Source: an uncultured Lachnospiraceae bacterium (GTDB lineage Bacteria > Bacillota > Clostridia > Lachnospirales > Lachnospiraceae). Taken from it: a stretch of 64,000 bases of DNA. A program made the position numbers and the translations under genes. Location: assembly GCA_947586255.1 (NCBI GenBank), contig CANPXP010000001.1, positions 1 through 64,000 of the forward strand. The letters run 5' to 3'. Under the pieces are notes generated by a model. That model saw only the letters and a program-made list of their open reading frames with translations. It was not told where the DNA came from and did no database searches. This document shows, piece by piece, positions 1 to 64,000 of this stretch (its first letter is position 1; each line of letters opens with the position of its first letter).

Positions 1-104
1 CAGACAGCATGAATTTATGCTGATGTTTATACCAAACAACAGCGCGGGGAATTTAGTGTGTTGTTAAGCAGTCATTAATTATACCGACATACAATAGAGA
101 AAAA

Positions 105-974
105 TTGATTTCACGTGCAATTGACAGTGCGCTTTCCCAGTCTTTTTCAGATCTTGAATTGATTATTGTTGATGACGGCTCTCAAGACAACACCAAAACC
201 GTGGTTGAAAAATATAAACTCGTTGACAAGAGAGTCATATATATCTATAAAGAAAATGGCGGGCAAAATTCGGCTCTGAATGTCGGGTTGAAATGTGCGC
301 GGGGAAAGTATATCGCTTTTTTGGATTCGGATGATTTTTGGCTGAGTGGGAAATTGGAAAAAGTTTATAATAAGTTTCAGGAAGATCAGGAGTTTGGCTT
401 GGTTTATCATCAAACGGGAATTATAAAACGAGGAGGAATCAAGCCAGGTAAGACCGCTTGTCTGGAAGGATATATTTATGGAAAGGTATTAAGACAAGAA
501 TTTTTGTCAGCGCCGACATCTTTGGCAGTGAAAAAAGAATGTATGGAGGAAGTACATGGATTTGATGAATGCTTTGTAATGTTTCAGGACGACGATATCT
601 GTTTTACTTTAACCAAAAGATATAAGGTGGGACTTGTTAAAGAAATTTTAAGTATTGTCGGTAGAGAGGCCGATCAGCGGGTTACCGGTGATTATTTAAA
701 AGCAGCACAGGATTATATGAAGCTAATTGATAAGTATCAGTATGATGTTGTGGAATACTGTGGAGAAGAAAAACTGGCTCAGATGTATTATAAAGCGGCA
801 ATTCGATGGGCGAAGGTGGGAAGAAAGGAGGAGGCGCGCAGCGCTTACCACAGTTATTCTACATATCAGAAGAGTGAAAAGAAATGGCATTTTCAGTGCT
901 TATATTACTGTTCACGCACATATATGACTTTAAAAAAAATAAAAAAGCATGTAGAAAAATTTATTTTTCATTAG
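105..974 (+). CDS. Glycosyltransferase family 2 (GT-A)
   Basis: SQSFSDLELIIVDDGSQDNTK, FLDSDD motif. Conserved N-terminus SLIIPTYNREKL is in frame upstream (from ~57) of the first usable start codon. Confidence 0.9.
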   Translation: MISRAIDSALSQSFSDLELIIVDDGSQDNTKTVVEKYKLVDKRVIYIYKENGGQNSALNVGLKCARGKYIAFLDSDDFWLSGKLEKVYNKFQEDQEFGLVYHQTGIIKRGGIKPGKTACLEGYIYGKVLRQEFLSAPTSLAVKKECMEEVHGFDECFVMFQDDDICFTLTKRYKVGLVKEILSIVGREADQRVTGDYLKAAQDYMKLIDKYQYDVVEYCGEEKLAQMYYKAAIRWAKVGRKEEARSAYHSYSTYQKSEKKWHFQCLYYCSRTYMTLKKIKKHVEKFIFH

Positions 975-1010
975 AAAATAAGACGAGAGAGTAAAGGTGA
1001 AAGAAAACGT

Positions 1011-1769
1011 ATGGAGACATTTCAGGATTATGCATACTACTATAATCTGATATATAGCGATAAAGACTATGCGAAAGAGGCTGAAACGGTTCGAAGAATT
1101 ATTGGCAGGCATCAAGCGGCGCCGGTTAAAAAAGTATTGGATATCGGCTGCGGTACGGGGAAGCATGACGTCTGTCTGCATAAGCTGGGGTATCAGGTCA
1201 AGGGCATAGATCTGAGTACGCAGATGGTAGAAATAGCCCGGCAAAACGCTGAGGGAATAGATGGCCTCGAATTTGAAGTCGGCAACGCGCAGGAATACAA
1301 AACGGATATAAAATATGACGCAGTGCTGTCGCTGTTTCATGTTATGAGTTATCAGAACGATAACGAACAGATTCTGGCTGCTTTTCAGACAGCGCATGAT
1401 GCTCTTGTGGGGGGAGGTATTTTCCTGTTCGATACGTGGTATGGTCCCGGAGTGTTGACTGACAGGCCGGCTGTGCGGGTAAAACGAGTGGAAGATGATC
1501 GCGTCAGCGTGGTCAGATATGCGTCTCCGGTTATGGAGCCTAACAGAAATATAGTGAATGTGAATTATGATATTCTGGTGATTGATAAGACAGACAGAAC
1601 GGTTAGAGAGATTAAGGAAGAACATAGAATGCGTTATTTTTTCCTGCCGGAAATCACCTTTTTTCTGCAATGTTCAGGCTTTGAACTGTTGGAATGTCTG
1701 GATGAATGTACGCTGGGAGAGACGGGATTTGAGTCGTGGACAAGCTATTTTGTCGCACGCAGAAAGTGA
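1011..1769 (+). CDS. Class I SAM-dependent methyltransferase
   Basis: VLDIGCGTGKHDVCLHKLGYQVKGIDLS motif I; FHVMSY. Confidence 0.9.
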   Translation: METFQDYAYYYNLIYSDKDYAKEAETVRRIIGRHQAAPVKKVLDIGCGTGKHDVCLHKLGYQVKGIDLSTQMVEIARQNAEGIDGLEFEVGNAQEYKTDIKYDAVLSLFHVMSYQNDNEQILAAFQTAHDALVGGGIFLFDTWYGPGVLTDRPAVRVKRVEDDRVSVVRYASPVMEPNRNIVNVNYDILVIDKTDRTVREIKEEHRMRYFFLPEITFFLQCSGFELLECLDECTLGETGFESWTSYFVARRK

Positions 1770-1774
1770 GAGAG

Positions 1775-2893
1775 ATGGAATTTATACCGGTAAACGAACC
1801 GCTGCTGAACGGCAATGAAAAGAAATATCTGAACGAGTGCATAGATACAGGCTGGATTTCTTCGGAGGGACCGTTTGTAAAACGGCTGGAAGAGGGAATG
1901 GCCGCCTATGTCGGGAGAAAGTATGCGAGCGCGGTCTGCAACGGGACGGCGGCGCTGGATCTGGCGGTAGAGGCGTTAGGACTGCAGCCGGGAGATGAAG
2001 TCGTCATGCCGGCGTTTACAATCATTTCCTGTGTTTTGTGCCTGGTCAGACGCGGGATCAAACCTGTGCTGGTGGATGCGGATGCCAATACCTGGAATAT
2101 GGATGTCAATCAGATTGAGTCGAAGATTACTCCCAAAACCAGGGCAATCATGGTTGTCCATATTTATGGGCTCCCGGTTGATATGGACGCGGTCATGCAG
2201 ATTGCAGAGAATCATGGGCTCATGGTAATTGAGGATGCTGCGGAGGCACACGGATTGGCATATCGGGGGAAAAAGTGCGGCAGTTTCGGCGATATCAGTA
2301 TCATGAGTTTCTATCCCAACAAGCATGTGACGACGGGAGAAGGCGGCATGGTTCTTACGGACGATGCAGGGCTGGCGGAGAGATGCGATTCCTTCAAGAA
2401 TCTTTGCCACAAACAGGGATATCGGTTCGTCCATGAAGAGCTGGGTTTCAATTATCGAATGTCTAATATCCAGGCGGCCGTGGGAGTGGCACAGCTGGAG
2501 AAGATAGAGGAGCATCTTGCCAGAAAGCGGGAAATCGGACATTTTTACCAGCAGGCATTCAGAGAGAATACAAGGTTTCAGAAGCCTTTAGAGGCCACGG
2601 AATATGCCAATAATATATACTGGGTATTTGGGTTGGTGATGCGGCCGGAAGACAAGAAGTCGGCGCGGGAGATTATGGCGGAGCTGGCTGATCAGGGTAT
2701 CGGCTGCAGACCGTTTTTTTACCCGATGCATCTGCAACCGGCTCTCCAAAAACTGGGTTTGTTTGCGGGAGAGCATTATCCGGTGGCGGAATGGCTGTAT
2801 GATAAGGGATTCTATATACCAAGCGGCTTGGCGCTGACGGACGAACAGATGGAGTACATAGCGAAAAAGGTGAACGAACTGGGAGAAAAATAA
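1775..2893 (+). CDS. DegT/DnrJ/EryC1/StrS PLP-dependent sugar aminotransferase
   Basis: CNGTAALDLAVEALGLQPGDEVVMPAFT...EDAAEAHG...SFYPNKHVTTGEGGM; start set to ATG 1775 (MEFIPVNEPLLNG). Confidence 0.93.
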   Translation: MEFIPVNEPLLNGNEKKYLNECIDTGWISSEGPFVKRLEEGMAAYVGRKYASAVCNGTAALDLAVEALGLQPGDEVVMPAFTIISCVLCLVRRGIKPVLVDADANTWNMDVNQIESKITPKTRAIMVVHIYGLPVDMDAVMQIAENHGLMVIEDAAEAHGLAYRGKKCGSFGDISIMSFYPNKHVTTGEGGMVLTDDAGLAERCDSFKNLCHKQGYRFVHEELGFNYRMSNIQAAVGVAQLEKIEEHLARKREIGHFYQQAFRENTRFQKPLEATEYANNIYWVFGLVMRPEDKKSAREIMAELADQGIGCRPFFYPMHLQPALQKLGLFAGEHYPVAEWLYDKGFYIPSGLALTDEQMEYIAKKVNELGEK

Positions 2894-2900
2894 AGCAGAT

Positions 2901-3962
2901 ATGAAGGTAAATATTATTAATACATCTTCGGGTTGGATATTGGAAAAATTTGCGGTAAGACTGCAGGAGGAATTGACCAATTTGGGGGTAGCCGCATCCA
3001 TCAACAGACATAGAGTAGAAAGCGCGGCGATCAATCATCATGTGATGTATGATTTTATTAATTTTGCGGGGCATCCTCATGATACCTTTATGATTACGCA
3101 TGTGGATCAAGACTGGCGCGTGCGGGTCTTACAGGACAGGCTGCGTCAATGTGGTATGGGAATATGTATGTCAGAGGAGACGATGAATACACTCACAACC
3201 TATGGATTGCCGCGCAAGAAATTGTGTTATATCAATCCGGCGCATGATCATGTGATGAAGGCCAAGAAATATGTTGTCGGACTGACACATAGAAGGCACA
3301 GCGAAACTGATTTCAGAAAGCGAGAAGAAATGCTGATTGATATAGCGCAGCAGATTTCGCCGGAACTGTTCAAATTTGTTATTATGGGTGACAGTTGGGA
3401 GAGTATAATCGATGAACTTCGGACATTAGGGTTTGAAGTTGATTATTACAATGAATTTATATATGATAAATACTTGGAAATTATGCCCAGTCTGGATTAC
3501 TATTTTTATTTTGGTATGGACGAAGGCTCTATGGGTTTTCTGGACGCGCTGGCAGCTGGCGTCAAGACGATAGTAACGCCGCAGGGCTATCACCTGGACG
3601 CCAGGGGAGGCATTACCTATGCCGGAGAGACCGTGGATGATTTTGTGCAGATCTTTCATGAGATAGAGGGAGAACGCAGAAAACTGATCGCGTCGGTTGA
3701 GGACTGGACATGGGAGAATTTTGCCAGAAAACACTTGGAGGTATGGCATTATCTGTTGGGGGATGTAGAGATGGCAGAACTGTATAAGAACAAGGGGCGG
3801 TACAAGGACGGTATTTTTTCAGTTTTCCCGGAGGACTATACTGTGCGGCCATACTTGCTTAAGGAACTTCAGAATCATAATTATATAAAGGCTTCTAAAA
3901 TAGCGGTTCAACGAAGCAAAGAGGTTGTGGAGGATTTTAAAAACAGGAAAAAAGGCTTATGA
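2901..3962 (+). CDS. Glycosyltransferase-like protein (GT-B/GT4-like), function unknown
   Basis: KKLCYINPAHD..., FYFGMDEGSMGFLDALAAGVKTIVTPQGYH resembles the GT-B donor-site region; stop overlaps the next ATG. Confidence 0.6.
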   Translation: MKVNIINTSSGWILEKFAVRLQEELTNLGVAASINRHRVESAAINHHVMYDFINFAGHPHDTFMITHVDQDWRVRVLQDRLRQCGMGICMSEETMNTLTTYGLPRKKLCYINPAHDHVMKAKKYVVGLTHRRHSETDFRKREEMLIDIAQQISPELFKFVIMGDSWESIIDELRTLGFEVDYYNEFIYDKYLEIMPSLDYYFYFGMDEGSMGFLDALAAGVKTIVTPQGYHLDARGGITYAGETVDDFVQIFHEIEGERRKLIASVEDWTWENFARKHLEVWHYLLGDVEMAELYKNKGRYKDGIFSVFPEDYTVRPYLLKELQNHNYIKASKIAVQRSKEVVEDFKNRKKGL

Positions 3963-5743
3963 ATAATATCAAAGCGCTGAAAAGAGTTGCTCTGCAACTG
4001 AATTATGTGATGAACCGCCGTCAGAAGATTGCGTCTGTCGGTGTGTTCGTCTGTATGTTGGTCGGCGCGGCGCTGGAGTTGCTGGGGGTGTCGGCGATCT
4101 ATCCGTTTTTGCAGACCATGCTGGAAATGGACAGCATACAGGATCAGTGGTACGGTCAGATTTTGCACAGAATAGCTCCTCAGGCGGGGGCGCGGACGAT
4201 ACTGATTGTGATCGGCGTCGGCGTTATGCTGGTTTTTGTCCTGAAAAATATTTTCATGGTTTACAGCGCGTATGTGCAGAATGCTTTTGCGGCCAAGCTG
4301 GAGAGGGAGATCGCGGTTAAACTGATGAACGCTTATCTCAAGCGGCCGTATGAGTTCTTCCTGAATACGAACAGCAGCGTGATTCTGCGAGGGGTAACGC
4401 AGGATGTGACTGGAGTATACAACATTCTTCTGTGCGTATTTACGATATTGGCGGAATCCCTGACAGTCACGGTATTGGGAGTATTTCTGCTCTTTCAGGA
4501 TTGGGCCATAGCGATTGGCGCGATGGCGCTTGCAACAGGAAGCATGTTGCTCATGACGCTTGGCATGAAGGGCAAGATGAAAAGGGCGGGTAAGGAGCAG
4601 AGGAAGGCTTCTGCCTTGAAATACCAGTATGGGAACCAGGCTGTCAATGGCATTAAAGAAATCACTGTTTTGGATCGTAAGGAACGCTTTGCGGGGCAGT
4701 TTGAGCGGGCGGCGCTTCTGGAACAGAGAGCACTCACGGTTTACGGTTTCCTGCACGCCTGCCCGGACCGCATCTTGGAGGGGGTCTGTATCGCGGGATT
4801 TATGGGAATTGTCTGCATCAGGGTGGCGGTGAGCGAGAGTCTGGAAGACTTCGTGCCGGTGTTGGGCGCGTTTGCGATGGGCGCCTTTCGCATACTGCCG
4901 TCGTTTTCAAAGATCGCTGATAGACTGAATACGATGGTCTTTCATCAGGATTCGCTGCAGGAGGTGACTGACAATCTGCGGGCGGTGGAGCGTGATGATT
5001 GGGGCTGGGAGAATGCGGAGACGCCGGCGGACAGAGAAGAACTGAGCTTTCACAAGGAGCTGTCCGTAGATCATGTGGACTGGCGCTATCTGCATGCGAA
5101 GGAGAACGTCCTGAAGGATGTCTCACTGACGATCAGCAAGGGGGAATCAGTGGCGTTTGTCGGCGCATCCGGCGCGGGCAAGACGACGCTAGCGGATATT
5201 ATTATGGGATTGTTGAAGCCGCAGTCGGGCACGGTCCGACTGGATGGTGTCGATATTTTCGGTTGTCCTCATCAGTGGAGCAAAGTTATCGGATACGTGC
5301 CGCAGTCCGTCTTTCTGATCGACGATACGGTCAGAGCCAACGTGGCATTTGGGCTGACGCGGGAAGAGATTCTGGACGACAAGGTGTGGGAGGCCTTGCG
5401 TCAGGCGCAGCTCGAAGAGTTTGTAAAAGGCCTGCCCGACGGGCTTGACACCATAGTGGGCGAGCGGGGCGTGAAGTTCTCTGGCGGACAGAGGCAGCGC
5501 ATCGCGATCGCCAGGGCGCTGTACGAGGATCCGGATATCCTGGTCCTGGACGAGGCGACTTCCGCGCTGGACACGGAGACGGAGACGGCAGTGATGGAGT
5601 CGATCGATATGCTGCGGGGTTCCAAGACGTTGATTATCGTGGCGCACAGATTGTCTACGATCAGGAATTGTGACAGAATCTATGAGATTGTGGACGGCGC
5701 TGCGGTGGAGAGAGATAAACAGGAGGTTCTGAACGGAGATTAA
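3959..5743 (+). CDS. ABC transporter, fused permease/ATPase (MsbA/PglK-like glycolipid flippase)
   Basis: N-terminal TM domain; Walker A GASGAGKTT, signature FSGGQRQRIAIARAL, Walker B ILVLDEATSALD. Confidence 0.93.
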   Translation: MNNIKALKRVALQLNYVMNRRQKIASVGVFVCMLVGAALELLGVSAIYPFLQTMLEMDSIQDQWYGQILHRIAPQAGARTILIVIGVGVMLVFVLKNIFMVYSAYVQNAFAAKLEREIAVKLMNAYLKRPYEFFLNTNSSVILRGVTQDVTGVYNILLCVFTILAESLTVTVLGVFLLFQDWAIAIGAMALATGSMLLMTLGMKGKMKRAGKEQRKASALKYQYGNQAVNGIKEITVLDRKERFAGQFERAALLEQRALTVYGFLHACPDRILEGVCIAGFMGIVCIRVAVSESLEDFVPVLGAFAMGAFRILPSFSKIADRLNTMVFHQDSLQEVTDNLRAVERDDWGWENAETPADREELSFHKELSVDHVDWRYLHAKENVLKDVSLTISKGESVAFVGASGAGKTTLADIIMGLLKPQSGTVRLDGVDIFGCPHQWSKVIGYVPQSVFLIDDTVRANVAFGLTREEILDDKVWEALRQAQLEEFVKGLPDGLDTIVGERGVKFSGGQRQRIAIARALYEDPDILVLDEATSALDTETETAVMESIDMLRGSKTLIIVAHRLSTIRNCDRIYEIVDGAAVERDKQEVLNGD

Positions 5744-5744
5744 C

Positions 5745-6446
5745 ATGAGATATCTGACAGTGATTCCCGCCAGGGGCGGGTCTAAGGGAATTCCCCTGAA
5801 AAACATATATCCGGTGAACGGCAAGCCCTTGCTGCTGTACTCGCTTGAGATGATCACACAGGTGCAGTTCGAAGGGGACGTCGCGGTCAGCACGGATTCG
5901 GAGAAAATTAAGCAGGTCGCGCGGACTGTGCCGGGCATCGAGATTGTGGACAGGCCGGCCGAGATCTCCGGGGACAAGGCCGGAACGGAATCCGCACTGT
6001 TACACGCGCTGGAGGTGATGGAGGCGCGCAGAGGCTACACCTATGACGCGGTTGTCACACTGCAGGCAACTTCGCCGCTTCGGACGCCGCAGATGGTGCG
6101 GGCATGCATGGAGCGGTACGAGGCGGACCGGGACAGATACGATGCGCTGCTCACGCTGACGGAGACGCGGATCGATTATTGGATCAAAGAAGGAGAAGGG
6201 CATTACCGACGGCTCTATCCCAACGCGCCGAGAAGAAGGCAAGACAGAGAGCCGATCTATATAGAGAACAGCGCGGTCTACATTACGGACAAGAACGCTT
6301 TGATTGAGACAAATTCGGTGTTGGGGCATTCGGTGAACGGTTATGTGATACCGGAACGGGAGGGCGTCGACATCAATGAGCCTGTCGATATTCTGCTCGC
6401 GGAGGAGCTGCTGCGGCAGATCGAAGAGGAGACAAGAAAAGGGTAG
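5745..6446 (+). CDS. neuA: CMP-nonulosonate (N-acylneuraminate) cytidylyltransferase
   Basis: IPARGGSKGIPLKNI, LQATSPLR, STDSEKI; adjacent to NeuB/NeuC homologues. Confidence 0.9.
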   Translation: MRYLTVIPARGGSKGIPLKNIYPVNGKPLLLYSLEMITQVQFEGDVAVSTDSEKIKQVARTVPGIEIVDRPAEISGDKAGTESALLHALEVMEARRGYTYDAVVTLQATSPLRTPQMVRACMERYEADRDRYDALLTLTETRIDYWIKEGEGHYRRLYPNAPRRRQDREPIYIENSAVYITDKNALIETNSVLGHSVNGYVIPEREGVDINEPVDILLAEELLRQIEEETRKG

Positions 6447-6459
6447 AGGAGGAACAGAT

Positions 6460-7491
6460 ATGCCGGTAATAACGATTGAAAACAGAAAGATCGGGGACGG
6501 TCAGCCGGTCTTTGTCATCGCCGAGGGGTGTGACAATCATATGGGAGACTTGGGGGCGGCGAAGGAGATGTGCCGTCTGGCGAAGCTGGCGGGAGCCGAC
6601 TGCATCAAGTTCCAGCACCATCTGCCGGACGAGGAGATGCTGCGGGATGTGCCGATGTCCTCCAATTTTGATATGCCGCTGTACGATTTCCTGAAGCTGC
6701 ATGCCCTGACACTGGACCAGCACGTGGAGTTGATGCGCTATTGCAGGGAGATCGGCATCATGTACCTGTGCACACCGTTCAGTCTGAAGGCGGCCTATGA
6801 ACTGAATGAGATCGGCGTGTCCGCCTTTAAGATCGGTTCCGGCGAGATGACGGATATCCCCACTCTGCGCGCTATCGCGAAGCTGGGTAAGCCGATGATT
6901 GTCTCTACGGGCATGTGCACGCTCGACGAAATCCGGAGAACTTATGACGCGCTGACGGAGGAGAAGGCGGAATTTGCCTTTACCAACTGCCTTTCGGAGT
7001 ATCCGCCCAAATACGAGGATGTGAATCTGGGCGTGATCGCCAGAATGAAGGAGGCGTTTCCGCAGGCAGTCATCGGACATTCCGATCATACGCCGGATCT
7101 GTATACATGTTATGCTGCTGCGGCCTTGGGAGCGGCGATCATCGAGAAACATGTGATCCTGAGCAAGCAGACGCCGGGGCCGGATCAGACCGTCTCGATC
7201 GACTTCGACGATCTCTATCATCTGGTGGACGGTATCCGCAAGATTGAGCTGGCCTCCGGTTCGGAGAAGGCGGTGCACAGGAATGAGGAGAGCATCAGAG
7301 AGTGGGCCTTCCGGAGTATTGTATCCCTGCGGGAGATTAGGGCTGGCGAGGTGATCACGCAGGATATGATTTGGTCGAAGCGGCCGGGGACGGGGATACC
7401 CTCTCATCGTATGGGCGAGGTGATCGGCAGGAAGGCGGCCAGAGATATTGCGTGCAACGTACTGATCCGGTGGGAGGATCTGGAAGGATAA
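6460..7491 (+). CDS. neuB: N-acetylneuraminate / nonulosonate synthase with SAF domain
   Basis: FVIAEGCDNHMGD, FKIGSGEMTDIPTL, VIGHSDHT; C-terminal SAF-like REIRAGEVITQDMI; start ATG 6460. Confidence 0.9.
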   Translation: MPVITIENRKIGDGQPVFVIAEGCDNHMGDLGAAKEMCRLAKLAGADCIKFQHHLPDEEMLRDVPMSSNFDMPLYDFLKLHALTLDQHVELMRYCREIGIMYLCTPFSLKAAYELNEIGVSAFKIGSGEMTDIPTLRAIAKLGKPMIVSTGMCTLDEIRRTYDALTEEKAEFAFTNCLSEYPPKYEDVNLGVIARMKEAFPQAVIGHSDHTPDLYTCYAAAALGAAIIEKHVILSKQTPGPDQTVSIDFDDLYHLVDGIRKIELASGSEKAVHRNEESIREWAFRSIVSLREIRAGEVITQDMIWSKRPGTGIPSHRMGEVIGRKAARDIACNVLIRWEDLEG

Positions 7492-7505
7492 AGGATGGAA
7501 AAGGA

Positions 7506-8654
7506 ATGACTGTGAAAAAGATAATGGTGATCACCGGCTCCAGGGGTGAGTGGGGATATATTCGACCGATTCTGCGACTGATAGACAGGCGGGATGATGT
7601 GAAGGCGGTACTGGTAGTGACCAATATGCACCTTTTGCCAGCTTTCGGGGATTCCTATAAGGAGATTGAGAACGACGGTTTTCACATCGATTACAAGGTG
7701 CACATGTCACTGGACGGATACAGTCACGTGACACAGGCGAAGTCGCTGGGTATCTTCTTAACCTCCCTGCCGGATATCATAGAGAATGAGAAGCCGGATT
7801 GGATTCTCCTTGCGGGAGATCGCGGTGAGCAGTTGATGGGAGCGATTGCGGGCGCATATACATACACGCCGGTCGCCCATATCCAGGCCGGGGAAGTGTC
7901 CGGCAATATCGACAACATGACGAGGCACGCCATAGGTAAGCTGACGCATCTGCATTTTGCGTCCAATCAGGACGCGGCCGACCGTTTGATCAGGCTGGGG
8001 GAGGAGCGGTTCAGAGTACACAATGTGGGTGCGCCGCAGATCGATGAGATGGTAGCGGCGCAGTATACGCCGCTTGAGGAGATCGAGGATAAGCTGTGTG
8101 TCCACCTGCGGGAGGGTTATCTGCTGGGCGTCATGCATCCCGTGACGGAGGAGGCCGATAAGGCGGAAATGCAGGCGGAGGTTTTCATCAGGGCGTTGAA
8201 TCATTTTCCGCTGCCCAAGATCATTATTCTGCCGAACAATGATGCCGGATCCAACGACGTGAAGCGGGCGATTCAGGAGCATCGGCAGGGTGAATATTAT
8301 ATGTACGCGAATCTTAAGCGGGAGGACTATCTGGGGCTCTTGAGAAATGCGAAATGTATCGTGGGCAATTCCAGCTCCGGGCTGTTGGAGGCGCCGACGT
8401 TCAAGGTCCCGGCGGTCAATATCGGAAGAAGGCAGAACCTGCGCTTCAGAGGCGTCAACGTGATCGACGTGCCGTTTGAGACAGACAAGATCATTGCGGC
8501 CATCGAAAAGGCCATGAGCGATGATTTCAGAAGCTATCTGGACAGAGAATGTGTCAATCCCTACGGCGATGGCCATTCCTCAGAGCGTATTCTGGAGCTT
8601 CTGCTCGAGACGCCGATCGATCAGACACTGCTTGTCAAGAAACTGACTTATTAG
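7506..8654 (+). CDS. neuC: UDP-N-acetylglucosamine 2-epimerase, hydrolysing type
   Basis: MVITGSRGEWGYIRPIL, LLAGDRGEQLMGA, HIQAGEVSGNID, CIVGNSSSGLLEAP; start ATG 7506. Confidence 0.9.
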   Translation: MTVKKIMVITGSRGEWGYIRPILRLIDRRDDVKAVLVVTNMHLLPAFGDSYKEIENDGFHIDYKVHMSLDGYSHVTQAKSLGIFLTSLPDIIENEKPDWILLAGDRGEQLMGAIAGAYTYTPVAHIQAGEVSGNIDNMTRHAIGKLTHLHFASNQDAADRLIRLGEERFRVHNVGAPQIDEMVAAQYTPLEEIEDKLCVHLREGYLLGVMHPVTEEADKAEMQAEVFIRALNHFPLPKIIILPNNDAGSNDVKRAIQEHRQGEYYMYANLKREDYLGLLRNAKCIVGNSSSGLLEAPTFKVPAVNIGRRQNLRFRGVNVIDVPFETDKIIAAIEKAMSDDFRSYLDRECVNPYGDGHSSERILELLLETPIDQTLLVKKLTY

Positions 8655-8657
8655 CGG

Positions 8658-9068
8658 ATGAAAAGAGGGTATGTTATGGATCTGGACAGATATTGCGTGA
8701 GAGAACGCTATACGATCAAAGAGGTTCTGGAACAGTTTGAGAGCGACAATCACAGAGTGGCTATCGTGACGACCGACTCCGGGAAGGTGATCGGCGTGGT
8801 CAGCCAGGGGGATATTCTGCGGGCGCTTTCCTCGGGGCGCAGTCTGTATACGCCTGTCAATCAGATTATACGGAATTCTTTTCTGCATCTGTACGAGAGA
8901 GATCTGGCCAAGGCGTATCCGATCTTTCGTAAGACGCAGATCAGCCTCCTGCCGGTGATCGACCAGGGCAGCAAGCTGGTGGATCTGATTACGATAGAGG
9001 ATATTTATGAGTATCTGGAATCGAAGCGGGAGAATATCTGCCGGGATGGAAACGGCGGGCGTAATTGA
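8658..9068 (+). CDS. Stand-alone CBS-domain pair protein
   Basis: IKEVLEQFESDNHRVAIVTTDSGKVIGVVSQGDILRAL ... ISLLPVIDQGSKLVDLITIEDI. Confidence 0.85.
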   Translation: MKRGYVMDLDRYCVRERYTIKEVLEQFESDNHRVAIVTTDSGKVIGVVSQGDILRALSSGRSLYTPVNQIIRNSFLHLYERDLAKAYPIFRKTQISLLPVIDQGSKLVDLITIEDIYEYLESKRENICRDGNGGRN

Positions 9069-9078
9069 GGAGACGAAA

Positions 9079-9762
9079 ATGTATCGGGTTGAGGATAAAT
9101 ATTGCTGCGGGGAGGCCGGGCTGCGGGCCCTGCAGAGCAGAGTGGACGCGGCGCTGCGTCCGGACGCCAACGAGAGCGGCGCGGACGGTTACAGCGTGGT
9201 CAGTCTGTACTTTGACGATCTGGCGGACACCTGTTATCAGGATACGCTGGACGGGAACGAAACGCGTGACAAATTCAGGATTAGGATATATAATAATTCT
9301 TTAGATGAAATCCGGCTGGAGGTCAAGAGGAAGAGAGATTCCAGAATCTATAAGAAATCTCGGCGCATCGATAGGGGAGAGATGGAGCTGCTTCTGAACG
9401 GGCAGTGCATCCCGGATGAAATGTCGGAGCGCGATCCGGCGACGCTGTTTAACCTTGCAATCCGGACACGCGGACTGCGACCTAAGATTATCGTGGCATA
9501 TGAGCGCAAGGCGTATGTGTATGGGCCGGGAAATACGAGAATCACGTTTGACAGACATGTCAGGGCCAGTGATCGCGTGGAGTATTTCGGACGGTCGGAT
9601 ATTGTGTATGATCCCCTGCGGGAGGATGACTGCGTGTTGGAAGTCAAGTATGACGAGTTTATGCCGGATTTTCTGCGGCAGCTGCTGGAGCTGGGAAATA
9701 TGCAGCAGGCGGTTTTCTCCAAGTATCAGCTGTGCAGAGAACTGTATCTGGATAAGGGATAG
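9079..9762 (+). CDS. VTC-domain (polyphosphate polymerase-like) protein
   Basis: YRVEDKYCC...VVSLYFDD...KFRIRIYN...RLEVKRKRD...VLEVKYDEFMPDFL; start ATG 9079. Confidence 0.85.
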   Translation: MYRVEDKYCCGEAGLRALQSRVDAALRPDANESGADGYSVVSLYFDDLADTCYQDTLDGNETRDKFRIRIYNNSLDEIRLEVKRKRDSRIYKKSRRIDRGEMELLLNGQCIPDEMSERDPATLFNLAIRTRGLRPKIIVAYERKAYVYGPGNTRITFDRHVRASDRVEYFGRSDIVYDPLREDDCVLEVKYDEFMPDFLRQLLELGNMQQAVFSKYQLCRELYLDKG

Positions 9763-9826
9763 CCTCTGGAGGGAGCCCGGTTTTCGCGGATCGGAGGCAA
9801 TATTACGGAAGAAAGGATAGGAGAAG

Positions 9827-10507
9827 ATGTCATTTAGGGATATTATTAAGAACAGTGTGTATGAGAGTCTGGGAGGCGGCACCAATCTGACGGCGTCCAA
9901 TATAGTGCTGATCATTGCGATCGCCTGTCTGATCGGCGTCTACATTTTTATGGTGTACAAGCTGACAAGCAAATCCGCCTTTTACTCCAGAGACCTGAAT
10001 GTGACGATGGCGGGACTTCCGCTGGTGATAGCGGCTATCATGGTGGCGATGCAGTCCAATCTGCTTGTCTCCCTGGGTATGGTGGGCGCGCTGTCTATCG
10101 TCAGATTCCGTAACGCGGTCAAGAATCCGTTGGATCTGCTGTATATATTCTGGTCGGTCAGCGCCGGAATCATCGTCGGCGTCGGGCTTTATGTGCTGGC
10201 GTTTGTCCTGTGCATCATCATGACGATCCTGCTCCTCGTACTGGAGATGGTTCCCAATGCCAAGGCGCCGGATCTGTTGGTGCTGCGCGGTCCGGAGACA
10301 GAAATGGATTATGAGAAGCTGGAGTCCGTGCTGAAATCAGCCGGCAGATATCACAGAGAAAAATCGAGAACGATCAAAAACGGAGAGACGGAGTTGATCA
10401 TTGAAGTGAGACCGTCCGACAAGGAGGCGCTTCTTGCGGGTCTGTCGGATGCGAAGATGTTCTCGCTGATCAACTGTATCTCTCATGACGGCGAGAGCCG
10501 GATATAG
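9827..10507 (+). CDS. DUF4956 membrane protein
   Basis: MSFRDIIKNSVYESL..., SLGMVGALSIVRFRNAVKNPLDLLYIFWSVSAGI; follows VTC gene. Confidence 0.85.
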   Translation: MSFRDIIKNSVYESLGGGTNLTASNIVLIIAIACLIGVYIFMVYKLTSKSAFYSRDLNVTMAGLPLVIAAIMVAMQSNLLVSLGMVGALSIVRFRNAVKNPLDLLYIFWSVSAGIIVGVGLYVLAFVLCIIMTILLLVLEMVPNAKAPDLLVLRGPETEMDYEKLESVLKSAGRYHREKSRTIKNGETELIIEVRPSDKEALLAGLSDAKMFSLINCISHDGESRI

Positions 10508-10539
10508 CCGTAACAGTTCGTGCAAAGCGGAGCCGCAGT

Positions 10540-11298
10540 ATGTGGAGAGTATCGTTGTTGGTGACAACCTATAATGTGCGGGGCTGCCTTCCGGCCACGC
10601 TGACCGGTATCGAGAGTCAGAACTACGCGGATGTGGAGGTAGTGATTGTGGACGGCGCTTCCACGGACGGAACGGTGGATATGATCCGGGAATTTGCCGC
10701 GCGGCATGACGGCGCGGAGTCGGACAATATCGTCGTCCGCTGGGTTTCCGAGCCGGACGGCGGACTGTATGACGCGATGAATAAGGCGTGGCGTATGTGT
10801 ACCGGCGATGTCGTGGCGGTGTGCAATGACAGACTGTGCGGGCCGGATGCGGTCACGAAGCTGGTTCGGGCGATCGAGCAAGGCGGGCCGGGGTGCGTAG
10901 GCGCACACGCGGATCTGGTCTATATGGACGGCGAGCGTGTCGTCAGAACTTGGCATATGGGAGAGGGAAAACTTGCACAGGGCTGGATGCCGGGGCATCC
11001 AACCCTTTTTCTGAAACGCGAGGTGTATGAGCGGTACGGCTGCTATGACACCGGTTACCGCTGCGCGGCGGATTACGAATTTATGGTCCGCTTTCTTAAG
11101 GATGAGAATAATCGGCTGGCTTATGTGCCGGAGGTGCTGGTCGCTATGTACTATGGCGGAACAAGCAACGCCGGCCTTCGCAATTATCTGGTTTCTTTTG
11201 CGGAGGGGTACAGGGCGCTTCGTACAAACGGAATCTCGCACCCACTCACGGTTACGGTGAGGAGAACTCTGCGCGTCCTGCGGCAGTTTCGAGAGTGA
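10540..11298 (+). CDS. Glycosyltransferase family 2 (WcaE-like)
   Basis: LVTTYNVRGCLPATLTGIESQNYADVEVVIVDGASTDGT, SEPDGGLYDAMNK. Confidence 0.92.
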   Translation: MWRVSLLVTTYNVRGCLPATLTGIESQNYADVEVVIVDGASTDGTVDMIREFAARHDGAESDNIVVRWVSEPDGGLYDAMNKAWRMCTGDVVAVCNDRLCGPDAVTKLVRAIEQGGPGCVGAHADLVYMDGERVVRTWHMGEGKLAQGWMPGHPTLFLKREVYERYGCYDTGYRCAADYEFMVRFLKDENNRLAYVPEVLVAMYYGGTSNAGLRNYLVSFAEGYRALRTNGISHPLTVTVRRTLRVLRQFRE

Positions 11299-11342
11299 GA
11301 GGGATTTGGTTGCCGACTGTGGCAGTTTGAGGAGACAAGGAT

Positions 11343-13598
11343 ATGAAACTGGGAAAATATCTGTATCCGGCAGTGAATGCCGTGATCCGTGTGATGCTGT
11401 TTGCGATTGTGGCTGGCATTTGCCTGCAGAGCATGTTCAGTACGAGTTTTATCGGATATGTGGTCGGAGAGGACGGGCAGAAGCAGGAGAAGACGCTGAA
11501 TATTGCGGATCAACCCTGGAAGCATCTGCTCGCGCTGGCTATTTTCGTCGGTGTGTGCGTTTTGGCATACAGAATTTTCAGGCGATTTGCGGGGAAAGGG
11601 ATTCCAAGGGAGCGGGTGTTTCGGCTGCTGGCCGCCGTGACCTTTGGCCTGGGGATAGTCTGGGTATTGATTACGCAGTTGGAACCCGGTTCCGATCCGA
11701 TGAAGATTTATCAGGTGGCCATGCAGTGGCGGTGGCATGACTTCTCAGCTTATGCGGAGGGCGGCTATATGTTTCGCTATCCGTTTCAGGCAGGGATTGT
11801 CCTGTTCTACTATCTTTGGTCCTTTGTGTTTGGTGTCGGCAATTATGTGGGCGTGCAGTTCGTCAATGTGTGTGCGCTGACGGTAATTTATCTGCTCTTG
11901 GCGAAGCTGACGGCTCTGTTCTGGAGCGAGGACAAAACTGTGCCGGTTCTTGCGTATGCGGCGCTGATTTTGTGGCCTCCGCTCGCTTTCTTTGTCACAT
12001 ATCTGTACGGAATCCTGCCGGGAATGGCGCTGTCGCTGACGGCGGTGTACTGTGCGGCGCGCTATCTCGGCACGGGAAAATACCGCTATATCCTGCCGGC
12101 GGTGCTGTGTATGAGCGTCGCGACGGTTCTCAAGATGAACTGTCTGATTTATCTGATTGCGATCTCATGTTTTCTGCTCTATGACGCGGCGGCTGCCCTG
12201 CTGTCAGGAAAGAAAGAGCAGCTCAGGCGCGCCGCAGTGTCTACGGTATTCGTTCTGCTCCTGGTTCTGGGCACTGCGGCCAGCAACCGCATGTGTGAGA
12301 AATATGTGGAGCGGCTGTCGGGCTATCCCACGCCGGACGGTGAGACGATGCTCTCATGGGTGGTTATGGGGCTTTCGGAGGCTCCTTTCGGGCCCGGCAG
12401 CTATAACGGTTATATCGGGGATATCTTTATCAGATATGAGTATGATACGGAGAAAATCAATGCTGCCGCGAAGGCCGATATCGGGAAGATTGTCCGGCGT
12501 ATGTCGGAGAATTTCCTCGGGGACGGTTATTGCTTTTTCGCGCGCAAGAACGCGTTTCAGTGGAACGATCCTACGTTCATCTGCCTGGAGTGTACCCGGG
12601 GCAGAGGATCGCAGATCGACGTGCCGGACGGCGTGCAAAGTCTGATAGACGGCAGCGGAAGCGTGAAATTTTATCTGGTCATGAACTATGCGCAGACGCT
12701 GATTCTCTTCGGCGTGCTGTTCTATCTGGTTCTGAACCGGAAGAGTAAAAATATCGGGGAACTGATGGGGGCTGTGATCTTTCTGGGCGGTTATCTGTTC
12801 CATTTCGTGTGGGAGTCGGGGGCGTCGTATACGCTGCCCTACTTTGTGATTATTCTGCCGTATGCGGTCAAGGGGTATGCCGATCTGGTGCGCGGTATAG
12901 ACGGGACGCTCGCGGCGGTGCGGCAAAGCGAATCCAAACGGCAGGTTATTGCCGGTATATTCCGCAGATTATGCGGACCGGCTGCGGCTGTTCTGGTGTT
13001 CGCGATCTTGGTCGGTCTGTGCAGTGACAGAAATCTGTTTCGCGATTCCATCGCCTTGGACGACGGGGAGGATGCGGCGCAGCAGTTCTATCACAGAGGC
13101 GAGGATAAGGCGGGGCCGTCCCTGGTTGAGACGCTTGCGTCGTTCGGCGGCGGCTATGGATACCTTGTTCCCAAGCTGGATCAGGAAGCAGCGCTGTCTG
13201 AGTCGGATGGCGGCGTGACACTAGCTCCTGTGCCGGCGCAGACGGCGGATCGGGCACAGACACGGCAGCCGCACGTTCTGTCCGATATTGAAGATATTGA
13301 GCATATGGTGGCTGTCCGGCAGGGAGAAGACGGGGCGACGATACGTTTTCGCAGCAATGAGCAGGTGCTTGCGGCAGATTTGGAGCAGGAGACGCCGCGG
13401 CTTGTGAGCTATCTGGACGACGGCAACAATATGTTCTACGAGTCGTCGGAGCTGTCCTGGGAGTGGGATATCAGCGCGGCAGACGGGGGCGGCTTCTATA
13501 TCACGCTGGGAGAGCGGGCGCTTACCTGCAGAGGCGGCGTGGTTGCGCTGGAAGAGTTGACGCGGGGAGACGAGCAGATCTGGCTTCTGCGGCAGTGA
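11343..13598 (+). CDS. Large polytopic membrane glycosyltransferase-like protein (GT39/GT-C-like) with C-terminal soluble domain
   Basis: Many TM segments; C-terminal ~100 aa hydrophilic domain ending DEQIWLLRQ. Confidence 0.65.
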   Translation: MKLGKYLYPAVNAVIRVMLFAIVAGICLQSMFSTSFIGYVVGEDGQKQEKTLNIADQPWKHLLALAIFVGVCVLAYRIFRRFAGKGIPRERVFRLLAAVTFGLGIVWVLITQLEPGSDPMKIYQVAMQWRWHDFSAYAEGGYMFRYPFQAGIVLFYYLWSFVFGVGNYVGVQFVNVCALTVIYLLLAKLTALFWSEDKTVPVLAYAALILWPPLAFFVTYLYGILPGMALSLTAVYCAARYLGTGKYRYILPAVLCMSVATVLKMNCLIYLIAISCFLLYDAAAALLSGKKEQLRRAAVSTVFVLLLVLGTAASNRMCEKYVERLSGYPTPDGETMLSWVVMGLSEAPFGPGSYNGYIGDIFIRYEYDTEKINAAAKADIGKIVRRMSENFLGDGYCFFARKNAFQWNDPTFICLECTRGRGSQIDVPDGVQSLIDGSGSVKFYLVMNYAQTLILFGVLFYLVLNRKSKNIGELMGAVIFLGGYLFHFVWESGASYTLPYFVIILPYAVKGYADLVRGIDGTLAAVRQSESKRQVIAGIFRRLCGPAAAVLVFAILVGLCSDRNLFRDSIALDDGEDAAQQFYHRGEDKAGPSLVETLASFGGGYGYLVPKLDQEAALSESDGGVTLAPVPAQTADRAQTRQPHVLSDIEDIEHMVAVRQGEDGATIRFRSNEQVLAADLEQETPRLVSYLDDGNNMFYESSELSWEWDISAADGGGFYITLGERALTCRGGVVALEELTRGDEQIWLLRQ

Positions 13599-14618
13599 TC
13601 AGTGCCGCAGAAGAAGACGAAACAGTCCATACAGTCCGTGACGGACGCACAGAGTGTAGAGACGGTTGTGCGTTCCGGTGATGGCGTTTATGGGAACGGA
13701 TCGAAATGCTCGGCGGATTTTTTCGTCGCGGCATTCGTCTGCGAAATATTGACGGAAATCTTCACCGTTCTGCGCCATTTTCCGAAAGACTGCTTCATAG
13801 GCCAGAAGACTCTGGTACACGCAGAAATAGTTGAGCTGTTCGGCCATATAGGGATATCTGGCTGTGTCTATAACCTGCCACAGTGTGTCGAACACTTTGC
13901 GGTTCTGCGGCAGGCGGCTGAGCGGCGCACTGCGGCGGCTCAGCGAGGACGCGTTGCTGCGGTAGTAATAGAGGGGTTCGTCCAGAAAGTACATGGAGGA
14001 GGCTTCCAGCATACAGCTGTAGGATGCGAGGGCGTCCTCTCCCATGACGACGTCGGTGGGAACATGGAACAGATGCCGATCCAGCAGCTCGCGGCGGAAC
14101 AGCTTGTTCCACAGATTGGGCGCGATGCCGTATCTGTAGTAAGTGCCGGAGTAGATCATACGCGGATAGACCTCTTTTTCCAGCCGCTGTTTATCGTAGA
14201 AGCCGGCCGGAAAATCGCTGCGGACGACCTCTTCACGGCTTGCCATGACAGCGGTGTGGCTGCAGATCACAACGTCGGCGCCGGTGTCGTAGACCGCCTG
14301 ACACATCAGACGGTACATGCCCGGGGCGATCCAGTCGTCGCTGTCAGCGAATGCGATGTATCTGCCGCGGCTTGCGCGCAGGCCGTGCTGTCTTGCGGAA
14401 GTATGTCCGCCGTTGGGCTGGTGTAGACTGAGCACACGGGATGAGGCGGCCGCGTAGCGGTCACAGATGACGCCGCTTTGATCCGTGGATCCGTCGTCCA
14501 CCAGAATGATCTCGTAATCGGTGAAATCCTGTGCCAGGAGACTGTCAACGCATTCGCACAAAAAATTTTCGGCATTGTAAACGGGAACAATCACACTCAA
14601 AAACGGTTCTGTATTCAT
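13599..14618 (-). CDS. Glycosyltransferase family 2
   Basis: LSVIVPVYNAENFLCECVDSLLAQDFTDYEIILVDDGSTDQS, FADSDDW; start at MNTEP behind AAGGAG. Confidence 0.92.
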   Translation of the reverse strand: MNTEPFLSVIVPVYNAENFLCECVDSLLAQDFTDYEIILVDDGSTDQSGVICDRYAAASSRVLSLHQPNGGHTSARQHGLRASRGRYIAFADSDDWIAPGMYRLMCQAVYDTGADVVICSHTAVMASREEVVRSDFPAGFYDKQRLEKEVYPRMIYSGTYYRYGIAPNLWNKLFRRELLDRHLFHVPTDVVMGEDALASYSCMLEASSMYFLDEPLYYYRSNASSLSRRSAPLSRLPQNRKVFDTLWQVIDTARYPYMAEQLNYFCVYQSLLAYEAVFRKMAQNGEDFRQYFADECRDEKIRRAFRSVPINAITGTHNRLYTLCVRHGLYGLFRLLLRH

Positions 14619-14713
14619 AGGCATCTCCTTCAGGCCGGGCGGTATCAAATCGCGCCGGACTTTTTTATTTTATCTTATTTTGCGTCAAAGCACAACAAGC
14701 GGTCGGACGCGCC

Positions 14714-14742
14714 TTGATTTTTTGGCGCTATCAAGGTAGAAT
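14714..14742 (+). promoter_or_regulatory. Candidate sigma-A promoter upstream of GT8 gene
   Basis: TTGATT - 17 nt - TAGAAT. Confidence 0.55.
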
Positions 14743-14789
14743 GAAAGAGTGGCGTGGCGGTTTTGGCACGGAGAATAGAGGCATACGGT

Positions 14790-15731
14790 TTGGAACGCAT
14801 CGATATCGCATTTTGTTTTGATGAAAAAATAGCGCGGCAGGTTCAGGTTGCGGTGGCGTCGCTGCTGGATGCCTCCCGGGATTCGCATGTCCACTATCAC
14901 ATTCACTGCGTATGCACGGCGAGGGCCGCATATGTGGAGACGGACCTGCAGCGGATTATCGCGGCGGGAGATGAAGCGTCAGCGCTGACGATGCACCGGG
15001 TAGAAAATCAGTACCGCGACGCCTACAAGGTAAGAGGCATCTCCGCGGGAGCTTATCTCAGACTGATGCTTCACCGGATTTTGCCGGAGCTGGACCGGAT
15101 TATTTATGTGGATGTGGACGTGCTTTTTTGCAGGGATTTGCGCAGTCTGTGGGAAACTTCTCTGGACGGTTGTGTTCTGGGAGCCGTCAGGGCGGCGGTC
15201 AATTTGCGGGAGAAATGGGATTGGAACAGCAGAAGACCGTATTGGAGAAACCTGGAAGGCAGGCGCGGGCTATATATCAATTCCGGCGTGCTGCTTATGG
15301 ATCTGCGGCAGATTCGCGCAAGCGGCCTGGAGGAGCAGTGGAACATCTGGGCGAAGGAAGAACTGTATTATCAGGATCAGGATATCTTGAATCTCACGTG
15401 TATGGGACGGATCCGGTATCTGGCGCCCCGCTACAATATGTTTGCCTACATGGGAGAGACGGGCTATGCAGAGATGGCTGCGGAAGGGATCTATACCGCG
15501 GAGGAAGTCAGGGAGGCGAAGACATCTCCGGTGATTGTTCATTACGCGGGCGAGAAGCCTTGGAGACAGTACGATATACCGTGCGGCAGTCTCTGGTGGG
15601 ACTATGTGAACGGCAGGCCGGATCTGGCGGGCCTTTTCAATGAGAAAAAAGCGCGCCGGTACCACGGGCCGGGCATCTGGACGCGGATATGGCGCAGGCT
15701 GAACCGGCTGGCAGGCAGGGAGATCTGTTAA
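14790..15731 (+). CDS. Glycosyltransferase family 8
   Basis: IDIAFCFDEKIARQVQVAVASLL, RLMLHRILPELDRIIYVDVDVLF, GLYINSGVLLMDL, QDQDILN; probable TTG start 14790 behind AGAGG (ORF open from 14754). Confidence 0.9.
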   Translation: MERIDIAFCFDEKIARQVQVAVASLLDASRDSHVHYHIHCVCTARAAYVETDLQRIIAAGDEASALTMHRVENQYRDAYKVRGISAGAYLRLMLHRILPELDRIIYVDVDVLFCRDLRSLWETSLDGCVLGAVRAAVNLREKWDWNSRRPYWRNLEGRRGLYINSGVLLMDLRQIRASGLEEQWNIWAKEELYYQDQDILNLTCMGRIRYLAPRYNMFAYMGETGYAEMAAEGIYTAEEVREAKTSPVIVHYAGEKPWRQYDIPCGSLWWDYVNGRPDLAGLFNEKKARRYHGPGIWTRIWRRLNRLAGREIC

Positions 15732-15796
15732 ATTTGTTAAAATAGAGGCGGTGAGACATTGGGCTCACGCGATGAGAAAGGGATGGAGGACGAATC

Positions 15797-17107
15797 ATGA
15801 AGATAGCAGTTGCGGGGACGGGATATGTCGGGCTGGTAGCCGGCGTTTGTTTTGCGGAGAAGGGTCACGACGTCATCTGTGTGGATGTGGATGAACAGAA
15901 GGTAAAATTGATGGAATCGGGCGTTTCTCCAATCTATGAGGACGGGCTGGAGGAGCTGATGCGGAAGAACAATGCCACGGGCAGGCTGCATTACACGACC
16001 GATTATCGCAGCGCGTACAGGGACGCGGAGGCGATTTTTATCGGCGTGGGTACGCCGGAGCAGCCGGACGGATCCGCCAACCTGAGCTATATCGCCACAG
16101 TTTCCAGGCAGATCGCGGAGTCGGTTGAGCGGGACTGTCTGGTGGTCGTGAAATCTACCGTGCCGGTCGGGACGAACGACAAGGTGGAGCAGTTTATCAG
16201 AGACTTTCTGAAGCGGGATGTGAAAATAGAAGTCGCGTCCAACCCGGAATTCCTGGCGCAGGGATCGGCGGTGCATGACACGCTCCATGCTGCCAGAATC
16301 ATCATCGGCACAGAGAGTGAGAATGCGGAGAAAGTGCTCCGGAAGATCTATGAGCCGTTTGATCTGCCGATCGTGTCCGTCAACAGGCGCTCCGCGGAGA
16401 TGATCAAATATGCCTGCAACGATTTCCTCGCTCTGAAGATTTCCTATATGAACGATATCGCGAATCTGTGCGAACTGGTGGGCGCGGACATCGGCGCCGT
16501 CGCGGAGGGTATGAGCTATGACGCCCGCATCGGCGCGCGGTTTCTAAACGCCGGCGTGGGGTACGGCGGAAGCTGTTTCCCGAAGGACACGAAGGCGCTC
16601 AAATATCTGGCAAGACAGAACGGGTATACGCTGCGCACCGTGGAGGCGGCGGTGGCCGTGAACGAGGAGCAGAAGACGAAGCTGTTCCACAAGGCGAGCA
16701 ACCGCATGATCACTTTCCAGAACCTGAAGGTGGCGGTGCTGGGACTTGCCTTTAAGGCGGGCACGGACGATCTGCGGGAAGCGCCGTCTCTGGATAATGT
16801 ACAGCTTTTGCTGGAGAGCGGAGCGGATATCTGCGCCTATGATCCCGTTGCTGCGGATAACTTTAAGAAGCGATATCCCGAGGGGCCGTGCTGTAAGGGA
16901 ACGATACAGTATGTGGCTGATCCGGCGGAGGCGCTCCGTGACGCCAACATCTGTTTTATCTTTACGGAGTGGGCGGAGATCAAAGGCATCTCGCCGCAGA
17001 CTTTCAAGGAGCAAATGCAGATACCGCTCGTCTATGACGGCCGCAATCTCTACAATCCGGAGGCAATGCGCGAAGCGGGAATCGAGTATTACAGCATCGG
17101 CCGCTAG
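15797..17107 (+). CDS. ugd: UDP-glucose/nucleotide-sugar 6-dehydrogenase
   Basis: MKIAVAGTGYVGLVAGVCFAEKGH, NPEFLAQGSAVHDT, GVGYGGSCFPKDTKAL, GLAFKAGTDDLREAPS. Confidence 0.95.
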   Translation: MKIAVAGTGYVGLVAGVCFAEKGHDVICVDVDEQKVKLMESGVSPIYEDGLEELMRKNNATGRLHYTTDYRSAYRDAEAIFIGVGTPEQPDGSANLSYIATVSRQIAESVERDCLVVVKSTVPVGTNDKVEQFIRDFLKRDVKIEVASNPEFLAQGSAVHDTLHAARIIIGTESENAEKVLRKIYEPFDLPIVSVNRRSAEMIKYACNDFLALKISYMNDIANLCELVGADIGAVAEGMSYDARIGARFLNAGVGYGGSCFPKDTKALKYLARQNGYTLRTVEAAVAVNEEQKTKLFHKASNRMITFQNLKVAVLGLAFKAGTDDLREAPSLDNVQLLLESGADICAYDPVAADNFKKRYPEGPCCKGTIQYVADPAEALRDANICFIFTEWAEIKGISPQTFKEQMQIPLVYDGRNLYNPEAMREAGIEYYSIGR

Positions 17108-17158
17108 AGCGCCGGCATATTCGTATCCGGCACGGTGTGCCGGGAAGCAGGAGGAGAC

Positions 17159-18154
17159 ATGAATCCACTGAGTGTTGACAAAACCTATCTCGTGACGGGC
17201 GGCGCCGGCTTTATCGGTTTCCATCTGTCGAAGAGCCTGTTGGAGCGGGGGGCGAAGGTCGTCGGCTTCGACAACCTGAACGGTTATTACGATGTGCGGC
17301 TCAAGGAAGACCGACTGGCGATCCTGAAGAAGTATGAGAATTATACGTTCGTCAAGGGCGATCTGAGCGACAGGGAGAGTGTATTCGGCCTGTTTCGGGA
17401 GTATGCGCCGCAGGTGGCGGTCAATCTCGGCGCGCAGGCGGGCGTGCGCTACAGCATAGACAACCCGGACGCGTACATGCAGTCCAACGTGATTGGCTTC
17501 TTTCATATTCTGGAGGCGTGCCGGCATTTTCCGGTGGAGCATCTCGTCTACGCGTCCTCCAGCTCCGTGTACGGCGGCAACGACAAGGTCCCTTTTTCCA
17601 CGCAGGACAAGGTGGACGAGCCGGTGAGTCTCTATGCCGCCACCAAGAAATCCAATGAACTGATGGCGCACGCCTACAGCAAGCTGTATCATATCCCGGT
17701 GACGGGGCTGCGCTTTTTCACCGTCTACGGTCCCTATGGAAGACCGGACATGGCTTATTACAAGTTTACGCAGAAAATCATGGCGGGCGAGCCCATCCAG
17801 ATTTACAACAACGGCGATATGTACAGGGATTTCACCTACATTGACGATATCGTGCGGGGCGTGGAAAATATCCTCTGTAATCCTCCCGCACAGAACGAAA
17901 AAGGGGTAAGCTATAAGCTGTACAATATCGGCAACAACAAACCCGAAAAGCTGATGGATTATATCGGGACGCTGGAGAAGTGTCTCGGCAAAAAGGCGGT
18001 TAAGGAGTATTTGCCGATGCAGCCGGGAGACGTGTATCAGACCTATGCGGACGTTACGGATCTGATGCGGGATTATCACTTTAAGCCGGATACGACGATC
18101 GAGGAGGGCCTCGCGAAATTCGTGGCATGGTATCGGGAATATTATCAGGTGTAA
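17159..18154 (+). CDS. NAD-dependent epimerase, UDP-glucuronate 4-epimerase-like
   Basis: [68 protein letters not shown]; adjacent to ugd; ATG 17159. Confidence 0.9.
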   Translation: MNPLSVDKTYLVTGGAGFIGFHLSKSLLERGAKVVGFDNLNGYYDVRLKEDRLAILKKYENYTFVKGDLSDRESVFGLFREYAPQVAVNLGAQAGVRYSIDNPDAYMQSNVIGFFHILEACRHFPVEHLVYASSSSVYGGNDKVPFSTQDKVDEPVSLYAATKKSNELMAHAYSKLYHIPVTGLRFFTVYGPYGRPDMAYYKFTQKIMAGEPIQIYNNGDMYRDFTYIDDIVRGVENILCNPPAQNEKGVSYKLYNIGNNKPEKLMDYIGTLEKCLGKKAVKEYLPMQPGDVYQTYADVTDLMRDYHFKPDTTIEEGLAKFVAWYREYYQV

Positions 18155-18170
18155 GGTCGGCGCCGGCAAT

Positions 18171-19208
18171 ATGTCTGACGATCAGGAGACAGAGAGGTAC
18201 GATGGAGTGAGTATGAGCGAAAAGGACAGGAATGAGCGCAAAACGCCGGTGTTATATCTGGTGGTGCCCTGCTATAACGAGGAGGAAGTCATAGAGAAAT
18301 CGGCGGTCGTGCTGGGTGAGAAACTGCAAAGACTGCAGCGGGAAGGCAAGATCGCTTCAGGCAGCAAGGTCATGTTTGTCAATGACGGCAGCAAGGACAG
18401 GACGCTTGCGCTTCTGCATCAGATTGCCGCCCGCAACGCGCTGTATTCGGTGGTCAGTCTGTCGGGCAATTATGGGCATCAGAGTGCGATTCTGGCGGGC
18501 ATGATGACGGCGAGGCCGCACGCGGACGCGGTGGTGACGATCGACGCGGATTTACAGCAGGACATCGAGGCGCTGGACAAATTTCTGGAGCGCTATATGG
18601 ATGGCTGCGAGGTGGTGTACGGCGTGCGCAATGACAGGCATTCCGACGGTATTTTCAAGAAGGGCACGGCGACGCTTTACTACGGCCTGATGCATCTTCT
18701 GGGCAGCAAGGTGATCACCAACCACGCGGATTACAGACTGATGTCCAGAAAGGCGCTCGACGCGCTGGCGGAGTACCGGGAGACCAATCTGTTCCTGCGC
18801 GGTCTGATTCCGACGATGGGCTTTGTGTCCGATGTGGTGTATTTTGACGTCAAGGCCAGGGAAGCCGGACATTCCAAGTACACGCTGAGCAAGATGATGA
18901 CGCTGGCGATGGACGGCATCACATCCATGAGCGTCAGGCCGCTCAGGATGATCAGCGCGCTTGGATTTATTGTGTTTGTATTCAGCTTCGTCATGAGCGT
19001 TCTCAGTCTGGTGGACTGGGCAAGGGGCAACAACGTACCCGGTTATACGACGACAATGATTGTCTCTCTTCTGATCGGCGGCGTCACGCTTCTCTCTCTG
19101 GGGATTATCGGGGAATATGTGGGTAAGATTTATATGGAAACCAAGCACAGGCCGCGGTATATCATTGATTCGCTCGTGTGGAGGGAAGAGGCGCAGGAGG
19201 ATAAGTAG
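18171..19208 (+). CDS. GtrB/DPM1-like polyprenyl-phosphate glycosyltransferase (GT2 + 2 TM)
   Basis: LVVPCYNEEEVI, VMFVNDGSKDRT, TIDADLQQD; two C-terminal TM segments. Confidence 0.92.
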   Translation: MSDDQETERYDGVSMSEKDRNERKTPVLYLVVPCYNEEEVIEKSAVVLGEKLQRLQREGKIASGSKVMFVNDGSKDRTLALLHQIAARNALYSVVSLSGNYGHQSAILAGMMTARPHADAVVTIDADLQQDIEALDKFLERYMDGCEVVYGVRNDRHSDGIFKKGTATLYYGLMHLLGSKVITNHADYRLMSRKALDALAEYRETNLFLRGLIPTMGFVSDVVYFDVKAREAGHSKYTLSKMMTLAMDGITSMSVRPLRMISALGFIVFVFSFVMSVLSLVDWARGNNVPGYTTTMIVSLLIGGVTLLSLGIIGEYVGKIYMETKHRPRYIIDSLVWREEAQEDK

Positions 19209-19210
19209 GT

Positions 19211-20896
19211 ATGCTTGAAGTGCTTTTGAGCTGGCTGGTGATCGGCGCTGCCGCTTACATCTTCGGCAGGGCTGTCATGGCCGTGCTGTACCGCGGGGAG
19301 CCCGCCTTATCTGCGGCGTCAGACGAAGTGATGATGGCGGGCATGGTTTTTCTGAATGTCTATGCACAGCTTTTCAGTCTTTTCTATAAGGTTGCGGGAA
19401 TTGCCTGCACTGTTCTGGGCGTTACGGGAATCGCCATAGCTTCGGTATATTGTTATAAAATGATCCGCTGTCGGAAAGAGATTATCAAGGTGCGGCCGCT
19501 TTTGCGGCAGCCGTACAGGCTTGCCGTTGCGGTTTTGTGCATATTGGCGGTGGCGCTGTGGACGGCGGCCAGGCCGGGACACTACGATACTGGGCTGTAC
19601 CATGCGCAGGCGATCCGCTGGATTGAGGAGTACGGCGTCGTCCCCGGGCTCGGGAATCTCCATATGCGCCTTGCTTACAACAGCGCGTTTATGTGTCTGC
19701 AGGCGCTCTTCAGCCTGCAGTGGCTGCTGGGGGATTCCCTGCACACGCTCAACGGGTTCTGCTGTGCCTTGTGCCTGTGGTATGCGGTGATGACGGTGCA
19801 TGTGCGCGGCGGTGACGCGTGGAGGACTTCTGACTGGTTCAAATGCGCCACGCTCTTTTATATTGTGATGACACGCTGGGAGATTTCCTCCCCCTCGACG
19901 GATATATGGGCGATGCTTCTGGTGCTGTATATCTGTACCAAGTGGTGCGAATATGCAGAGGGAGGCGTGCAGGGCGCGGCGCCGTGGTGCAGGCTGTGCC
20001 TTCTCGCATTTTACGCGCTGACCCTCAAACTGTCCGCCGCGGTGATCGTGTTCCTGACGGTCTGGCCGCTATATATGCTGCTGCGGGATCGTAAGGGGAA
20101 AGAGATACTGAAAAATGCCGTGTTGGTCATGCTCATCGTATGCCCCTTCCTGATCCGCAATGTGATTATTTCGGGCTATCTGCTCTACCCTTACGAAAGG
20201 CTGGATCTGTTTTCGGTGGACTGGAAGATGAATCCGGCCGTGGCGGCGGAGGACAGTCTGTACATTAAGGTGTATGGACGGGGCTTCAACAATCTGGATG
20301 ACTATCGGAACGCGCCGTTTCTGCGGTGGATCCCCTCGTGGTTTGGCAGACAGGAGACGAAGTATCAGGTTCTCATTCTGCTGGGCGCGCTGTGCGCCGG
20401 GATAGCGCTTGTGCGGCTGTGGCGATATGGCAGGGAAAAGAAGGCGGAGATGGCTGTGCTCGCGGCGACAGTTCTGCTCTGCCTTGGCTTCTGGATGGCA
20501 GCGGCACCGCTGCTCAGGTATGGGGCGGTATGGCTTCTCGTCGTCATGGCTGTGGCGTGCGGAGGCTGCGGGGCGCCCGGAATATTACGCCGAGGGCTTG
20601 GCGTGGTCACGGTGGCGGCGCTGGCAGTCAGGGGTGGACTGTTTGGCTGGGACCTGCGCAATCTGCCTGAACAGATGCCGGATCTTTTCATCAGGCAGAC
20701 GGGATATTACACGTGGGCTGCGACGGCTTATCCGATCAGGGGGCAGGAAGAATTATGTGTCTGGATACCGAATGAAGGAGATCTCAGCGGATACTATTAT
20801 TTTCCGTCCACGCCATACAGCGATCTGCTGAACCACCTCGCACTTCGGGGAGATGGGTACGAGGATGGCTTCAGATATGTGGAAAATATGGAATAA
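19211..20896 (+). CDS. Polytopic membrane protein (LIC_10190-like, GT-C-like)
   Basis: Many TM segments; YDTGLYHAQAIRWIEEYGVVPGLGNLHMRLAYNSAF. Confidence 0.65.
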   Translation: MLEVLLSWLVIGAAAYIFGRAVMAVLYRGEPALSAASDEVMMAGMVFLNVYAQLFSLFYKVAGIACTVLGVTGIAIASVYCYKMIRCRKEIIKVRPLLRQPYRLAVAVLCILAVALWTAARPGHYDTGLYHAQAIRWIEEYGVVPGLGNLHMRLAYNSAFMCLQALFSLQWLLGDSLHTLNGFCCALCLWYAVMTVHVRGGDAWRTSDWFKCATLFYIVMTRWEISSPSTDIWAMLLVLYICTKWCEYAEGGVQGAAPWCRLCLLAFYALTLKLSAAVIVFLTVWPLYMLLRDRKGKEILKNAVLVMLIVCPFLIRNVIISGYLLYPYERLDLFSVDWKMNPAVAAEDSLYIKVYGRGFNNLDDYRNAPFLRWIPSWFGRQETKYQVLILLGALCAGIALVRLWRYGREKKAEMAVLAATVLLCLGFWMAAAPLLRYGAVWLLVVMAVACGGCGAPGILRRGLGVVTVAALAVRGGLFGWDLRNLPEQMPDLFIRQTGYYTWAATAYPIRGQEELCVWIPNEGDLSGYYYFPSTPYSDLLNHLALRGDGYEDGFRYVENME

Positions 20897-20931
20897 CGGC
20901 GGCGCGGGCCGCAGACAATGAGGTGATAAGT

Positions 20932-21876
20932 ATGCTGAAAACCGATATCCACGCGGACGATTACGCGCTGACTGTCCACACATCCGAGGATATGCTTGAC
21001 TGCATGAGAAAGGGACAACTCGACAGTATCAGTATAGTGCCCAATATGCCTTGTTTTCAGAAATGTATGGAGATGCTGTACGCGGAGATCCCGAAACTGC
21101 CGTTTCTGCCGAAGCTGTCGGTGCATCTGGACTTCGTGGAAGGCTGCAGTCTGGCGGGAGCGCAGAACGTGCCGCTTCTTGTCAGAGACGGAAGCAATCT
21201 GATGGGTCTCTCCTGGGGCGGCGTATTCTGCCTGTCCTATCTGCCGTGGAAGCGGCGCGAGGCGAAGCGGCAGCTGAAGCTGGAGATCAAAGCGCAGATC
21301 GAGACGGTGCAGGCTGCGGTCGGACGTGCCGCGGACATTGCCGGGGTAAATGGGATTCCCTGTTCGCAGAGCGGTGTGAGGATCGATTCTCATCAGCACG
21401 CGCATATGATTCCCGTGGTCTGGGAGGCGCTGACAGAGGTGATCCGGGAGGAAGGATACGGGACGGAGTACATTCGCAACTCTAAAGAGATGTTGGGACC
21501 CTTTCTCACGGCATTTCCATTGTGGAAGACGTATCGGCCGGTCAATTTCGTCAAGAACCGGCTGCTTGCGCTTTACTCTCAACGGGCGGACCGGTATGCG
21601 AAAGCGCACGGTATGGAGCGCATGTATCTGTGGGGGCTTGTCATGAGCGGCCGCATGGACTATGACAGAATCAGACGTCTGTATGCAGGAATCGCGGCGC
21701 GGGCCGAGGCGCGGGACCGCGTGCTGGAGATCCTTTTCCATCCGGGCATGATGCTCCCTGAAGAGGTGTCGGAGGAGATCGGCAGAAAGGCTGCGGAAGA
21801 TTTTTATCTGAAGCGCGACCGGCATGTGGAGAAGGAAGCGGTCGCGCGCATGAGGGAATTTACGGTGCAGTCCTGA
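20932..21876 (+). CDS. ChbG/YdjC-like polysaccharide deacetylase
   Basis: DIHADDYALTVHTSEDML, SVHLDFVEG, RIDSHQHAHMIP metal-site motifs; ATG 20932 behind GAGG. Confidence 0.85.
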   Translation: MLKTDIHADDYALTVHTSEDMLDCMRKGQLDSISIVPNMPCFQKCMEMLYAEIPKLPFLPKLSVHLDFVEGCSLAGAQNVPLLVRDGSNLMGLSWGGVFCLSYLPWKRREAKRQLKLEIKAQIETVQAAVGRAADIAGVNGIPCSQSGVRIDSHQHAHMIPVVWEALTEVIREEGYGTEYIRNSKEMLGPFLTAFPLWKTYRPVNFVKNRLLALYSQRADRYAKAHGMERMYLWGLVMSGRMDYDRIRRLYAGIAARAEARDRVLEILFHPGMMLPEEVSEEIGRKAAEDFYLKRDRHVEKEAVARMREFTVQS

Positions 21877-21905
21877 ATTCCTGCTATACGCTGCTTTTTG
21901 AGAGG

Positions 21906-22886
21906 TCAGTGGAACTGATACAGTTCTTCCACTTCCTCCCAGAGGATGTCCATGAAGTATTTGGCCCCGTCCTCGGCGAGATGATCGGCGTCTGAAAAGC
22001 GATTCAGATTCGCATAGAACCTTTCGTCCCGGGAATAGTCATAATAATTGACGCCCGTATCGTCGGCGATCTTCGTCACGGTCGCCTGAAACTCTTCCGT
22101 GAATTCTGGGGACACCAGATCCAGATAAGGCTTGGAGAAGGGCGGGGTGATCAGAACGGGTATGATATCGTGTTCCTGGCAGTATGCGATGATGTCGTAC
22201 AGTTCCTGAATCCGTTCCGGCAGAAAATATGCCTCTTTGTTGTCAAAGTGTCTGCTGTAGCGGGCCCTTGCCCATTCATTGAAGACCGCTTCGTCCACAC
22301 CGTTGTCGGCGGCATGAACGGTCAGGGCTGTGTTCAGGGACGGAAACAGCTTCAGGATATCTTCTCCGGCGGTCAGGATGGGTACCTTGTGAGTGACCAG
22401 ATCTACGTACGGATCATAGTCGGGGATGTATTCGGGCGGCAGGAACTGATAGTAGCGAACTTTCATTGCTTCCGCTTCTGTGCTGTTGGTAACTTCATTG
22501 TTAAAAGAGAAATAGGATACCGGCACGAAGAGAACGCTGCCCGGCTCCATGTACTGACCGTATGCGTTCAGGATCGCAAGGTCATAGTCATAACTCTGGC
22601 TGGTATTGGCAAAGTTAAAGCAGTAATATCCGCGCTCTTCGAGGTGATCGTAGATAAAATCGCATATGCCGTGGGAGCTTCCGAGATTCCCGATCTGTAT
22701 TTCCCAATACCATGTTCCGAGCATGTTGAATTTGAGGATATCAGAATATCCCTGCTCATGGATTTTTTTGTAGGGTCTGTTCACGCCCAGAATAACGAGA
22801 ACGGCCGCTGCGGGAATGAGAATGCATTTCAGAATAAAGAACAGGATGTCTTTTCTTCTCTTCATGGAGTTATCCCTTTCTGTCAA
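21906..22886 (-). CDS. SGNH/AlgJ/DltD-type O-acetylation partner protein
   Basis: N-terminal TM; GNLGSSHGICDF block I; DADHLAEDGAKYF block V; directly downstream of MBOAT gene. Confidence 0.7.
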   Translation of the reverse strand: MTERDNSMKRRKDILFFILKCILIPAAAVLVILGVNRPYKKIHEQGYSDILKFNMLGTWYWEIQIGNLGSSHGICDFIYDHLEERGYYCFNFANTSQSYDYDLAILNAYGQYMEPGSVLFVPVSYFSFNNEVTNSTEAEAMKVRYYQFLPPEYIPDYDPYVDLVTHKVPILTAGEDILKLFPSLNTALTVHAADNGVDEAVFNEWARARYSRHFDNKEAYFLPERIQELYDIIAYCQEHDIIPVLITPPFSKPYLDLVSPEFTEEFQATVTKIADDTGVNYYDYSRDERFYANLNRFSDADHLAEDGAKYFMDILWEEVEELYQFH

Positions 22887-24328
22887 AATTGAAAATAAAT
22901 GAATTCAGTCGCCACGCCCTTGGGGGCAAAAAGCGCGATCACCACAAGGAAGAGCACGTACACGGGCCATCTGATAAACCATTTTCGGCGGGACAGCGCT
23001 TCGATCGGATCGGTCCTTAGCGCGGTCAGATCATAGGCGGTGAGCAGCAGGACGGACAGGCATATGCCGATGGCTGCGGCCGGTGAGACGCCGAGACACA
23101 GGACACAGGTCTGAATATAGTTGAGCGGTCTGGAAGCGTCCCAGAACAGCCTGGAAATGATCCAAACGGCGTCCTGGATGCTGTTCGCGCGGAAGAAGAT
23201 CCATGTGAAGCAGAGCAGAAGGAAGGTGACGGGCAGCTGCCAGAAATGCCGGCGGCGAATGACCTCTGCGCCGTGCCGCTTCTTGGGGAAAAGCAGTGTC
23301 TCCGCAACCTGCAAAAGACCGTGCAGGCCACCCCAGACGATGTAGGTCAGGCTGCTGCCGTGCCAGAAGCCGCTCACCAGAAAGGTGATGAGAAGATTCA
23401 GGCAGTGCCTCCATTTGGGAACTCTGTTGCCGCCCAGCGGAATATAGACGTAGTCGCGGAACCATGTGGAGAGGGAAATGTGCCACCGGCTCCAGAAGTC
23501 TCTGATGGAAAAGGAAAAATAAGGGCTTTTGAAATTAGTCATCAGTCGGATCCCGAACAGTCTGGCGCAGCCGATTGCGATATCTGAATAGCCTGAAAAA
23601 TCACAGTAAATCTCGATGGCGAACATGACTGTGACGACGATAAACACAAGTCCCACATAGGAGGCGGCATGGTCGTAGACCGCGTCGACGACGCCGGCGA
23701 GTACGTCCGCGATCACCAGTTTCTTGAAATATCCCCAGGTCATCAGCTTGAGGCCATAGGTGACGTCCGCATAGACAAAAGGACGTTCTTTCTTATACTG
23801 CGGCAGCAGGCTGTCGGCGCGCCCGATAGGCCCCGCGAGAAGCTGTGGAAAGAAGGAGACAAACAGGGCGTAGTAACCGAAATGGCGCTCCGCTCGGATC
23901 CTGCCGCGGTAGACGTCGACCAGATAGCCTATGGACTGAAAAAAGTAGAAGGAGATACCTGCGGGAAGCAGAATCTTTACCGTGATCGGCTGCAGGTGCA
24001 GACGTCCGCTGTCAATCAGCAGATTCAGCCGGTCGATCGCGGGCCCGGCGGTCTTATAGAAGAGCAGGATCAACAGCAGCGGCAGAATACCGCCGAGCAG
24101 ACAGCGCTTCCTGGCTCTGTCCGTGTCCGCTTTCTCCAGGCGGAGCGCCAGTGCGTAAGTCAGGACAGTAGTCATGAGAAGCAGGACGCCGTAGCCGATA
24201 TGCAGATTCATGTAGAACAGGTAACTTGCCGCCAGCAGGAATCCCCATCTGTACTTATGGGGAACGAGGCAGTACAGAAGGAATACGATAGTGATAAATA
24301 TGCCAAAAGCTATAGAATTAAAAAGCAT
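22883..24328 (-). CDS. MBOAT family O-acyltransferase (DltB/AlgI-like)
   Basis: GISFYFFQSIGYLVDVYRG, SFFPQLLAGPIGR, CDFSGYSDIAIG, FWSRWHISLSTWFRDYVYIPLGG, FLVSGFWHGSS. Confidence 0.93.
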   Translation of the reverse strand: MLFNSIAFGIFITIVFLLYCLVPHKYRWGFLLAASYLFYMNLHIGYGVLLLMTTVLTYALALRLEKADTDRARKRCLLGGILPLLLILLFYKTAGPAIDRLNLLIDSGRLHLQPITVKILLPAGISFYFFQSIGYLVDVYRGRIRAERHFGYYALFVSFFPQLLAGPIGRADSLLPQYKKERPFVYADVTYGLKLMTWGYFKKLVIADVLAGVVDAVYDHAASYVGLVFIVVTVMFAIEIYCDFSGYSDIAIGCARLFGIRLMTNFKSPYFSFSIRDFWSRWHISLSTWFRDYVYIPLGGNRVPKWRHCLNLLITFLVSGFWHGSSLTYIVWGGLHGLLQVAETLLFPKKRHGAEVIRRRHFWQLPVTFLLLCFTWIFFRANSIQDAVWIISRLFWDASRPLNYIQTCVLCLGVSPAAAIGICLSVLLLTAYDLTALRTDPIEALSRRKWFIRWPVYVLFLVVIALFAPKGVATEFIYFQF

Positions 24329-24359
24329 AAGATGTCTCCCTTCCGAATTCGCTATAGCA

Positions 24360-24388
24360 ATTCTACTCTATTTCAGATAAATATGCAA
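24360..24388 (-). promoter_or_regulatory. Candidate sigma-A promoter for MBOAT-SGNH minus-strand operon
   Basis: Minus strand TTGCAT - 17 nt - TAGAAT. Confidence 0.6.
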
Positions 24389-24460
24389 ATTATGATTTTG
24401 CGCGCAAAACAGTTTTTTTTGAACGTCATTTATGATAGAATGGACGCAGACGAGGCGGAT

Positions 24461-25996
24461 ATGAGTATTACTTCTTTTTATTTTTTATGCTTTTTTGCGG
24501 GAATGTTCATATTGTACTATCTGATTCCGGGAAAGTTCCGGTGGATGCTTTTACTCGCGTGCAGCGCGGCCTACTATCTCATGAGCGGAAACGGCGTGCT
24601 GATCCTGTATCCCATTGCGTCGGTGACGGCCTGCTATGTGGGGACAAGACTGCTTGCCGGGACGCCGGCGGAGGCTGCCGGGCGGCGAAAACTTGTCCTG
24701 GGGCTGACCGTGTTGGCGAACATCGGTATTCTGGCGGTGTTAAAGTATGTGAATTTCGGAATCTACACGATAGACGGGATTGCGGGACTGTTCGGGAGCC
24801 GGGAGCCGCTCATAGAGAGCGTGGATTTTCTGGTGCCTCTCGGTGTGTCGTTCTATACGTTTTCCCTGTTGGGGTATGTGATCGACGTGTATTACGGCAT
24901 TGCCGAACCGCAGTGCAATTATCTCAAGCTGATGCTCTACGGCATGTATTTTCCGACGATCATCTCCGGGCCGATCCTGAAGTATCGGGAGCACGGCGAA
25001 CAGTTCTTTGCGGCGCATGCATTTGACTACCGCCGTGTCACGCGCGGTCTGCAGCGCATGGTGTGGGGATTTTTCAAGAAGCTGGTGATCGCGGAGAGAC
25101 TGGGAACGCTGGTGGATACGGTGTACGGCGGGTATGCCGATTATCCGGGCGCGTTTATATGGGTTGCGACGGCGTGTTATGCATTTCAGCTCTACACGGA
25201 TTTCTCGGGCTGTATGGATATCGTGCTGGGCATGTCGGAGAGTCTGGGGATTATTCTGCCGGAGAATTTTCAGACGCCCTTCTTTGCCAAAAGCATCTCG
25301 GAATATTGGCGCAGATGGCATATCACGCTGGGCGTGTGGATGAAGGAGTATGTCTTTTATCCCGTGCTTCGGACGCGGTTCTTTACCAATCTGAATCAGA
25401 GATGGCGGCAGAAGTTCGGCAAGAAGCGGGGCAAGCAGTATGCCACCTTTGCGGCGATGTTTATTCTGTGGCTGACGGTGGGTGTCTGGCACGGCGGCGA
25501 CTGGAAGTTCGTGATCGGCTCCGGGCTGCTGCACTGGTTCTATATCGTGATGGAAGAATTGCTGGAAGCACCCTGCGCCCGCTTTATGGAGCGATGCCGC
25601 ATCGATGCGAAAGGGCGCCTGGTGAGCGTCGTGCGCATGGTCCGGACATTTATCCTCGTGTGCATCGGCGATCTGTTTTTCCGCGCGGCTTCGGTGGGCG
25701 ACGCCTTCGCGATGTTGGGGAGGGCTGTCTCGGTGTGGAATCCGTCCGTGCTGTGGAACGGCTCGCTTCTTCAGCTTGGGCTTGACGGGATAGAGATTAC
25801 CATTGCGGCAGCGGCGCTCATGCTGCTGTGGGGCGTTTCACTCCTGCAGCGGCGCGGGTCGGTGAGGGATCGGATCGCTGTCCTGCCGCTGCCTGTCCGC
25901 TGGATGATCTGGTACGCATTGCTGTTTGCGGTGATTCTGTTTGGCTGCTATGGGCCGGGATACAGCGCGGGCGAATTTATTTATCAGGGCTTCTAG
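24461..25996 (+). CDS. MBOAT family O-acyltransferase (second)
   Basis: MSITSFYFLCFFAGMFILYYLIPGKFRW; PLGVSFYTFSLLGYVIDVYYG, TDFSGCMDIVLG, YWRRWHITLGVWMKEYVFYP, LTVGVWHGGDW; ATG 24461 rather than the ORF-track start 23669. Confidence 0.92.
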   Translation: MSITSFYFLCFFAGMFILYYLIPGKFRWMLLLACSAAYYLMSGNGVLILYPIASVTACYVGTRLLAGTPAEAAGRRKLVLGLTVLANIGILAVLKYVNFGIYTIDGIAGLFGSREPLIESVDFLVPLGVSFYTFSLLGYVIDVYYGIAEPQCNYLKLMLYGMYFPTIISGPILKYREHGEQFFAAHAFDYRRVTRGLQRMVWGFFKKLVIAERLGTLVDTVYGGYADYPGAFIWVATACYAFQLYTDFSGCMDIVLGMSESLGIILPENFQTPFFAKSISEYWRRWHITLGVWMKEYVFYPVLRTRFFTNLNQRWRQKFGKKRGKQYATFAAMFILWLTVGVWHGGDWKFVIGSGLLHWFYIVMEELLEAPCARFMERCRIDAKGRLVSVVRMVRTFILVCIGDLFFRAASVGDAFAMLGRAVSVWNPSVLWNGSLLQLGLDGIEITIAAAALMLLWGVSLLQRRGSVRDRIAVLPLPVRWMIWYALLFAVILFGCYGPGYSAGEFIYQGF

Positions 25997-26063
25997 TAAA
26001 GCGGCCGATTATATGATACAATCAGATTAAACAGGGCAAAATATTTCCGAAAGGTTGCGCAGA

Positions 26064-27002
26064 ATGATGGATAAGATAGCCGTTTTGATTCCATGCTATA
26101 ACGAGGAGAAGACGATCGCAAAGGTGGTGCGGGATGCCAGGGAGGCGCTCCCGGACGCCGTGATTTACGTCTATGACAATAATTCCGCGGATCGGACCGT
26201 GGAGCTTGCCAGGGAGGCCGGAGCGGTCGTACGGTTCGAGCACATGCAGGGCAAGGGCAATGTGATACGCCGGATGTTCCGTGAGATCGAAGCCGAGTGC
26301 TATATCATGGTGGACGGCGACGATACCTATCCGATGGAATATGCGGGCGAGATGGCCGACAAGGTACTCAATCACAATGCGGATATGGTGGTGGGAGATC
26401 GCCTGTCCTCCACTTACTTTACGGAGAATAAGCGCCCTTTTCACAATTTCGGCAACACGATTGTACGCAGTAGCATCAACCAGCTGTTCGACTGTGAGAT
26501 CAAGGATATCATGACCGGATACCGCGCTTTCAGTTACGGTTTTGTCAAGACCTTTCCAGTATTGTCCACAGGCTTTGAGATAGAGACGGAGATGACGATT
26601 CACGCGGTATACAACCATATGCAGATCGAGAATGTGATTGTGAACTATCGCGACAGGCCGGAGGGGAGCGAATCAAAGCTGAACACGTTTTCCGACGGTT
26701 TCAAGGTGCTGCACACGATCGTGAAGCTGTATAGAGATTATAAGCCGATGCGGTTTTTCGGACTCTGTTCTCTGCTGCTTGCAATCATTGCTGTCGCGCT
26801 TTTCATACCGATCCTGATTGCGTATATAGAGACGGGTCTTGTGCTGCGTTTTCCGACGCTGTTTGTGTGCGGATTTATCGGACTGGCCTCGATTCAGTCG
26901 TTGTTTGCCGGTCTGATATTGTCGAATATGGCTCTCAAAAACAGACGGGATTTTGAGTATCGACTGACACTGGTGACGCGTAGGTTGAACCGCGCGGAAT
27001 GA
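26064..27002 (+). CDS. GtrB/DPM1-like polyprenyl-phosphate glycosyltransferase
   Basis: IAVLIPCYNEEKTIAKVVRD, VDGDDTYP, VGDRL; C-terminal TM pair. Confidence 0.92.
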   Translation: MMDKIAVLIPCYNEEKTIAKVVRDAREALPDAVIYVYDNNSADRTVELAREAGAVVRFEHMQGKGNVIRRMFREIEAECYIMVDGDDTYPMEYAGEMADKVLNHNADMVVGDRLSSTYFTENKRPFHNFGNTIVRSSINQLFDCEIKDIMTGYRAFSYGFVKTFPVLSTGFEIETEMTIHAVYNHMQIENVIVNYRDRPEGSESKLNTFSDGFKVLHTIVKLYRDYKPMRFFGLCSLLLAIIAVALFIPILIAYIETGLVLRFPTLFVCGFIGLASIQSLFAGLILSNMALKNRRDFEYRLTLVTRRLNRAE

Positions 27003-27003
27003 T

Positions 27004-28842
27004 TTACGGTTGCCTGGGACGCAGGCGGTATACCATATAAGTTGTGTCCCCGGCGGTGAAGGTGTCCGCCGTCTCGAGTTCTGCGTCGTATGTGTGGCGG
27101 AAATACATGATCACGGGATGCTCCTCATTGTAAGGCGCTTCCCGCATGACAAAGAAGGTGTGTTCGCTCTCGACAACGTCTTCGGCAAAGTCGGCGACAC
27201 CGTGATTGGCCAGCTTGATCCGGCTGTTGGGATTCAGGATCACTCCCCAGTTTGTGTAGATGAAATTGTTATAAGTATTCAGCGTCATGTCAAAAGGCGA
27301 TTCGCAGTAATTTTCCAATGTTCCGGAGTCATAAGTCCATACGTAGAGGTTGTCCGGGTGGGCGTGGCAGTATGCCTTGAGGTCTTCCCAGGTCTGCCGG
27401 TGTGCGTGGTAGCCGATGTCCACGTTGCTCTTGGTGGCAAAGAGTGACGCGGCGCAGAGGAGGAAGACGGTGGGGAGAAGAAAACGGTATTTTTTGGCCT
27501 GCTCCGCCCGGAGCAGATTGAAGCCCAACAGGATGCCGAAGAGGACGGCGTAATCCACACAGATGAGAGGCTGCAGGATGCGCTTGGGAAACCGGCCCTC
27601 ATACAGCACGTAGACCCAGCTCACCTCGCGGCCGATCAGATAGAAGAGGAAGGCGAGCAGGGCGTTTCGGTTGCGCCGCAGCAGGATGAGCAAAAACGTT
27701 GCCGCCATCAGCGCCAGAGCGAGAAGATTGGCGGGCTGCATACCGTCCTCGTAGAGAAAGGCGACTGCACTCTTGATGACGATATTCCGCAGGCGGATGC
27801 GAAGCGGTGTGCGGCGAAGATAGCAGGCTCTCGCCATGTCGTGCATCTGCTTCCAATCCTCCACGGACATGCCGTAGCCGATATAGGGCGCGCCGTTTCG
27901 GCGGTACATATAAGCTTCTTCCGTAATTCCCAGATCTTCCAGGGTGTCCGCGCACTCTTCGTATTCCGGCCATGTATAGAAATCGCCCACGCGTTCGCGG
28001 TAGTAATTGATCTTGCGAAAGTCGGACCACTCGCCCGGCGCGTATGCGGCCTCGTTCAGACCGTACAGGCAGCCCAGACCCGCGAGGAGAATTAGGGCGA
28101 AGCCGAGCATTTTACGCGCGAGATGTTTATAGCCGGAAAACCGGGCGTTGATCCATTTGGACAGCCAGATCATGCCGGCGACAGGCAGCATGAGATAAAA
28201 AATATTCTGCCGCATGGAATAGGAGATCCACGCAAAGACAAAAGCGGGGGCGCTGCGCCAGAGAAAGCGCCCTGTGGGAAGGTCGGTGTTCGTTGTGGTA
28301 AAACAGAAGATGGCCGCGGCGGCCGCGATTCCCGCGACGGTCGTGTACTGGGCCTCCGTGATCACATTCAGACCGATGATCAGAAAGAGTGTGCTCAGAA
28401 TCAGCAGGGCCGGCTTCCAGGGCGCATTGGGACAGCCGCGCCGTTCCAGGATGCGCATACACCGGCCGTAGACGACATAGAAGCAGGAGATGATCACGCC
28501 GTGGAGAAAGAGTCCGTACCACGGGATGAAATCACACAGCTCATACAGCAGGGCAAGCGTTCGGGACAGCGGGTACAGAAAAAAGAGCACGTGAGCGTCC
28601 GGGTAGCCGAGATATGCGCCGGACAGGGTGCTGTACATACCCCAGTCGTCGTTGATGCCGTCCACGGGTCCGATCCAGAGCAGCTCCACACAGTAGAACA
28701 GGACCGAGAAGACGGAAAAGAAGAGCAGCCGAAAGCCGAAAGGGGACATAGAGATGCCGAAGGCGCGTCTCTTCGGATGGTCAAAGTTCGGGGAAGACGA
28801 TATTTCGGTAACGGGTTGCGCGCCGGAGGAAATGAGCGACAT
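27004..28842 (-). CDS. Polytopic membrane protein, GT-C-like, unknown
   Basis: ~12 hydrophobic segments; GINDDWGMYSTLSGAYLGYPDAHVLFFLYPLS; start ATG 28842. Confidence 0.6.
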   Translation of the reverse strand: MSLISSGAQPVTEISSSPNFDHPKRRAFGISMSPFGFRLLFFSVFSVLFYCVELLWIGPVDGINDDWGMYSTLSGAYLGYPDAHVLFFLYPLSRTLALLYELCDFIPWYGLFLHGVIISCFYVVYGRCMRILERRGCPNAPWKPALLILSTLFLIIGLNVITEAQYTTVAGIAAAAAIFCFTTTNTDLPTGRFLWRSAPAFVFAWISYSMRQNIFYLMLPVAGMIWLSKWINARFSGYKHLARKMLGFALILLAGLGCLYGLNEAAYAPGEWSDFRKINYYRERVGDFYTWPEYEECADTLEDLGITEEAYMYRRNGAPYIGYGMSVEDWKQMHDMARACYLRRTPLRIRLRNIVIKSAVAFLYEDGMQPANLLALALMAATFLLILLRRNRNALLAFLFYLIGREVSWVYVLYEGRFPKRILQPLICVDYAVLFGILLGFNLLRAEQAKKYRFLLPTVFLLCAASLFATKSNVDIGYHAHRQTWEDLKAYCHAHPDNLYVWTYDSGTLENYCESPFDMTLNTYNNFIYTNWGVILNPNSRIKLANHGVADFAEDVVESEHTFFVMREAPYNEEHPVIMYFRHTYDAELETADTFTAGDTTYMVYRLRPRQP

Positions 28843-29090
28843 GGGAGGAATCCTTTCTTGACTGATTATAGGAAAACACATAAAACGTATATTTCTGAAT
28901 TTTCATTATATACTATAATAGGTCTGGTTACAAACAGAAACGGAATGTAATTCTTAAGATTTGCGGAATATTTTTTAAGATCCCGTAAGAAATCTGTTCA
29001 AGCGGTCTGAAAAGTGATATTCTGACAATGAAAAAAGCAATGGTTTCGAGACGGAATAATACATATACGGCAGAAAGGCGGGAGTGAAGG

Positions 29091-30221
29091 ATGGATGGCA
29101 GTCAGCACAACGGGAGAAAGAAAATCAGCGGCAATGTGATTCTCCTGACGGTTCTGATCGGTTTCTGTATTCTGGCGATCATCGAGATCGCATACGGACA
29201 GGCGCAGATTAGGATGGAGAGAGAGAGACTGGCGCTTCAGGAGGCTAATAATCAGGCGGTGCAGGAGCTCAGAGAGGAGTGGGACGGCCTGAAGGGAGAG
29301 CCGGAAGGCGGCGCGGAATCCGCCAAGAGAACGGGCGGAGAGCAGAGCGGCGGCACAGTGACAGAAGTAGAAAAAATGTTGCTCAATACGAGAAGTGAGA
29401 GCGATGCGGACGCCGCGGATGCGCCTTCCGCTATATCGGAAAACAGCAGCGAGGATGAGGGCGACTACGCCATGCAGATCGTCTTTATGGGAGACAGTAT
29501 CCTGGACAACAATCGCGAGCAGGCCGGCGTGGCCTCACTGATCGGTGACGCGTGCAATGCCAGAGTGTACAATATGGCGATAGGCGGCACAACGGCGGCG
29601 GTTCCGTACGATGAGCCCAGAGGATTTGACGATTGGGAGTCTCTGGGGCTTATGGGGATAGTCAATGCCATTGTGGGAAATATCGACGCATCGCTTTTTG
29701 ACGGATACCAGGCGGGAGAAATCCTGAAGAGCTGCGATTTCTATAAGACGGACTACTTTATCATCGAGTACGGCATCAACGACTGTATGAGCGGCAAGAT
29801 ACCCCAGAGCAAGTATATGGCGGACGGCACCGTGGCGGATATCGCGGATATCGCCACGTACGCGGGAGCGCTGGAATCCGCGACGACTCTGCTGCGAAGC
29901 CATTTCCCGGATGCGAAGATTATCATAGTATCGCCGCATTATTGTCAGTTCTTTGAGGATGACAAATATATGGGAGACAGTTACAGCCTCAATTACGGTT
30001 ACGGGACGCTGGTAGAGTTTTTCCGCGTTTCCGCATATGTGGCGGATCAGCACAGAGAGGATGATGTTATGTTCTTCAACGCGATGGATGAGACCGGTAT
30101 CGACGCCTACACGGCGGAGGAGTATCTGGAGGACGGCATACACCTGTCGGAACAGGGCAGGCGGCTGTATGCGGAATGTCTGTCCAGGAGGATCCGGGCG
30201 GATTTCTATCCGGAGGAGTGA
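29091..30221 (+). CDS. Membrane-anchored SGNH/GDSL hydrolase family protein
   Basis: N-terminal TM; FMGDSILDN, AIGGTTAA, EYGINDCMSG, EYLEDGIHLSEQGRRLYAE. Confidence 0.85.
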   Translation: MDGSQHNGRKKISGNVILLTVLIGFCILAIIEIAYGQAQIRMERERLALQEANNQAVQELREEWDGLKGEPEGGAESAKRTGGEQSGGTVTEVEKMLLNTRSESDADAADAPSAISENSSEDEGDYAMQIVFMGDSILDNNREQAGVASLIGDACNARVYNMAIGGTTAAVPYDEPRGFDDWESLGLMGIVNAIVGNIDASLFDGYQAGEILKSCDFYKTDYFIIEYGINDCMSGKIPQSKYMADGTVADIADIATYAGALESATTLLRSHFPDAKIIIVSPHYCQFFEDDKYMGDSYSLNYGYGTLVEFFRVSAYVADQHREDDVMFFNAMDETGIDAYTAEEYLEDGIHLSEQGRRLYAECLSRRIRADFYPEE

Positions 30222-30245
30222 CACGCGGTGCATGGAGAACGGCAC

Positions 30246-30276
30246 AGGGCTTACCAGTTGCGGTAGGCCCTTTTTG
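30246..30276 (+). terminator. Rho-independent terminator
   Basis: AGGGCTTACC-loop-GGTAGGCCCT 10-bp stem (one G-U) followed by TTTTT, 25 nt after SGNH stop. Confidence 0.85.
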
Positions 30277-30306
30277 TTGCAGTACACTGCATGAATGTGA
30301 TAAGAT
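30277..30306 (+). promoter_or_regulatory. Candidate promoter for FkbH gene
   Basis: TTGCAG - 18 nt - TAAGAT with TG extended -10. Confidence 0.5.
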
Positions 30307-30329
30307 AGAGTTCGATAAGGGGGCTTTTC

Positions 30330-32117
30330 ATGAAAGAGTTGGAATATCCTTTTGACAGCGAATATATTCTCAAGAAATCCAAAAAAATCAGGCGACAGCT
30401 TCTGGAGGAGAGATCGGAGTTCCTGCACAGAAAAATCGCTGTCCTGGGCGGCAGCACGACGCACGACATCGTGAGGGTGCTGGAACTTTTCCTGCTGAAT
30501 CAGGGAATACAGCCGGAGTTCTATGAGTCGGAGTATGCGCAGTACTGGCAGGATGTGATGTTTGACAATCCGCAGCTGACCGGGTTCGCGCCGGATCTGA
30601 TTTATATTCATACGTCGAACCGCAATGTTGTGAAGTATCCGTCGGCCGCAAGCAGCGAAGCCGAGATCGACGCCATGCTGGAGGAGCAGTATGGGCATTT
30701 TGCGGCCATGTGGGATAAGATAGCGGACAGGTATCACTGCCCTGTGATCCAGAACAATTTTGAATATCCCTTTTACAGGGTTCTGGGCAATCGGGAGGCG
30801 GTGCTTCCGCAGGGGCGCATCAGTTTTTTGAACAGACTGAACGGGATGTTTTATCAGTATGCGAGAGAGCACGAGGACTTCTATATCAACGACATCAACT
30901 ATATATCCGCGGCGTACGGTCTGGACCGCTGGGCTGACCCGTTCTACTGGCATATGTACAAATATGCCATGTGTATGCAGGCCGTACCGGAATTCGCCTA
31001 CAATCTGTCCAACATTGTGAAGGCTGTGTTCGGCAAAAATAAGAAAGCGCTTGTCCTTGATCTGGACAACACGCTTTGGGGCGGCGTTGTGGGAGACGAC
31101 GGCGTGGAGAACCTGGAGATCGGGCAGGAGACGTCTATGGGGCAGGTCTACTCGGAATTTCAGGGATATCTGAAGGCGCAGAAGGATATCGGGGTCATGC
31201 TCAATGTCAACTCCAAGAACGAGTATGACAATGCAGTCGCAGGGCTGCAGCATCCTGACGGTCTGTTGCGTCCGGACGACTTCCTGGTGATCAAGGCGAA
31301 CTGGGAGCCCAAGAGCGGCAATATGGCGGCGATCGCGCAGGAGCTGAACATCCTGCCGGAGAGCCTTGTGTTTGTGGACGACAATCCCGCGGAGCGCGAT
31401 ATCGTGAGTGTGCAGATGCCGGAGGTGGCCGTGCCGGATATCGGGACGCCGGAGCAGTATATTCGCGTGCTGGATCACGCGGGCTTCTTCGAGGTGACAA
31501 ATCTGTCGGAGGACGACCGCAGGCGCAGTGAGATGTATCGGGCGAATATCGAGCGCGCAAGGCAGCAGCAGAGTTTTGGGGACTACCAGGAATATCTGCG
31601 ATCGCTTGAGATGCGGGGTACAATCAGGGCCTTTGAACCCATCTGCATGGCGAGAATCGCGCAGCTTACCAACAAGAGCAATCAGTTCAATCTGACGACG
31701 AGAAGGTATACGCAGAGTGATATTGAGAGGTTTGCCGCGAGTGAGGAATATATCACAAGATACGGCAGGCTGGAGGACAAGTTCGGCGATAACGGGGTGG
31801 TCTCCGTCGTGATCGGCAGAAAGGATGAGGCGGCGTCAGCGCTGCACCTGGAGCTGTGGCTGATGAGTTGTCGCGTGTTGAAACGCGATATGGAATACGC
31901 TATGCTGGACGGGATGGTGCGCGCGTGCCGCGCGTGCGGCTTAAAAACGCTGTTCGGCTACTATTATCCCACCGCGAAGAACGCTATGGTGAAGGAGTTC
32001 TACGGAGAGATGGGTTTCGTGAAGACACAGGAGGCGGCGGACGGCAGCACCACATGGCGTTTTGATATTCCGGACGACTATGCGGACAGGAATACGGTGA
32101 TCGCTGTGAACGCATAG
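30330..32117 (+). CDS. FkbH-family HAD-IIIC phosphatase/acyltransferase
   Basis: LVLDLDNTLWGGVVGDDG, LVFVDDNPAERDIV, QLTNKSNQFNLTTRRY, LEDKFGDNGVVSVV; GNAT-like C-terminus; N-terminal SGNH-like VLGGSTTHDI. Confidence 0.93.
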   Translation: MKELEYPFDSEYILKKSKKIRRQLLEERSEFLHRKIAVLGGSTTHDIVRVLELFLLNQGIQPEFYESEYAQYWQDVMFDNPQLTGFAPDLIYIHTSNRNVVKYPSAASSEAEIDAMLEEQYGHFAAMWDKIADRYHCPVIQNNFEYPFYRVLGNREAVLPQGRISFLNRLNGMFYQYAREHEDFYINDINYISAAYGLDRWADPFYWHMYKYAMCMQAVPEFAYNLSNIVKAVFGKNKKALVLDLDNTLWGGVVGDDGVENLEIGQETSMGQVYSEFQGYLKAQKDIGVMLNVNSKNEYDNAVAGLQHPDGLLRPDDFLVIKANWEPKSGNMAAIAQELNILPESLVFVDDNPAERDIVSVQMPEVAVPDIGTPEQYIRVLDHAGFFEVTNLSEDDRRRSEMYRANIERARQQQSFGDYQEYLRSLEMRGTIRAFEPICMARIAQLTNKSNQFNLTTRRYTQSDIERFAASEEYITRYGRLEDKFGDNGVVSVVIGRKDEAASALHLELWLMSCRVLKRDMEYAMLDGMVRACRACGLKTLFGYYYPTAKNAMVKEFYGEMGFVKTQEAADGSTTWRFDIPDDYADRNTVIAVNA

Positions 32118-32118
32118 G

Positions 32119-32147
32119 TTGCCAAAACGCGCAAAAACCTTTATAGT
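32119..32147 (+). promoter_or_regulatory. Candidate sigma-A promoter for ACP gene
   Basis: TTGCCA - 17 nt - TATAGT. Confidence 0.5.
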
Positions 32148-32171
32148 AATACAGAGAATGGAGATGAGCGA

Positions 32172-32417
32172 ATGAGCAGGGAAGAGGTATTTGCAAGATT
32201 GAACGATGTGTTCCGCGATGTGTTCGACGATGACGGCATCACGGTGACGGACGCTACCACGGCGGACGATATCGAGGAGTGGGATTCTCTGGAGCACATC
32301 AATCTGTTGGCGGCGGTGGAGCAGGAGTTCGGCATGAAATTCAACATGGGACAGGTCGTCTCTATGAAGAATGTGGGCGAGATGGCGGATATCATCATCG
32401 CGCAGCTAGGCGCTTAG
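32172..32417 (+). CDS. Acyl carrier protein (phosphopantetheine-binding)
   Basis: 81 aa acidic; IEEWDSLEHINLLAAVEQEFG with the DSL serine. Confidence 0.92.
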   Translation: MSREEVFARLNDVFRDVFDDDGITVTDATTADDIEEWDSLEHINLLAAVEQEFGMKFNMGQVVSMKNVGEMADIIIAQLGA

Positions 32418-32437
32418 GACGCATGTGGAGGTGCGCG

Positions 32438-33970
32438 ATGCCGAGGCGGATATGGCGGAAATTCCATGACGGCCTGGAGGGGCTTGAAGGCAAAAAAGAG
32501 TGTGCGGCGATCTGGCTTTTTTCGGCGGTTCTGGTGTTCGGCGTGCTGTTGCTGACAGGGACGGTCACGTCCGGCTATCATCTGGTGGACGACTGGGAAT
32601 ACGCCAAGTATGTGGATCTGATGTCGCCCGGGCGGAGCCGCTTCTGGGACTGCATGAGGGATACGCTGGCTTTTGACCTGACGGTGCGGTTCAGACCCCT
32701 GTATTATATCCTCCGCGTCTGCACCGCGGCGGTCTTCGGGGTGAATCTGACGGCCATGTCGGTGTTGAAGGGGATGGAGATTGTGGCTGCGCTGGCGGCG
32801 CTCTACTACTGTGCCAGGCACATGCGCTGCAGTGTTCTGTACTCCCTGCTGTTTTCCCTGACGGTTATGGTGGGATACCAGTCGGCTGTCTGGTGGAAGC
32901 TGGGCCCGCAGGAATCCTTTGGCATGGTGCTTTTTGCGACGGGTTTTTATCTGCTCCTGACATGGCTGGAGGGCGGAAGTAAGTGGCGTGCGGTCGGCTC
33001 CGTGTGCATGTTTTTTCTCATGTCGGTCTACAAGGAATCCTTTATTCTGCTCCTGCCGTTTGTGATGCTCTATGTACTGTATGAACAGCTGCGGGGGTCC
33101 CGGCTTACGGTCAGGGCGGTGTGGGCGGCTGTGCGGGCGAAAATCGGTTATCTGTTCGTTGTCGGACTGATTTTTCTGACGGAGATGTTTCTGTTGGTCT
33201 TCGTGATCGGGACGAACAATTACGAGTATATCGGGCTGGATGGCGGCATGACTTATGAGCAGTACAGGACGGTCTGGCTGAATGCGCTGGGAACGGACCT
33301 GAAATGGTATTTCCGTTTCGGCGTGATCTGCGGCATGATTCTGCTGACCTGGTGGGAACAGCTGCGGCGGCATCTCTGGGAGATAGCGCTGACGGCCATA
33401 CTTCTGCTCCCTCAGATCGTCACCTACAGCAAGACCGGTATCACAGAGCGCTATATTCTGCCGACTTCGTTCGGGATCGCCTTTTTCCTGATTGTCGTCG
33501 GCTGTCACTTGAAGAGCTTTGGCGGAAAGCGAAAAGCGGTTTATATACTGTGCCTGCTTTTGATGCTGGCGGCGCACACCCGCGTTATGTTCAGGGAGGC
33601 GGATTATTTCGCCTACCGGGGCAACAGTGTCCAGACCATGCTGGATACGACGCTGGCTTACACGAGAGAGCATTCCGACGCAAAGGTGCTGTCCTGTCTG
33701 GGGCCGAACGTGGAGGGCAACCGGACGATGTACTACTGGCTGCGGATTCACGGGTATGACGATGTATTTTACTGGGATGAGGACAGGCTTCTGATCTCCA
33801 AGTGGTTCGGGGAGCATGAGGATGACGAGGATGTGCTGGAGCACATGGATGTGGTCGTCATGTACAACAGAGAGGACAGACACTGGTGTTATGACCCGAG
33901 TCTGGATTTGTCGGAGTTTGAGGAGCGCAAATGCGGCACGCTGACCATGTATTTCAGAAAAAATGTCTGA
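32438..33970 (+). CDS. Polytopic membrane protein, GT-C-like, unknown
   Basis: ~11 hydrophobic segments; HLVDDWEYAKYVDLMSPGRSRFW; ATG 32438 behind GGAGG. Confidence 0.6.
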   Translation: MPRRIWRKFHDGLEGLEGKKECAAIWLFSAVLVFGVLLLTGTVTSGYHLVDDWEYAKYVDLMSPGRSRFWDCMRDTLAFDLTVRFRPLYYILRVCTAAVFGVNLTAMSVLKGMEIVAALAALYYCARHMRCSVLYSLLFSLTVMVGYQSAVWWKLGPQESFGMVLFATGFYLLLTWLEGGSKWRAVGSVCMFFLMSVYKESFILLLPFVMLYVLYEQLRGSRLTVRAVWAAVRAKIGYLFVVGLIFLTEMFLLVFVIGTNNYEYIGLDGGMTYEQYRTVWLNALGTDLKWYFRFGVICGMILLTWWEQLRRHLWEIALTAILLLPQIVTYSKTGITERYILPTSFGIAFFLIVVGCHLKSFGGKRKAVYILCLLLMLAAHTRVMFREADYFAYRGNSVQTMLDTTLAYTREHSDAKVLSCLGPNVEGNRTMYYWLRIHGYDDVFYWDEDRLLISKWFGEHEDDEDVLEHMDVVVMYNREDRHWCYDPSLDLSEFEERKCGTLTMYFRKNV

Positions 33971-33989
33971 GCGGGCGACCGCCCGGCGC

Positions 33990-34391
33990 TTAGACGGGGC
34001 GGATCAGCTCGATCATGCCAAGTGACGCGTGTGTCATAAAAACGACCTCACAGCTATCCAGAGCCGGCGCCGGTGTCGGCGTATCGATCGGCAGGAAACC
34101 TTCTTCGCGCAGCGCCGCAAAGTCGCTGTCGAAGTCGGCGGTCTCGTAGCAGATGTGGTACGGGCAGTTTTTGTATTTTTTCAGGAGTCCGTATACGACG
34201 GAAGTCTCCGAATAGGGGGAGATCAGTTCGATGCGGTAACCGTCCTTGCGTACAAAGCAGATATCCGCAAGGCGGATTTCGTCCCGGACGGTGTCACGGT
34301 CGATCTCATAGCCGAGCGCCTCGAAGGTGCGAAGGGCTGGCTCCAGTTTTTTGACGAGATAACCGATGTGATGTACCTTGAGTGTGGTCAT
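33990..34391 (-). CDS. VOC (glyoxalase-fold) family protein
   Basis: VHHIGYLVKKLEPALRTFEALGYEI...ICYETADFDSDFAALREEGF...GMIELI. Confidence 0.88.
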   Translation of the reverse strand: MTTLKVHHIGYLVKKLEPALRTFEALGYEIDRDTVRDEIRLADICFVRKDGYRIELISPYSETSVVYGLLKKYKNCPYHICYETADFDSDFAALREEGFLPIDTPTPAPALDSCEVVFMTHASLGMIELIRPV

Positions 34392-34429
34392 AGATCTATC
34401 CTTTCCGACCGCGGGTGCGCGTCAAGTTT

Positions 34430-34458
34430 ATTATAGCGGGTGTGCGCGGATTTGTAAA
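34430..34458 (-). promoter_or_regulatory. Candidate sigma-A promoter for VOC gene
   Basis: Minus strand TTTACA - 17 nt - TATAAT. Confidence 0.65.
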
Positions 34459-34508
34459 CGCCGCAGGATCCAGAGCCGGCGCTGCGGCCGGAAATAAGGG
34501 AGCGTGTT

Positions 34509-34973
34509 ATGAGAAAGATCAAAGAGCTGTATGCGCAGTATAAGGATTTTATCATGGAAGTGTTTCACTTCGGCATTGTCGGCGTCGCCAATACCCTGAT
34601 GGGGCTGGCGATCATGGAGGTGCTGTACAATCTGATTCACATGAATTACTGGCTGTCCAGCGGGCTCTCCTACTTTGTCGGCAGCGTCTTCTCCTACCAT
34701 GCCAACGGGAAGCTGACTTTCAAGGTGGAGCAAAAGGACAAGTGGCTGCCGTGGCGGTTTGCGATTAACATCATCGTCTGTTATCTTGTGGCCTTCGGCG
34801 TGGCGCAGCCCCTCGTGCGACATGTGCTGGCGGCGCAGTCCGAGGTGATTGTGGACAACGTGGCGATGATCCTAGGCATGGGACTCTTTATCGTCATGAA
34901 TTTTTTCGGACAGAAACTGCTGGTATTTCGCAAGCGGGATTTTGGCCGTCGGGCGTCGGAGCGGAAGGAGTAG
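34509..34973 (+). CDS. GtrA family membrane protein
   Basis: HFGIVGVANTLMGLAIMEVLYNL..., SSGLSYFVGSVFSYHANGKLTF; four TM segments. Confidence 0.9.
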   Translation: MRKIKELYAQYKDFIMEVFHFGIVGVANTLMGLAIMEVLYNLIHMNYWLSSGLSYFVGSVFSYHANGKLTFKVEQKDKWLPWRFAINIIVCYLVAFGVAQPLVRHVLAAQSEVIVDNVAMILGMGLFIVMNFFGQKLLVFRKRDFGRRASERKE

Positions 34974-34976
34974 ACA

Positions 34977-36818
34977 GTGCGGGATTTGACTGCAAAGACA
35001 CGGATGAGACGGTTGACTGCGTCGAGGGGTTTTCTGTGGGTGACAAATTATTGGTTTTGTTTTCCGATCACAGGGTTCCTGCTCCTTGCAGCCTGCGTGT
35101 TTTTCGGCTATGGAGAGCGCAGCTATATCGCCGTGCACGACAACATGGACCTCTTTTTGGCGCAGTTCCAGATGCTGAAGAACACGGGAAGTTTCTGGAA
35201 ACACGGCGTGGAAATCCCCTTCCTGGGCGGCGTCACGAGAGACGACCTCCCCTCGGAACTGTCGCTGTACAGCGTGCTGTACATGATATTTCCGACTTAC
35301 ACGGCGTACATTCTGGGCATTCTGGGCAAGATTCTGATCGGTCTGTTCTCCTTCCGCCTGCTGGCGGGAGAGCTGCTTGCGGACAGATATTTGCGGTATC
35401 GGCCGCTTGTGTACATGACGGGCTTCGCCTACGGCGTTCTGTGGGTTTTTCCAGCGTTCGGGTTCGCCTTTGCGTCGATTCCGCTGTGCGTATATCTGCT
35501 GGTGAAGATATACAGAGGTGAGGAAAAACGATGGTATCTGTGGTATCCGGCGCTGTTTGCCTATCCGCTGGTGTCGTATTTCTCTTATCACGGCATCTTT
35601 ATTCTAGGCTATCTCGCGATTGCGGCGGTGGGGCTGTCCGTGCGGGACAGGAAGCCCGCGTGGCGGCTTGCGGTGGCGTTTGTCGTGCTGGCTCTTGGGT
35701 ATGCCGCGTGCGAATACCGGCTGTTTGGCCAGATGCTGTTCAGTGATGAGGTGACAATCCGTTCCACGATGGCCAATTCGAGCCTTTCGGCGGCGGAAAT
35801 TGTGCGGGAGGCCGTTACAGTCTGGCGGGAGGGTATCTTCCACGCGGACAGCGTGCACGAAAAAGTGGTGCTTCCGATCTGCGCGTTGTACTTTCTGATA
35901 CGCAACGGCATGTATTTGCTGCGGCGGCAGCCGCGCGAGATCTTTCGGGATCCGTTTAACCTGGTCATGCTGTTTATCGTGTTCAACTGCGCGGTGTACG
36001 GCCTGTATGACTGCGAACCCGTCCGGTCGCTTGTGGAGACGCTGGTGCCGCCCCTGAAGGGCTGGCAGTTCAACAGGACGGTTTTCTTCAATCCGTTCCT
36101 CTGGTACGCCGCGTTTTTTCTTGTGCTGGCGAAGCTGTATGACAGAGGAATCTGGCCGATGTGGGCGGCGAACGCTGTGGTGTGCGCGGCCGTTCTCGTC
36201 GTCATCCTGACGCCGAACCGGTACAACGATCTGTACGCTACGTGCCGCAACAGGGCGTACGAGTATTTTCACGGCGCCGAGGTGGACGAGCTGGACTATG
36301 AACAGTTCTACGCGCAGGAGCTTTTTGACAGAATCAAGAGTGACATTGGCTATGCGGGCGAGTGGTCTGTGGCTTACGGGCTGCACCCGGCGGTGCTGGA
36401 ATACAACGGAATCGCTACGCTGGACGGCTACCTGGGCTTCTATCCGCAGACTTACAAGGAAGATTTCCGCAGGATTATCGCGCCGGCGCTTGAACGGGTG
36501 GAGGCGTCGCGCGTCTATTACGATGATTGGGGCGCGAGGGCTTATCTGTACTCGGGTACGGATCTGAGTATTGTGAGCGCGACGAAGACCGTGTACGCCA
36601 CAGACAGGGACATCTATATTGACACGACGGCGTTTCGAGAGCTGGGCGGGAGATATCTCTTCTCGCGGATAGAGCTTGCGAACGCCGAAGAGACCGGACT
36701 TGCGCTGTGTGGAAGCTATACGGCGCTGGACGGGAGCATGACGGTCTACGTATATCGCGCGCAGACAGGGGATACTGTGAAAACAGATATGATTTCCGCT
36801 GCCGAAGACAAAAAGTGA
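34977..36818 (+). CDS. DUF6044-like polytopic membrane protein
   Basis: SYIAVHDNMDLFLAQFQMLKNTGSFW...FLGGVTRDDLPSELSLYSVLYMIFP; many TM segments. Confidence 0.7.
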   Translation: MRDLTAKTRMRRLTASRGFLWVTNYWFCFPITGFLLLAACVFFGYGERSYIAVHDNMDLFLAQFQMLKNTGSFWKHGVEIPFLGGVTRDDLPSELSLYSVLYMIFPTYTAYILGILGKILIGLFSFRLLAGELLADRYLRYRPLVYMTGFAYGVLWVFPAFGFAFASIPLCVYLLVKIYRGEEKRWYLWYPALFAYPLVSYFSYHGIFILGYLAIAAVGLSVRDRKPAWRLAVAFVVLALGYAACEYRLFGQMLFSDEVTIRSTMANSSLSAAEIVREAVTVWREGIFHADSVHEKVVLPICALYFLIRNGMYLLRRQPREIFRDPFNLVMLFIVFNCAVYGLYDCEPVRSLVETLVPPLKGWQFNRTVFFNPFLWYAAFFLVLAKLYDRGIWPMWAANAVVCAAVLVVILTPNRYNDLYATCRNRAYEYFHGAEVDELDYEQFYAQELFDRIKSDIGYAGEWSVAYGLHPAVLEYNGIATLDGYLGFYPQTYKEDFRRIIAPALERVEASRVYYDDWGARAYLYSGTDLSIVSATKTVYATDRDIYIDTTAFRELGGRYLFSRIELANAEETGLALCGSYTALDGSMTVYVYRAQTGDTVKTDMISAAEDKK

Positions 36819-36866
36819 CAGATGTGTCATATAAGTATATGGAAATGAAATAAAAGGAGAGAAATT

Positions 36867-37847
36867 ATGCCGGTCAGGGTACACAATTTTGGAGGCGTGC
36901 TGGGCTGGAACGCCAGAAAATATTTGCCGAGATTGTCTAGCGCGAGTTATCTGTATCTGCATTTTATCATGCGGAGAAGATTGCAGAAAAAATATATTGA
37001 CTATTTCTTTGCGCAGAAGGAGCCGCCGCATCCGCTGGTTGTCAATCTCGAGACGGTGAACCGCTGCAACAGTACCTGTGAGTTTTGTACGGCCAATATT
37101 CACGCGGAAAAACGGCCTTATAGGAAGATGGAGGACGATCTGTACTACTCTGTCATCGATCAGCTGCGGACGTGGAACTACAGAGGGCATCTGACGCTGT
37201 ACGGCAACAATGAGCCCTGGCTGGACAAGCGGATCGTGGAGTTCCACCGATATGCGAGAAGGCAGCTGCCCGGCGCTTTTATTTTCATGTCCACCAACGG
37301 GCTGCTCTTGGATATCGACAAGGTGAAAGCGATCGTGCCCTATGTGAATCAGCTGATTATCAACAATTACTGCCTGGACATGAAGATGCATGACAATGTC
37401 CGGCAGATTTACGATTATGTCAGGGCGCATCCGGATGAATTTAAAGATGTGGATGTCCTCATTCAGATCCGCTATTTGAAGGAAGTGCTCACAAACAGGG
37501 CGGGCAGCGCGCCGAATAAACAGAGCAAGGGGAAAGTGATCCGGGAGACATGCCTGATGCCCTACACAGATATGTGGATCATGCCGAACGGCAAGATGGG
37601 GATTTGCTGCTGCGATAATTTCGAGACCACCGATCTGGCCGATCTGCATGAAGTGTCTGTCCGGGATGGCTGGAACAGCGCCCCCTATCGGGAGCTTCGC
37701 CAGGCCGTCCGGGAGGGCAGGCAGAACTATCCGTTCTGCCGATACTGTGATTTTATCGATGCGGGACTTCGCATGGACGCGGTGAACGATGTGCTGAAGC
37801 ATCATGAAAAACTGCACGGGGCAAGGCAGTCCGTCTTCAAAAAATAG
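36867..37847 (+). CDS. Radical SAM protein with SPASM-like C-terminus
   Basis: NLETVNRCNSTCEFCTA (CxxxCxxC); MPNGKMGICCCDNFE; FCRYCDF. Confidence 0.9.
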   Translation: MPVRVHNFGGVLGWNARKYLPRLSSASYLYLHFIMRRRLQKKYIDYFFAQKEPPHPLVVNLETVNRCNSTCEFCTANIHAEKRPYRKMEDDLYYSVIDQLRTWNYRGHLTLYGNNEPWLDKRIVEFHRYARRQLPGAFIFMSTNGLLLDIDKVKAIVPYVNQLIINNYCLDMKMHDNVRQIYDYVRAHPDEFKDVDVLIQIRYLKEVLTNRAGSAPNKQSKGKVIRETCLMPYTDMWIMPNGKMGICCCDNFETTDLADLHEVSVRDGWNSAPYRELRQAVREGRQNYPFCRYCDFIDAGLRMDAVNDVLKHHEKLHGARQSVFKK

Positions 37848-37874
37848 AAGCAAAGGATAAAGGGTGGGGAAACA

Positions 37875-38870
37875 TTGAAAAGAAAAAGATTTCTGGGGAT
37901 ACTGGCGGGCGCCGGGCTGACGGCGTGCCTGATCGGCTGCGGCGCCGGCGGCGGAACGGACAATGTGGCTGTGGACAGTACTGACAGCGCTGTAGCGGAC
38001 GGAGCCTCGGCAGACAAGACTGCTGCGGTAGGCGGCGGTAATGCGGCGGACGACACATTGCCGGTGAAAGAAGAAAACGGCGAAGCGGCGGCGGAGAATG
38101 CCGTGGTTGCGGATGAGACGGAGAAGATAAATCTGCAGGGGATGGGCATGTCCATTGTGGGTGACAGCCTTTCGGCCTACGATGGTTTCATTCCCAACGG
38201 CTTTAACGTGTTTTATCCCTTCAGCGGAGAACTTACGGATGTATCGCAGACGTGGTGGCGGATGCTGTTGGACGAGACGGGTATGGAACTGTGCGCCAAC
38301 AATTCCAGCGCGGGCAGCACATGCGCGGGCGATTCCATGGCGGAGGATATCCAGTGCGGGTGCAGCAGCTTCCGGCTCTCCTTTACGGCCGGCAAACAGG
38401 GCAAAATGCCGGACATCATCATTGTCTATATGGGAACCAACGATCTGCTCGACGGTATTCCGGTGGGAGATAACGACGGTACGGGGCTGGTGGAGGAAGG
38501 GCCGATTGACAATTTCAGCGATGCTTACTGCATGATGTTAGATAAGCTGGAGAGTGAGTATCCGATTGCGGAAATTTACTGCTGTACGCTTGCGCAGGTC
38601 GGCGACTGGGGAGAGGAACAGCCATTTGTCACGTTTGAGAACAATCTTGGACTGACGGCGGGAGAGTATTCGGAGCGGATCCGGCAGATCGCCGAAAAAA
38701 GAGGTATGCATGTGATCGATCTGTATGACTGTGGCATCGAGATTGATAACCTGCCAGATATGACGTCGGACGGCGTACACCTGACGCCGGAAGGCATGAA
38801 GTGTGTGGAGAACGCAATATTGAAAGCCCTGACCGAACCTGCGGACGGCAGCGCGGCGGCCCGCCCGTAG
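37875..38870 (+). CDS. SGNH/GDSL hydrolase lipoprotein
   Basis: Signal + lipobox LTACLIGC; IVGDSLSAYDG, YMGTNDLLDG, SDGVHLTPEGM; TTG start. Confidence 0.85.
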   Translation: MKRKRFLGILAGAGLTACLIGCGAGGGTDNVAVDSTDSAVADGASADKTAAVGGGNAADDTLPVKEENGEAAAENAVVADETEKINLQGMGMSIVGDSLSAYDGFIPNGFNVFYPFSGELTDVSQTWWRMLLDETGMELCANNSSAGSTCAGDSMAEDIQCGCSSFRLSFTAGKQGKMPDIIIVYMGTNDLLDGIPVGDNDGTGLVEEGPIDNFSDAYCMMLDKLESEYPIAEIYCCTLAQVGDWGEEQPFVTFENNLGLTAGEYSERIRQIAEKRGMHVIDLYDCGIEIDNLPDMTSDGVHLTPEGMKCVENAILKALTEPADGSAAARP

Positions 38871-38881
38871 ATCCGGCTTTT

Positions 38882-40438
38882 TCAGGCACGTGTCTCGTGA
38901 TATTCCTTCTCCGTGTTGACGTTCCAGATATTGTCCTTGCTGCTGACGCCGTTCACGATGTTCTTTACCGTCTCGAAGGAAGTCATCATGGAGTGGTCAA
39001 TGTTATTGTAGCGGTGCTGGCCGTTGCGCCCCACACAGTACAGGTTGTCAATGCTCTTTAGGTAATCCACCAGCGTGTCGATCTCACTGTAAGTGTCAAA
39101 GTAGGCGGGATAGGCTTTCTTTACGGATTCCGCATGCGTGTCGAGCACATCTGCCGCGCTGTCAATCAGCCCCATTTTGATCATTTCCGAGATGCCGAAG
39201 GAGGAAAATTTGTCTTCCGGCATATTCCAGAGTTCGTCTCCCTCGCTGCAGAAATATTCCAGGCCGACCCACACCGTATGTTCCAGATCCTTCACCATGT
39301 AGGGCGACCAGTTATTGTAGATCTGAAAGCGGCCGACCTGCACCGTGCGGTCATGGACATAGATCCAGTTGTCCGGCACAATGTTGCCGATGGTTTTGAT
39401 CTTCGTCTTATTGGGCAGATTCAGCCTGCGGATCAGAACGCCGAGGGTCCTGTAATCGCGGTAGGGGAGACCGGCGGCAATTTTCGCTTCGCGCGCCGGC
39501 ACATCGTTCATGCCTCCCACCAGATCCTTCAGGGGCATGGAGGAGATAAAGATGTCTCCTTCCACGGTGGTGGCTTGTCCCTGGCTTTCATATGTGAGCG
39601 AGGTGATGTGATTCTGCGCATCCTTGTGCAGATTTGTCACTCTGCAGCCGCACAGAATCGTGCCGCCTGACTTCCGGATTTCCTCTGCGGTTACTTCCCA
39701 GAGCTGGCCGGGGCCAAGCTTCGGATAGCTGAAGGACTCGATCAGGGAAGTTTCCACATGGCGATTTTTCCTGTTCGGCAGCAGCTTGCCGAACATGTCC
39801 TTGATGATGGCAAAGACAGAGAGCCCTTTGGCACGCTGGGCGCCCCAGCTGGGATCGATCTCGCGGGGATGCCTGCCCCACAGATTTTCCGTGTATCGCT
39901 CGAAGAACATGGAGTATAATTTTTTGCCGAAGCGGTTGATATAGAAGTCCTCCAGCGATTTTTCCTCGCGCTTGTGGACTACGGAGGCAAGATAGCTGAA
40001 CACCGCGACGATATCTGTAACCAGCCCCATATTGGCGAAGGTTTCCCATTTCAGGCTGATGGGATAGTCAAAGAATTTCTGATCATAGTAGATGCGGGAG
40101 ACGCGGTTCCGCTTCAGCATGACGCGGTCTTCCCGCTCGGGATCCGGACCGCCCGCGGCAAGTTCGACGTCCCTGGCAAGTTTGATGTCGTCGTAGGCGG
40201 GAGCGCCCTGAAGCGGCAGCATACGGTTCCACCACTCGTTCACCTCGGGTACCTTGGAGAAGAAACGGTGTCCGCCCATATCCATGCGGTTGCCCTTGTA
40301 ATTGACGGTTTTGGAGATGCCTCCCATTGACTCGCTCTCTTCCAGAACGACGACCTCGTAGTCTCCGCTCTGTCTCAACAGCTCATATGCGGCGGTCAGG
40401 CCCGCGGGGCCGGCGCCGATCACATATACTTTTTTCAT
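38882..40438 (-). CDS. FAD-dependent NAD(P)/amine-oxidase-like oxidoreductase
   Basis: [44 protein letters not shown]; start at MKKVY behind GAGGTG. Confidence 0.88.
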
Positions 40439-40476
40439 ATGCACCTCATTCTGTTTTGTCATGTTTATTCTTTTCT

Positions 40477-40506
40477 ATTATACCCATTTCGAAACATATC
40501 GGTCAA
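40477..40506 (-). promoter_or_regulatory. Candidate sigma-A promoter for the oxidoreductase gene
   Basis: Minus strand TTGACC - 18 nt - TATAAT. Confidence 0.65.
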
Positions 40507-41852
40507 GCGGCAGTGTGGGATGCGGCTTCCCGGAGAGCCTGTCTTTGTATGCAGCGAATAATATCCTCCAATATGAGAGCGCATCCGAAGTACAAAAACG
40601 GAAGAATATATACTGACAAGCGGGCGAATGCGTTATACGAACCGAGAAATACGGAGGCCTCGATCACGGTTATGGCGCCCCAGACGCCGAGATAGAAATA
40701 GGGACAGCGCTTTGTTCGAATCCATTGATAAAGAGTCAGGAAAAGGCAGAGAGCCATCATGTAAAAGCCGCTTCCGACGGTAAAGACGGGCAGATCTCTC
40801 TGCATAAAAAGGAGAATTTTAAACAGGGGATTAGGCGCGTACTGCAGGATATCGGGGAATATAATACGGGAGTACGGTTTTGACCAATATGTGCTGATAT
40901 TGCCATATTGATAGCGCAGATAGGCCATTGGATCCGTCCTGAGGCAGTAGGAAGTGAATTCGCTTACGTTGATATTCTGTTCCCTGAGATTTGCGCCGAA
41001 GAGCTCCATGACAGGAGTGGTGGTAGCCCAGCCGCGACCGTCGTCTCCGGCGGCGAGGCAGTCGTTAAATACCCGCGTTATTTCTGAAGTGAGCTCCTCG
41101 TCGGGATAATTCAGATAGCAGCCCGTCAGGAGACATGGAACCAGGGAGTGTCTGGGTCCGAGATTCGTCAGGTTGAACGTGCCGGACCATACCCAGTTGT
41201 TATAGGAATATCCCGCGTAGATCAAAATCACTGCGCCGAGTACGGCGGAGAGTTTGCCGATCATGCGGCGGAGGCTTTTTTCCGTAAAAAACTGCAGCAC
41301 AAGAAGGACAAGACAGAGGCCCGAATATACGGCGAGAGTGGGTTTGACGCCGGCGGCGATCAGCGACAGGAGAATAGCGGCCGTTCCGTTTTTGAAGGAA
41401 GGGGACTTTACATACTTTACGATAGCGTACAAAAAGAATACGGTGACGGATATGGAAAGGGATTCCGACCAGATGGCGATATTCCAATTCATGATGCAGC
41501 TGTTGCAGCCATAGAGCACCGCTATGATATCGGAGAGCAGAAGATTGTCTGTCGCCAGGCGAAGCGTTTTATACAGAATGAATACGGAAAGCGCCGAGAT
41601 AAGGATCTGGACACAGGCGGTGAAGAAAAGATACCGGGACTCACCGAATAATATTCTGCAGATCCGGAGAACGAGCGGATAGAGAGGAACACGGGTTCCG
41701 CCGATGCCCTGCAAAGTGAAGGCGTAATCAATATAAGAAGAGGAATCGTCGCCGAGCACGCCGATCTCGGGGCAGCTGCAGTAGAAAGCTAATTGGACGA
41801 GAATAATGATGAGGGGGGGGGTGTAGCGAATGTATTTTTTAATGTGTTTCAC
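40503..41852 (-). CDS. Polytopic membrane protein, GT-C-like, unknown; C9 tract near 5' end
   Basis: ~10 hydrophobic segments; LGDDSSSYIDYAFTLQGIGGTRVPLYPLVLRI. Confidence 0.6.
   Translation of the reverse strand: MKHIKKYIRYTPPLIIILVQLAFYCSCPEIGVLGDDSSSYIDYAFTLQGIGGTRVPLYPLVLRICRILFGESRYLFFTACVQILISALSVFILYKTLRLATDNLLLSDIIAVLYGCNSCIMNWNIAIWSESLSISVTVFFLYAIVKYVKSPSFKNGTAAILLSLIAAGVKPTLAVYSGLCLVLLVLQFFTEKSLRRMIGKLSAVLGAVILIYAGYSYNNWVWSGTFNLTNLGPRHSLVPCLLTGCYLNYPDEELTSEITRVFNDCLAAGDDGRGWATTTPVMELFGANLREQNINVSEFTSYCLRTDPMAYLRYQYGNISTYWSKPYSRIIFPDILQYAPNPLFKILLFMQRDLPVFTVGSGFYMMALCLFLTLYQWIRTKRCPYFYLGVWGAITVIEASVFLGSYNAFARLSVYILPFLYFGCALILEDIIRCIQRQALREAASHTAA
41813..41821. repeat. Homopolymer G9 (C9 in coding strand) within CDS 41852..40503
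   Basis: gatgaGGGGGGGGGtgtag; encodes T-P-P-L. Confidence 0.9.
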
Positions 41853-41896
41853 CGAACATCTTCCTTCCTGGGATAATTATCCACAGTTTATCATAT

Positions 41897-41925
41897 TTGC
41901 GGGAAAATGTACAGTGTGTTATAAT
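41897..41925 (+). promoter_or_regulatory. Candidate strong sigma-A promoter
   Basis: TTGCGG - 17 nt - TATAAT with TG extended -10. Confidence 0.7.
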
Positions 41926-41967
41926 GTGCCTTAGCAATGAGCGCGGGCCCGCAGCGAAGGAGTTTCC

Positions 41968-43131
41968 ATGATAAGTTTACTGTTCTGGCTGGTGGTTATA
42001 CCGTACTGTATCGGTCTGATCCCCACCCGTTTGATATCGGAGCATAAGAGAAATCCCGGGTTTACCATCCTGGCCGGCTATTTTGTCATGTGGGCGATCT
42101 TTGAGCTGGTGGCGGTCCCGGCGGTTCTCCTCGTGCAGTATCACAACTTCAGGACAGCCTCGGGCTGGTTCGCGGCTCTCAGTATTCTCTGCGCCGCGGC
42201 GGGGGCGGGTTCGGCGCTTGTGCCGCACATGCGCGCGGCAGGGCGGACAGGCGCAGAACAGGCGCGGCGGGGTATATGGCGCAGGGAAGCGATGTACGTG
42301 AGGAAGCGCGTCGCCGGGGTGCCGGAAGCTCTCCGCGCAATGCCGTGGGCGGAGCGGATCGAGTGGCTGCTTTTTCTGGGATTACTCGGATTTCAGCTCT
42401 ATAAGGCCGCGGCGTACGCTTCCTTCGACGGGGACGACGCTTACTATGTGGTGGAGTCGTTGCTCGCGCAGCAGGCGGACGTCATGTACCGTATTCTGCC
42501 TTATTCCGGCGGTCCTACGAAGCCGGACGTCAGGCATGCGCTGGCGGTCTTTCCGATGTGGGTCGCGTTCATAGCAGCGCGCAGCGGCATTCATGCGACG
42601 ATCGTGTCGCACTTGCTCCTGCCTTTCGTGCTGATTCCGCTGACATACCTTGTATATTATGAGATAGGCAGGCAGCTCTTTGGCCGCATGGAGACCGGCG
42701 GGGTGTTTTGCAGGGAAAATCTGCCAATCTTTATGATTCTCATGGCGATGTTTCAGATGTTCGGCAATGTTTCCATCTACACCAACGAGACATTTTTCCT
42801 GACCAGGACATGGCAGGGAAAATCGGTGGCGGGCAGTCTGGTGATCCCGGCGCTGTTTTGGATATTTCTGCAGATCTATGAGGGCGGAGAGCCGGGAAAC
42901 AGGGTCGGCGCAGGCGTGTGGATGCTCTTTGTCTGCGTCAATATGGCAGCGGGCATCTGCAGCTCGATCGCGGTTTTTCTGATCAGTATGCTGACTGCCG
43001 TGACGGCATTCTGCCTTGCGGTTGTCAGGAGAAGGCTTGGGATACTTCTGAAAATGGGGGCGGCATGTATTCCGAACGTGATTTATATGGCGGTTTATGT
43101 GGTGACGGCGTACAGCTATCTGTGGCGGTAG
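41968..43131 (+). CDS. Polytopic membrane protein, DUF6077-like (possibly N-terminal part of a split gene)
   Basis: Multiple TM; ends ...VTAYSYLWR at TAG; downstream ORF is in the same frame. Confidence 0.6.
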   Translation: MISLLFWLVVIPYCIGLIPTRLISEHKRNPGFTILAGYFVMWAIFELVAVPAVLLVQYHNFRTASGWFAALSILCAAAGAGSALVPHMRAAGRTGAEQARRGIWRREAMYVRKRVAGVPEALRAMPWAERIEWLLFLGLLGFQLYKAAAYASFDGDDAYYVVESLLAQQADVMYRILPYSGGPTKPDVRHALAVFPMWVAFIAARSGIHATIVSHLLLPFVLIPLTYLVYYEIGRQLFGRMETGGVFCRENLPIFMILMAMFQMFGNVSIYTNETFFLTRTWQGKSVAGSLVIPALFWIFLQIYEGGEPGNRVGAGVWMLFVCVNMAAGICSSIAVFLISMLTAVTAFCLAVVRRRLGILLKMGAACIPNVIYMAVYVVTAYSYLWR

Positions 43132-43140
43132 GAGAAGTCT

Positions 43141-43905
43141 ATGTGGGGTATTTTTCTCGAGAGCGTGGTTATTTTTCAGAATTATATGGGCTTTCATGAG
43201 AACGGCTACCTGGCGGGGCTCTATCTCTTTGCGCTGCTGTACCTGTGGCTGACGGAGAAGGACAAGGGCAGACGGGCTGTTCTGGTCTATGCGCCGACGC
43301 TGCTTCTTGTCATGTTTTTCTGCCCACTGTTCCGCAAGGTTTTCGTGCGGCTGCTGGAGGACTCGGAGACATATTACAGGCTGCTGTGGCTTTTGCAGAT
43401 GAGTGTGGTGACCGCCTACGGGCTGATCAGGCTGTGCGGCAGACACCGCCGGATCGGGCTGGCGGTCATCTGTATCGCGATTGTCGCCTGCGGCAATTAT
43501 GTCTATGACAGTGAAAATATCACAAAGGCGGAGAACGCGTATCATCTTCCGCAGGTGGCCATCGACATTGTGGATCTGATCGAGCCGGAGGAGGGGCGCA
43601 TCACCGTGCTCGTGCCGGCGGATCTGATCTATTTCGTGCGGCAGTACAGCACGAATATAGAACTCCCGTACGGCCGTGAAATGCTGATTGCCCGGTGGGA
43701 TTACTACCATGCCATGTATGAGGCGATGGAGGAGGCCGATATGATCGAGGCGGCGTCTTTTACGGAGCTGGCGAGAGAGTACCCTTGCGCTTATATCGTG
43801 TTAAAAGAGGACCGGCAGATCGACGAGCCGCTGACGGATTACGGTTATGAGCTGTGCGATCGGGTGGGGGAATACCTGATCTATCGAGATACGCAGACGG
43901 AGTGA
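43141..43905 (+). CDS. Membrane protein (possible C-terminal part of the same DUF6077-like protein)
   Basis: TM segments plus soluble C-terminus; same frame as upstream ORF, separated by one TAG. Confidence 0.55.
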   Translation: MWGIFLESVVIFQNYMGFHENGYLAGLYLFALLYLWLTEKDKGRRAVLVYAPTLLLVMFFCPLFRKVFVRLLEDSETYYRLLWLLQMSVVTAYGLIRLCGRHRRIGLAVICIAIVACGNYVYDSENITKAENAYHLPQVAIDIVDLIEPEEGRITVLVPADLIYFVRQYSTNIELPYGREMLIARWDYYHAMYEAMEEADMIEAASFTELAREYPCAYIVLKEDRQIDEPLTDYGYELCDRVGEYLIYRDTQTE

Positions 43906-43909
43906 GACT

Positions 43910-45436
43910 ATGCTTTTCAATTCTTATATTTTTGTGTTTCTTTTTCTGCCCATATGTCTGCTGGGCTTCTACCTTCCGTCGAATCTCGGAGGGCGGGACA
44001 GGGCAGCGGCGGACAAGATCTTTCTGATCTTCATGTCCTTCTGGTTCTATGGATATTTTAACCCCGCTTATCTGCTTATCATGCTGTGCAGCATCGGCGT
44101 GAATTATCTGTTTCACAGGGCGTTGTCCCTCAGACCGCGCAGATCGATGATGCTCTTGGCGGTTGCGGCGAATCTGGGCGTGCTGTTTTACTTCAAGTAT
44201 TATGATTTTTTCGCGGAGATGGTGAACGCCGTGTTCGGCGCATCCATGGAGCTTAAACATGTGTTGCTTCCGCTGGGAATCAGTTTTTTCACATTTCAGC
44301 AGATTTCTTTTGTGATCGATACTTACCGCGGCGAGGTGCGGGACTGTTCGCTCGTCGATTACACACTTTTCGTCTCGCTCTTTCCGCAGCTGATCGCAGG
44401 GCCGATCGTCAACCACGGAGAGATGCTTCCGCAGTTTGCGCAGATCGGACATAGGCCTGTCAGGTGGGAGCGGATCGCGGAAGGGCTCGGACTGTTTGTT
44501 CTCGGACTGGCCAAGAAAGTGCTGCTTGCGGACACGTTTGGAGCGGCCGTGGATTTCGGGTACGCGAATATCGCGACTCTCGGGCGGCCGGACGCGGTGA
44601 TCGTGATGGCGAGCTATTCCCTGCAGCTGTACTTTGATTTCAGCGGGTACTGCGATATGGCGCGGGGGATCGGCAAGATGCTAGGCATAGAGCTCCCGGT
44701 CAACTTTGACTCGCCATACAAGGCGGTGAATATCGTGGATTTCTGGAAGAGATGGCATATCACGCTGAACCGCTTTTTTACGAAATATGTGTATATACCG
44801 CTGGGCGGGAACCGGCGCGGCGCGGCGCGAATGTATCTGAACCTGATGATCGTATTTTTGCTCAGCGGCTTATGGCATGGCGCCGGCTGGAATTACATCG
44901 TCTGGGGCGCCCTGCACGGGGTATTGTATGTGCTGACGCGGTTCTGGCTGAAGAGTGTCAGGCCGGGGCTCGCGGCGCGGCACCGGGCGGAGGGGAGCGC
45001 GGAAGGGGCGTCTGTATCGCGGCTGCGCCGCGCCTTGGGAACGTTTGTGTCGCGGCTTCTGCTGCTTGGCTATGTGAGCATAGCGTGGGTGTATTTCCGC
45101 GCGGCGGATGTCGCGCAGGCGGGACAGCTGCTGGCGGCGGCGTTTGGAGGCCCGTTTCGAAAGGTCTCCGCGGAGCTTGCGGACTGCTTCAGGATGGACG
45201 AATTCTGGTATGTCATCAAAGTGCTGCATTTGGACAACATGGCCTACAGCAGATATATTCTGCCGACGGTTATGCTGGCGGCCGGCATGTATCTGGCCAT
45301 GGCGGGAAGAAACGCGGCCCAGCGCATGGAGAGAGCGCGTTACGGGACGGGATCGGCTATGGCGTTTGCGGCGCTGGCGCTCTGGTGTGTGCTCACCTTC
45401 TCGAAGGTCAGTACTTTCCTGTATTTTAATTTCTGA
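43910..45436 (+). CDS. MBOAT family O-acyltransferase (third)
   Basis: LGISFFTFQQISFVIDTYRGE, FPQLIAGPIVNHGEM, FDFSGYCDMARG, FWKRWHITLNRFFTKYVYIPLGGNR, LLSGLWHGAGW. Confidence 0.94.
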   Translation: MLFNSYIFVFLFLPICLLGFYLPSNLGGRDRAAADKIFLIFMSFWFYGYFNPAYLLIMLCSIGVNYLFHRALSLRPRRSMMLLAVAANLGVLFYFKYYDFFAEMVNAVFGASMELKHVLLPLGISFFTFQQISFVIDTYRGEVRDCSLVDYTLFVSLFPQLIAGPIVNHGEMLPQFAQIGHRPVRWERIAEGLGLFVLGLAKKVLLADTFGAAVDFGYANIATLGRPDAVIVMASYSLQLYFDFSGYCDMARGIGKMLGIELPVNFDSPYKAVNIVDFWKRWHITLNRFFTKYVYIPLGGNRRGAARMYLNLMIVFLLSGLWHGAGWNYIVWGALHGVLYVLTRFWLKSVRPGLAARHRAEGSAEGASVSRLRRALGTFVSRLLLLGYVSIAWVYFRAADVAQAGQLLAAAFGGPFRKVSAELADCFRMDEFWYVIKVLHLDNMAYSRYILPTVMLAAGMYLAMAGRNAAQRMERARYGTGSAMAFAALALWCVLTFSKVSTFLYFNF

Positions 45437-45456
45437 GGAGCTGATGAGGAGCGGTT

Positions 45457-46512
45457 ATGAACAAGTGTAAGAGATGGCTGATCGCGGTGGCGGCGACGAT
45501 TTTCATACTGTTGGTGCTGACGGGAGCCCTTGTGATCTTCGTGGACCCTTTTTTTCAGTATCACGCGCCCTTGAAGGGGTTCCCCTATCTGGTGGACAAC
45601 CAGCTCTCTCAGAATCCGGGCATGGCGAAGCACATGGAGTACGACAGCGTGATTCTCGGTTCCTCCATGACGGTCAATTTCGATACGCGCTGGTTTGCGC
45701 AGACGATGGGACTGAATACGATTAAACTCTGCTACAGCGGCGCATACCCGAAGGACCAGGCGAATATTATGGATATCATATTTGACAGCGGACATCAGGT
45801 GAAGACGGTCTTTCTGGGGTTGGATGTGATGACTTACACGGGCGGCGTGGACGAGACAAAATACCCGATTCCGGCTTATCTCTATGATGATAACTATCTC
45901 AACGACGTGCAGTATCTGTACAACAAGGATGTGGTGCTAAACTATATTGTCAGGCAGCTGGCGGATCCGGACAGGACCGAGCTCGCCACGGTCTACCAGA
46001 GCTGGTGGACGGATGAATACTACAATATTCAGTGGGTCATGCACAATTACGAGCCGCCTGAGATCACGGAGAGCGAGACGCCGCCCGACGCATATATCGA
46101 GGGCGCGGACCGCAATCTGCGGGCGAATCTCTGCCCGTATATCGAGGAACATCCGGACACGATGTTCTACATCTTTTTTCCGCCCTACAGCATTCTGTAT
46201 TGGAACGACGTGATGCGGGAGAATCATCTGGAGGCGACGATGGAGGAGTACCGGTATATCGCCGACGCGCTGCTTCCCTACGACAACGTGAGAGTCTTCT
46301 TTTTTCCGGATCAGGAGTGGATCGTGACGGATCTAAACAATTACGCGGACTACACGCATTATCATCCGGATATCAACCGGTACATGACGGAGTGTTTCGC
46401 GGATGGAACATGCGAGATAAAGAGCGCGGAAGAAATGGACGGCGCGCTCGTTCGGATGCGCGCCGTGATCAATGCTTTTGACTTTGAAGAGCTGTTCTCC
46501 CATGAATACTGA
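45457..46512 (+). CDS. DltD/AlgX-like SGNH-type partner of MBOAT
   Basis: N-terminal TM; VILGSSMTVNF; ADYTHYHPDINRYM; immediately downstream of MBOAT. Confidence 0.7.
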   Translation: MNKCKRWLIAVAATIFILLVLTGALVIFVDPFFQYHAPLKGFPYLVDNQLSQNPGMAKHMEYDSVILGSSMTVNFDTRWFAQTMGLNTIKLCYSGAYPKDQANIMDIIFDSGHQVKTVFLGLDVMTYTGGVDETKYPIPAYLYDDNYLNDVQYLYNKDVVLNYIVRQLADPDRTELATVYQSWWTDEYYNIQWVMHNYEPPEITESETPPDAYIEGADRNLRANLCPYIEEHPDTMFYIFFPPYSILYWNDVMRENHLEATMEEYRYIADALLPYDNVRVFFFPDQEWIVTDLNNYADYTHYHPDINRYMTECFADGTCEIKSAEEMDGALVRMRAVINAFDFEELFSHEY

Positions 46513-46530
46513 CAGCGGCTTTGCCCTCTG

Positions 46531-47556
46531 TTATTCGTCATCCGGATCGGGGAAAATGCACTGGACGAACCGGTTCGCCAGAAGCTCGCGTCCCGCGTCG
46601 TTGAAATGGATGTAGTCTGTCATGTAGTTCAGATAATTGTCCTCATTGACGGAGCCGTAGAAATTGTCGATGAAGGAGACGCCGCAGTCCATCGTCGCAT
46701 CCAACTCCTTCTGCAGATAGTGGCTCAGCGTTCCGTGCCCCAGATCGATGCGGTCGCCGTTTTCAAAGACGCCCTCCTCATTGACATGGTGGCAGAACGT
46801 GTGGGACATCACGACGATGCGTATGTGCGGATAAGCGTCCTGGATCGCCTTGACGCCGGCGCGCAGGGCGCCTGTGTAGGTGATGACATCGTACGGTGCG
46901 TTGGGATCGTCGCAGGGGCGCATGTTGATGTAGTCGCTGGCGTCGTACATGACACAGAGATAGTCCACGCTGTTCATGTCGAGAGAGGCGAGCATCTCGG
47001 TCGTTTTAGGGACGGCTTCGTCGTAGCTGTAGGCGGCCGCGTCGCGCATGTCGTCGAAGTTGCCCGACGCAAGGCTTTGTGCCACGGAGGCGAAGGAAAA
47101 GGCGTCCAGATAATACCAGTTCTGATAGGTCGGATTCTTCATCGCTATCGTAGTGCCTGTGAACGAGCCGTTGTAGACAACGGCGCCTGTCTTTGCGGCG
47201 ATCTGCTCCGCCAGGCCGTTCTCGCCCTGGTTCAGGGAGAAGGGATCGTCCCCGAGGCACAGAATGGTGGTTACGCCGTCATCCACGTATCCCTCCCGCT
47301 TGTCGGGGGCGAGCGGAATGATACTGTCCATCACCTCGATGTCGAAAGCGGTTGTCTGTTCATTGGGATCGTAGTCGGACGGCACGCCCTTGTTCCATCT
47401 ATAGAGGCGGAAAGCGGAGAATGCCACAATCAGTACGATGGCGGCAATCAGAATGACATGAATATTTATGTGAAAGCGTCTGCCGGCTTCCGGCTGTTCA
47501 TCGATTTCCTGTTCGTTTATTTCCTGCTCATTTATTTCCTGTTGGTTTTCGCTCAT
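46531..47556 (-). CDS. Membrane-anchored SGNH-like protein with degenerate block I (GDDP)
   Basis: N-terminal TM; ILCLGDDPFSLNQ; TDYIHFNDAGRELLA. Confidence 0.7.
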   Translation of the reverse strand: MSENQQEINEQEINEQEIDEQPEAGRRFHINIHVILIAAIVLIVAFSAFRLYRWNKGVPSDYDPNEQTTAFDIEVMDSIIPLAPDKREGYVDDGVTTILCLGDDPFSLNQGENGLAEQIAAKTGAVVYNGSFTGTTIAMKNPTYQNWYYLDAFSFASVAQSLASGNFDDMRDAAAYSYDEAVPKTTEMLASLDMNSVDYLCVMYDASDYINMRPCDDPNAPYDVITYTGALRAGVKAIQDAYPHIRIVVMSHTFCHHVNEEGVFENGDRIDLGHGTLSHYLQKELDATMDCGVSFIDNFYGSVNEDNYLNYMTDYIHFNDAGRELLANRFVQCIFPDPDDE

Positions 47557-47675
47557 AACGACCTCCTTACATATTCTTTCCCCATTTTACTATGAATATT
47601 TTCAAAAATCCACGCTTTCCGTGCATTTTCATAAAATCTTTTGATTTTCAGGGAGCGTCTGTGAAAAATGAGGAC

Positions 47676-47706
47676 GGCGGCAGGGAATCCTGAGATTCCT
47701 GCCGCC
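47676..47706 (-). terminator. Hairpin terminator downstream of zinc-ribbon gene
   Basis: GGCGGCAGGGAATC-CTGA-GATTCCTGCCGCC inverted repeat, followed on the minus strand by CATTTTTCA. Confidence 0.6.
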
Positions 47707-47721
47707 GCTCTCTGACGAGTG

Positions 47722-48057
47722 TCACACGTTGGTCAGATCGTGGGCACAGCGTTTTTCCATCGGGCTTCTGTCTGTCATGGAACAGGTGATGAGCGCGGTC
47801 TGCGGAAACTGCTTCTGAAGCTCCTTGTACCATTTGCTGTACTTGTACATTCGGTACGTGGTGCTCAGCTTCGGGAGCAGTGTCTCATCGTCGCAGCGCC
47901 TGGTGAATTCCTCCCGCTCCTCAAGATCCATGGCGACATAATCCATGTAAGTGATTTTGAGCTCCGTGATGCGCTCGCGGCACTTCGGACAATGCTGTTT
48001 ATGTCCGTTGAGCATGTAGACCCGATGGCAACGCTTACAATAGTGCATGTACATCAT
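47722..48057 (-). CDS. Small zinc-ribbon protein, unknown
   Basis: HYCKRCHRVYMLNGHKQHCPKCRERI (two CxxC). Confidence 0.75.
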   Translation of the reverse strand: MMYMHYCKRCHRVYMLNGHKQHCPKCRERITELKITYMDYVAMDLEEREEFTRRCDDETLLPKLSTTYRMYKYSKWYKELQKQFPQTALITCSMTDRSPMEKRCAHDLTNV

Positions 48058-48244
48058 AGTAAAATCCCCTTTTTCATATAAAGACCATTGTTGAAATTGT
48101 AAGGTTGCACTTGTATTGTGTCAGTTATGGGAGATAAAGTCAAGGCGTTTTAACGGAATTTGGCGGTTTGAGCGATGTAAAATATCGCGCAATGATACAA
48201 ATATTATGTAAATCTTACCAAAATCGGGACAAATGTAAATATCC

Positions 48245-48273
48245 TTGATATTATCGCGCTCCTATGATACAAT
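48245..48273 (+). promoter_or_regulatory. Sigma-A promoter for the 1121-aa GH25 surface protein
   Basis: TTGATA - 17 nt - TACAAT. Confidence 0.75.
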
Positions 48274-48318
48274 ATTACAAAATTGTTCAAAAAATAGGGT
48301 TTACATAATGGAGGCGCA

Positions 48319-51300
48319 ATGCAAAACAAAAAGAGCGGCGGAAAGAAACATGCCAAACGGGAGATGGAACTGGAGGAGCTTCTGGCGGAGGATCGCTTCG
48401 ATGAGGAGGATGAGGACAGCGTGACGGATGATACGCTGGAATTTCTGAGCCTTGACGACGAGACGATTGCGTCCTATCAGAGTGAGCACGGGAGCGGACG
48501 CCGGGATTCCCGCAAGCGCGCTGCGCGGTACCGCGACGAAGAAGAGGATGACGAGGAGTACTACGGCGGCGCCGAAGATGATGAGGATGACGATGATGAG
48601 TACTACGCCGAAGATGACGAAGACGATGAAGAGGATGACGACGAGTACTACGGCGAAGACGATGATGAAGACGAGGACGATGAGGACGACGACGGGGAGT
48701 ACTACGGCGACGAAGATGATGACGAAGACGATGAAGAGGATGAGGATGACGAGTACTACGCTGAAGATGATGAAGACGAGGACGACGAATACTACGGCGA
48801 TGAGGACGACGAGTACGACGATGACGAGCGCGAGGGCGTGATCGCGCGCATCGGGTCCTGGCTGGCGGAGATGAGTACGCTCGACATGGTGGTTGCGATG
48901 TTCGGCGTCTTTGTAATTGCCGGAGTGATCGTGACGGGCACGCTGTTTGCCAACGCTAAGACGGTCGAGAAGCAGGTGGAGGCCTTTGCCACGGTCGGCG
49001 AGGAGATAGAAGGGATTTCCGTGATTGGGGAGGGCGGTCTCCTGGCGGTAGCCGAATCCGCCAGACTCTCGGATATGCTGGATGTGGAGGAAGAGGAACA
49101 GCAGGAGGAGGCTGAGGGAGAAGAGAAGGACGGCATTGAAGTAACTTTGAATCTCACCTCGATTCAGTCCGATCTGAAGATTAAATTCGTGAACAAATCG
49201 ACGGGAAAGCTGATTTCCGGCGTGCCCTTCGAGGTGGAGGTGACGGGCGGCGGCAAGTCTTATGAGTGGCAGGACGACGATAAGGACGGCATCATCTATA
49301 AGACGGAGATTGCGGCGGGCACATACAGTGTGAAGGCGAAGCCGCTGAGCGGCGGGGAATATGAGAAGTATAAGCTGCCGTCGGGCGCGGTCAGTGCGAA
49401 GGTTTCGGACAAGATCGCGTACAAGAAGGTGGATGTGGCAGACGAGATCAAAGACGAGTCGCAGATCAACGTGGCGGCTGAGGAGAAGGCCGGCGGCGAC
49501 ATCGCGGTGGAATCTCAGCTGACCGACACGGTGGAGTGGGTGGAGTCCACGAAGACGCCGATCGACTCGGAGGATAATTTCACCGAGATCAAGAAGGATG
49601 ACATTCCCGATCCGTCTAAGAGCGGCAAGGCGCTCAGCGGGTTTGTGAAGACGGCGGAGAAAAGCGGGAATTATGGATTCGCGCTGTTGAGCGAGACGGG
49701 ATTGGAGTGCACGTGCGGAACGAAGTGCAAAGCGGAAGAGCCCAATCAGGACTGCGCCGTATGCAAGACTGATCCGAGTCAGTGCAAGGGAGAGGAAAAG
49801 AAAAAAGAGTGTACCTGTAAGGATCGCAACAAGTGTACATCCAGTGACGACGCCAGAGACTGTCCGGTCTGTCAGGAGGATTATCACAACTGCGAGGGAA
49901 AAGAGGCGGAGCAGCCTAAGGAGTGCATCTGCACCACGCACTGTACGGACGAGGAGAGAAATACCGACTGCCCCGTCTGCAGCGAGAATCCGGGGAAGTG
50001 TAAGATCTCCGCGCCCGCGGGACCTACGGATGCGGAGAAACTGAGCGATATGCGTATCAGCAGCGACAGTCTGAGTCTGAAGGTAAACGATTCGGCGACG
50101 CTCACGGTCAGCGGACAGTACGAATCGGAGGCGTCCGTCGAATGGTCCGGCGCCAACTCGTCGGTGTCGGTGTCGGGGAGCGGCAGGAGCGTGACGGTCA
50201 AGGCGCTGGCGGCCGGGGATGCGACGATCACGGCGACTGTGTCTATAGGCGACAGTCAGTCCAAAAAAACGCTGTCCTGCAAAGTTACGGTGCAGAACAC
50301 GGAGCCGACCGAGCAGCAGAAAGCTGACTCCTTTGCGCTGAATAAGACCTCTCTCGGGCTGGTGCAGGGGGCTTCGGAGACGCTCTCCGTCAGCAGCTCT
50401 GGCAATTATAAGGCGTCCTCCGTGACGTGGAACAGTGACGATAAGAAGGTTGCCACCGTGGACGGCGGCAAGGTTACGGCCGTGGCGGCGGGCAAGACGA
50501 AGATCAAAGCCGAGGTCAAAGTGGGCGATGCGTCCAAAATACTTGAGTGCGATGTCAACGTCACGGCCAAGCACTATAAGATCGCCAGCATCGACGGCAG
50601 CGGCACCCTGACGGTCGGAGAGACGGGTAAAGTCACAGTGAAGCTGGAGCCCGCGGACGGACAGATCACGTGGAAGAGTGAGAATGAAAAGATCGTCAAG
50701 ATAGAGAGTACGGACGGCGACACCGCCAAATTCAAGGCGATAGCCGCGGGCAAGACAAAGATTACCGCAGTCTGCGGCGACGCCAAGGGAGAGTGGAGCG
50801 TAGAGGTCTCCAATGATCTCAAGGGCAACAAGACCAAGCTCAAGGATAAAAACGGCAATCAGGTCTATGTCAAAAAGGACGGTAAGTTTGTAGAGGCGAC
50901 ATATGAGGATTACAATACGGCGGACAAGTTCTATCTCGCTAAGTCCATGTACAGGTATACCGGCTGGCAGACGATAGACGGAAGCGTATATTTCTATGAC
51001 AAAGATGGCAATTACGTCACGGGCGAGCAGGTCATCCAGGGCGCGAAGTACAATTTCGGCAGCGACGGCCGGCTCTCCACCGGCTCCGGTTCCATGGGAA
51101 TCGATGTGTCCAAGCACAACGGAAGCATCGACTGGAGCGCCGTGAAGAATTCCGGCGTGTCCTACGCCATCATACGCTGCGGCTACAGAGGCTACTCGAC
51201 GGGCGTGCTGGTGGAGGATCCCAAGTTCATCAGCAATATCAAGGGCGCGAAGGCGGCCGGACTCAAGGTCGGCGTCTATATTTACAGCCAGGCGGTCAAT

Positions 51301-51684
51301 GAGGTGGAGGCGGTTGAGGAAGCGTCCATGGCGCTGAATCTGGTCAAAGGATACGGTCTGGATTATCCGATCTTTATCGATGTGGAGGCCAGCGGCGGCC
51401 GGGCGGACGGCATCGGCAGCAGCGCGAGGACGGCGGTGTGTCAGGCATTCTGCCAGACGGTGCAGAATTCCGGCTATTCGGCGGGCGTCTACTCCAACAA
51501 GAACTGGCTGTCCGAGCAGATCAATACGGGCAGTCTGACAGGTTATAAGATCTGGCTGGCGCAGTATGCGGCGGCGCCCACCTACACGGCGACCCGCTAT
51601 GATATGTGGCAGTATTCGTCCAAGGGTAAGGTCAGCGGCATCAGCGGCAATGTGGACATGAACATCAGCTACCTGAATTATTAG
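48319..51684 (+). CDS. Membrane-anchored multidomain surface protein: acidic Tyr-rich tail, TM, SpaA-like domain, Cys-rich repeats, Big-2-like repeats, wall-binding repeat, GH25
   Basis: DEEYYG repeats; TM LDMVVAMFGVFVIAGVIVTGTLFANA; three C.C..C..DC.VC repeats; ...VAAGKTKI repeats; MGIDVSKHNGSIDWSAVK...FIDVEAS GH25. Confidence 0.9.
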   Translation: MQNKKSGGKKHAKREMELEELLAEDRFDEEDEDSVTDDTLEFLSLDDETIASYQSEHGSGRRDSRKRAARYRDEEEDDEEYYGGAEDDEDDDDEYYAEDDEDDEEDDDEYYGEDDDEDEDDEDDDGEYYGDEDDDEDDEEDEDDEYYAEDDEDEDDEYYGDEDDEYDDDEREGVIARIGSWLAEMSTLDMVVAMFGVFVIAGVIVTGTLFANAKTVEKQVEAFATVGEEIEGISVIGEGGLLAVAESARLSDMLDVEEEEQQEEAEGEEKDGIEVTLNLTSIQSDLKIKFVNKSTGKLISGVPFEVEVTGGGKSYEWQDDDKDGIIYKTEIAAGTYSVKAKPLSGGEYEKYKLPSGAVSAKVSDKIAYKKVDVADEIKDESQINVAAEEKAGGDIAVESQLTDTVEWVESTKTPIDSEDNFTEIKKDDIPDPSKSGKALSGFVKTAEKSGNYGFALLSETGLECTCGTKCKAEEPNQDCAVCKTDPSQCKGEEKKKECTCKDRNKCTSSDDARDCPVCQEDYHNCEGKEAEQPKECICTTHCTDEERNTDCPVCSENPGKCKISAPAGPTDAEKLSDMRISSDSLSLKVNDSATLTVSGQYESEASVEWSGANSSVSVSGSGRSVTVKALAAGDATITATVSIGDSQSKKTLSCKVTVQNTEPTEQQKADSFALNKTSLGLVQGASETLSVSSSGNYKASSVTWNSDDKKVATVDGGKVTAVAAGKTKIKAEVKVGDASKILECDVNVTAKHYKIASIDGSGTLTVGETGKVTVKLEPADGQITWKSENEKIVKIESTDGDTAKFKAIAAGKTKITAVCGDAKGEWSVEVSNDLKGNKTKLKDKNGNQVYVKKDGKFVEATYEDYNTADKFYLAKSMYRYTGWQTIDGSVYFYDKDGNYVTGEQVIQGAKYNFGSDGRLSTGSGSMGIDVSKHNGSIDWSAVKNSGVSYAIIRCGYRGYSTGVLVEDPKFISNIKGAKAAGLKVGVYIYSQAVNEVEAVEEASMALNLVKGYGLDYPIFIDVEASGGRADGIGSSARTAVCQAFCQTVQNSGYSAGVYSNKNWLSEQINTGSLTGYKIWLAQYAAAPTYTATRYDMWQYSSKGKVSGISGNVDMNISYLNY
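48535..48828 (+). repeat. Degenerate tandem coding repeat (Asp/Glu)n-Tyr-Tyr-Gly
   Basis: Recurrent GAGTACTACGG(C) separated by GAT/GAC/GAA/GAG runs. Confidence 0.9.
49705..50002 (+). repeat. Three Cys-rich protein repeats of about 35-40 aa
   Basis: ECTCGTKCKAEEPNQDCAVCKTDPSQCKG / ECTCKDRNKCTSSDDARDCPVCQEDYHNCEG / ECICTTHCTDEERNTDCPVCSENPGKCK. Confidence 0.85.
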
Positions 51685-51686
51685 TC

Positions 51687-51715
51687 TTGCATTTTCAGGG
51701 CTGCTACCACATAAT
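51687..51715 (+). promoter_or_regulatory. Candidate promoter upstream of rfbB
   Basis: TTGCAT - 17 nt - CATAAT. Confidence 0.45.
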
Positions 51716-51750
51716 ATACATGAGTGACATAAGGAGGGAGAACTGGGCGC

Positions 51751-52833
51751 ATGAGAACCTATCTGGTGACCGGCGGGGCCGGGTTTATCGGTTCCAACTA
51801 TATACATTATATGTTCCGCAAATATGACAGGGATATCCGCATCATCAACGTGGACGCGCTGACCTATGCGGGTAACCTGGAGAATCTGAAGGATGTTGAA
51901 GGGCGGGACAATTATACCTTTATCAAAGCGGATATCTGCGACAAGGAGGCAATCGCCGGAATTTTTGCGCAGAATGATATCGACAGGGTGGTGCACTTCG
52001 CGGCGGAGAGCCATGTGGACAGAAGCATCAAGGCGCCCGAGGTCTTTGTGCGGACCAATGTGCTGGGCACTGCGGTGATGCTCAACTGCGCCAAGGCGGC
52101 GTGGGAGTTGCCGGAGGGCGGTTTCAAGCCGGACAAGAAATTCCTGCACGTGTCCACGGATGAGGTGTACGGTTCTCTCGAGGAGGACGGTGGCTATTTC
52201 TACGAGACGACGCCCTACGCGCCCCACAGCCCGTACTCGGCCAGCAAGGCCGGATCGGACATGCTGGTGAAGGCATATATGGATACCTACAAATTTCCAG
52301 CCAACATCACCAACTGCTCCAACAATTACGGCCCCTATCAGTTCCCGGAGAAGCTGATTCCGCTGATCATCAACAACGCGCTGCAGGGAAAGAAGCTGCC
52401 TGTCTACGGGGACGGTAAGAACGTTCGGGACTGGCTGTACGTGGAGGATCACGCCAAGGCGATCGACATGGTGCAGGAGAAGGGACGCCTCTTCGAGACA
52501 TACAATATAGGCGGCCACAATGAGAAGCAGAATATCGAGATTATCCATATCATCCTCGACACGCTGCGGGAGATGCTGCCGGACAGCGATCCGCGAAGGG
52601 CGCTTGTGAGCGACGATCTGATCACCTATGTGGAGGACCGCAAAGGGCATGACAGGCGCTATGCCATCGCGCCGGACAAGATTAAGGCGGAGATCGGCTG
52701 GGAGCCCGAGACGATGTTTAAGGACGGCATACGCCGCACGATACAGTGGTTTTTCGAGCATGAGGATTGGATGCGGAACGTGACGAGCGGCGACTATCAG
52801 AAATATTACGAGGATATGTATCGCAACAGATAG
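51751..52833 (+). CDS. rfbB: dTDP-glucose 4,6-dehydratase
   Basis: [52 protein letters not shown]. Confidence 0.96.
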
Positions 52834-52865
52834 AGAAGATTTGCGGAGACGGTACGGAGGAAACT

Positions 52866-53735
52866 ATGAAGGGTATTATTTTGGCAGGAGGCTCGGGCAC
52901 AAGGCTGTACCCGCTGACCAAGGCGATTTCCAAACAGATCATGCCGGTATATGACAAGCCGATGATCTACTATCCGCTGTCAACTCTTATGCTGGCGGGA
53001 ATACGGGATATCCTGATCATCTCCACACCCAGGGATCTGCCGGTGTTCGAGGAACTGTTCGGGGACGGAAGCCAGCTGGGGCTCCGCATGGAATACGCGG
53101 TGCAGGAGCAGCCGAGAGGACTGGCGGACGCCTTCATCATCGGGGCGGAATTTATCGGGGCGGACAATGTGGCCCTGGTGCTGGGGGACAATATCTTCTA
53201 TGGGCAGAGCTTTTCCAGAGTGCTGAGGGAAGTGGCGTCCAGACAGACGGGGGCGACGATCTTCGGCTACTATGTCAGAGACCCGCGGGAGTACGGCGTG
53301 GTAGAGTTTGACGAGGAGGGCAGGGCTCTATCCATCGAGGAAAAACCGGAGCACCCCAAGAGCAATTACGCGGTGCCGGGGCTGTATTTCTACGACAATC
53401 AGGTGGTGGAGATCGCGGCGGCTGTCAAGCCCTCCGCCAGAGGTGAGATTGAGATTACCAGCATCAATAACGAGTATCTGCGCAGGGGTGAGCTCTATGT
53501 GGAGACGCTGGGGAGAGGTTTTGCGTGGCTGGATACGGGAAATCACGATTCACTTCTGGACGCGGCGGATTTTGTGGCAGCTTTCCAGAAGAGACAGGGG
53601 TTGTATATCTCCTGCATAGAGGAGATTGCCTACAAGAGAGGATTCATCACCAGAGAACAGCTGCTGAAGCTGGCTGAGCCGCTGATGAAGACGGCGTACG
53701 GCCAATATATGGTTGAGGTTGCCAATGGACTCTAA
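52866..53735 (+). CDS. rfbA: Glucose-1-phosphate thymidylyltransferase
   Basis: [54 protein letters not shown]. Confidence 0.97.
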
Positions 53736-55077
53736 GAAAATGCGAAGGACGCTGTATGCCATGATCGCCATGTTTGTGGTTCTGATCGGCGTGATAGCGT
53801 TCGCCAATCTGGATACCGTGCTGGGCAAGCTCGGACTGGCCGATGCAGAGCAGGCCGAAGAGACGGCGGCGACGGTGGAAGATGCGGGCGGTGGACAAAG
53901 AGGAGACGATTTGTCTGCCTTTCTGAATGACGAGACATTTTTTGATCCGGAAGTGAAGTTCAAGAGCATCGAGAGCTATTCGGGCAGAAGGGTGTCGCTC
54001 GTGATGAGCTCCGTGGCGAAGGATCTGCGCGTCATGGTTGTGGACAGCGTCGGCAGGCTGGTTGCGGGAACGCCGTTCAAGATTAACGTGCAGGGCATCG
54101 GGGAGTACACGGACTCCGACGAGGACGGCATTATCTATCTGGACGGGCTGCGCGCAGGGGAGTACAGCGTATCGCTGGAGGAAGCGGAGGGTTTTATCGT
54201 CCCCAATACGATCACGACCATTCAGGTCCGGCAGGAGATTGAGTACCGTGTCATAGACGATATTGAATATCTGATTCTGACGGAGGATGACGTCGATACG
54301 GACGAGGAGGACCGGGCCGTCAACGGCGCGGAGAAGGACGCGGACGGCACCGAGAATACGGATACGGAATTCGCGGCGGGGACGGGAAAACTCGGCATCG
54401 ACGTGTCCCGATGGAACCGGGAGATCGACTGGGAGGCAGTTAAAGAAGACGGTGTGGAATTTGCGATTATCCGCTGCGGGTACCGGGGCGCTTCGAGCGG
54501 AGCGCTGGTGCTGGATTCTATGTTTGAGCAGAATATAGAGGGCGCAATCGAGGCGGGGATTCCCGTGGGTGTCTACTTCTTTACACAGGCGACTAGCGAG
54601 GTGGAGGCCGTCGAGGAAGCCAGTATGGTGATCAGTCTCATAGAAGACTACGATGTGGATTATCCGGTATTTCTTGACAGCGAGAGCGCCGGCGGAGACG
54701 GGCGGGCGGACGACCTGGAGCCGGAGGAGAGAAGCGCTTATCACGAGGCGTTTCTGGAGACGATCGCCTCCGCGGGCTATGAGGCCGGGATCTACGCTTC
54801 CAGGAATTGGCTAGATGATCAGGTAGATATGACAATGTTGTCACAATACAAAACGTGGCTGGCGGAATATGCGGACGTTCCCACCTACGACGACTATTTT
54901 GATATGTGGCAGTACACTTCCAAGGGGACGGTGGAAGGCATCGAGACGAGGGTCGATCTGAACGTGTGCTATATGAATATCGATACGTCGATTAACCATG
55001 CCAGAGGCGCCGCGGGCTATTCCGGTATCATTGACGGGGACAGCGGCAACGTGCCGGTCGGTTCCGACGAAGAGTAG
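53725..55077 (+). CDS. Membrane-anchored SpaA-like/GH25 lysozyme-family protein
   Basis: N-terminal [36 protein letters not shown]...[13 protein letters not shown] 53725 overlaps rfbA end. Confidence 0.88.
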
Positions 55078-55096
55078 AGAAAGGATTGCGAGGATT

Positions 55097-55660
55097 ATGG
55101 GCAAGATAACGGTAGAGACATGTGAGATAGAGGGCCTGAAGGTGATCACGCCGACCGTGTTCGGGGATGCGCGGGGTTACTTTATGGAGACCTACAATTA
55201 CAACGATTACAGAGAGGCGGGGATCGATCAGGAGTTCGTGCAGGACAATCAGTCCGCGTCGGTGAAAGGCGTGCTGCGCGGGCTGCATTTTCAGATCAAT
55301 TACCCGCAGGACAAGCTGGTGCGCGTTCTGAGCGGCGAGGTGTACGACGTGGCGGTGGATCTGCGTCCCGGTTCCGCGACCTACGGCAAATGGTTCGGCG
55401 TGCTGCTCTCGGCGGAGAACAAGAAACAGTTTTTTGTGCCGAAAAATTTTGCGCACGGCTTCTATGTGCTGTCGGATCATGCGGAGTTTGCGTATAAATG
55501 TACGGATTTCTATCATCCGAACGACGAGGGCGGCATCATCTGGAATGATCCGGCGATCGGCGTCGAGTGGCCGATTCCTGCCGGGACACAGCCGATTCTG
55601 TCCGACAAGGATACGCGCCATGGAGGTCTTGACGCGTTTACGCGGCAGTATCGCAGCTGA
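55097..55660 (+). CDS. rfbC: dTDP-4-dehydrorhamnose 3,5-epimerase
   Basis: PTVFGDARGYFMETYN, QDNQSASVKGVLRGLHFQ, VAVDLRPGSATYGKW. Confidence 0.95.
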   Translation: MGKITVETCEIEGLKVITPTVFGDARGYFMETYNYNDYREAGIDQEFVQDNQSASVKGVLRGLHFQINYPQDKLVRVLSGEVYDVAVDLRPGSATYGKWFGVLLSAENKKQFFVPKNFAHGFYVLSDHAEFAYKCTDFYHPNDEGGIIWNDPAIGVEWPIPAGTQPILSDKDTRHGGLDAFTRQYRS

Positions 55661-55703
55661 CGGGTCCTGACAGAAGCGTTTGGGACGGGAAAATAAGGGT
55701 GTT

Positions 55704-56729
55704 ATGACGGAGAGTACGCAGCGTGACGAAAAGAGAATAAGGCATTTTGCAAAGCCCGCGGGAATAGCCGTTTTCTGGGGGCTTGGTCTGATTCTGGCGC
55801 TGGTGTTGGTGAGACACCACAATCCGTTGGCGGATCAGGTGACGGAGCGGATGAAGAAGGTGAGCGGCTGCGTGCTCATCGCGTTTACCTGCATCATCTA
55901 TTCTCTGTATTATGAAAGGATCATGACGATTCCGGCGGAACTGTTCCAGAGCAGAAAGCTGATCTGGAAGCTGGCGAAAAATGATTTCAAGAAGCGTTAC
56001 GCCGGTTCTTATCTCGGCATCGTGTGGGCGATGGCGCAGCCGGTGGTGACCGTCGTGATGTACTGGATTGTCTTCGACAAGGTTTTTGACACGCGCAGCC
56101 AGCTGGTGGCCAGCGGTCTCGAAGTGCCCTATGTGCTCTATCTGACGGCGGGGCTTGTCCCGTGGTTCTACTTCTCTGAGGCGATCACGCAGGGCACGAT
56201 GGCGCTGATTGAATATAATTACCTGGTCAAAAAAGTGGTGTTCAATATCAGTATTCTTCCCATCATCAAAGTGATTGCCGCCACCTTTATCCATGTATTC
56301 TTCGTGGGAGTACTGCTGTTGGTGGCCGCCGGATACGGCTATTATCCGAATGTCTACACGCTGCAGCTTGTCTATTACAGCCTCTGTCTGTTCCTGCTTG
56401 TGCTCGGCATGAGTTATCTCACCTGCGCGCTGGTCGTGTTTATCAGGGACTTGCAGCAGATTATCAGCATCGCCCTGCAGATCGGCATGTGGGCGACGCC
56501 TATTTTGTGGAATATCGAGATGCTGACCTATGACAATACCAAAACGCTGTTCAAGCTGAATCCGCTGGTGTATATCGTCAACGGTTACAGAAGCGCGATC
56601 TATGAGAAAGTATGGTTTTGGGAGCATTTCTACTCCTCCACATATTTCTGGATCTTTACAATCAGCCTGTTCTGCATCGGCACGCTGATTTTCAGGAGGC
56701 TACGGGTACACTTTGCGGATGTGCTATGA
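55704..56729 (+). CDS. Polysaccharide ABC transporter permease (Wzm/TagG-like) with extra N-terminal segment
   Basis: LIWKLAKNDFKKRYAGSYLGIVWAMAQPVVTVVMYWIVF; ABC2-type TM pattern. Confidence 0.9.
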   Translation: MTESTQRDEKRIRHFAKPAGIAVFWGLGLILALVLVRHHNPLADQVTERMKKVSGCVLIAFTCIIYSLYYERIMTIPAELFQSRKLIWKLAKNDFKKRYAGSYLGIVWAMAQPVVTVVMYWIVFDKVFDTRSQLVASGLEVPYVLYLTAGLVPWFYFSEAITQGTMALIEYNYLVKKVVFNISILPIIKVIAATFIHVFFVGVLLLVAAGYGYYPNVYTLQLVYYSLCLFLLVLGMSYLTCALVVFIRDLQQIISIALQIGMWATPILWNIEMLTYDNTKTLFKLNPLVYIVNGYRSAIYEKVWFWEHFYSSTYFWIFTISLFCIGTLIFRRLRVHFADVL

Positions 56730-58081
56730 GCCGCAAGCAATTCAATCAGGGTAATATTATGGACAATATCGCGATTCAGGTCACAAATGTAGAAAAAGTA
56801 TATAAGCTGTACGACAAGCCTTCCGACCGGATTGTGGAGGCGCTCGGGTTTGGGCGCGGCAAGCGCCATAAGGAGCATCATGCGCTGAAGGGCGTCAATC
56901 TGACGGTTCGTCAGGGAGAGTGCGTGGGTATCATCGGGACCAACGGCTCCGGCAAATCCACGATCCTGAAGATCATTACCGGCGTCGTCAACCCGACGCG
57001 CGGGGAAGTGACTGTCAACGGGCGCATCTCCGCGCTGCTTGAGTTGGGCGCCGGATTCAATATGGAGTATAATGGCATTGAGAATATCTATCTGAACGGC
57101 ACGATGATCGGCTTCAGCGAGAAGGAGATCGACGAGAAGTTGGACGCGATACTGGAATTCGCGGATATCGGCGCGTACGTGCACCAGCCGGTCAAAACGT
57201 ATTCCAGCGGTATGTTTGTGCGTCTTGCCTTCGCGGTGGCGATCAATATCGAGCCGGAGATTCTGATTGTGGACGAGGCGCTCTCGGTGGGGGACGTCTT
57301 CTTCCAGGCGAAATGCTATCACAAGTTTGAAGAGTTCAAGGAGATGGGCAAAACCATCGTGTTCGTCAGCCACGATCTGAGCAGCATCAGCAAGTACTGC
57401 GACAGGGTAGTGCTGCTCAATCAGGGTGTCAAGCTGGGCGAGGGCGCGCCGAAAAAGATGATCGACATCTACAAACAGGTTCTGGTGGGGCAGTATGCTG
57501 TGCCGGAAGAGGGGGAAAGCCTGCTGGACGACGAGGAGCTGCGCAGGGCGGCGGCCGGAGGGCGCATCACCGCCGCGGAAGGCGCGCCGGAGCGGTCGGC
57601 GGAGAACGGGGAAAAGGTCGGCGCGGCTTCGGAGAATCCGGAACTTCTGGAGTATGGTTCTAAGAAGGCAGTCATTACGGAATACTATATTACGGACGAC
57701 AAGGGGGCGAGGACTTCCGCAATTCTGAAGGGGAATTCTTTTGCCATTCACATGAACGTCCGTATGCAGGAGGATATTCAGGCGCCTATTTTTGCCTTCA
57801 CGATCAAGAATGTGCGCGGAACGGAGATCACGGGAACGAATACAATGTTTGAGAAGGCATTCCTGGAACCCGTGAAGGCCGGTGAAGAGCGGCATGTGAC
57901 TTTCACGCAGAAGATGAGCCTGCAGGGCGGGGACTATCTGCTGTCCCTGGGTGTCACCGGCTATGAGAACGATGATTTTACCGTCTATCACAGGCTGTAT
58001 GACGCGCTGAGCCTGACGGTCATATCCGACAAGGACACGGTGGGATTCTACGATATGGATTCCGCGGTGGAGGTGCGCTGA
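56726..58081 (+). CDS. Polysaccharide ABC transporter ATPase with Wzt-like C-terminal domain
   Basis: GIIGTNGSGKSTILKIITG, YSSGMFVRLAFAVA, ILIVDEALSVGD; C-terminal ~150 aa beta-rich domain; ATGA overlap with permease. Confidence 0.92.
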   Translation: MSRKQFNQGNIMDNIAIQVTNVEKVYKLYDKPSDRIVEALGFGRGKRHKEHHALKGVNLTVRQGECVGIIGTNGSGKSTILKIITGVVNPTRGEVTVNGRISALLELGAGFNMEYNGIENIYLNGTMIGFSEKEIDEKLDAILEFADIGAYVHQPVKTYSSGMFVRLAFAVAINIEPEILIVDEALSVGDVFFQAKCYHKFEEFKEMGKTIVFVSHDLSSISKYCDRVVLLNQGVKLGEGAPKKMIDIYKQVLVGQYAVPEEGESLLDDEELRRAAAGGRITAAEGAPERSAENGEKVGAASENPELLEYGSKKAVITEYYITDDKGARTSAILKGNSFAIHMNVRMQEDIQAPIFAFTIKNVRGTEITGTNTMFEKAFLEPVKAGEERHVTFTQKMSLQGGDYLLSLGVTGYENDDFTVYHRLYDALSLTVISDKDTVGFYDMDSAVEVR

Positions 58082-58130
58082 CCCGACCTGCGGAGGCGGA
58101 TGAGACGGAAGATGACAGAGGGACTGTTGA

Positions 58131-60230
58131 ATGGAAGAGATGGAAGAGATCGGTAAAATCAAACTGGATCTGACCCATTATCCGGGGGAAGACTATTACT
58201 GCGACGGCGAGGTGGAGGACGAGCTGTTAGATATCGCGCGAAATTACGCCGCGGTGGAATACCGGCGTATTATCGAGGAGAGAAAGAGCTGGCCCATCCT
58301 GTATCATCTGTCCGAACAGCGGGAAAATATCGTGGAGTGGCTTCCGATTACCGGCGACATGAAGGTGCTGGAGGTCGGAGCGGGCTGCGGCGCGATCACC
58401 GGGGCGCTGGCCAGAAAGGCCGGGGAAGTGACCTGCATCGATCTGTCCCGCAAGCGGAGCCGGATCAACGCCTATCGGCATATGGACGCGGATAACGTAA
58501 CGATTCACGTGGGGAATTTTCAGGATGTGGAGCCTGATCTGCCCTGCGATTTTGATTATATATGCCTGATCGGCGTCTTCGAGTATGCGCAGGCGTATAT
58601 ACAGTCCGAGATGCCCTATGAGGATTTTCTGAAAATTATCCGGAAACATGTGAAAGCGGACGGGCATATCGCAATCGCCATCGAGAACAAATTTGGCCTG
58701 AAATATTGGGCGGGCTGCAAGGAAGACCATCTGGGGACATATTTCAGCAGTCTGGAGAACTATCCGGAAGGTGGCGTGGTGAGGACGTTTACGGCGGACG
58801 GTCTTCGGAAGATCGCGGCCGCGTGCGGCTACGAGAAGGCGCAGATGTATTATCCCTATCCGGATTACAAGTTTATGACATGTCTGTACTCTGACGACAG
58901 ACTGCCCGAGCAGGGGGAGCTGTCCTCTAATTTGCGGAACTTCGACAGAGAGCGACTGCGTCTGTTTGATGAGAAAAGGGTGTTTGACACGATCCTGCAG
59001 GAAGGGCAGTTTTCGCTTTTCTCCAATTCCTATATGATGCTTCTCGGTCCGGAGCTGGAGGAGCGGTATGTGAAGTATTCGGGCGACAGAGCGCCGGAAT
59101 TTCGCATCAAGACGGTTCTTCGGCAGACGCCGGATGGAAAAATTGTAGAAAAACATCCGTTATGCCATGAGGCGCGGCAGCATATCGAGAGGACGGCGCT
59201 GCTGTATGAGCGGCTGAGCGAGCGCTATGCGGGCAGCGGTCTGGCTGTCAACGAGTGCAGCCTGGTGTCCGCGGACGGAGCAAAAAGCCTGCCCTATCTG
59301 CGGCTTGCCTATGTGGAGGGGCGGACGCTGGCAGAACTTATGGACGCATGTCTTGCCCGCGGCGATGCGGAAGGTTTTCGGGACTTGTTTGCGGAATATC
59401 TGAGGAGAATATCTGTCGGCGAGGAGGAGAAGATTGCCGATTACGACCTGATTTTTGCCAATATTATCGTTCCGGACAATAAAAATAACGGGCGATATAG
59501 TAATAACGCATGGAATGTTATAGACTGTGAATGGAGCTTCGAGAGGGTGATTGAAACGAAGCAGATCGCTTTTCGGGCGATCTACTGCTACCTTCTGGAA
59601 GACGAAAAAAGGAACTCATTAAATCTTGATTTAATATTGGAAACGCTACATCTGGACCAGTCTGAGGCGGAGCAGTACCGCAGACAGGAGGCCGCGTTTC
59701 AGAATTATGTGACGGGCAAAGGCATGTCCATGGACCAGCTGCGGGAAGCGATCGGCCAGCCGGTCTATACGGTGGAGGCTTTCTGCGCGGGGCAGGAGTC
59801 GTCCGCCCGGGAGGATCGCATACAGATCTATGAGGATACGGGACGCGGCTTCTCGGAGGAGCAGTCGTTTTTCCCGGAGGATACGGGAGAACAGGTACGC
59901 GTCACGAAAGAGGGCCTGACGGAGCTTGCGGTCACGATTGCCGGGGGCAGGAGCGCTCTGCGGGTGGATCCCTGCGCTTCCCGCTGTCTCGTCTATATCC
60001 GCACAGTCAGCTGGAACGGGACTCCTGTGCCGTGGAAAAACAAGCAGATACAGACCAACGGCTGCAGAGTGGGAGAGGGCGTCTATGTCTTTGCGGAGCC
60101 GGACCCGAATATCACCATCTCGCTGGCCGGACTTATGCAGGAGGAGCGGAATCTTCTGCAGATGCAGATGGAAGTGACCAGGCTGCCGGAGGGAACGGCG
60201 CAGCACATGCGGAAAAGAGGACTGTTTTAG
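58131..60230 (+). CDS. 699-aa SAM methyltransferase fused to a putative kinase-like domain
   Basis: MKVLEVGAGCGAITGALARKAGEVTCIDLS (motif I); later YLRLAYVEGRTLAELMD...DYDLIFANIIV...WNVIDCEWSF. Confidence 0.8.
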   Translation: MEEMEEIGKIKLDLTHYPGEDYYCDGEVEDELLDIARNYAAVEYRRIIEERKSWPILYHLSEQRENIVEWLPITGDMKVLEVGAGCGAITGALARKAGEVTCIDLSRKRSRINAYRHMDADNVTIHVGNFQDVEPDLPCDFDYICLIGVFEYAQAYIQSEMPYEDFLKIIRKHVKADGHIAIAIENKFGLKYWAGCKEDHLGTYFSSLENYPEGGVVRTFTADGLRKIAAACGYEKAQMYYPYPDYKFMTCLYSDDRLPEQGELSSNLRNFDRERLRLFDEKRVFDTILQEGQFSLFSNSYMMLLGPELEERYVKYSGDRAPEFRIKTVLRQTPDGKIVEKHPLCHEARQHIERTALLYERLSERYAGSGLAVNECSLVSADGAKSLPYLRLAYVEGRTLAELMDACLARGDAEGFRDLFAEYLRRISVGEEEKIADYDLIFANIIVPDNKNNGRYSNNAWNVIDCEWSFERVIETKQIAFRAIYCYLLEDEKRNSLNLDLILETLHLDQSEAEQYRRQEAAFQNYVTGKGMSMDQLREAIGQPVYTVEAFCAGQESSAREDRIQIYEDTGRGFSEEQSFFPEDTGEQVRVTKEGLTELAVTIAGGRSALRVDPCASRCLVYIRTVSWNGTPVPWKNKQIQTNGCRVGEGVYVFAEPDPNITISLAGLMQEERNLLQMQMEVTRLPEGTAQHMRKRGLF

Positions 60231-60233
60231 AAG

Positions 60234-62606
60234 ATGAGAGGACGGACGGAGCGCTATGACTGGGCCGCATACTACGCGGCGGCATACGAGAGCGAGCGAA
60301 AAAAGAATAACGTGCTGGCGGGGCAGATTGCGGATGTCGAGCGCCGGACGGCGGATCTGCGGGACAATCTGAACCGCATTTATGCCAGTCCCTTTTGGCG
60401 CGCGACGGTGCCCTTTCGCAGATTGTACCATAAGCTCATGGACCGCGCGGACAGTCCGGACGCCGGGGAGAGCGGCGCTTCTGCAGATCTGCGCATGCTG
60501 AGCTATCGGGAGGAGCTGCGAAGACAGAGCGATCCCTATACGGAGTGGATCAAAGAAGAGAACGAACGTTATGATAACGTGTGTGACGATAAAGAAATTT
60601 TGGTGGAAGGCTGGCGGTCGATTCGGATTCCGGACTCGGACATCATGCTGCTGACGTACGGAAAAGGTATCGTAGACAGGCGTGCGATTTTCGAGATTAA
60701 ATCTTGTTTTAACAAAAACCACTCCTGTAAAGTCGCCTATGCGGATGAGGATTTTTATTGGGAGGATACTTCCCGACGTATGCATCCATGGTTCAAACCG
60801 TGTTATTCTCCGGACACGCTGCTGGCCTTCAACTATTGGGGACATCTGGTGGCAGTGAGCGCGGAGCTCCTGTCGGAGGCGCTGGCCGGAGAAGAGCCTG
60901 CGGGCAGAAAGGACGGCGCCGCGCAGGCAGTGCGATTCTATGAGTTGTGCCTGCGTCTGGAAGAGGCCGTGCAGCGCAGGTGCAGACTGGACGGTACGGA
61001 CTGGCAGGACGGCATATGTCATATCGACAGTGTCCTCTATCATCAGGCTTATGAACCGACGGGCGAGACTGCCGCTGCCTTGTCAGCTTGCGCGGACCCG
61101 GAAGAGCGATTCGGAATCGCAAGGCGCAGTCTGGCGGCCGAGCTGGAGGAGGGAAAATATCTGTCCGGAGCGGGAGAGGACAGCGCCGCGGTGCGGGAGG
61201 CCGCTCTTGGCAGAAGAGGCGTCAAGGGAGTTCTGGAAAGCGGCCGTGAGCCGGGAATCCTCCATATTGTATATGACACGTCGATATCGGGCAGAGAGCG
61301 GTGCGCCAGAGCGCAGAGCGAAGACCGGCACATACCGCCGCACCATGCCGTGTCCGTCGTGATTCTCTCCAAGGACCATCCGCAGGTGCTGGAGCGCTGT
61401 CTCGCGACGTTCCGTGAGAAGACGGACTACGCCTATTATGAGTGGATCGTCGTGGATAACGGCAGCAGCGCGGCCAACCGCGAAGCGATGGAGAAGCTGC
61501 GGGAGAAATACGGATTTACCTATTTATATGAAGAGATGGACTTCAATTTTTCCAGAATGTGCAATCTGGGGGCCGCCAGGGCGACCGGAGATCTGTTGCT
61601 GTTCATGAATGACGATGTGGAAATCATAGAGCACAGCTGGCTGCGGCGCATGGCGGGACAGGCGCTGCAGCCATACACGGGGGCGGTGGGCGCCAAGCTG
61701 TGGTATGCCGGCACGCAGAAGATCCAGCACGCCGGGATTACCAACATGGAAATTGGTCCGTCCCATAAGCTGATTACCTTTCAGGACGACAGAGATTACT
61801 ATTATGGCCGTAATGAAGTGGCTTATAATATGGTGGGCGTGACGGCGGCGTGCCTGATGGTCGGCAGGGAGAAGTACACGGAGGTGGGCGGTTTCGACGA
61901 GACGATGCCGGTAGCCTACAATGATGTGGACTTCTGCTTTAAGCTGCTGGAGGCAGGGTATTACAATGTGCAGCGAAACGACGCGGTGTTGTATCACCAT
62001 GAGTCCCTCAGCCGCGGTCTGGACGAACAGGATGAGGGCAAGTGGGAGCGCCTGCTGGCGGAGAAGGAAGCGCTGTACGCCAGACATCCGCAGATGCGGG
62101 GCCGGGACGCTTTCTATCACAGGGCGCTGATCGACAACGCCTCCGATTACAGCTGTAATTATAAATTTGACTACGAGGAACATCTGCGGGCCGTGGCGCC
62201 GGAGGCGTTGGATGCGAAGCTTTTCAGAAAGGCGAAGCCGAACCGCCTGCGCCTGACGGTGGATCGGGCCGAGATACAGCACAAGATTCATGCCGACGAG
62301 GAGGACATTCTCTGGATCATGGGCTGGAGCTATGTGCCTTCGGCGGACAACGCCCTCTATGACAGGCGCGTCCTGCTGCAGCGGACGGAGAGTGACGGCG
62401 CGGGCTACACGGCCGTTCCGTTCAACTGGCACCGGGAGGATGTGGAGAAGATTCTCCCGGAGGAGCGGCATATCGGTCTGGCAGGTTTTGTGCTCCGCCT
62501 GTCCCGCGCCGGTCTGACGCCCGGAACATACCGGATCGGTATGCTGTGCACGGACGGGCAGGGCGACAGGTTGATCGCGTGGAGCGGGACGGAGTGTGTG
62601 ATCTAG
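60234..62606 (+). CDS. GT2 glycosyltransferase, multidomain (790 aa)
   Basis: VSVVILSKDHPQVLERCLATFREKTDYAYYEWIVVDNGSS, LLFMNDDVEI, GVTAACLMVGREKYTEVGGFDETMPVAYNDVDFCFKL; N-terminal coiled segment. Confidence 0.92.
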   Translation: MRGRTERYDWAAYYAAAYESERKKNNVLAGQIADVERRTADLRDNLNRIYASPFWRATVPFRRLYHKLMDRADSPDAGESGASADLRMLSYREELRRQSDPYTEWIKEENERYDNVCDDKEILVEGWRSIRIPDSDIMLLTYGKGIVDRRAIFEIKSCFNKNHSCKVAYADEDFYWEDTSRRMHPWFKPCYSPDTLLAFNYWGHLVAVSAELLSEALAGEEPAGRKDGAAQAVRFYELCLRLEEAVQRRCRLDGTDWQDGICHIDSVLYHQAYEPTGETAAALSACADPEERFGIARRSLAAELEEGKYLSGAGEDSAAVREAALGRRGVKGVLESGREPGILHIVYDTSISGRERCARAQSEDRHIPPHHAVSVVILSKDHPQVLERCLATFREKTDYAYYEWIVVDNGSSAANREAMEKLREKYGFTYLYEEMDFNFSRMCNLGAARATGDLLLFMNDDVEIIEHSWLRRMAGQALQPYTGAVGAKLWYAGTQKIQHAGITNMEIGPSHKLITFQDDRDYYYGRNEVAYNMVGVTAACLMVGREKYTEVGGFDETMPVAYNDVDFCFKLLEAGYYNVQRNDAVLYHHESLSRGLDEQDEGKWERLLAEKEALYARHPQMRGRDAFYHRALIDNASDYSCNYKFDYEEHLRAVAPEALDAKLFRKAKPNRLRLTVDRAEIQHKIHADEEDILWIMGWSYVPSADNALYDRRVLLQRTESDGAGYTAVPFNWHREDVEKILPEERHIGLAGFVLRLSRAGLTPGTYRIGMLCTDGQGDRLIAWSGTECVI

Positions 62607-62645
62607 GCGCGCGGGAGGCTGCGGGCCGGAGAGGGAACCGGATAT

Positions 62646-64000
62646 ATGGAATCGAGAGGGCAGGGACAGATGACGGACGAGGAGAGGCTCCGCTATTATA
62701 GAGAGGCGTACGGACGGGAACGGCTGAAGGGCGAAACCCTTGCGGGCAAGCTCGCCGCCGCGAGACAGGAGGAGGCGCAGCTTGCCGGGCGGCTGGACCG
62801 TATCAAGGGAAGCGCCCTCTGGCGCGTGTCCAAGCCGCTTCGCATGGCGGTGCACTGGGCGAGAAGGACCGGGGAGCGGCTCGGCTATTATGGAAGCGTC
62901 AGGGGCGTTCTGCGCAAGCTGAATGCCAAGAGCATCGAGCGAAAGGCGCGCGCAAGGCACGGAACGGCCAGCTTTCCGGATGCGGAGGAGGCGGCGCGGC
63001 AGGGCAAGGAAGTTTTTGCCAGAAAGATAAAGTTCAGTATCCTGATGCCGCTATACAATACGCCGGAGAAATTCCTGCGGCAGGCCATCGATTCGGTCAG
63101 GGCGCAGACCTATGCGAACTGGCAGTTGTGCATGGCGGACGGCTCGGATGCGCAGCACGCCGCCGTGGGGGCGATCTGCAGGGAATACATGGAGAAGGAC
63201 GCGCGGATTGTTTACCGAAAACTTCCAAAGAATGAAGGGATATCGGGCAATACGAACGCCTGTCTCGCCATGGCCGACGGCGACTATGTCGCCCTCTTTG
63301 ATCATGACGACGTGCTGCATCCCAGCGTGCTGTATGAGTACATGAAAGCGATCTGCGATCAGGGGGCGGACTATATCTACTGTGATGAGGCGACCTTCCG
63401 GGGCAACAAGACGATCGATCACATGATTACGCTGCACTTTAAGCCGGATTTTGCGCCGGACAATCTGCGGGCCAACAACTATATCTGTCATTTCAGCGCG
63501 TTCGACCGCAATCTGGCGGCGGGCGTCAATCTGTTCCGCCCGGAGTTTGACGGCAGTCAGGACCATGACGCGATTCTGCGGCTGACGAGCCGGGCGAAAT
63601 GTATCGTACATGTGCCGAAGCTGCTCTACTACTGGCGCTCCCACGCCGGCAGCGTGGCCGCCGACATCAACGCCAAGAGCTATGCCATCGAGGCGGCCAA
63701 GGGCGCGGTGGCGGCACATCTGCGGGACCAGGGCTTTGAAAATTTCGAGATACTCTCCACCAAGGCGTTTGAGACGATCTTTCAGATTAAGTACGAGATC
63801 AAGGGCGAGCCGCTTGTGAGCATCATTATTCCCAACAAGGACCACAGAGAAGATCTGGAGCGCTGCATCACCTCTATTATGGAAAAGAGCAGTTACGGCC
63901 GCTATGAGATCATCGTGGCGGAGAACAACAGCACGACGGAGGAGATTTTCGACTATTACAGGAAAATACAGGAAAATCCCAATGTCAGAGTGCTGCGGTA
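62646..64000 (+). CDS. GT2 glycosyltransferase, tandem GT2 domains, truncated by window end
   Basis: My translation from ATG 62646: MESRGQGQMTDEERLRYYREAYGRER...FSILMPLYNTPEKFLRQAIDSVRAQTYANWQLCMADGS...FDHDD...PLVSIIIPNKDHREDLERCITSIME; open to 64000. Confidence 0.9.
   Translation, partial: MESRGQGQMTDEERLRYYREAYGRERLKGETLAGKLAAARQEEAQLAGRLDRIKGSALWRVSKPLRMAVHWARRTGERLGYYGSVRGVLRKLNAKSIERKARARHGTASFPDAEEAARQGKEVFARKIKFSILMPLYNTPEKFLRQAIDSVRAQTYANWQLCMADGSDAQHAAVGAICREYMEKDARIVYRKLPKNEGISGNTNACLAMADGDYVALFDHDDVLHPSVLYEYMKAICDQGADYIYCDEATFRGNKTIDHMITLHFKPDFAPDNLRANNYICHFSAFDRNLAAGVNLFRPEFDGSQDHDAILRLTSRAKCIVHVPKLLYYWRSHAGSVAADINAKSYAIEAAKGAVAAHLRDQGFENFEILSTKAFETIFQIKYEIKGEPLVSIIIPNKDHREDLERCITSIMEKSSYGRYEIIVAENNSTTEEIFDYYRKIQENPNVRVLR

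Follow-up and report, generated by a model that had tools for sequence, protein, structure and literature searches.

The window analysed here is a stretch of 64,000 nucleotides from a contig of a gut Lachnospiraceae bacterium, and it contains genes for an FkbH-family protein, an acyl carrier protein (ACP) and three MBOAT proteins. The original prediction had described contiguous genes for an SGNH protein, FkbH, an ACP, a polytopic membrane protein and a VOC protein, and all five are present at about the positions it proposed; the three MBOATs that it listed all match PF03062. The features are as follows:

5745-8654: NeuB, UDP-GlcNAc-2-epimerase-type and cytidylyltransferase genes
21906-22886: SGNH/DltD-like gene beside MBOAT_A
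22883-24328, minus strand: MBOAT_A (PF03062)
24461-25996, plus strand: MBOAT_B, 511 amino acids (PF03062, E 6e-15)
26055-27002, plus strand: GT2 glycosyltransferase (PF00535)
29091-30221, plus strand: SGNH_1 (PF13472, E 3e-10)
30330-32117, plus strand: FkbH, 595 amino acids (TIGR01686, E 3e-80, plus PF21211)
32172-32417, plus strand: ACP, 81 amino acids (PP-binding domain PF00550, E 7e-5)
32423-33970, plus strand: polytopic membrane protein (no Pfam family)
33990-34391, minus strand: VOC protein (PF13669, E 2e-17)
43910-45436, plus strand: MBOAT_C (PF03062)
45457-46512: SGNH/DltD-like gene beside MBOAT_C

The order in the window is MBOAT_B-GT2-SGNH_1-FkbH-ACP, with 4.3 kb and other genes between MBOAT_B and FkbH. 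Judged from their sequences, the open reading frames of the locus are real genes; the possibility that they are chance open frames is excluded because their catalytic residues are kept in orthologues over dozens of genera. Small open reading frames antisense to the ACP gene (c13 and c28) were rejected as gene-calling artefacts. The window ORFs that were scanned against Pfam include no PKS, NRPS or FkbI/J/K-type gene, in agreement with the original prediction.

FkbH has a HAD-IIIC domain with the DxDxT motif and the conserved SC-motif cysteine, and scores 270 bits against TIGR01686 (cut-off 147). The residues D244, D246, K296, K328, D350, D351 and C514 (codon 31869-31871) show no variation across 128 sequences, while T248 and S295 differ in one sequence each. 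In polyketide relatives of FkbH, the loading of glyceryl from 1,3-bisphosphoglycerate is known (PMC7489565). By analogy, FkbH is proposed to be a HAD loader occupying the position of DltA; that it would load from 1,3-bisphosphoglycerate is inferred, without an assay. The putative glyceryl identity of the acyl group has FkbH homology as its sole basis. Substrate specificity cannot be deduced from the FkbH sequence; the cargo could also be lactyl or some other acyl group, most of all in loci with MaoC and SDR genes (L129, L137, L149, L153, L197). The phosphopantetheine serine of the ACP is Ser39 of its DSL motif (codon 32286-32288), which is kept in 143/143 aligned sequences. Three other ACPs of the same genome pass the cut-off of the fatty-acid ACP model, whereas this one scores only 20.8 bits against a cut-off of 70; it is proposed to be a dedicated carrier, in the position of DltC.

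Of the three MBOATs in the window, only MBOAT_B is tied to FkbH and the ACP. The original prediction had left all three as candidates for a role, which holds for the protein encoded at 24461-25996 and fails for the other two: MBOAT_A and MBOAT_C were rejected as partners in the window, each having its own SGNH gene and lying outside the carrier-linked clade of MBOAT_B in the MBOAT tree. This clade has 43 members (SH-aLRT 100), of which 30 directly adjoin FkbH/carrier genes, nine are in the same cluster, two adjoin a carrier alone and two are elsewhere in FkbH-positive genomes. It is nested in a clade of 70 (support 98) that includes MBOATs linked to adenylation ligases and ACPs, and the closest paralogues of MBOAT_B in the same genome are in operons of adenylation ligase, carrier and MBOAT. 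In some other loci (L056, L127, L128), MBOAT_C-type genes are paired with FkbH; thus, the partners in the module are not fixed.

The best PDB match of MBOAT_B is DltB, both in sequence and in fold (TM 0.75 on the target), and its score against the DltB equivalog model is 143 bits, below the cut-off of 375. His344 (codon 25490-25492) and Tyr508 (codon 25982-25984) are kept in 20/20 aligned sequences. The C-terminus carries the acyl-shuttle motif FxYxxF [for its function, see PMC12148441] as FIYQGF, which is present in nearly all orthologues; 37/40 FkbH-linked MBOATs fit the motif in a relaxed form. The DltB-type proteins of three loci (L176-L178) are without a fused shuttle motif.

SGNH_1 is proposed to be the membrane-anchored, extracytoplasmic partner which, in the role of DltD or PatB, transfers the acyl group onto the glycan. 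Its catalytic residues (Ser136 of GDSI, and D348xxH351) do not vary in 22 orthologues (some of these are lipoprotein-like), and it is found where MBOAT_B is without an adjoining SGNH gene (41 loci without such a gene, one with). In a fold search its matches are general GDSL esterases and neither DltD nor PatB; that it acts as a transferase, and not as an esterase, is an inference. The GT2 glycosyltransferase, which travels with MBOAT_B and SGNH_1, is an accessory part. The VOC protein, methylmalonyl-CoA-epimerase-like, is also taken as accessory: it has strong PDB matches to 3hdp and 2qh0 and weak ones to MMCE, its residues H8, E55, H79 and E128 are kept in 58/58 sequences, and its gene recurs beside FkbH/ACP in distant clades, not in every locus. 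Perhaps it is a C2 epimerase of glyceryl-ACP, which is speculative. The polytopic membrane protein is inferred to be GT-C-like; it was rejected as a core part, being absent or replaced in many FkbH-ACP-MBOAT loci.

The association of these genes extends well beyond the window. In an unselected sample of Lachnospiraceae, an MBOAT gene lies within 2 kb of 23/39 FkbH genes of clades I and II, compared with 0/8 of the more distant FkbH genes (Fisher p 0.002), and in other families of the class an MBOAT is next door in 12/13 clade I loci. The original prediction would have been refuted had FkbH/ACP pairs been mostly with PKS/NRPS genes and not with MBOATs; for the clades that include this FkbH, the opposite was found. 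Each of the ten family genomes whose MBOAT_B match exceeds 390 bits has a clade I FkbH, compared with 30/249 overall (Fisher 1e-10). The relevant FkbH clades occur in 40/249 sampled family genomes, roughly one in six, and the module is present in four or more further families of the class. The contiguous order FkbH-ACP-MBOAT recurs in many loci, for example as FkbH-ACP-MBOAT_B-GT2-SGNH_1 (L041) or, in a compact operon, as FkbH-ACP-MBOAT-SGNH (L105). In the other families there are stand-alone operons with the order MBOAT-SGNH-FkbH-ACP. Compact operons of this order (L112, L198, L199, L205, L201), like that of L105, have unrelated or housekeeping genes around them and no PKS/NRPS nearby; they lie outside glycan islands, and both of the two scanned SGNH proteins from them belong to the ALGX family. 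In L200-L208, MBOAT_B is followed by a gene that was considered as an SGNH gene and rejected, Pfam showing a HAD phosphatase.

In the sample, 16/39 clade I and II loci lack an MBOAT within 2 kb. Contig ends explain some of these, and four genomes (G190, G193, G165, G232) have a related MBOAT elsewhere, which accounts for part of the 16. In G190 the ACP, MBOAT_B and SGNH genes are together on one contig (locus L148) and FkbH is on another; thus, the carrier goes with the MBOAT. In a rumen group, FkbH-ACP occurs alone, next to apparent pfkA/dnaX/recR. In the FkbH tree, the MBOAT-linked branch is separate from the GNAT/NeuB-linked branch (support 99 each). FkbH/carrier pairs that are more distantly related accompany GNAT/NeuB or NRPS genes and, therefore, the link between FkbH and MBOAT is clade-specific.

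The genes are present with intact catalytic residues, the FkbH-ACP-MBOAT-SGNH association is conserved, and the MBOAT has a carrier-linked ancestry. The best explanation, which is held to be probable, is a Dlt-like extracytoplasmic acylation module with FkbH as the loading enzyme; this idea was already contained in the original prediction, and the recurring gene association and the ancestry of the MBOAT support it. Inferring from the biochemistry of polyketide FkbH proteins, FkbH would take the D-glyceryl group of 1,3-bisphosphoglycerate and hold it on Cys514, the HAD site would remove the phosphate, and the ACP would receive the glyceryl group on its phosphopantetheine thiol. The VOC enzyme may, speculatively, invert C2. 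At the cytoplasmic face, MBOAT_B would then accept the glyceryl group from the ACP and carry it through the membrane to its own Tyr508 (in FIYQGF), a mechanism known for PatA and DltB/DltX and applied here by motif and fold. An extracytoplasmic SGNH protein, in this genome most likely SGNH_1, is inferred to accept the acyl group on its serine and to esterify a hydroxyl of a surface polysaccharide that the surrounding cluster produces. The acyl group, the glycan acceptor and any activity are inferences, without biochemistry or a glycan structure. Further points against the explanation are the 4.3 kb that separate MBOAT_B from FkbH in the window, the sampled loci with no close MBOAT, the rumen group, the esterase-like fold matches of SGNH_1 and the loci in which FkbH is paired with MBOAT_C-type genes.

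The same machinery could carry L-glyceryl after the action of the VOC protein, or lactyl or another hydroxyacyl group via MaoC and SDR enzymes, in which case the module would transfer hydroxyacyl groups in general and "glyceryl" would be wrong for some members; this is possible, though the less likely reading. A VOC protein whose metal site is complete is encoded again next to FkbH-ACP in distant clades, and MaoC and SDR genes come directly after FkbH-ACP in four loci (L129, L149, L153, L197), after the MBOAT in L137, and together with transketolase halves in L069. However, in the window neither MaoC nor a matching SDR relative turned up, and the operons of L112, L198 and L199 hold only MBOAT, SGNH, FkbH and ACP; therefore plain glyceryl is the simplest cargo there.

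Glyceryl-ACP could instead be used inside the cell, for cytosolic N-glyceryl transfer to an amino sugar, with the MBOATs O-acetylating from acetyl-CoA. The outgroup FkbH clade does have FkbH-ACP-GNAT-NeuB operons (L115, L118, L119, L213-L215), the window has NeuB and its neighbouring genes, and MBOAT_A and MBOAT_C each have their own SGNH partner. Yet no relative of the operon GNAT was found in the window, the MBOAT-linked and GNAT-linked FkbH proteins form separate, well-supported branches and MBOAT_B groups with carrier-linked MBOATs, so that this use is judged improbable. That FkbH-ACP supplies the synthesis of a polyketide- or NRPS-like compound, or else a methoxymalonyl-ACP pathway, near MBOATs only because these share surface-glycan islands, is thought very improbable. 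This role of FkbH is the established one (PMC7489565), and a few weakly matching family FkbH genes lie within or next to NRPS-like genes (L122, L124, L125). Against it, the Pfam scan of the window gave no gene for such pathways, the compact operons lie outside glycan islands, and at the MBOAT density of the genome chance linkage would be about 0.026 per locus, compared with the observed 23/39 and 12/13.

The proposed Dlt-like acylation module can be compared with four known systems. With Dlt (DltA-DltC-DltB-DltX-DltD, which D-alanylates teichoic acid) it shares a carrier-protein thioester donor, a DltB-fold MBOAT, an extracytoplasmic SGNH protein and, in many loci, the contiguous order loader-carrier-MBOAT-SGNH. 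It differs in having FkbH (HAD, without ATP-dependent adenylation) as loader in place of DltA, in an acyl group predicted to be uncharged glyceryl rather than D-alanyl, and in having FxYxxF fused to the MBOAT rather than a separate DltX. No DltA passes the TIGR01734 cut-off of 560 in the genome, which is 85% complete (best score 323 bits). PatA/PatB and AlgI/AlgJ-AlgX resemble the module in an MBOAT with fused C-terminal FxYxxF and, for some module relatives, in an ALGX-type SGNH protein, but they use acetyl-CoA and no carrier protein (PMC12148441); the carrier linked to MBOAT_B argues, by gene context alone, against an acyl-CoA donor. According to the same 2025 paper, only Dlt uses a carrier and non-Dlt MBOAT/SGNH systems are without one. 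Tetronate and methoxymalonyl-ACP pathways (tetromadurin Mad7/Mad8 and Mad14/Mad12) also have an FkbH with conserved HAD residues and cysteine beside a stand-alone ACP; the module is without the FabH-like tetronate enzyme, dehydrogenases, methyltransferase partner and PKS, and glyceryl-ACP appears to be its end donor.

No open-access paper was found that joins FkbH with an MBOAT outside cyanobacterial NRPS clusters (weak evidence of novelty) or that has both FkbH and O-antigen, and for MBOAT, acyl carrier protein and polysaccharide together only unrelated ones were found. The closest MBOAT relatives are in Lachnospiraceae operons of AMP-ligase, carrier, MBOAT and SGNH (L096, L097, L156-L168), which have the carrier-MBOAT core, the fused motif and, in most, an SGNH partner, but an adenylation ligase for FkbH and, in some, formyltransferase or PLP enzymes. 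The module may well, on balance, be a distinct branch in which acylation is sourced from 1,3-bisphosphoglycerate, FkbH stands for the ATP-dependent ligase and a carrier-dependent MBOAT with its own tyrosine shuttle places a glyceryl ester (or a derivative, e.g. lactyl) on a surface polysaccharide of many Clostridia. If so, the decoration of surface glycans would be tied directly to glycolytic flux, and the modification, hitherto unrecognised, may be common on bacterial surfaces, given the number of genomes and families concerned. MBOATs with a fused shuttle motif could then be carrier-dependent, contrary to the statement in PMC12148441, and the Dlt-type pathways would gain an acyl group and a loading chemistry that are new to them.

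The source draft genome (2.78 Mb, 85% complete) has its nearest relatives, among the search matches, in the Lachnospiraceae. The window is a surface-polysaccharide cluster, in which SGNH_1 (an SGNH protein), FkbH, its ACP, the membrane protein, the VOC gene and three MBOATs were all observed, as the original prediction had described. The cluster also includes:

1.7-8.7 kb: nonulosonic-acid-type genes
within the cluster: rhamnose genes
within the cluster: a Wzm/Wzt-type ABC exporter
within the cluster: several glycosyltransferases

A VTC-domain protein adjoins a DUF4956 membrane protein there (9007-10507), and extracytoplasmic SGNH proteins are encoded at 37875-38870 and 46531-47556, additional to SGNH_1 and to the SGNH partners of MBOAT_A and MBOAT_C.

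FkbH is present in one copy only in the source genome, and its HAD aspartates, S/K and DD motifs and C-terminal cysteine (C514), a residue with a known covalent role in FkbH proteins, are kept across the 128 relatives compared. The serine of the ACP is conserved in 143/143; this ACP is distinct from all three fatty-acid-type ACPs encoded elsewhere in the genome, which has one phosphopantetheinyl transferase. Given that the four putative metal ligands of the VOC protein are kept in 58/58 and that its gene is repeatedly found next to FkbH-ACP, a role as epimerase of glyceryl-ACP is plausible.

The MBOAT that accompanies FkbH and ACP is MBOAT_B (24461-25996) or its relatives: a scan of genome contigs (80 loci examined) revealed a contiguous FkbH-ACP-MBOAT order in many loci, the MBOAT there being a relative of this protein. 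The cassette is permuted, from FkbH, ACP, MBOAT_B, GT2, SGNH_1 in L041 to MBOAT_B, GT2, (membrane protein), SGNH_1, FkbH, ACP in the window. In a tree of 124 MBOATs, MBOAT_B belongs to a 43-member clade (support 100), of which 30 adjoin FkbH/ACP directly, 9 share a cluster with them, 2 have an ACP as the only such neighbour and 2 stand alone in FkbH-positive genomes. Taken alone, this count is biased, because the loci were collected partly via FkbH; a search of 249 genomes with MBOAT_B, independent of FkbH and thus free of that bias, had this FkbH in 10 of its 10 best genomes. By ancestry, the clade nests with MBOATs of adenylation-ligase and carrier operons, and MBOAT_A and MBOAT_C fall outside both. 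The closest paralogues of MBOAT_B are the MBOATs of two operons in the source genome:

L096:8655-12955, contig C2: adenylation-ligase, carrier and MBOAT with fused FxYxxF
L097:1413-5366, contig C3: adenylation-ligase, carrier and MBOAT with fused FxYxxF

A formyltransferase belongs to one of these operons; in the other, an AMP-ligase carries a fused nitroreductase domain. Similar operons of ligase, carrier, MBOAT and SGNH genes are frequent across the family (L156-L168), and some of them also encode a decarboxylase-like PLP enzyme.

The neighbourhood analysis proposed in the original prediction bore out the linkage: in an unselected family sample, an MBOAT lay ≤2 kb from 23/39 FkbH genes of clades I and II (branches of the FkbH tree) vs 0/8 more distant ones. 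Outside the family (class-wide sample, 338 genomes), an MBOAT was close to clade I FkbH in 12/13 loci; the remaining locus is a short contig on which an SGNH gene adjoins FkbH. Several of these loci form compact operons with unrelated genes around them, in the orders MBOAT-ALGX/SGNH-FkbH-ACP (L112, L198, L199, L201, L205) and FkbH-ACP-MBOAT-SGNH (L105). Since genomes from one family are kin, binomial estimates of the linkage are too certain; more weight rests on its recurrence in different families and in different gene orders.

In a rumen-type group (L039, L040, L044, L046, L053, L055, L059, L074), FkbH-ACP without a nearby MBOAT is fixed beside apparent pfkA-dnaX-ybaB-recR; one genome of this group (G193) has an MBOAT of the right clade 18 kb away. 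In L200-L208, loci of one family with FkbH-ACP-MBOAT operons, MBOAT_B is followed by a gene for a HAD phosphatase of about 200 aa, and the MBOAT motif ends FIYARI, not FxYxxF.

FkbH and ACP also occur in other settings. A few weak FkbH matches are part of NRPS-like genes or neighbour them, and FkbH-ACP-GNAT-NeuB operons on a separate outgroup FkbH branch (L115, L118, L119, L213-L215) suggest that glyceryl is transferred to a nonulosonic-acid precursor in the cytosol. MaoC and SDR genes, or transketolase halves, are additionally present at some MBOAT-linked FkbH loci; by chemical inference, dehydration and reduction of glyceryl-ACP would yield lactyl-ACP. In L069, L076 and L078, the genes after FkbH encode transketolase in split halves, a dehydratase resembling MaoC, ACP and an SDR reductase, and L069 and L078 continue with MBOAT and SGNH; such a set might make a hydroxyacyl group that is larger or reduced. 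For the FkbH module itself, the analysis establishes the genes, their conserved residues and linkage, and the ancestry and fold of the MBOAT; the glyceryl cargo, the direction of transfer and the acceptor glycan are inferred. In one surface polymer from the clostridia, Clostridioides difficile lipoteichoic acid, glyceric acid has been reported as a component, attached to a sugar C1 and not as an ester (PMC10642750).

The modelled MBOAT_B (pLDDT 85) has the DltB fold (TM 0.75 on DltB), and its C-terminal end is FIYQGF. The FxYxxF hexapeptide is an acyl-tyrosine shuttle, demonstrated for PatA and DltX (PMC12148441). According to the same paper, MBOAT/SGNH systems other than Dlt have no carrier protein; carrier and fused motif occur together in the FkbH module and in the ligase operons. 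SGNH_1, anchored outside the membrane, has a complete catalytic triad and a fold resembling general esterases. It is almost confined to loci where no SGNH gene adjoins MBOAT_B, which fits a partnership with MBOAT_B, the count being confounded by shared lineage.

DltB-type proteins lack the FxYxxF motif. Dlt has DltA and DltX, both missing from the FkbH module, and MBOAT_B falls below the cut-off of the DltB model; the module is therefore not a member of Dlt, but is inferred to work like it.
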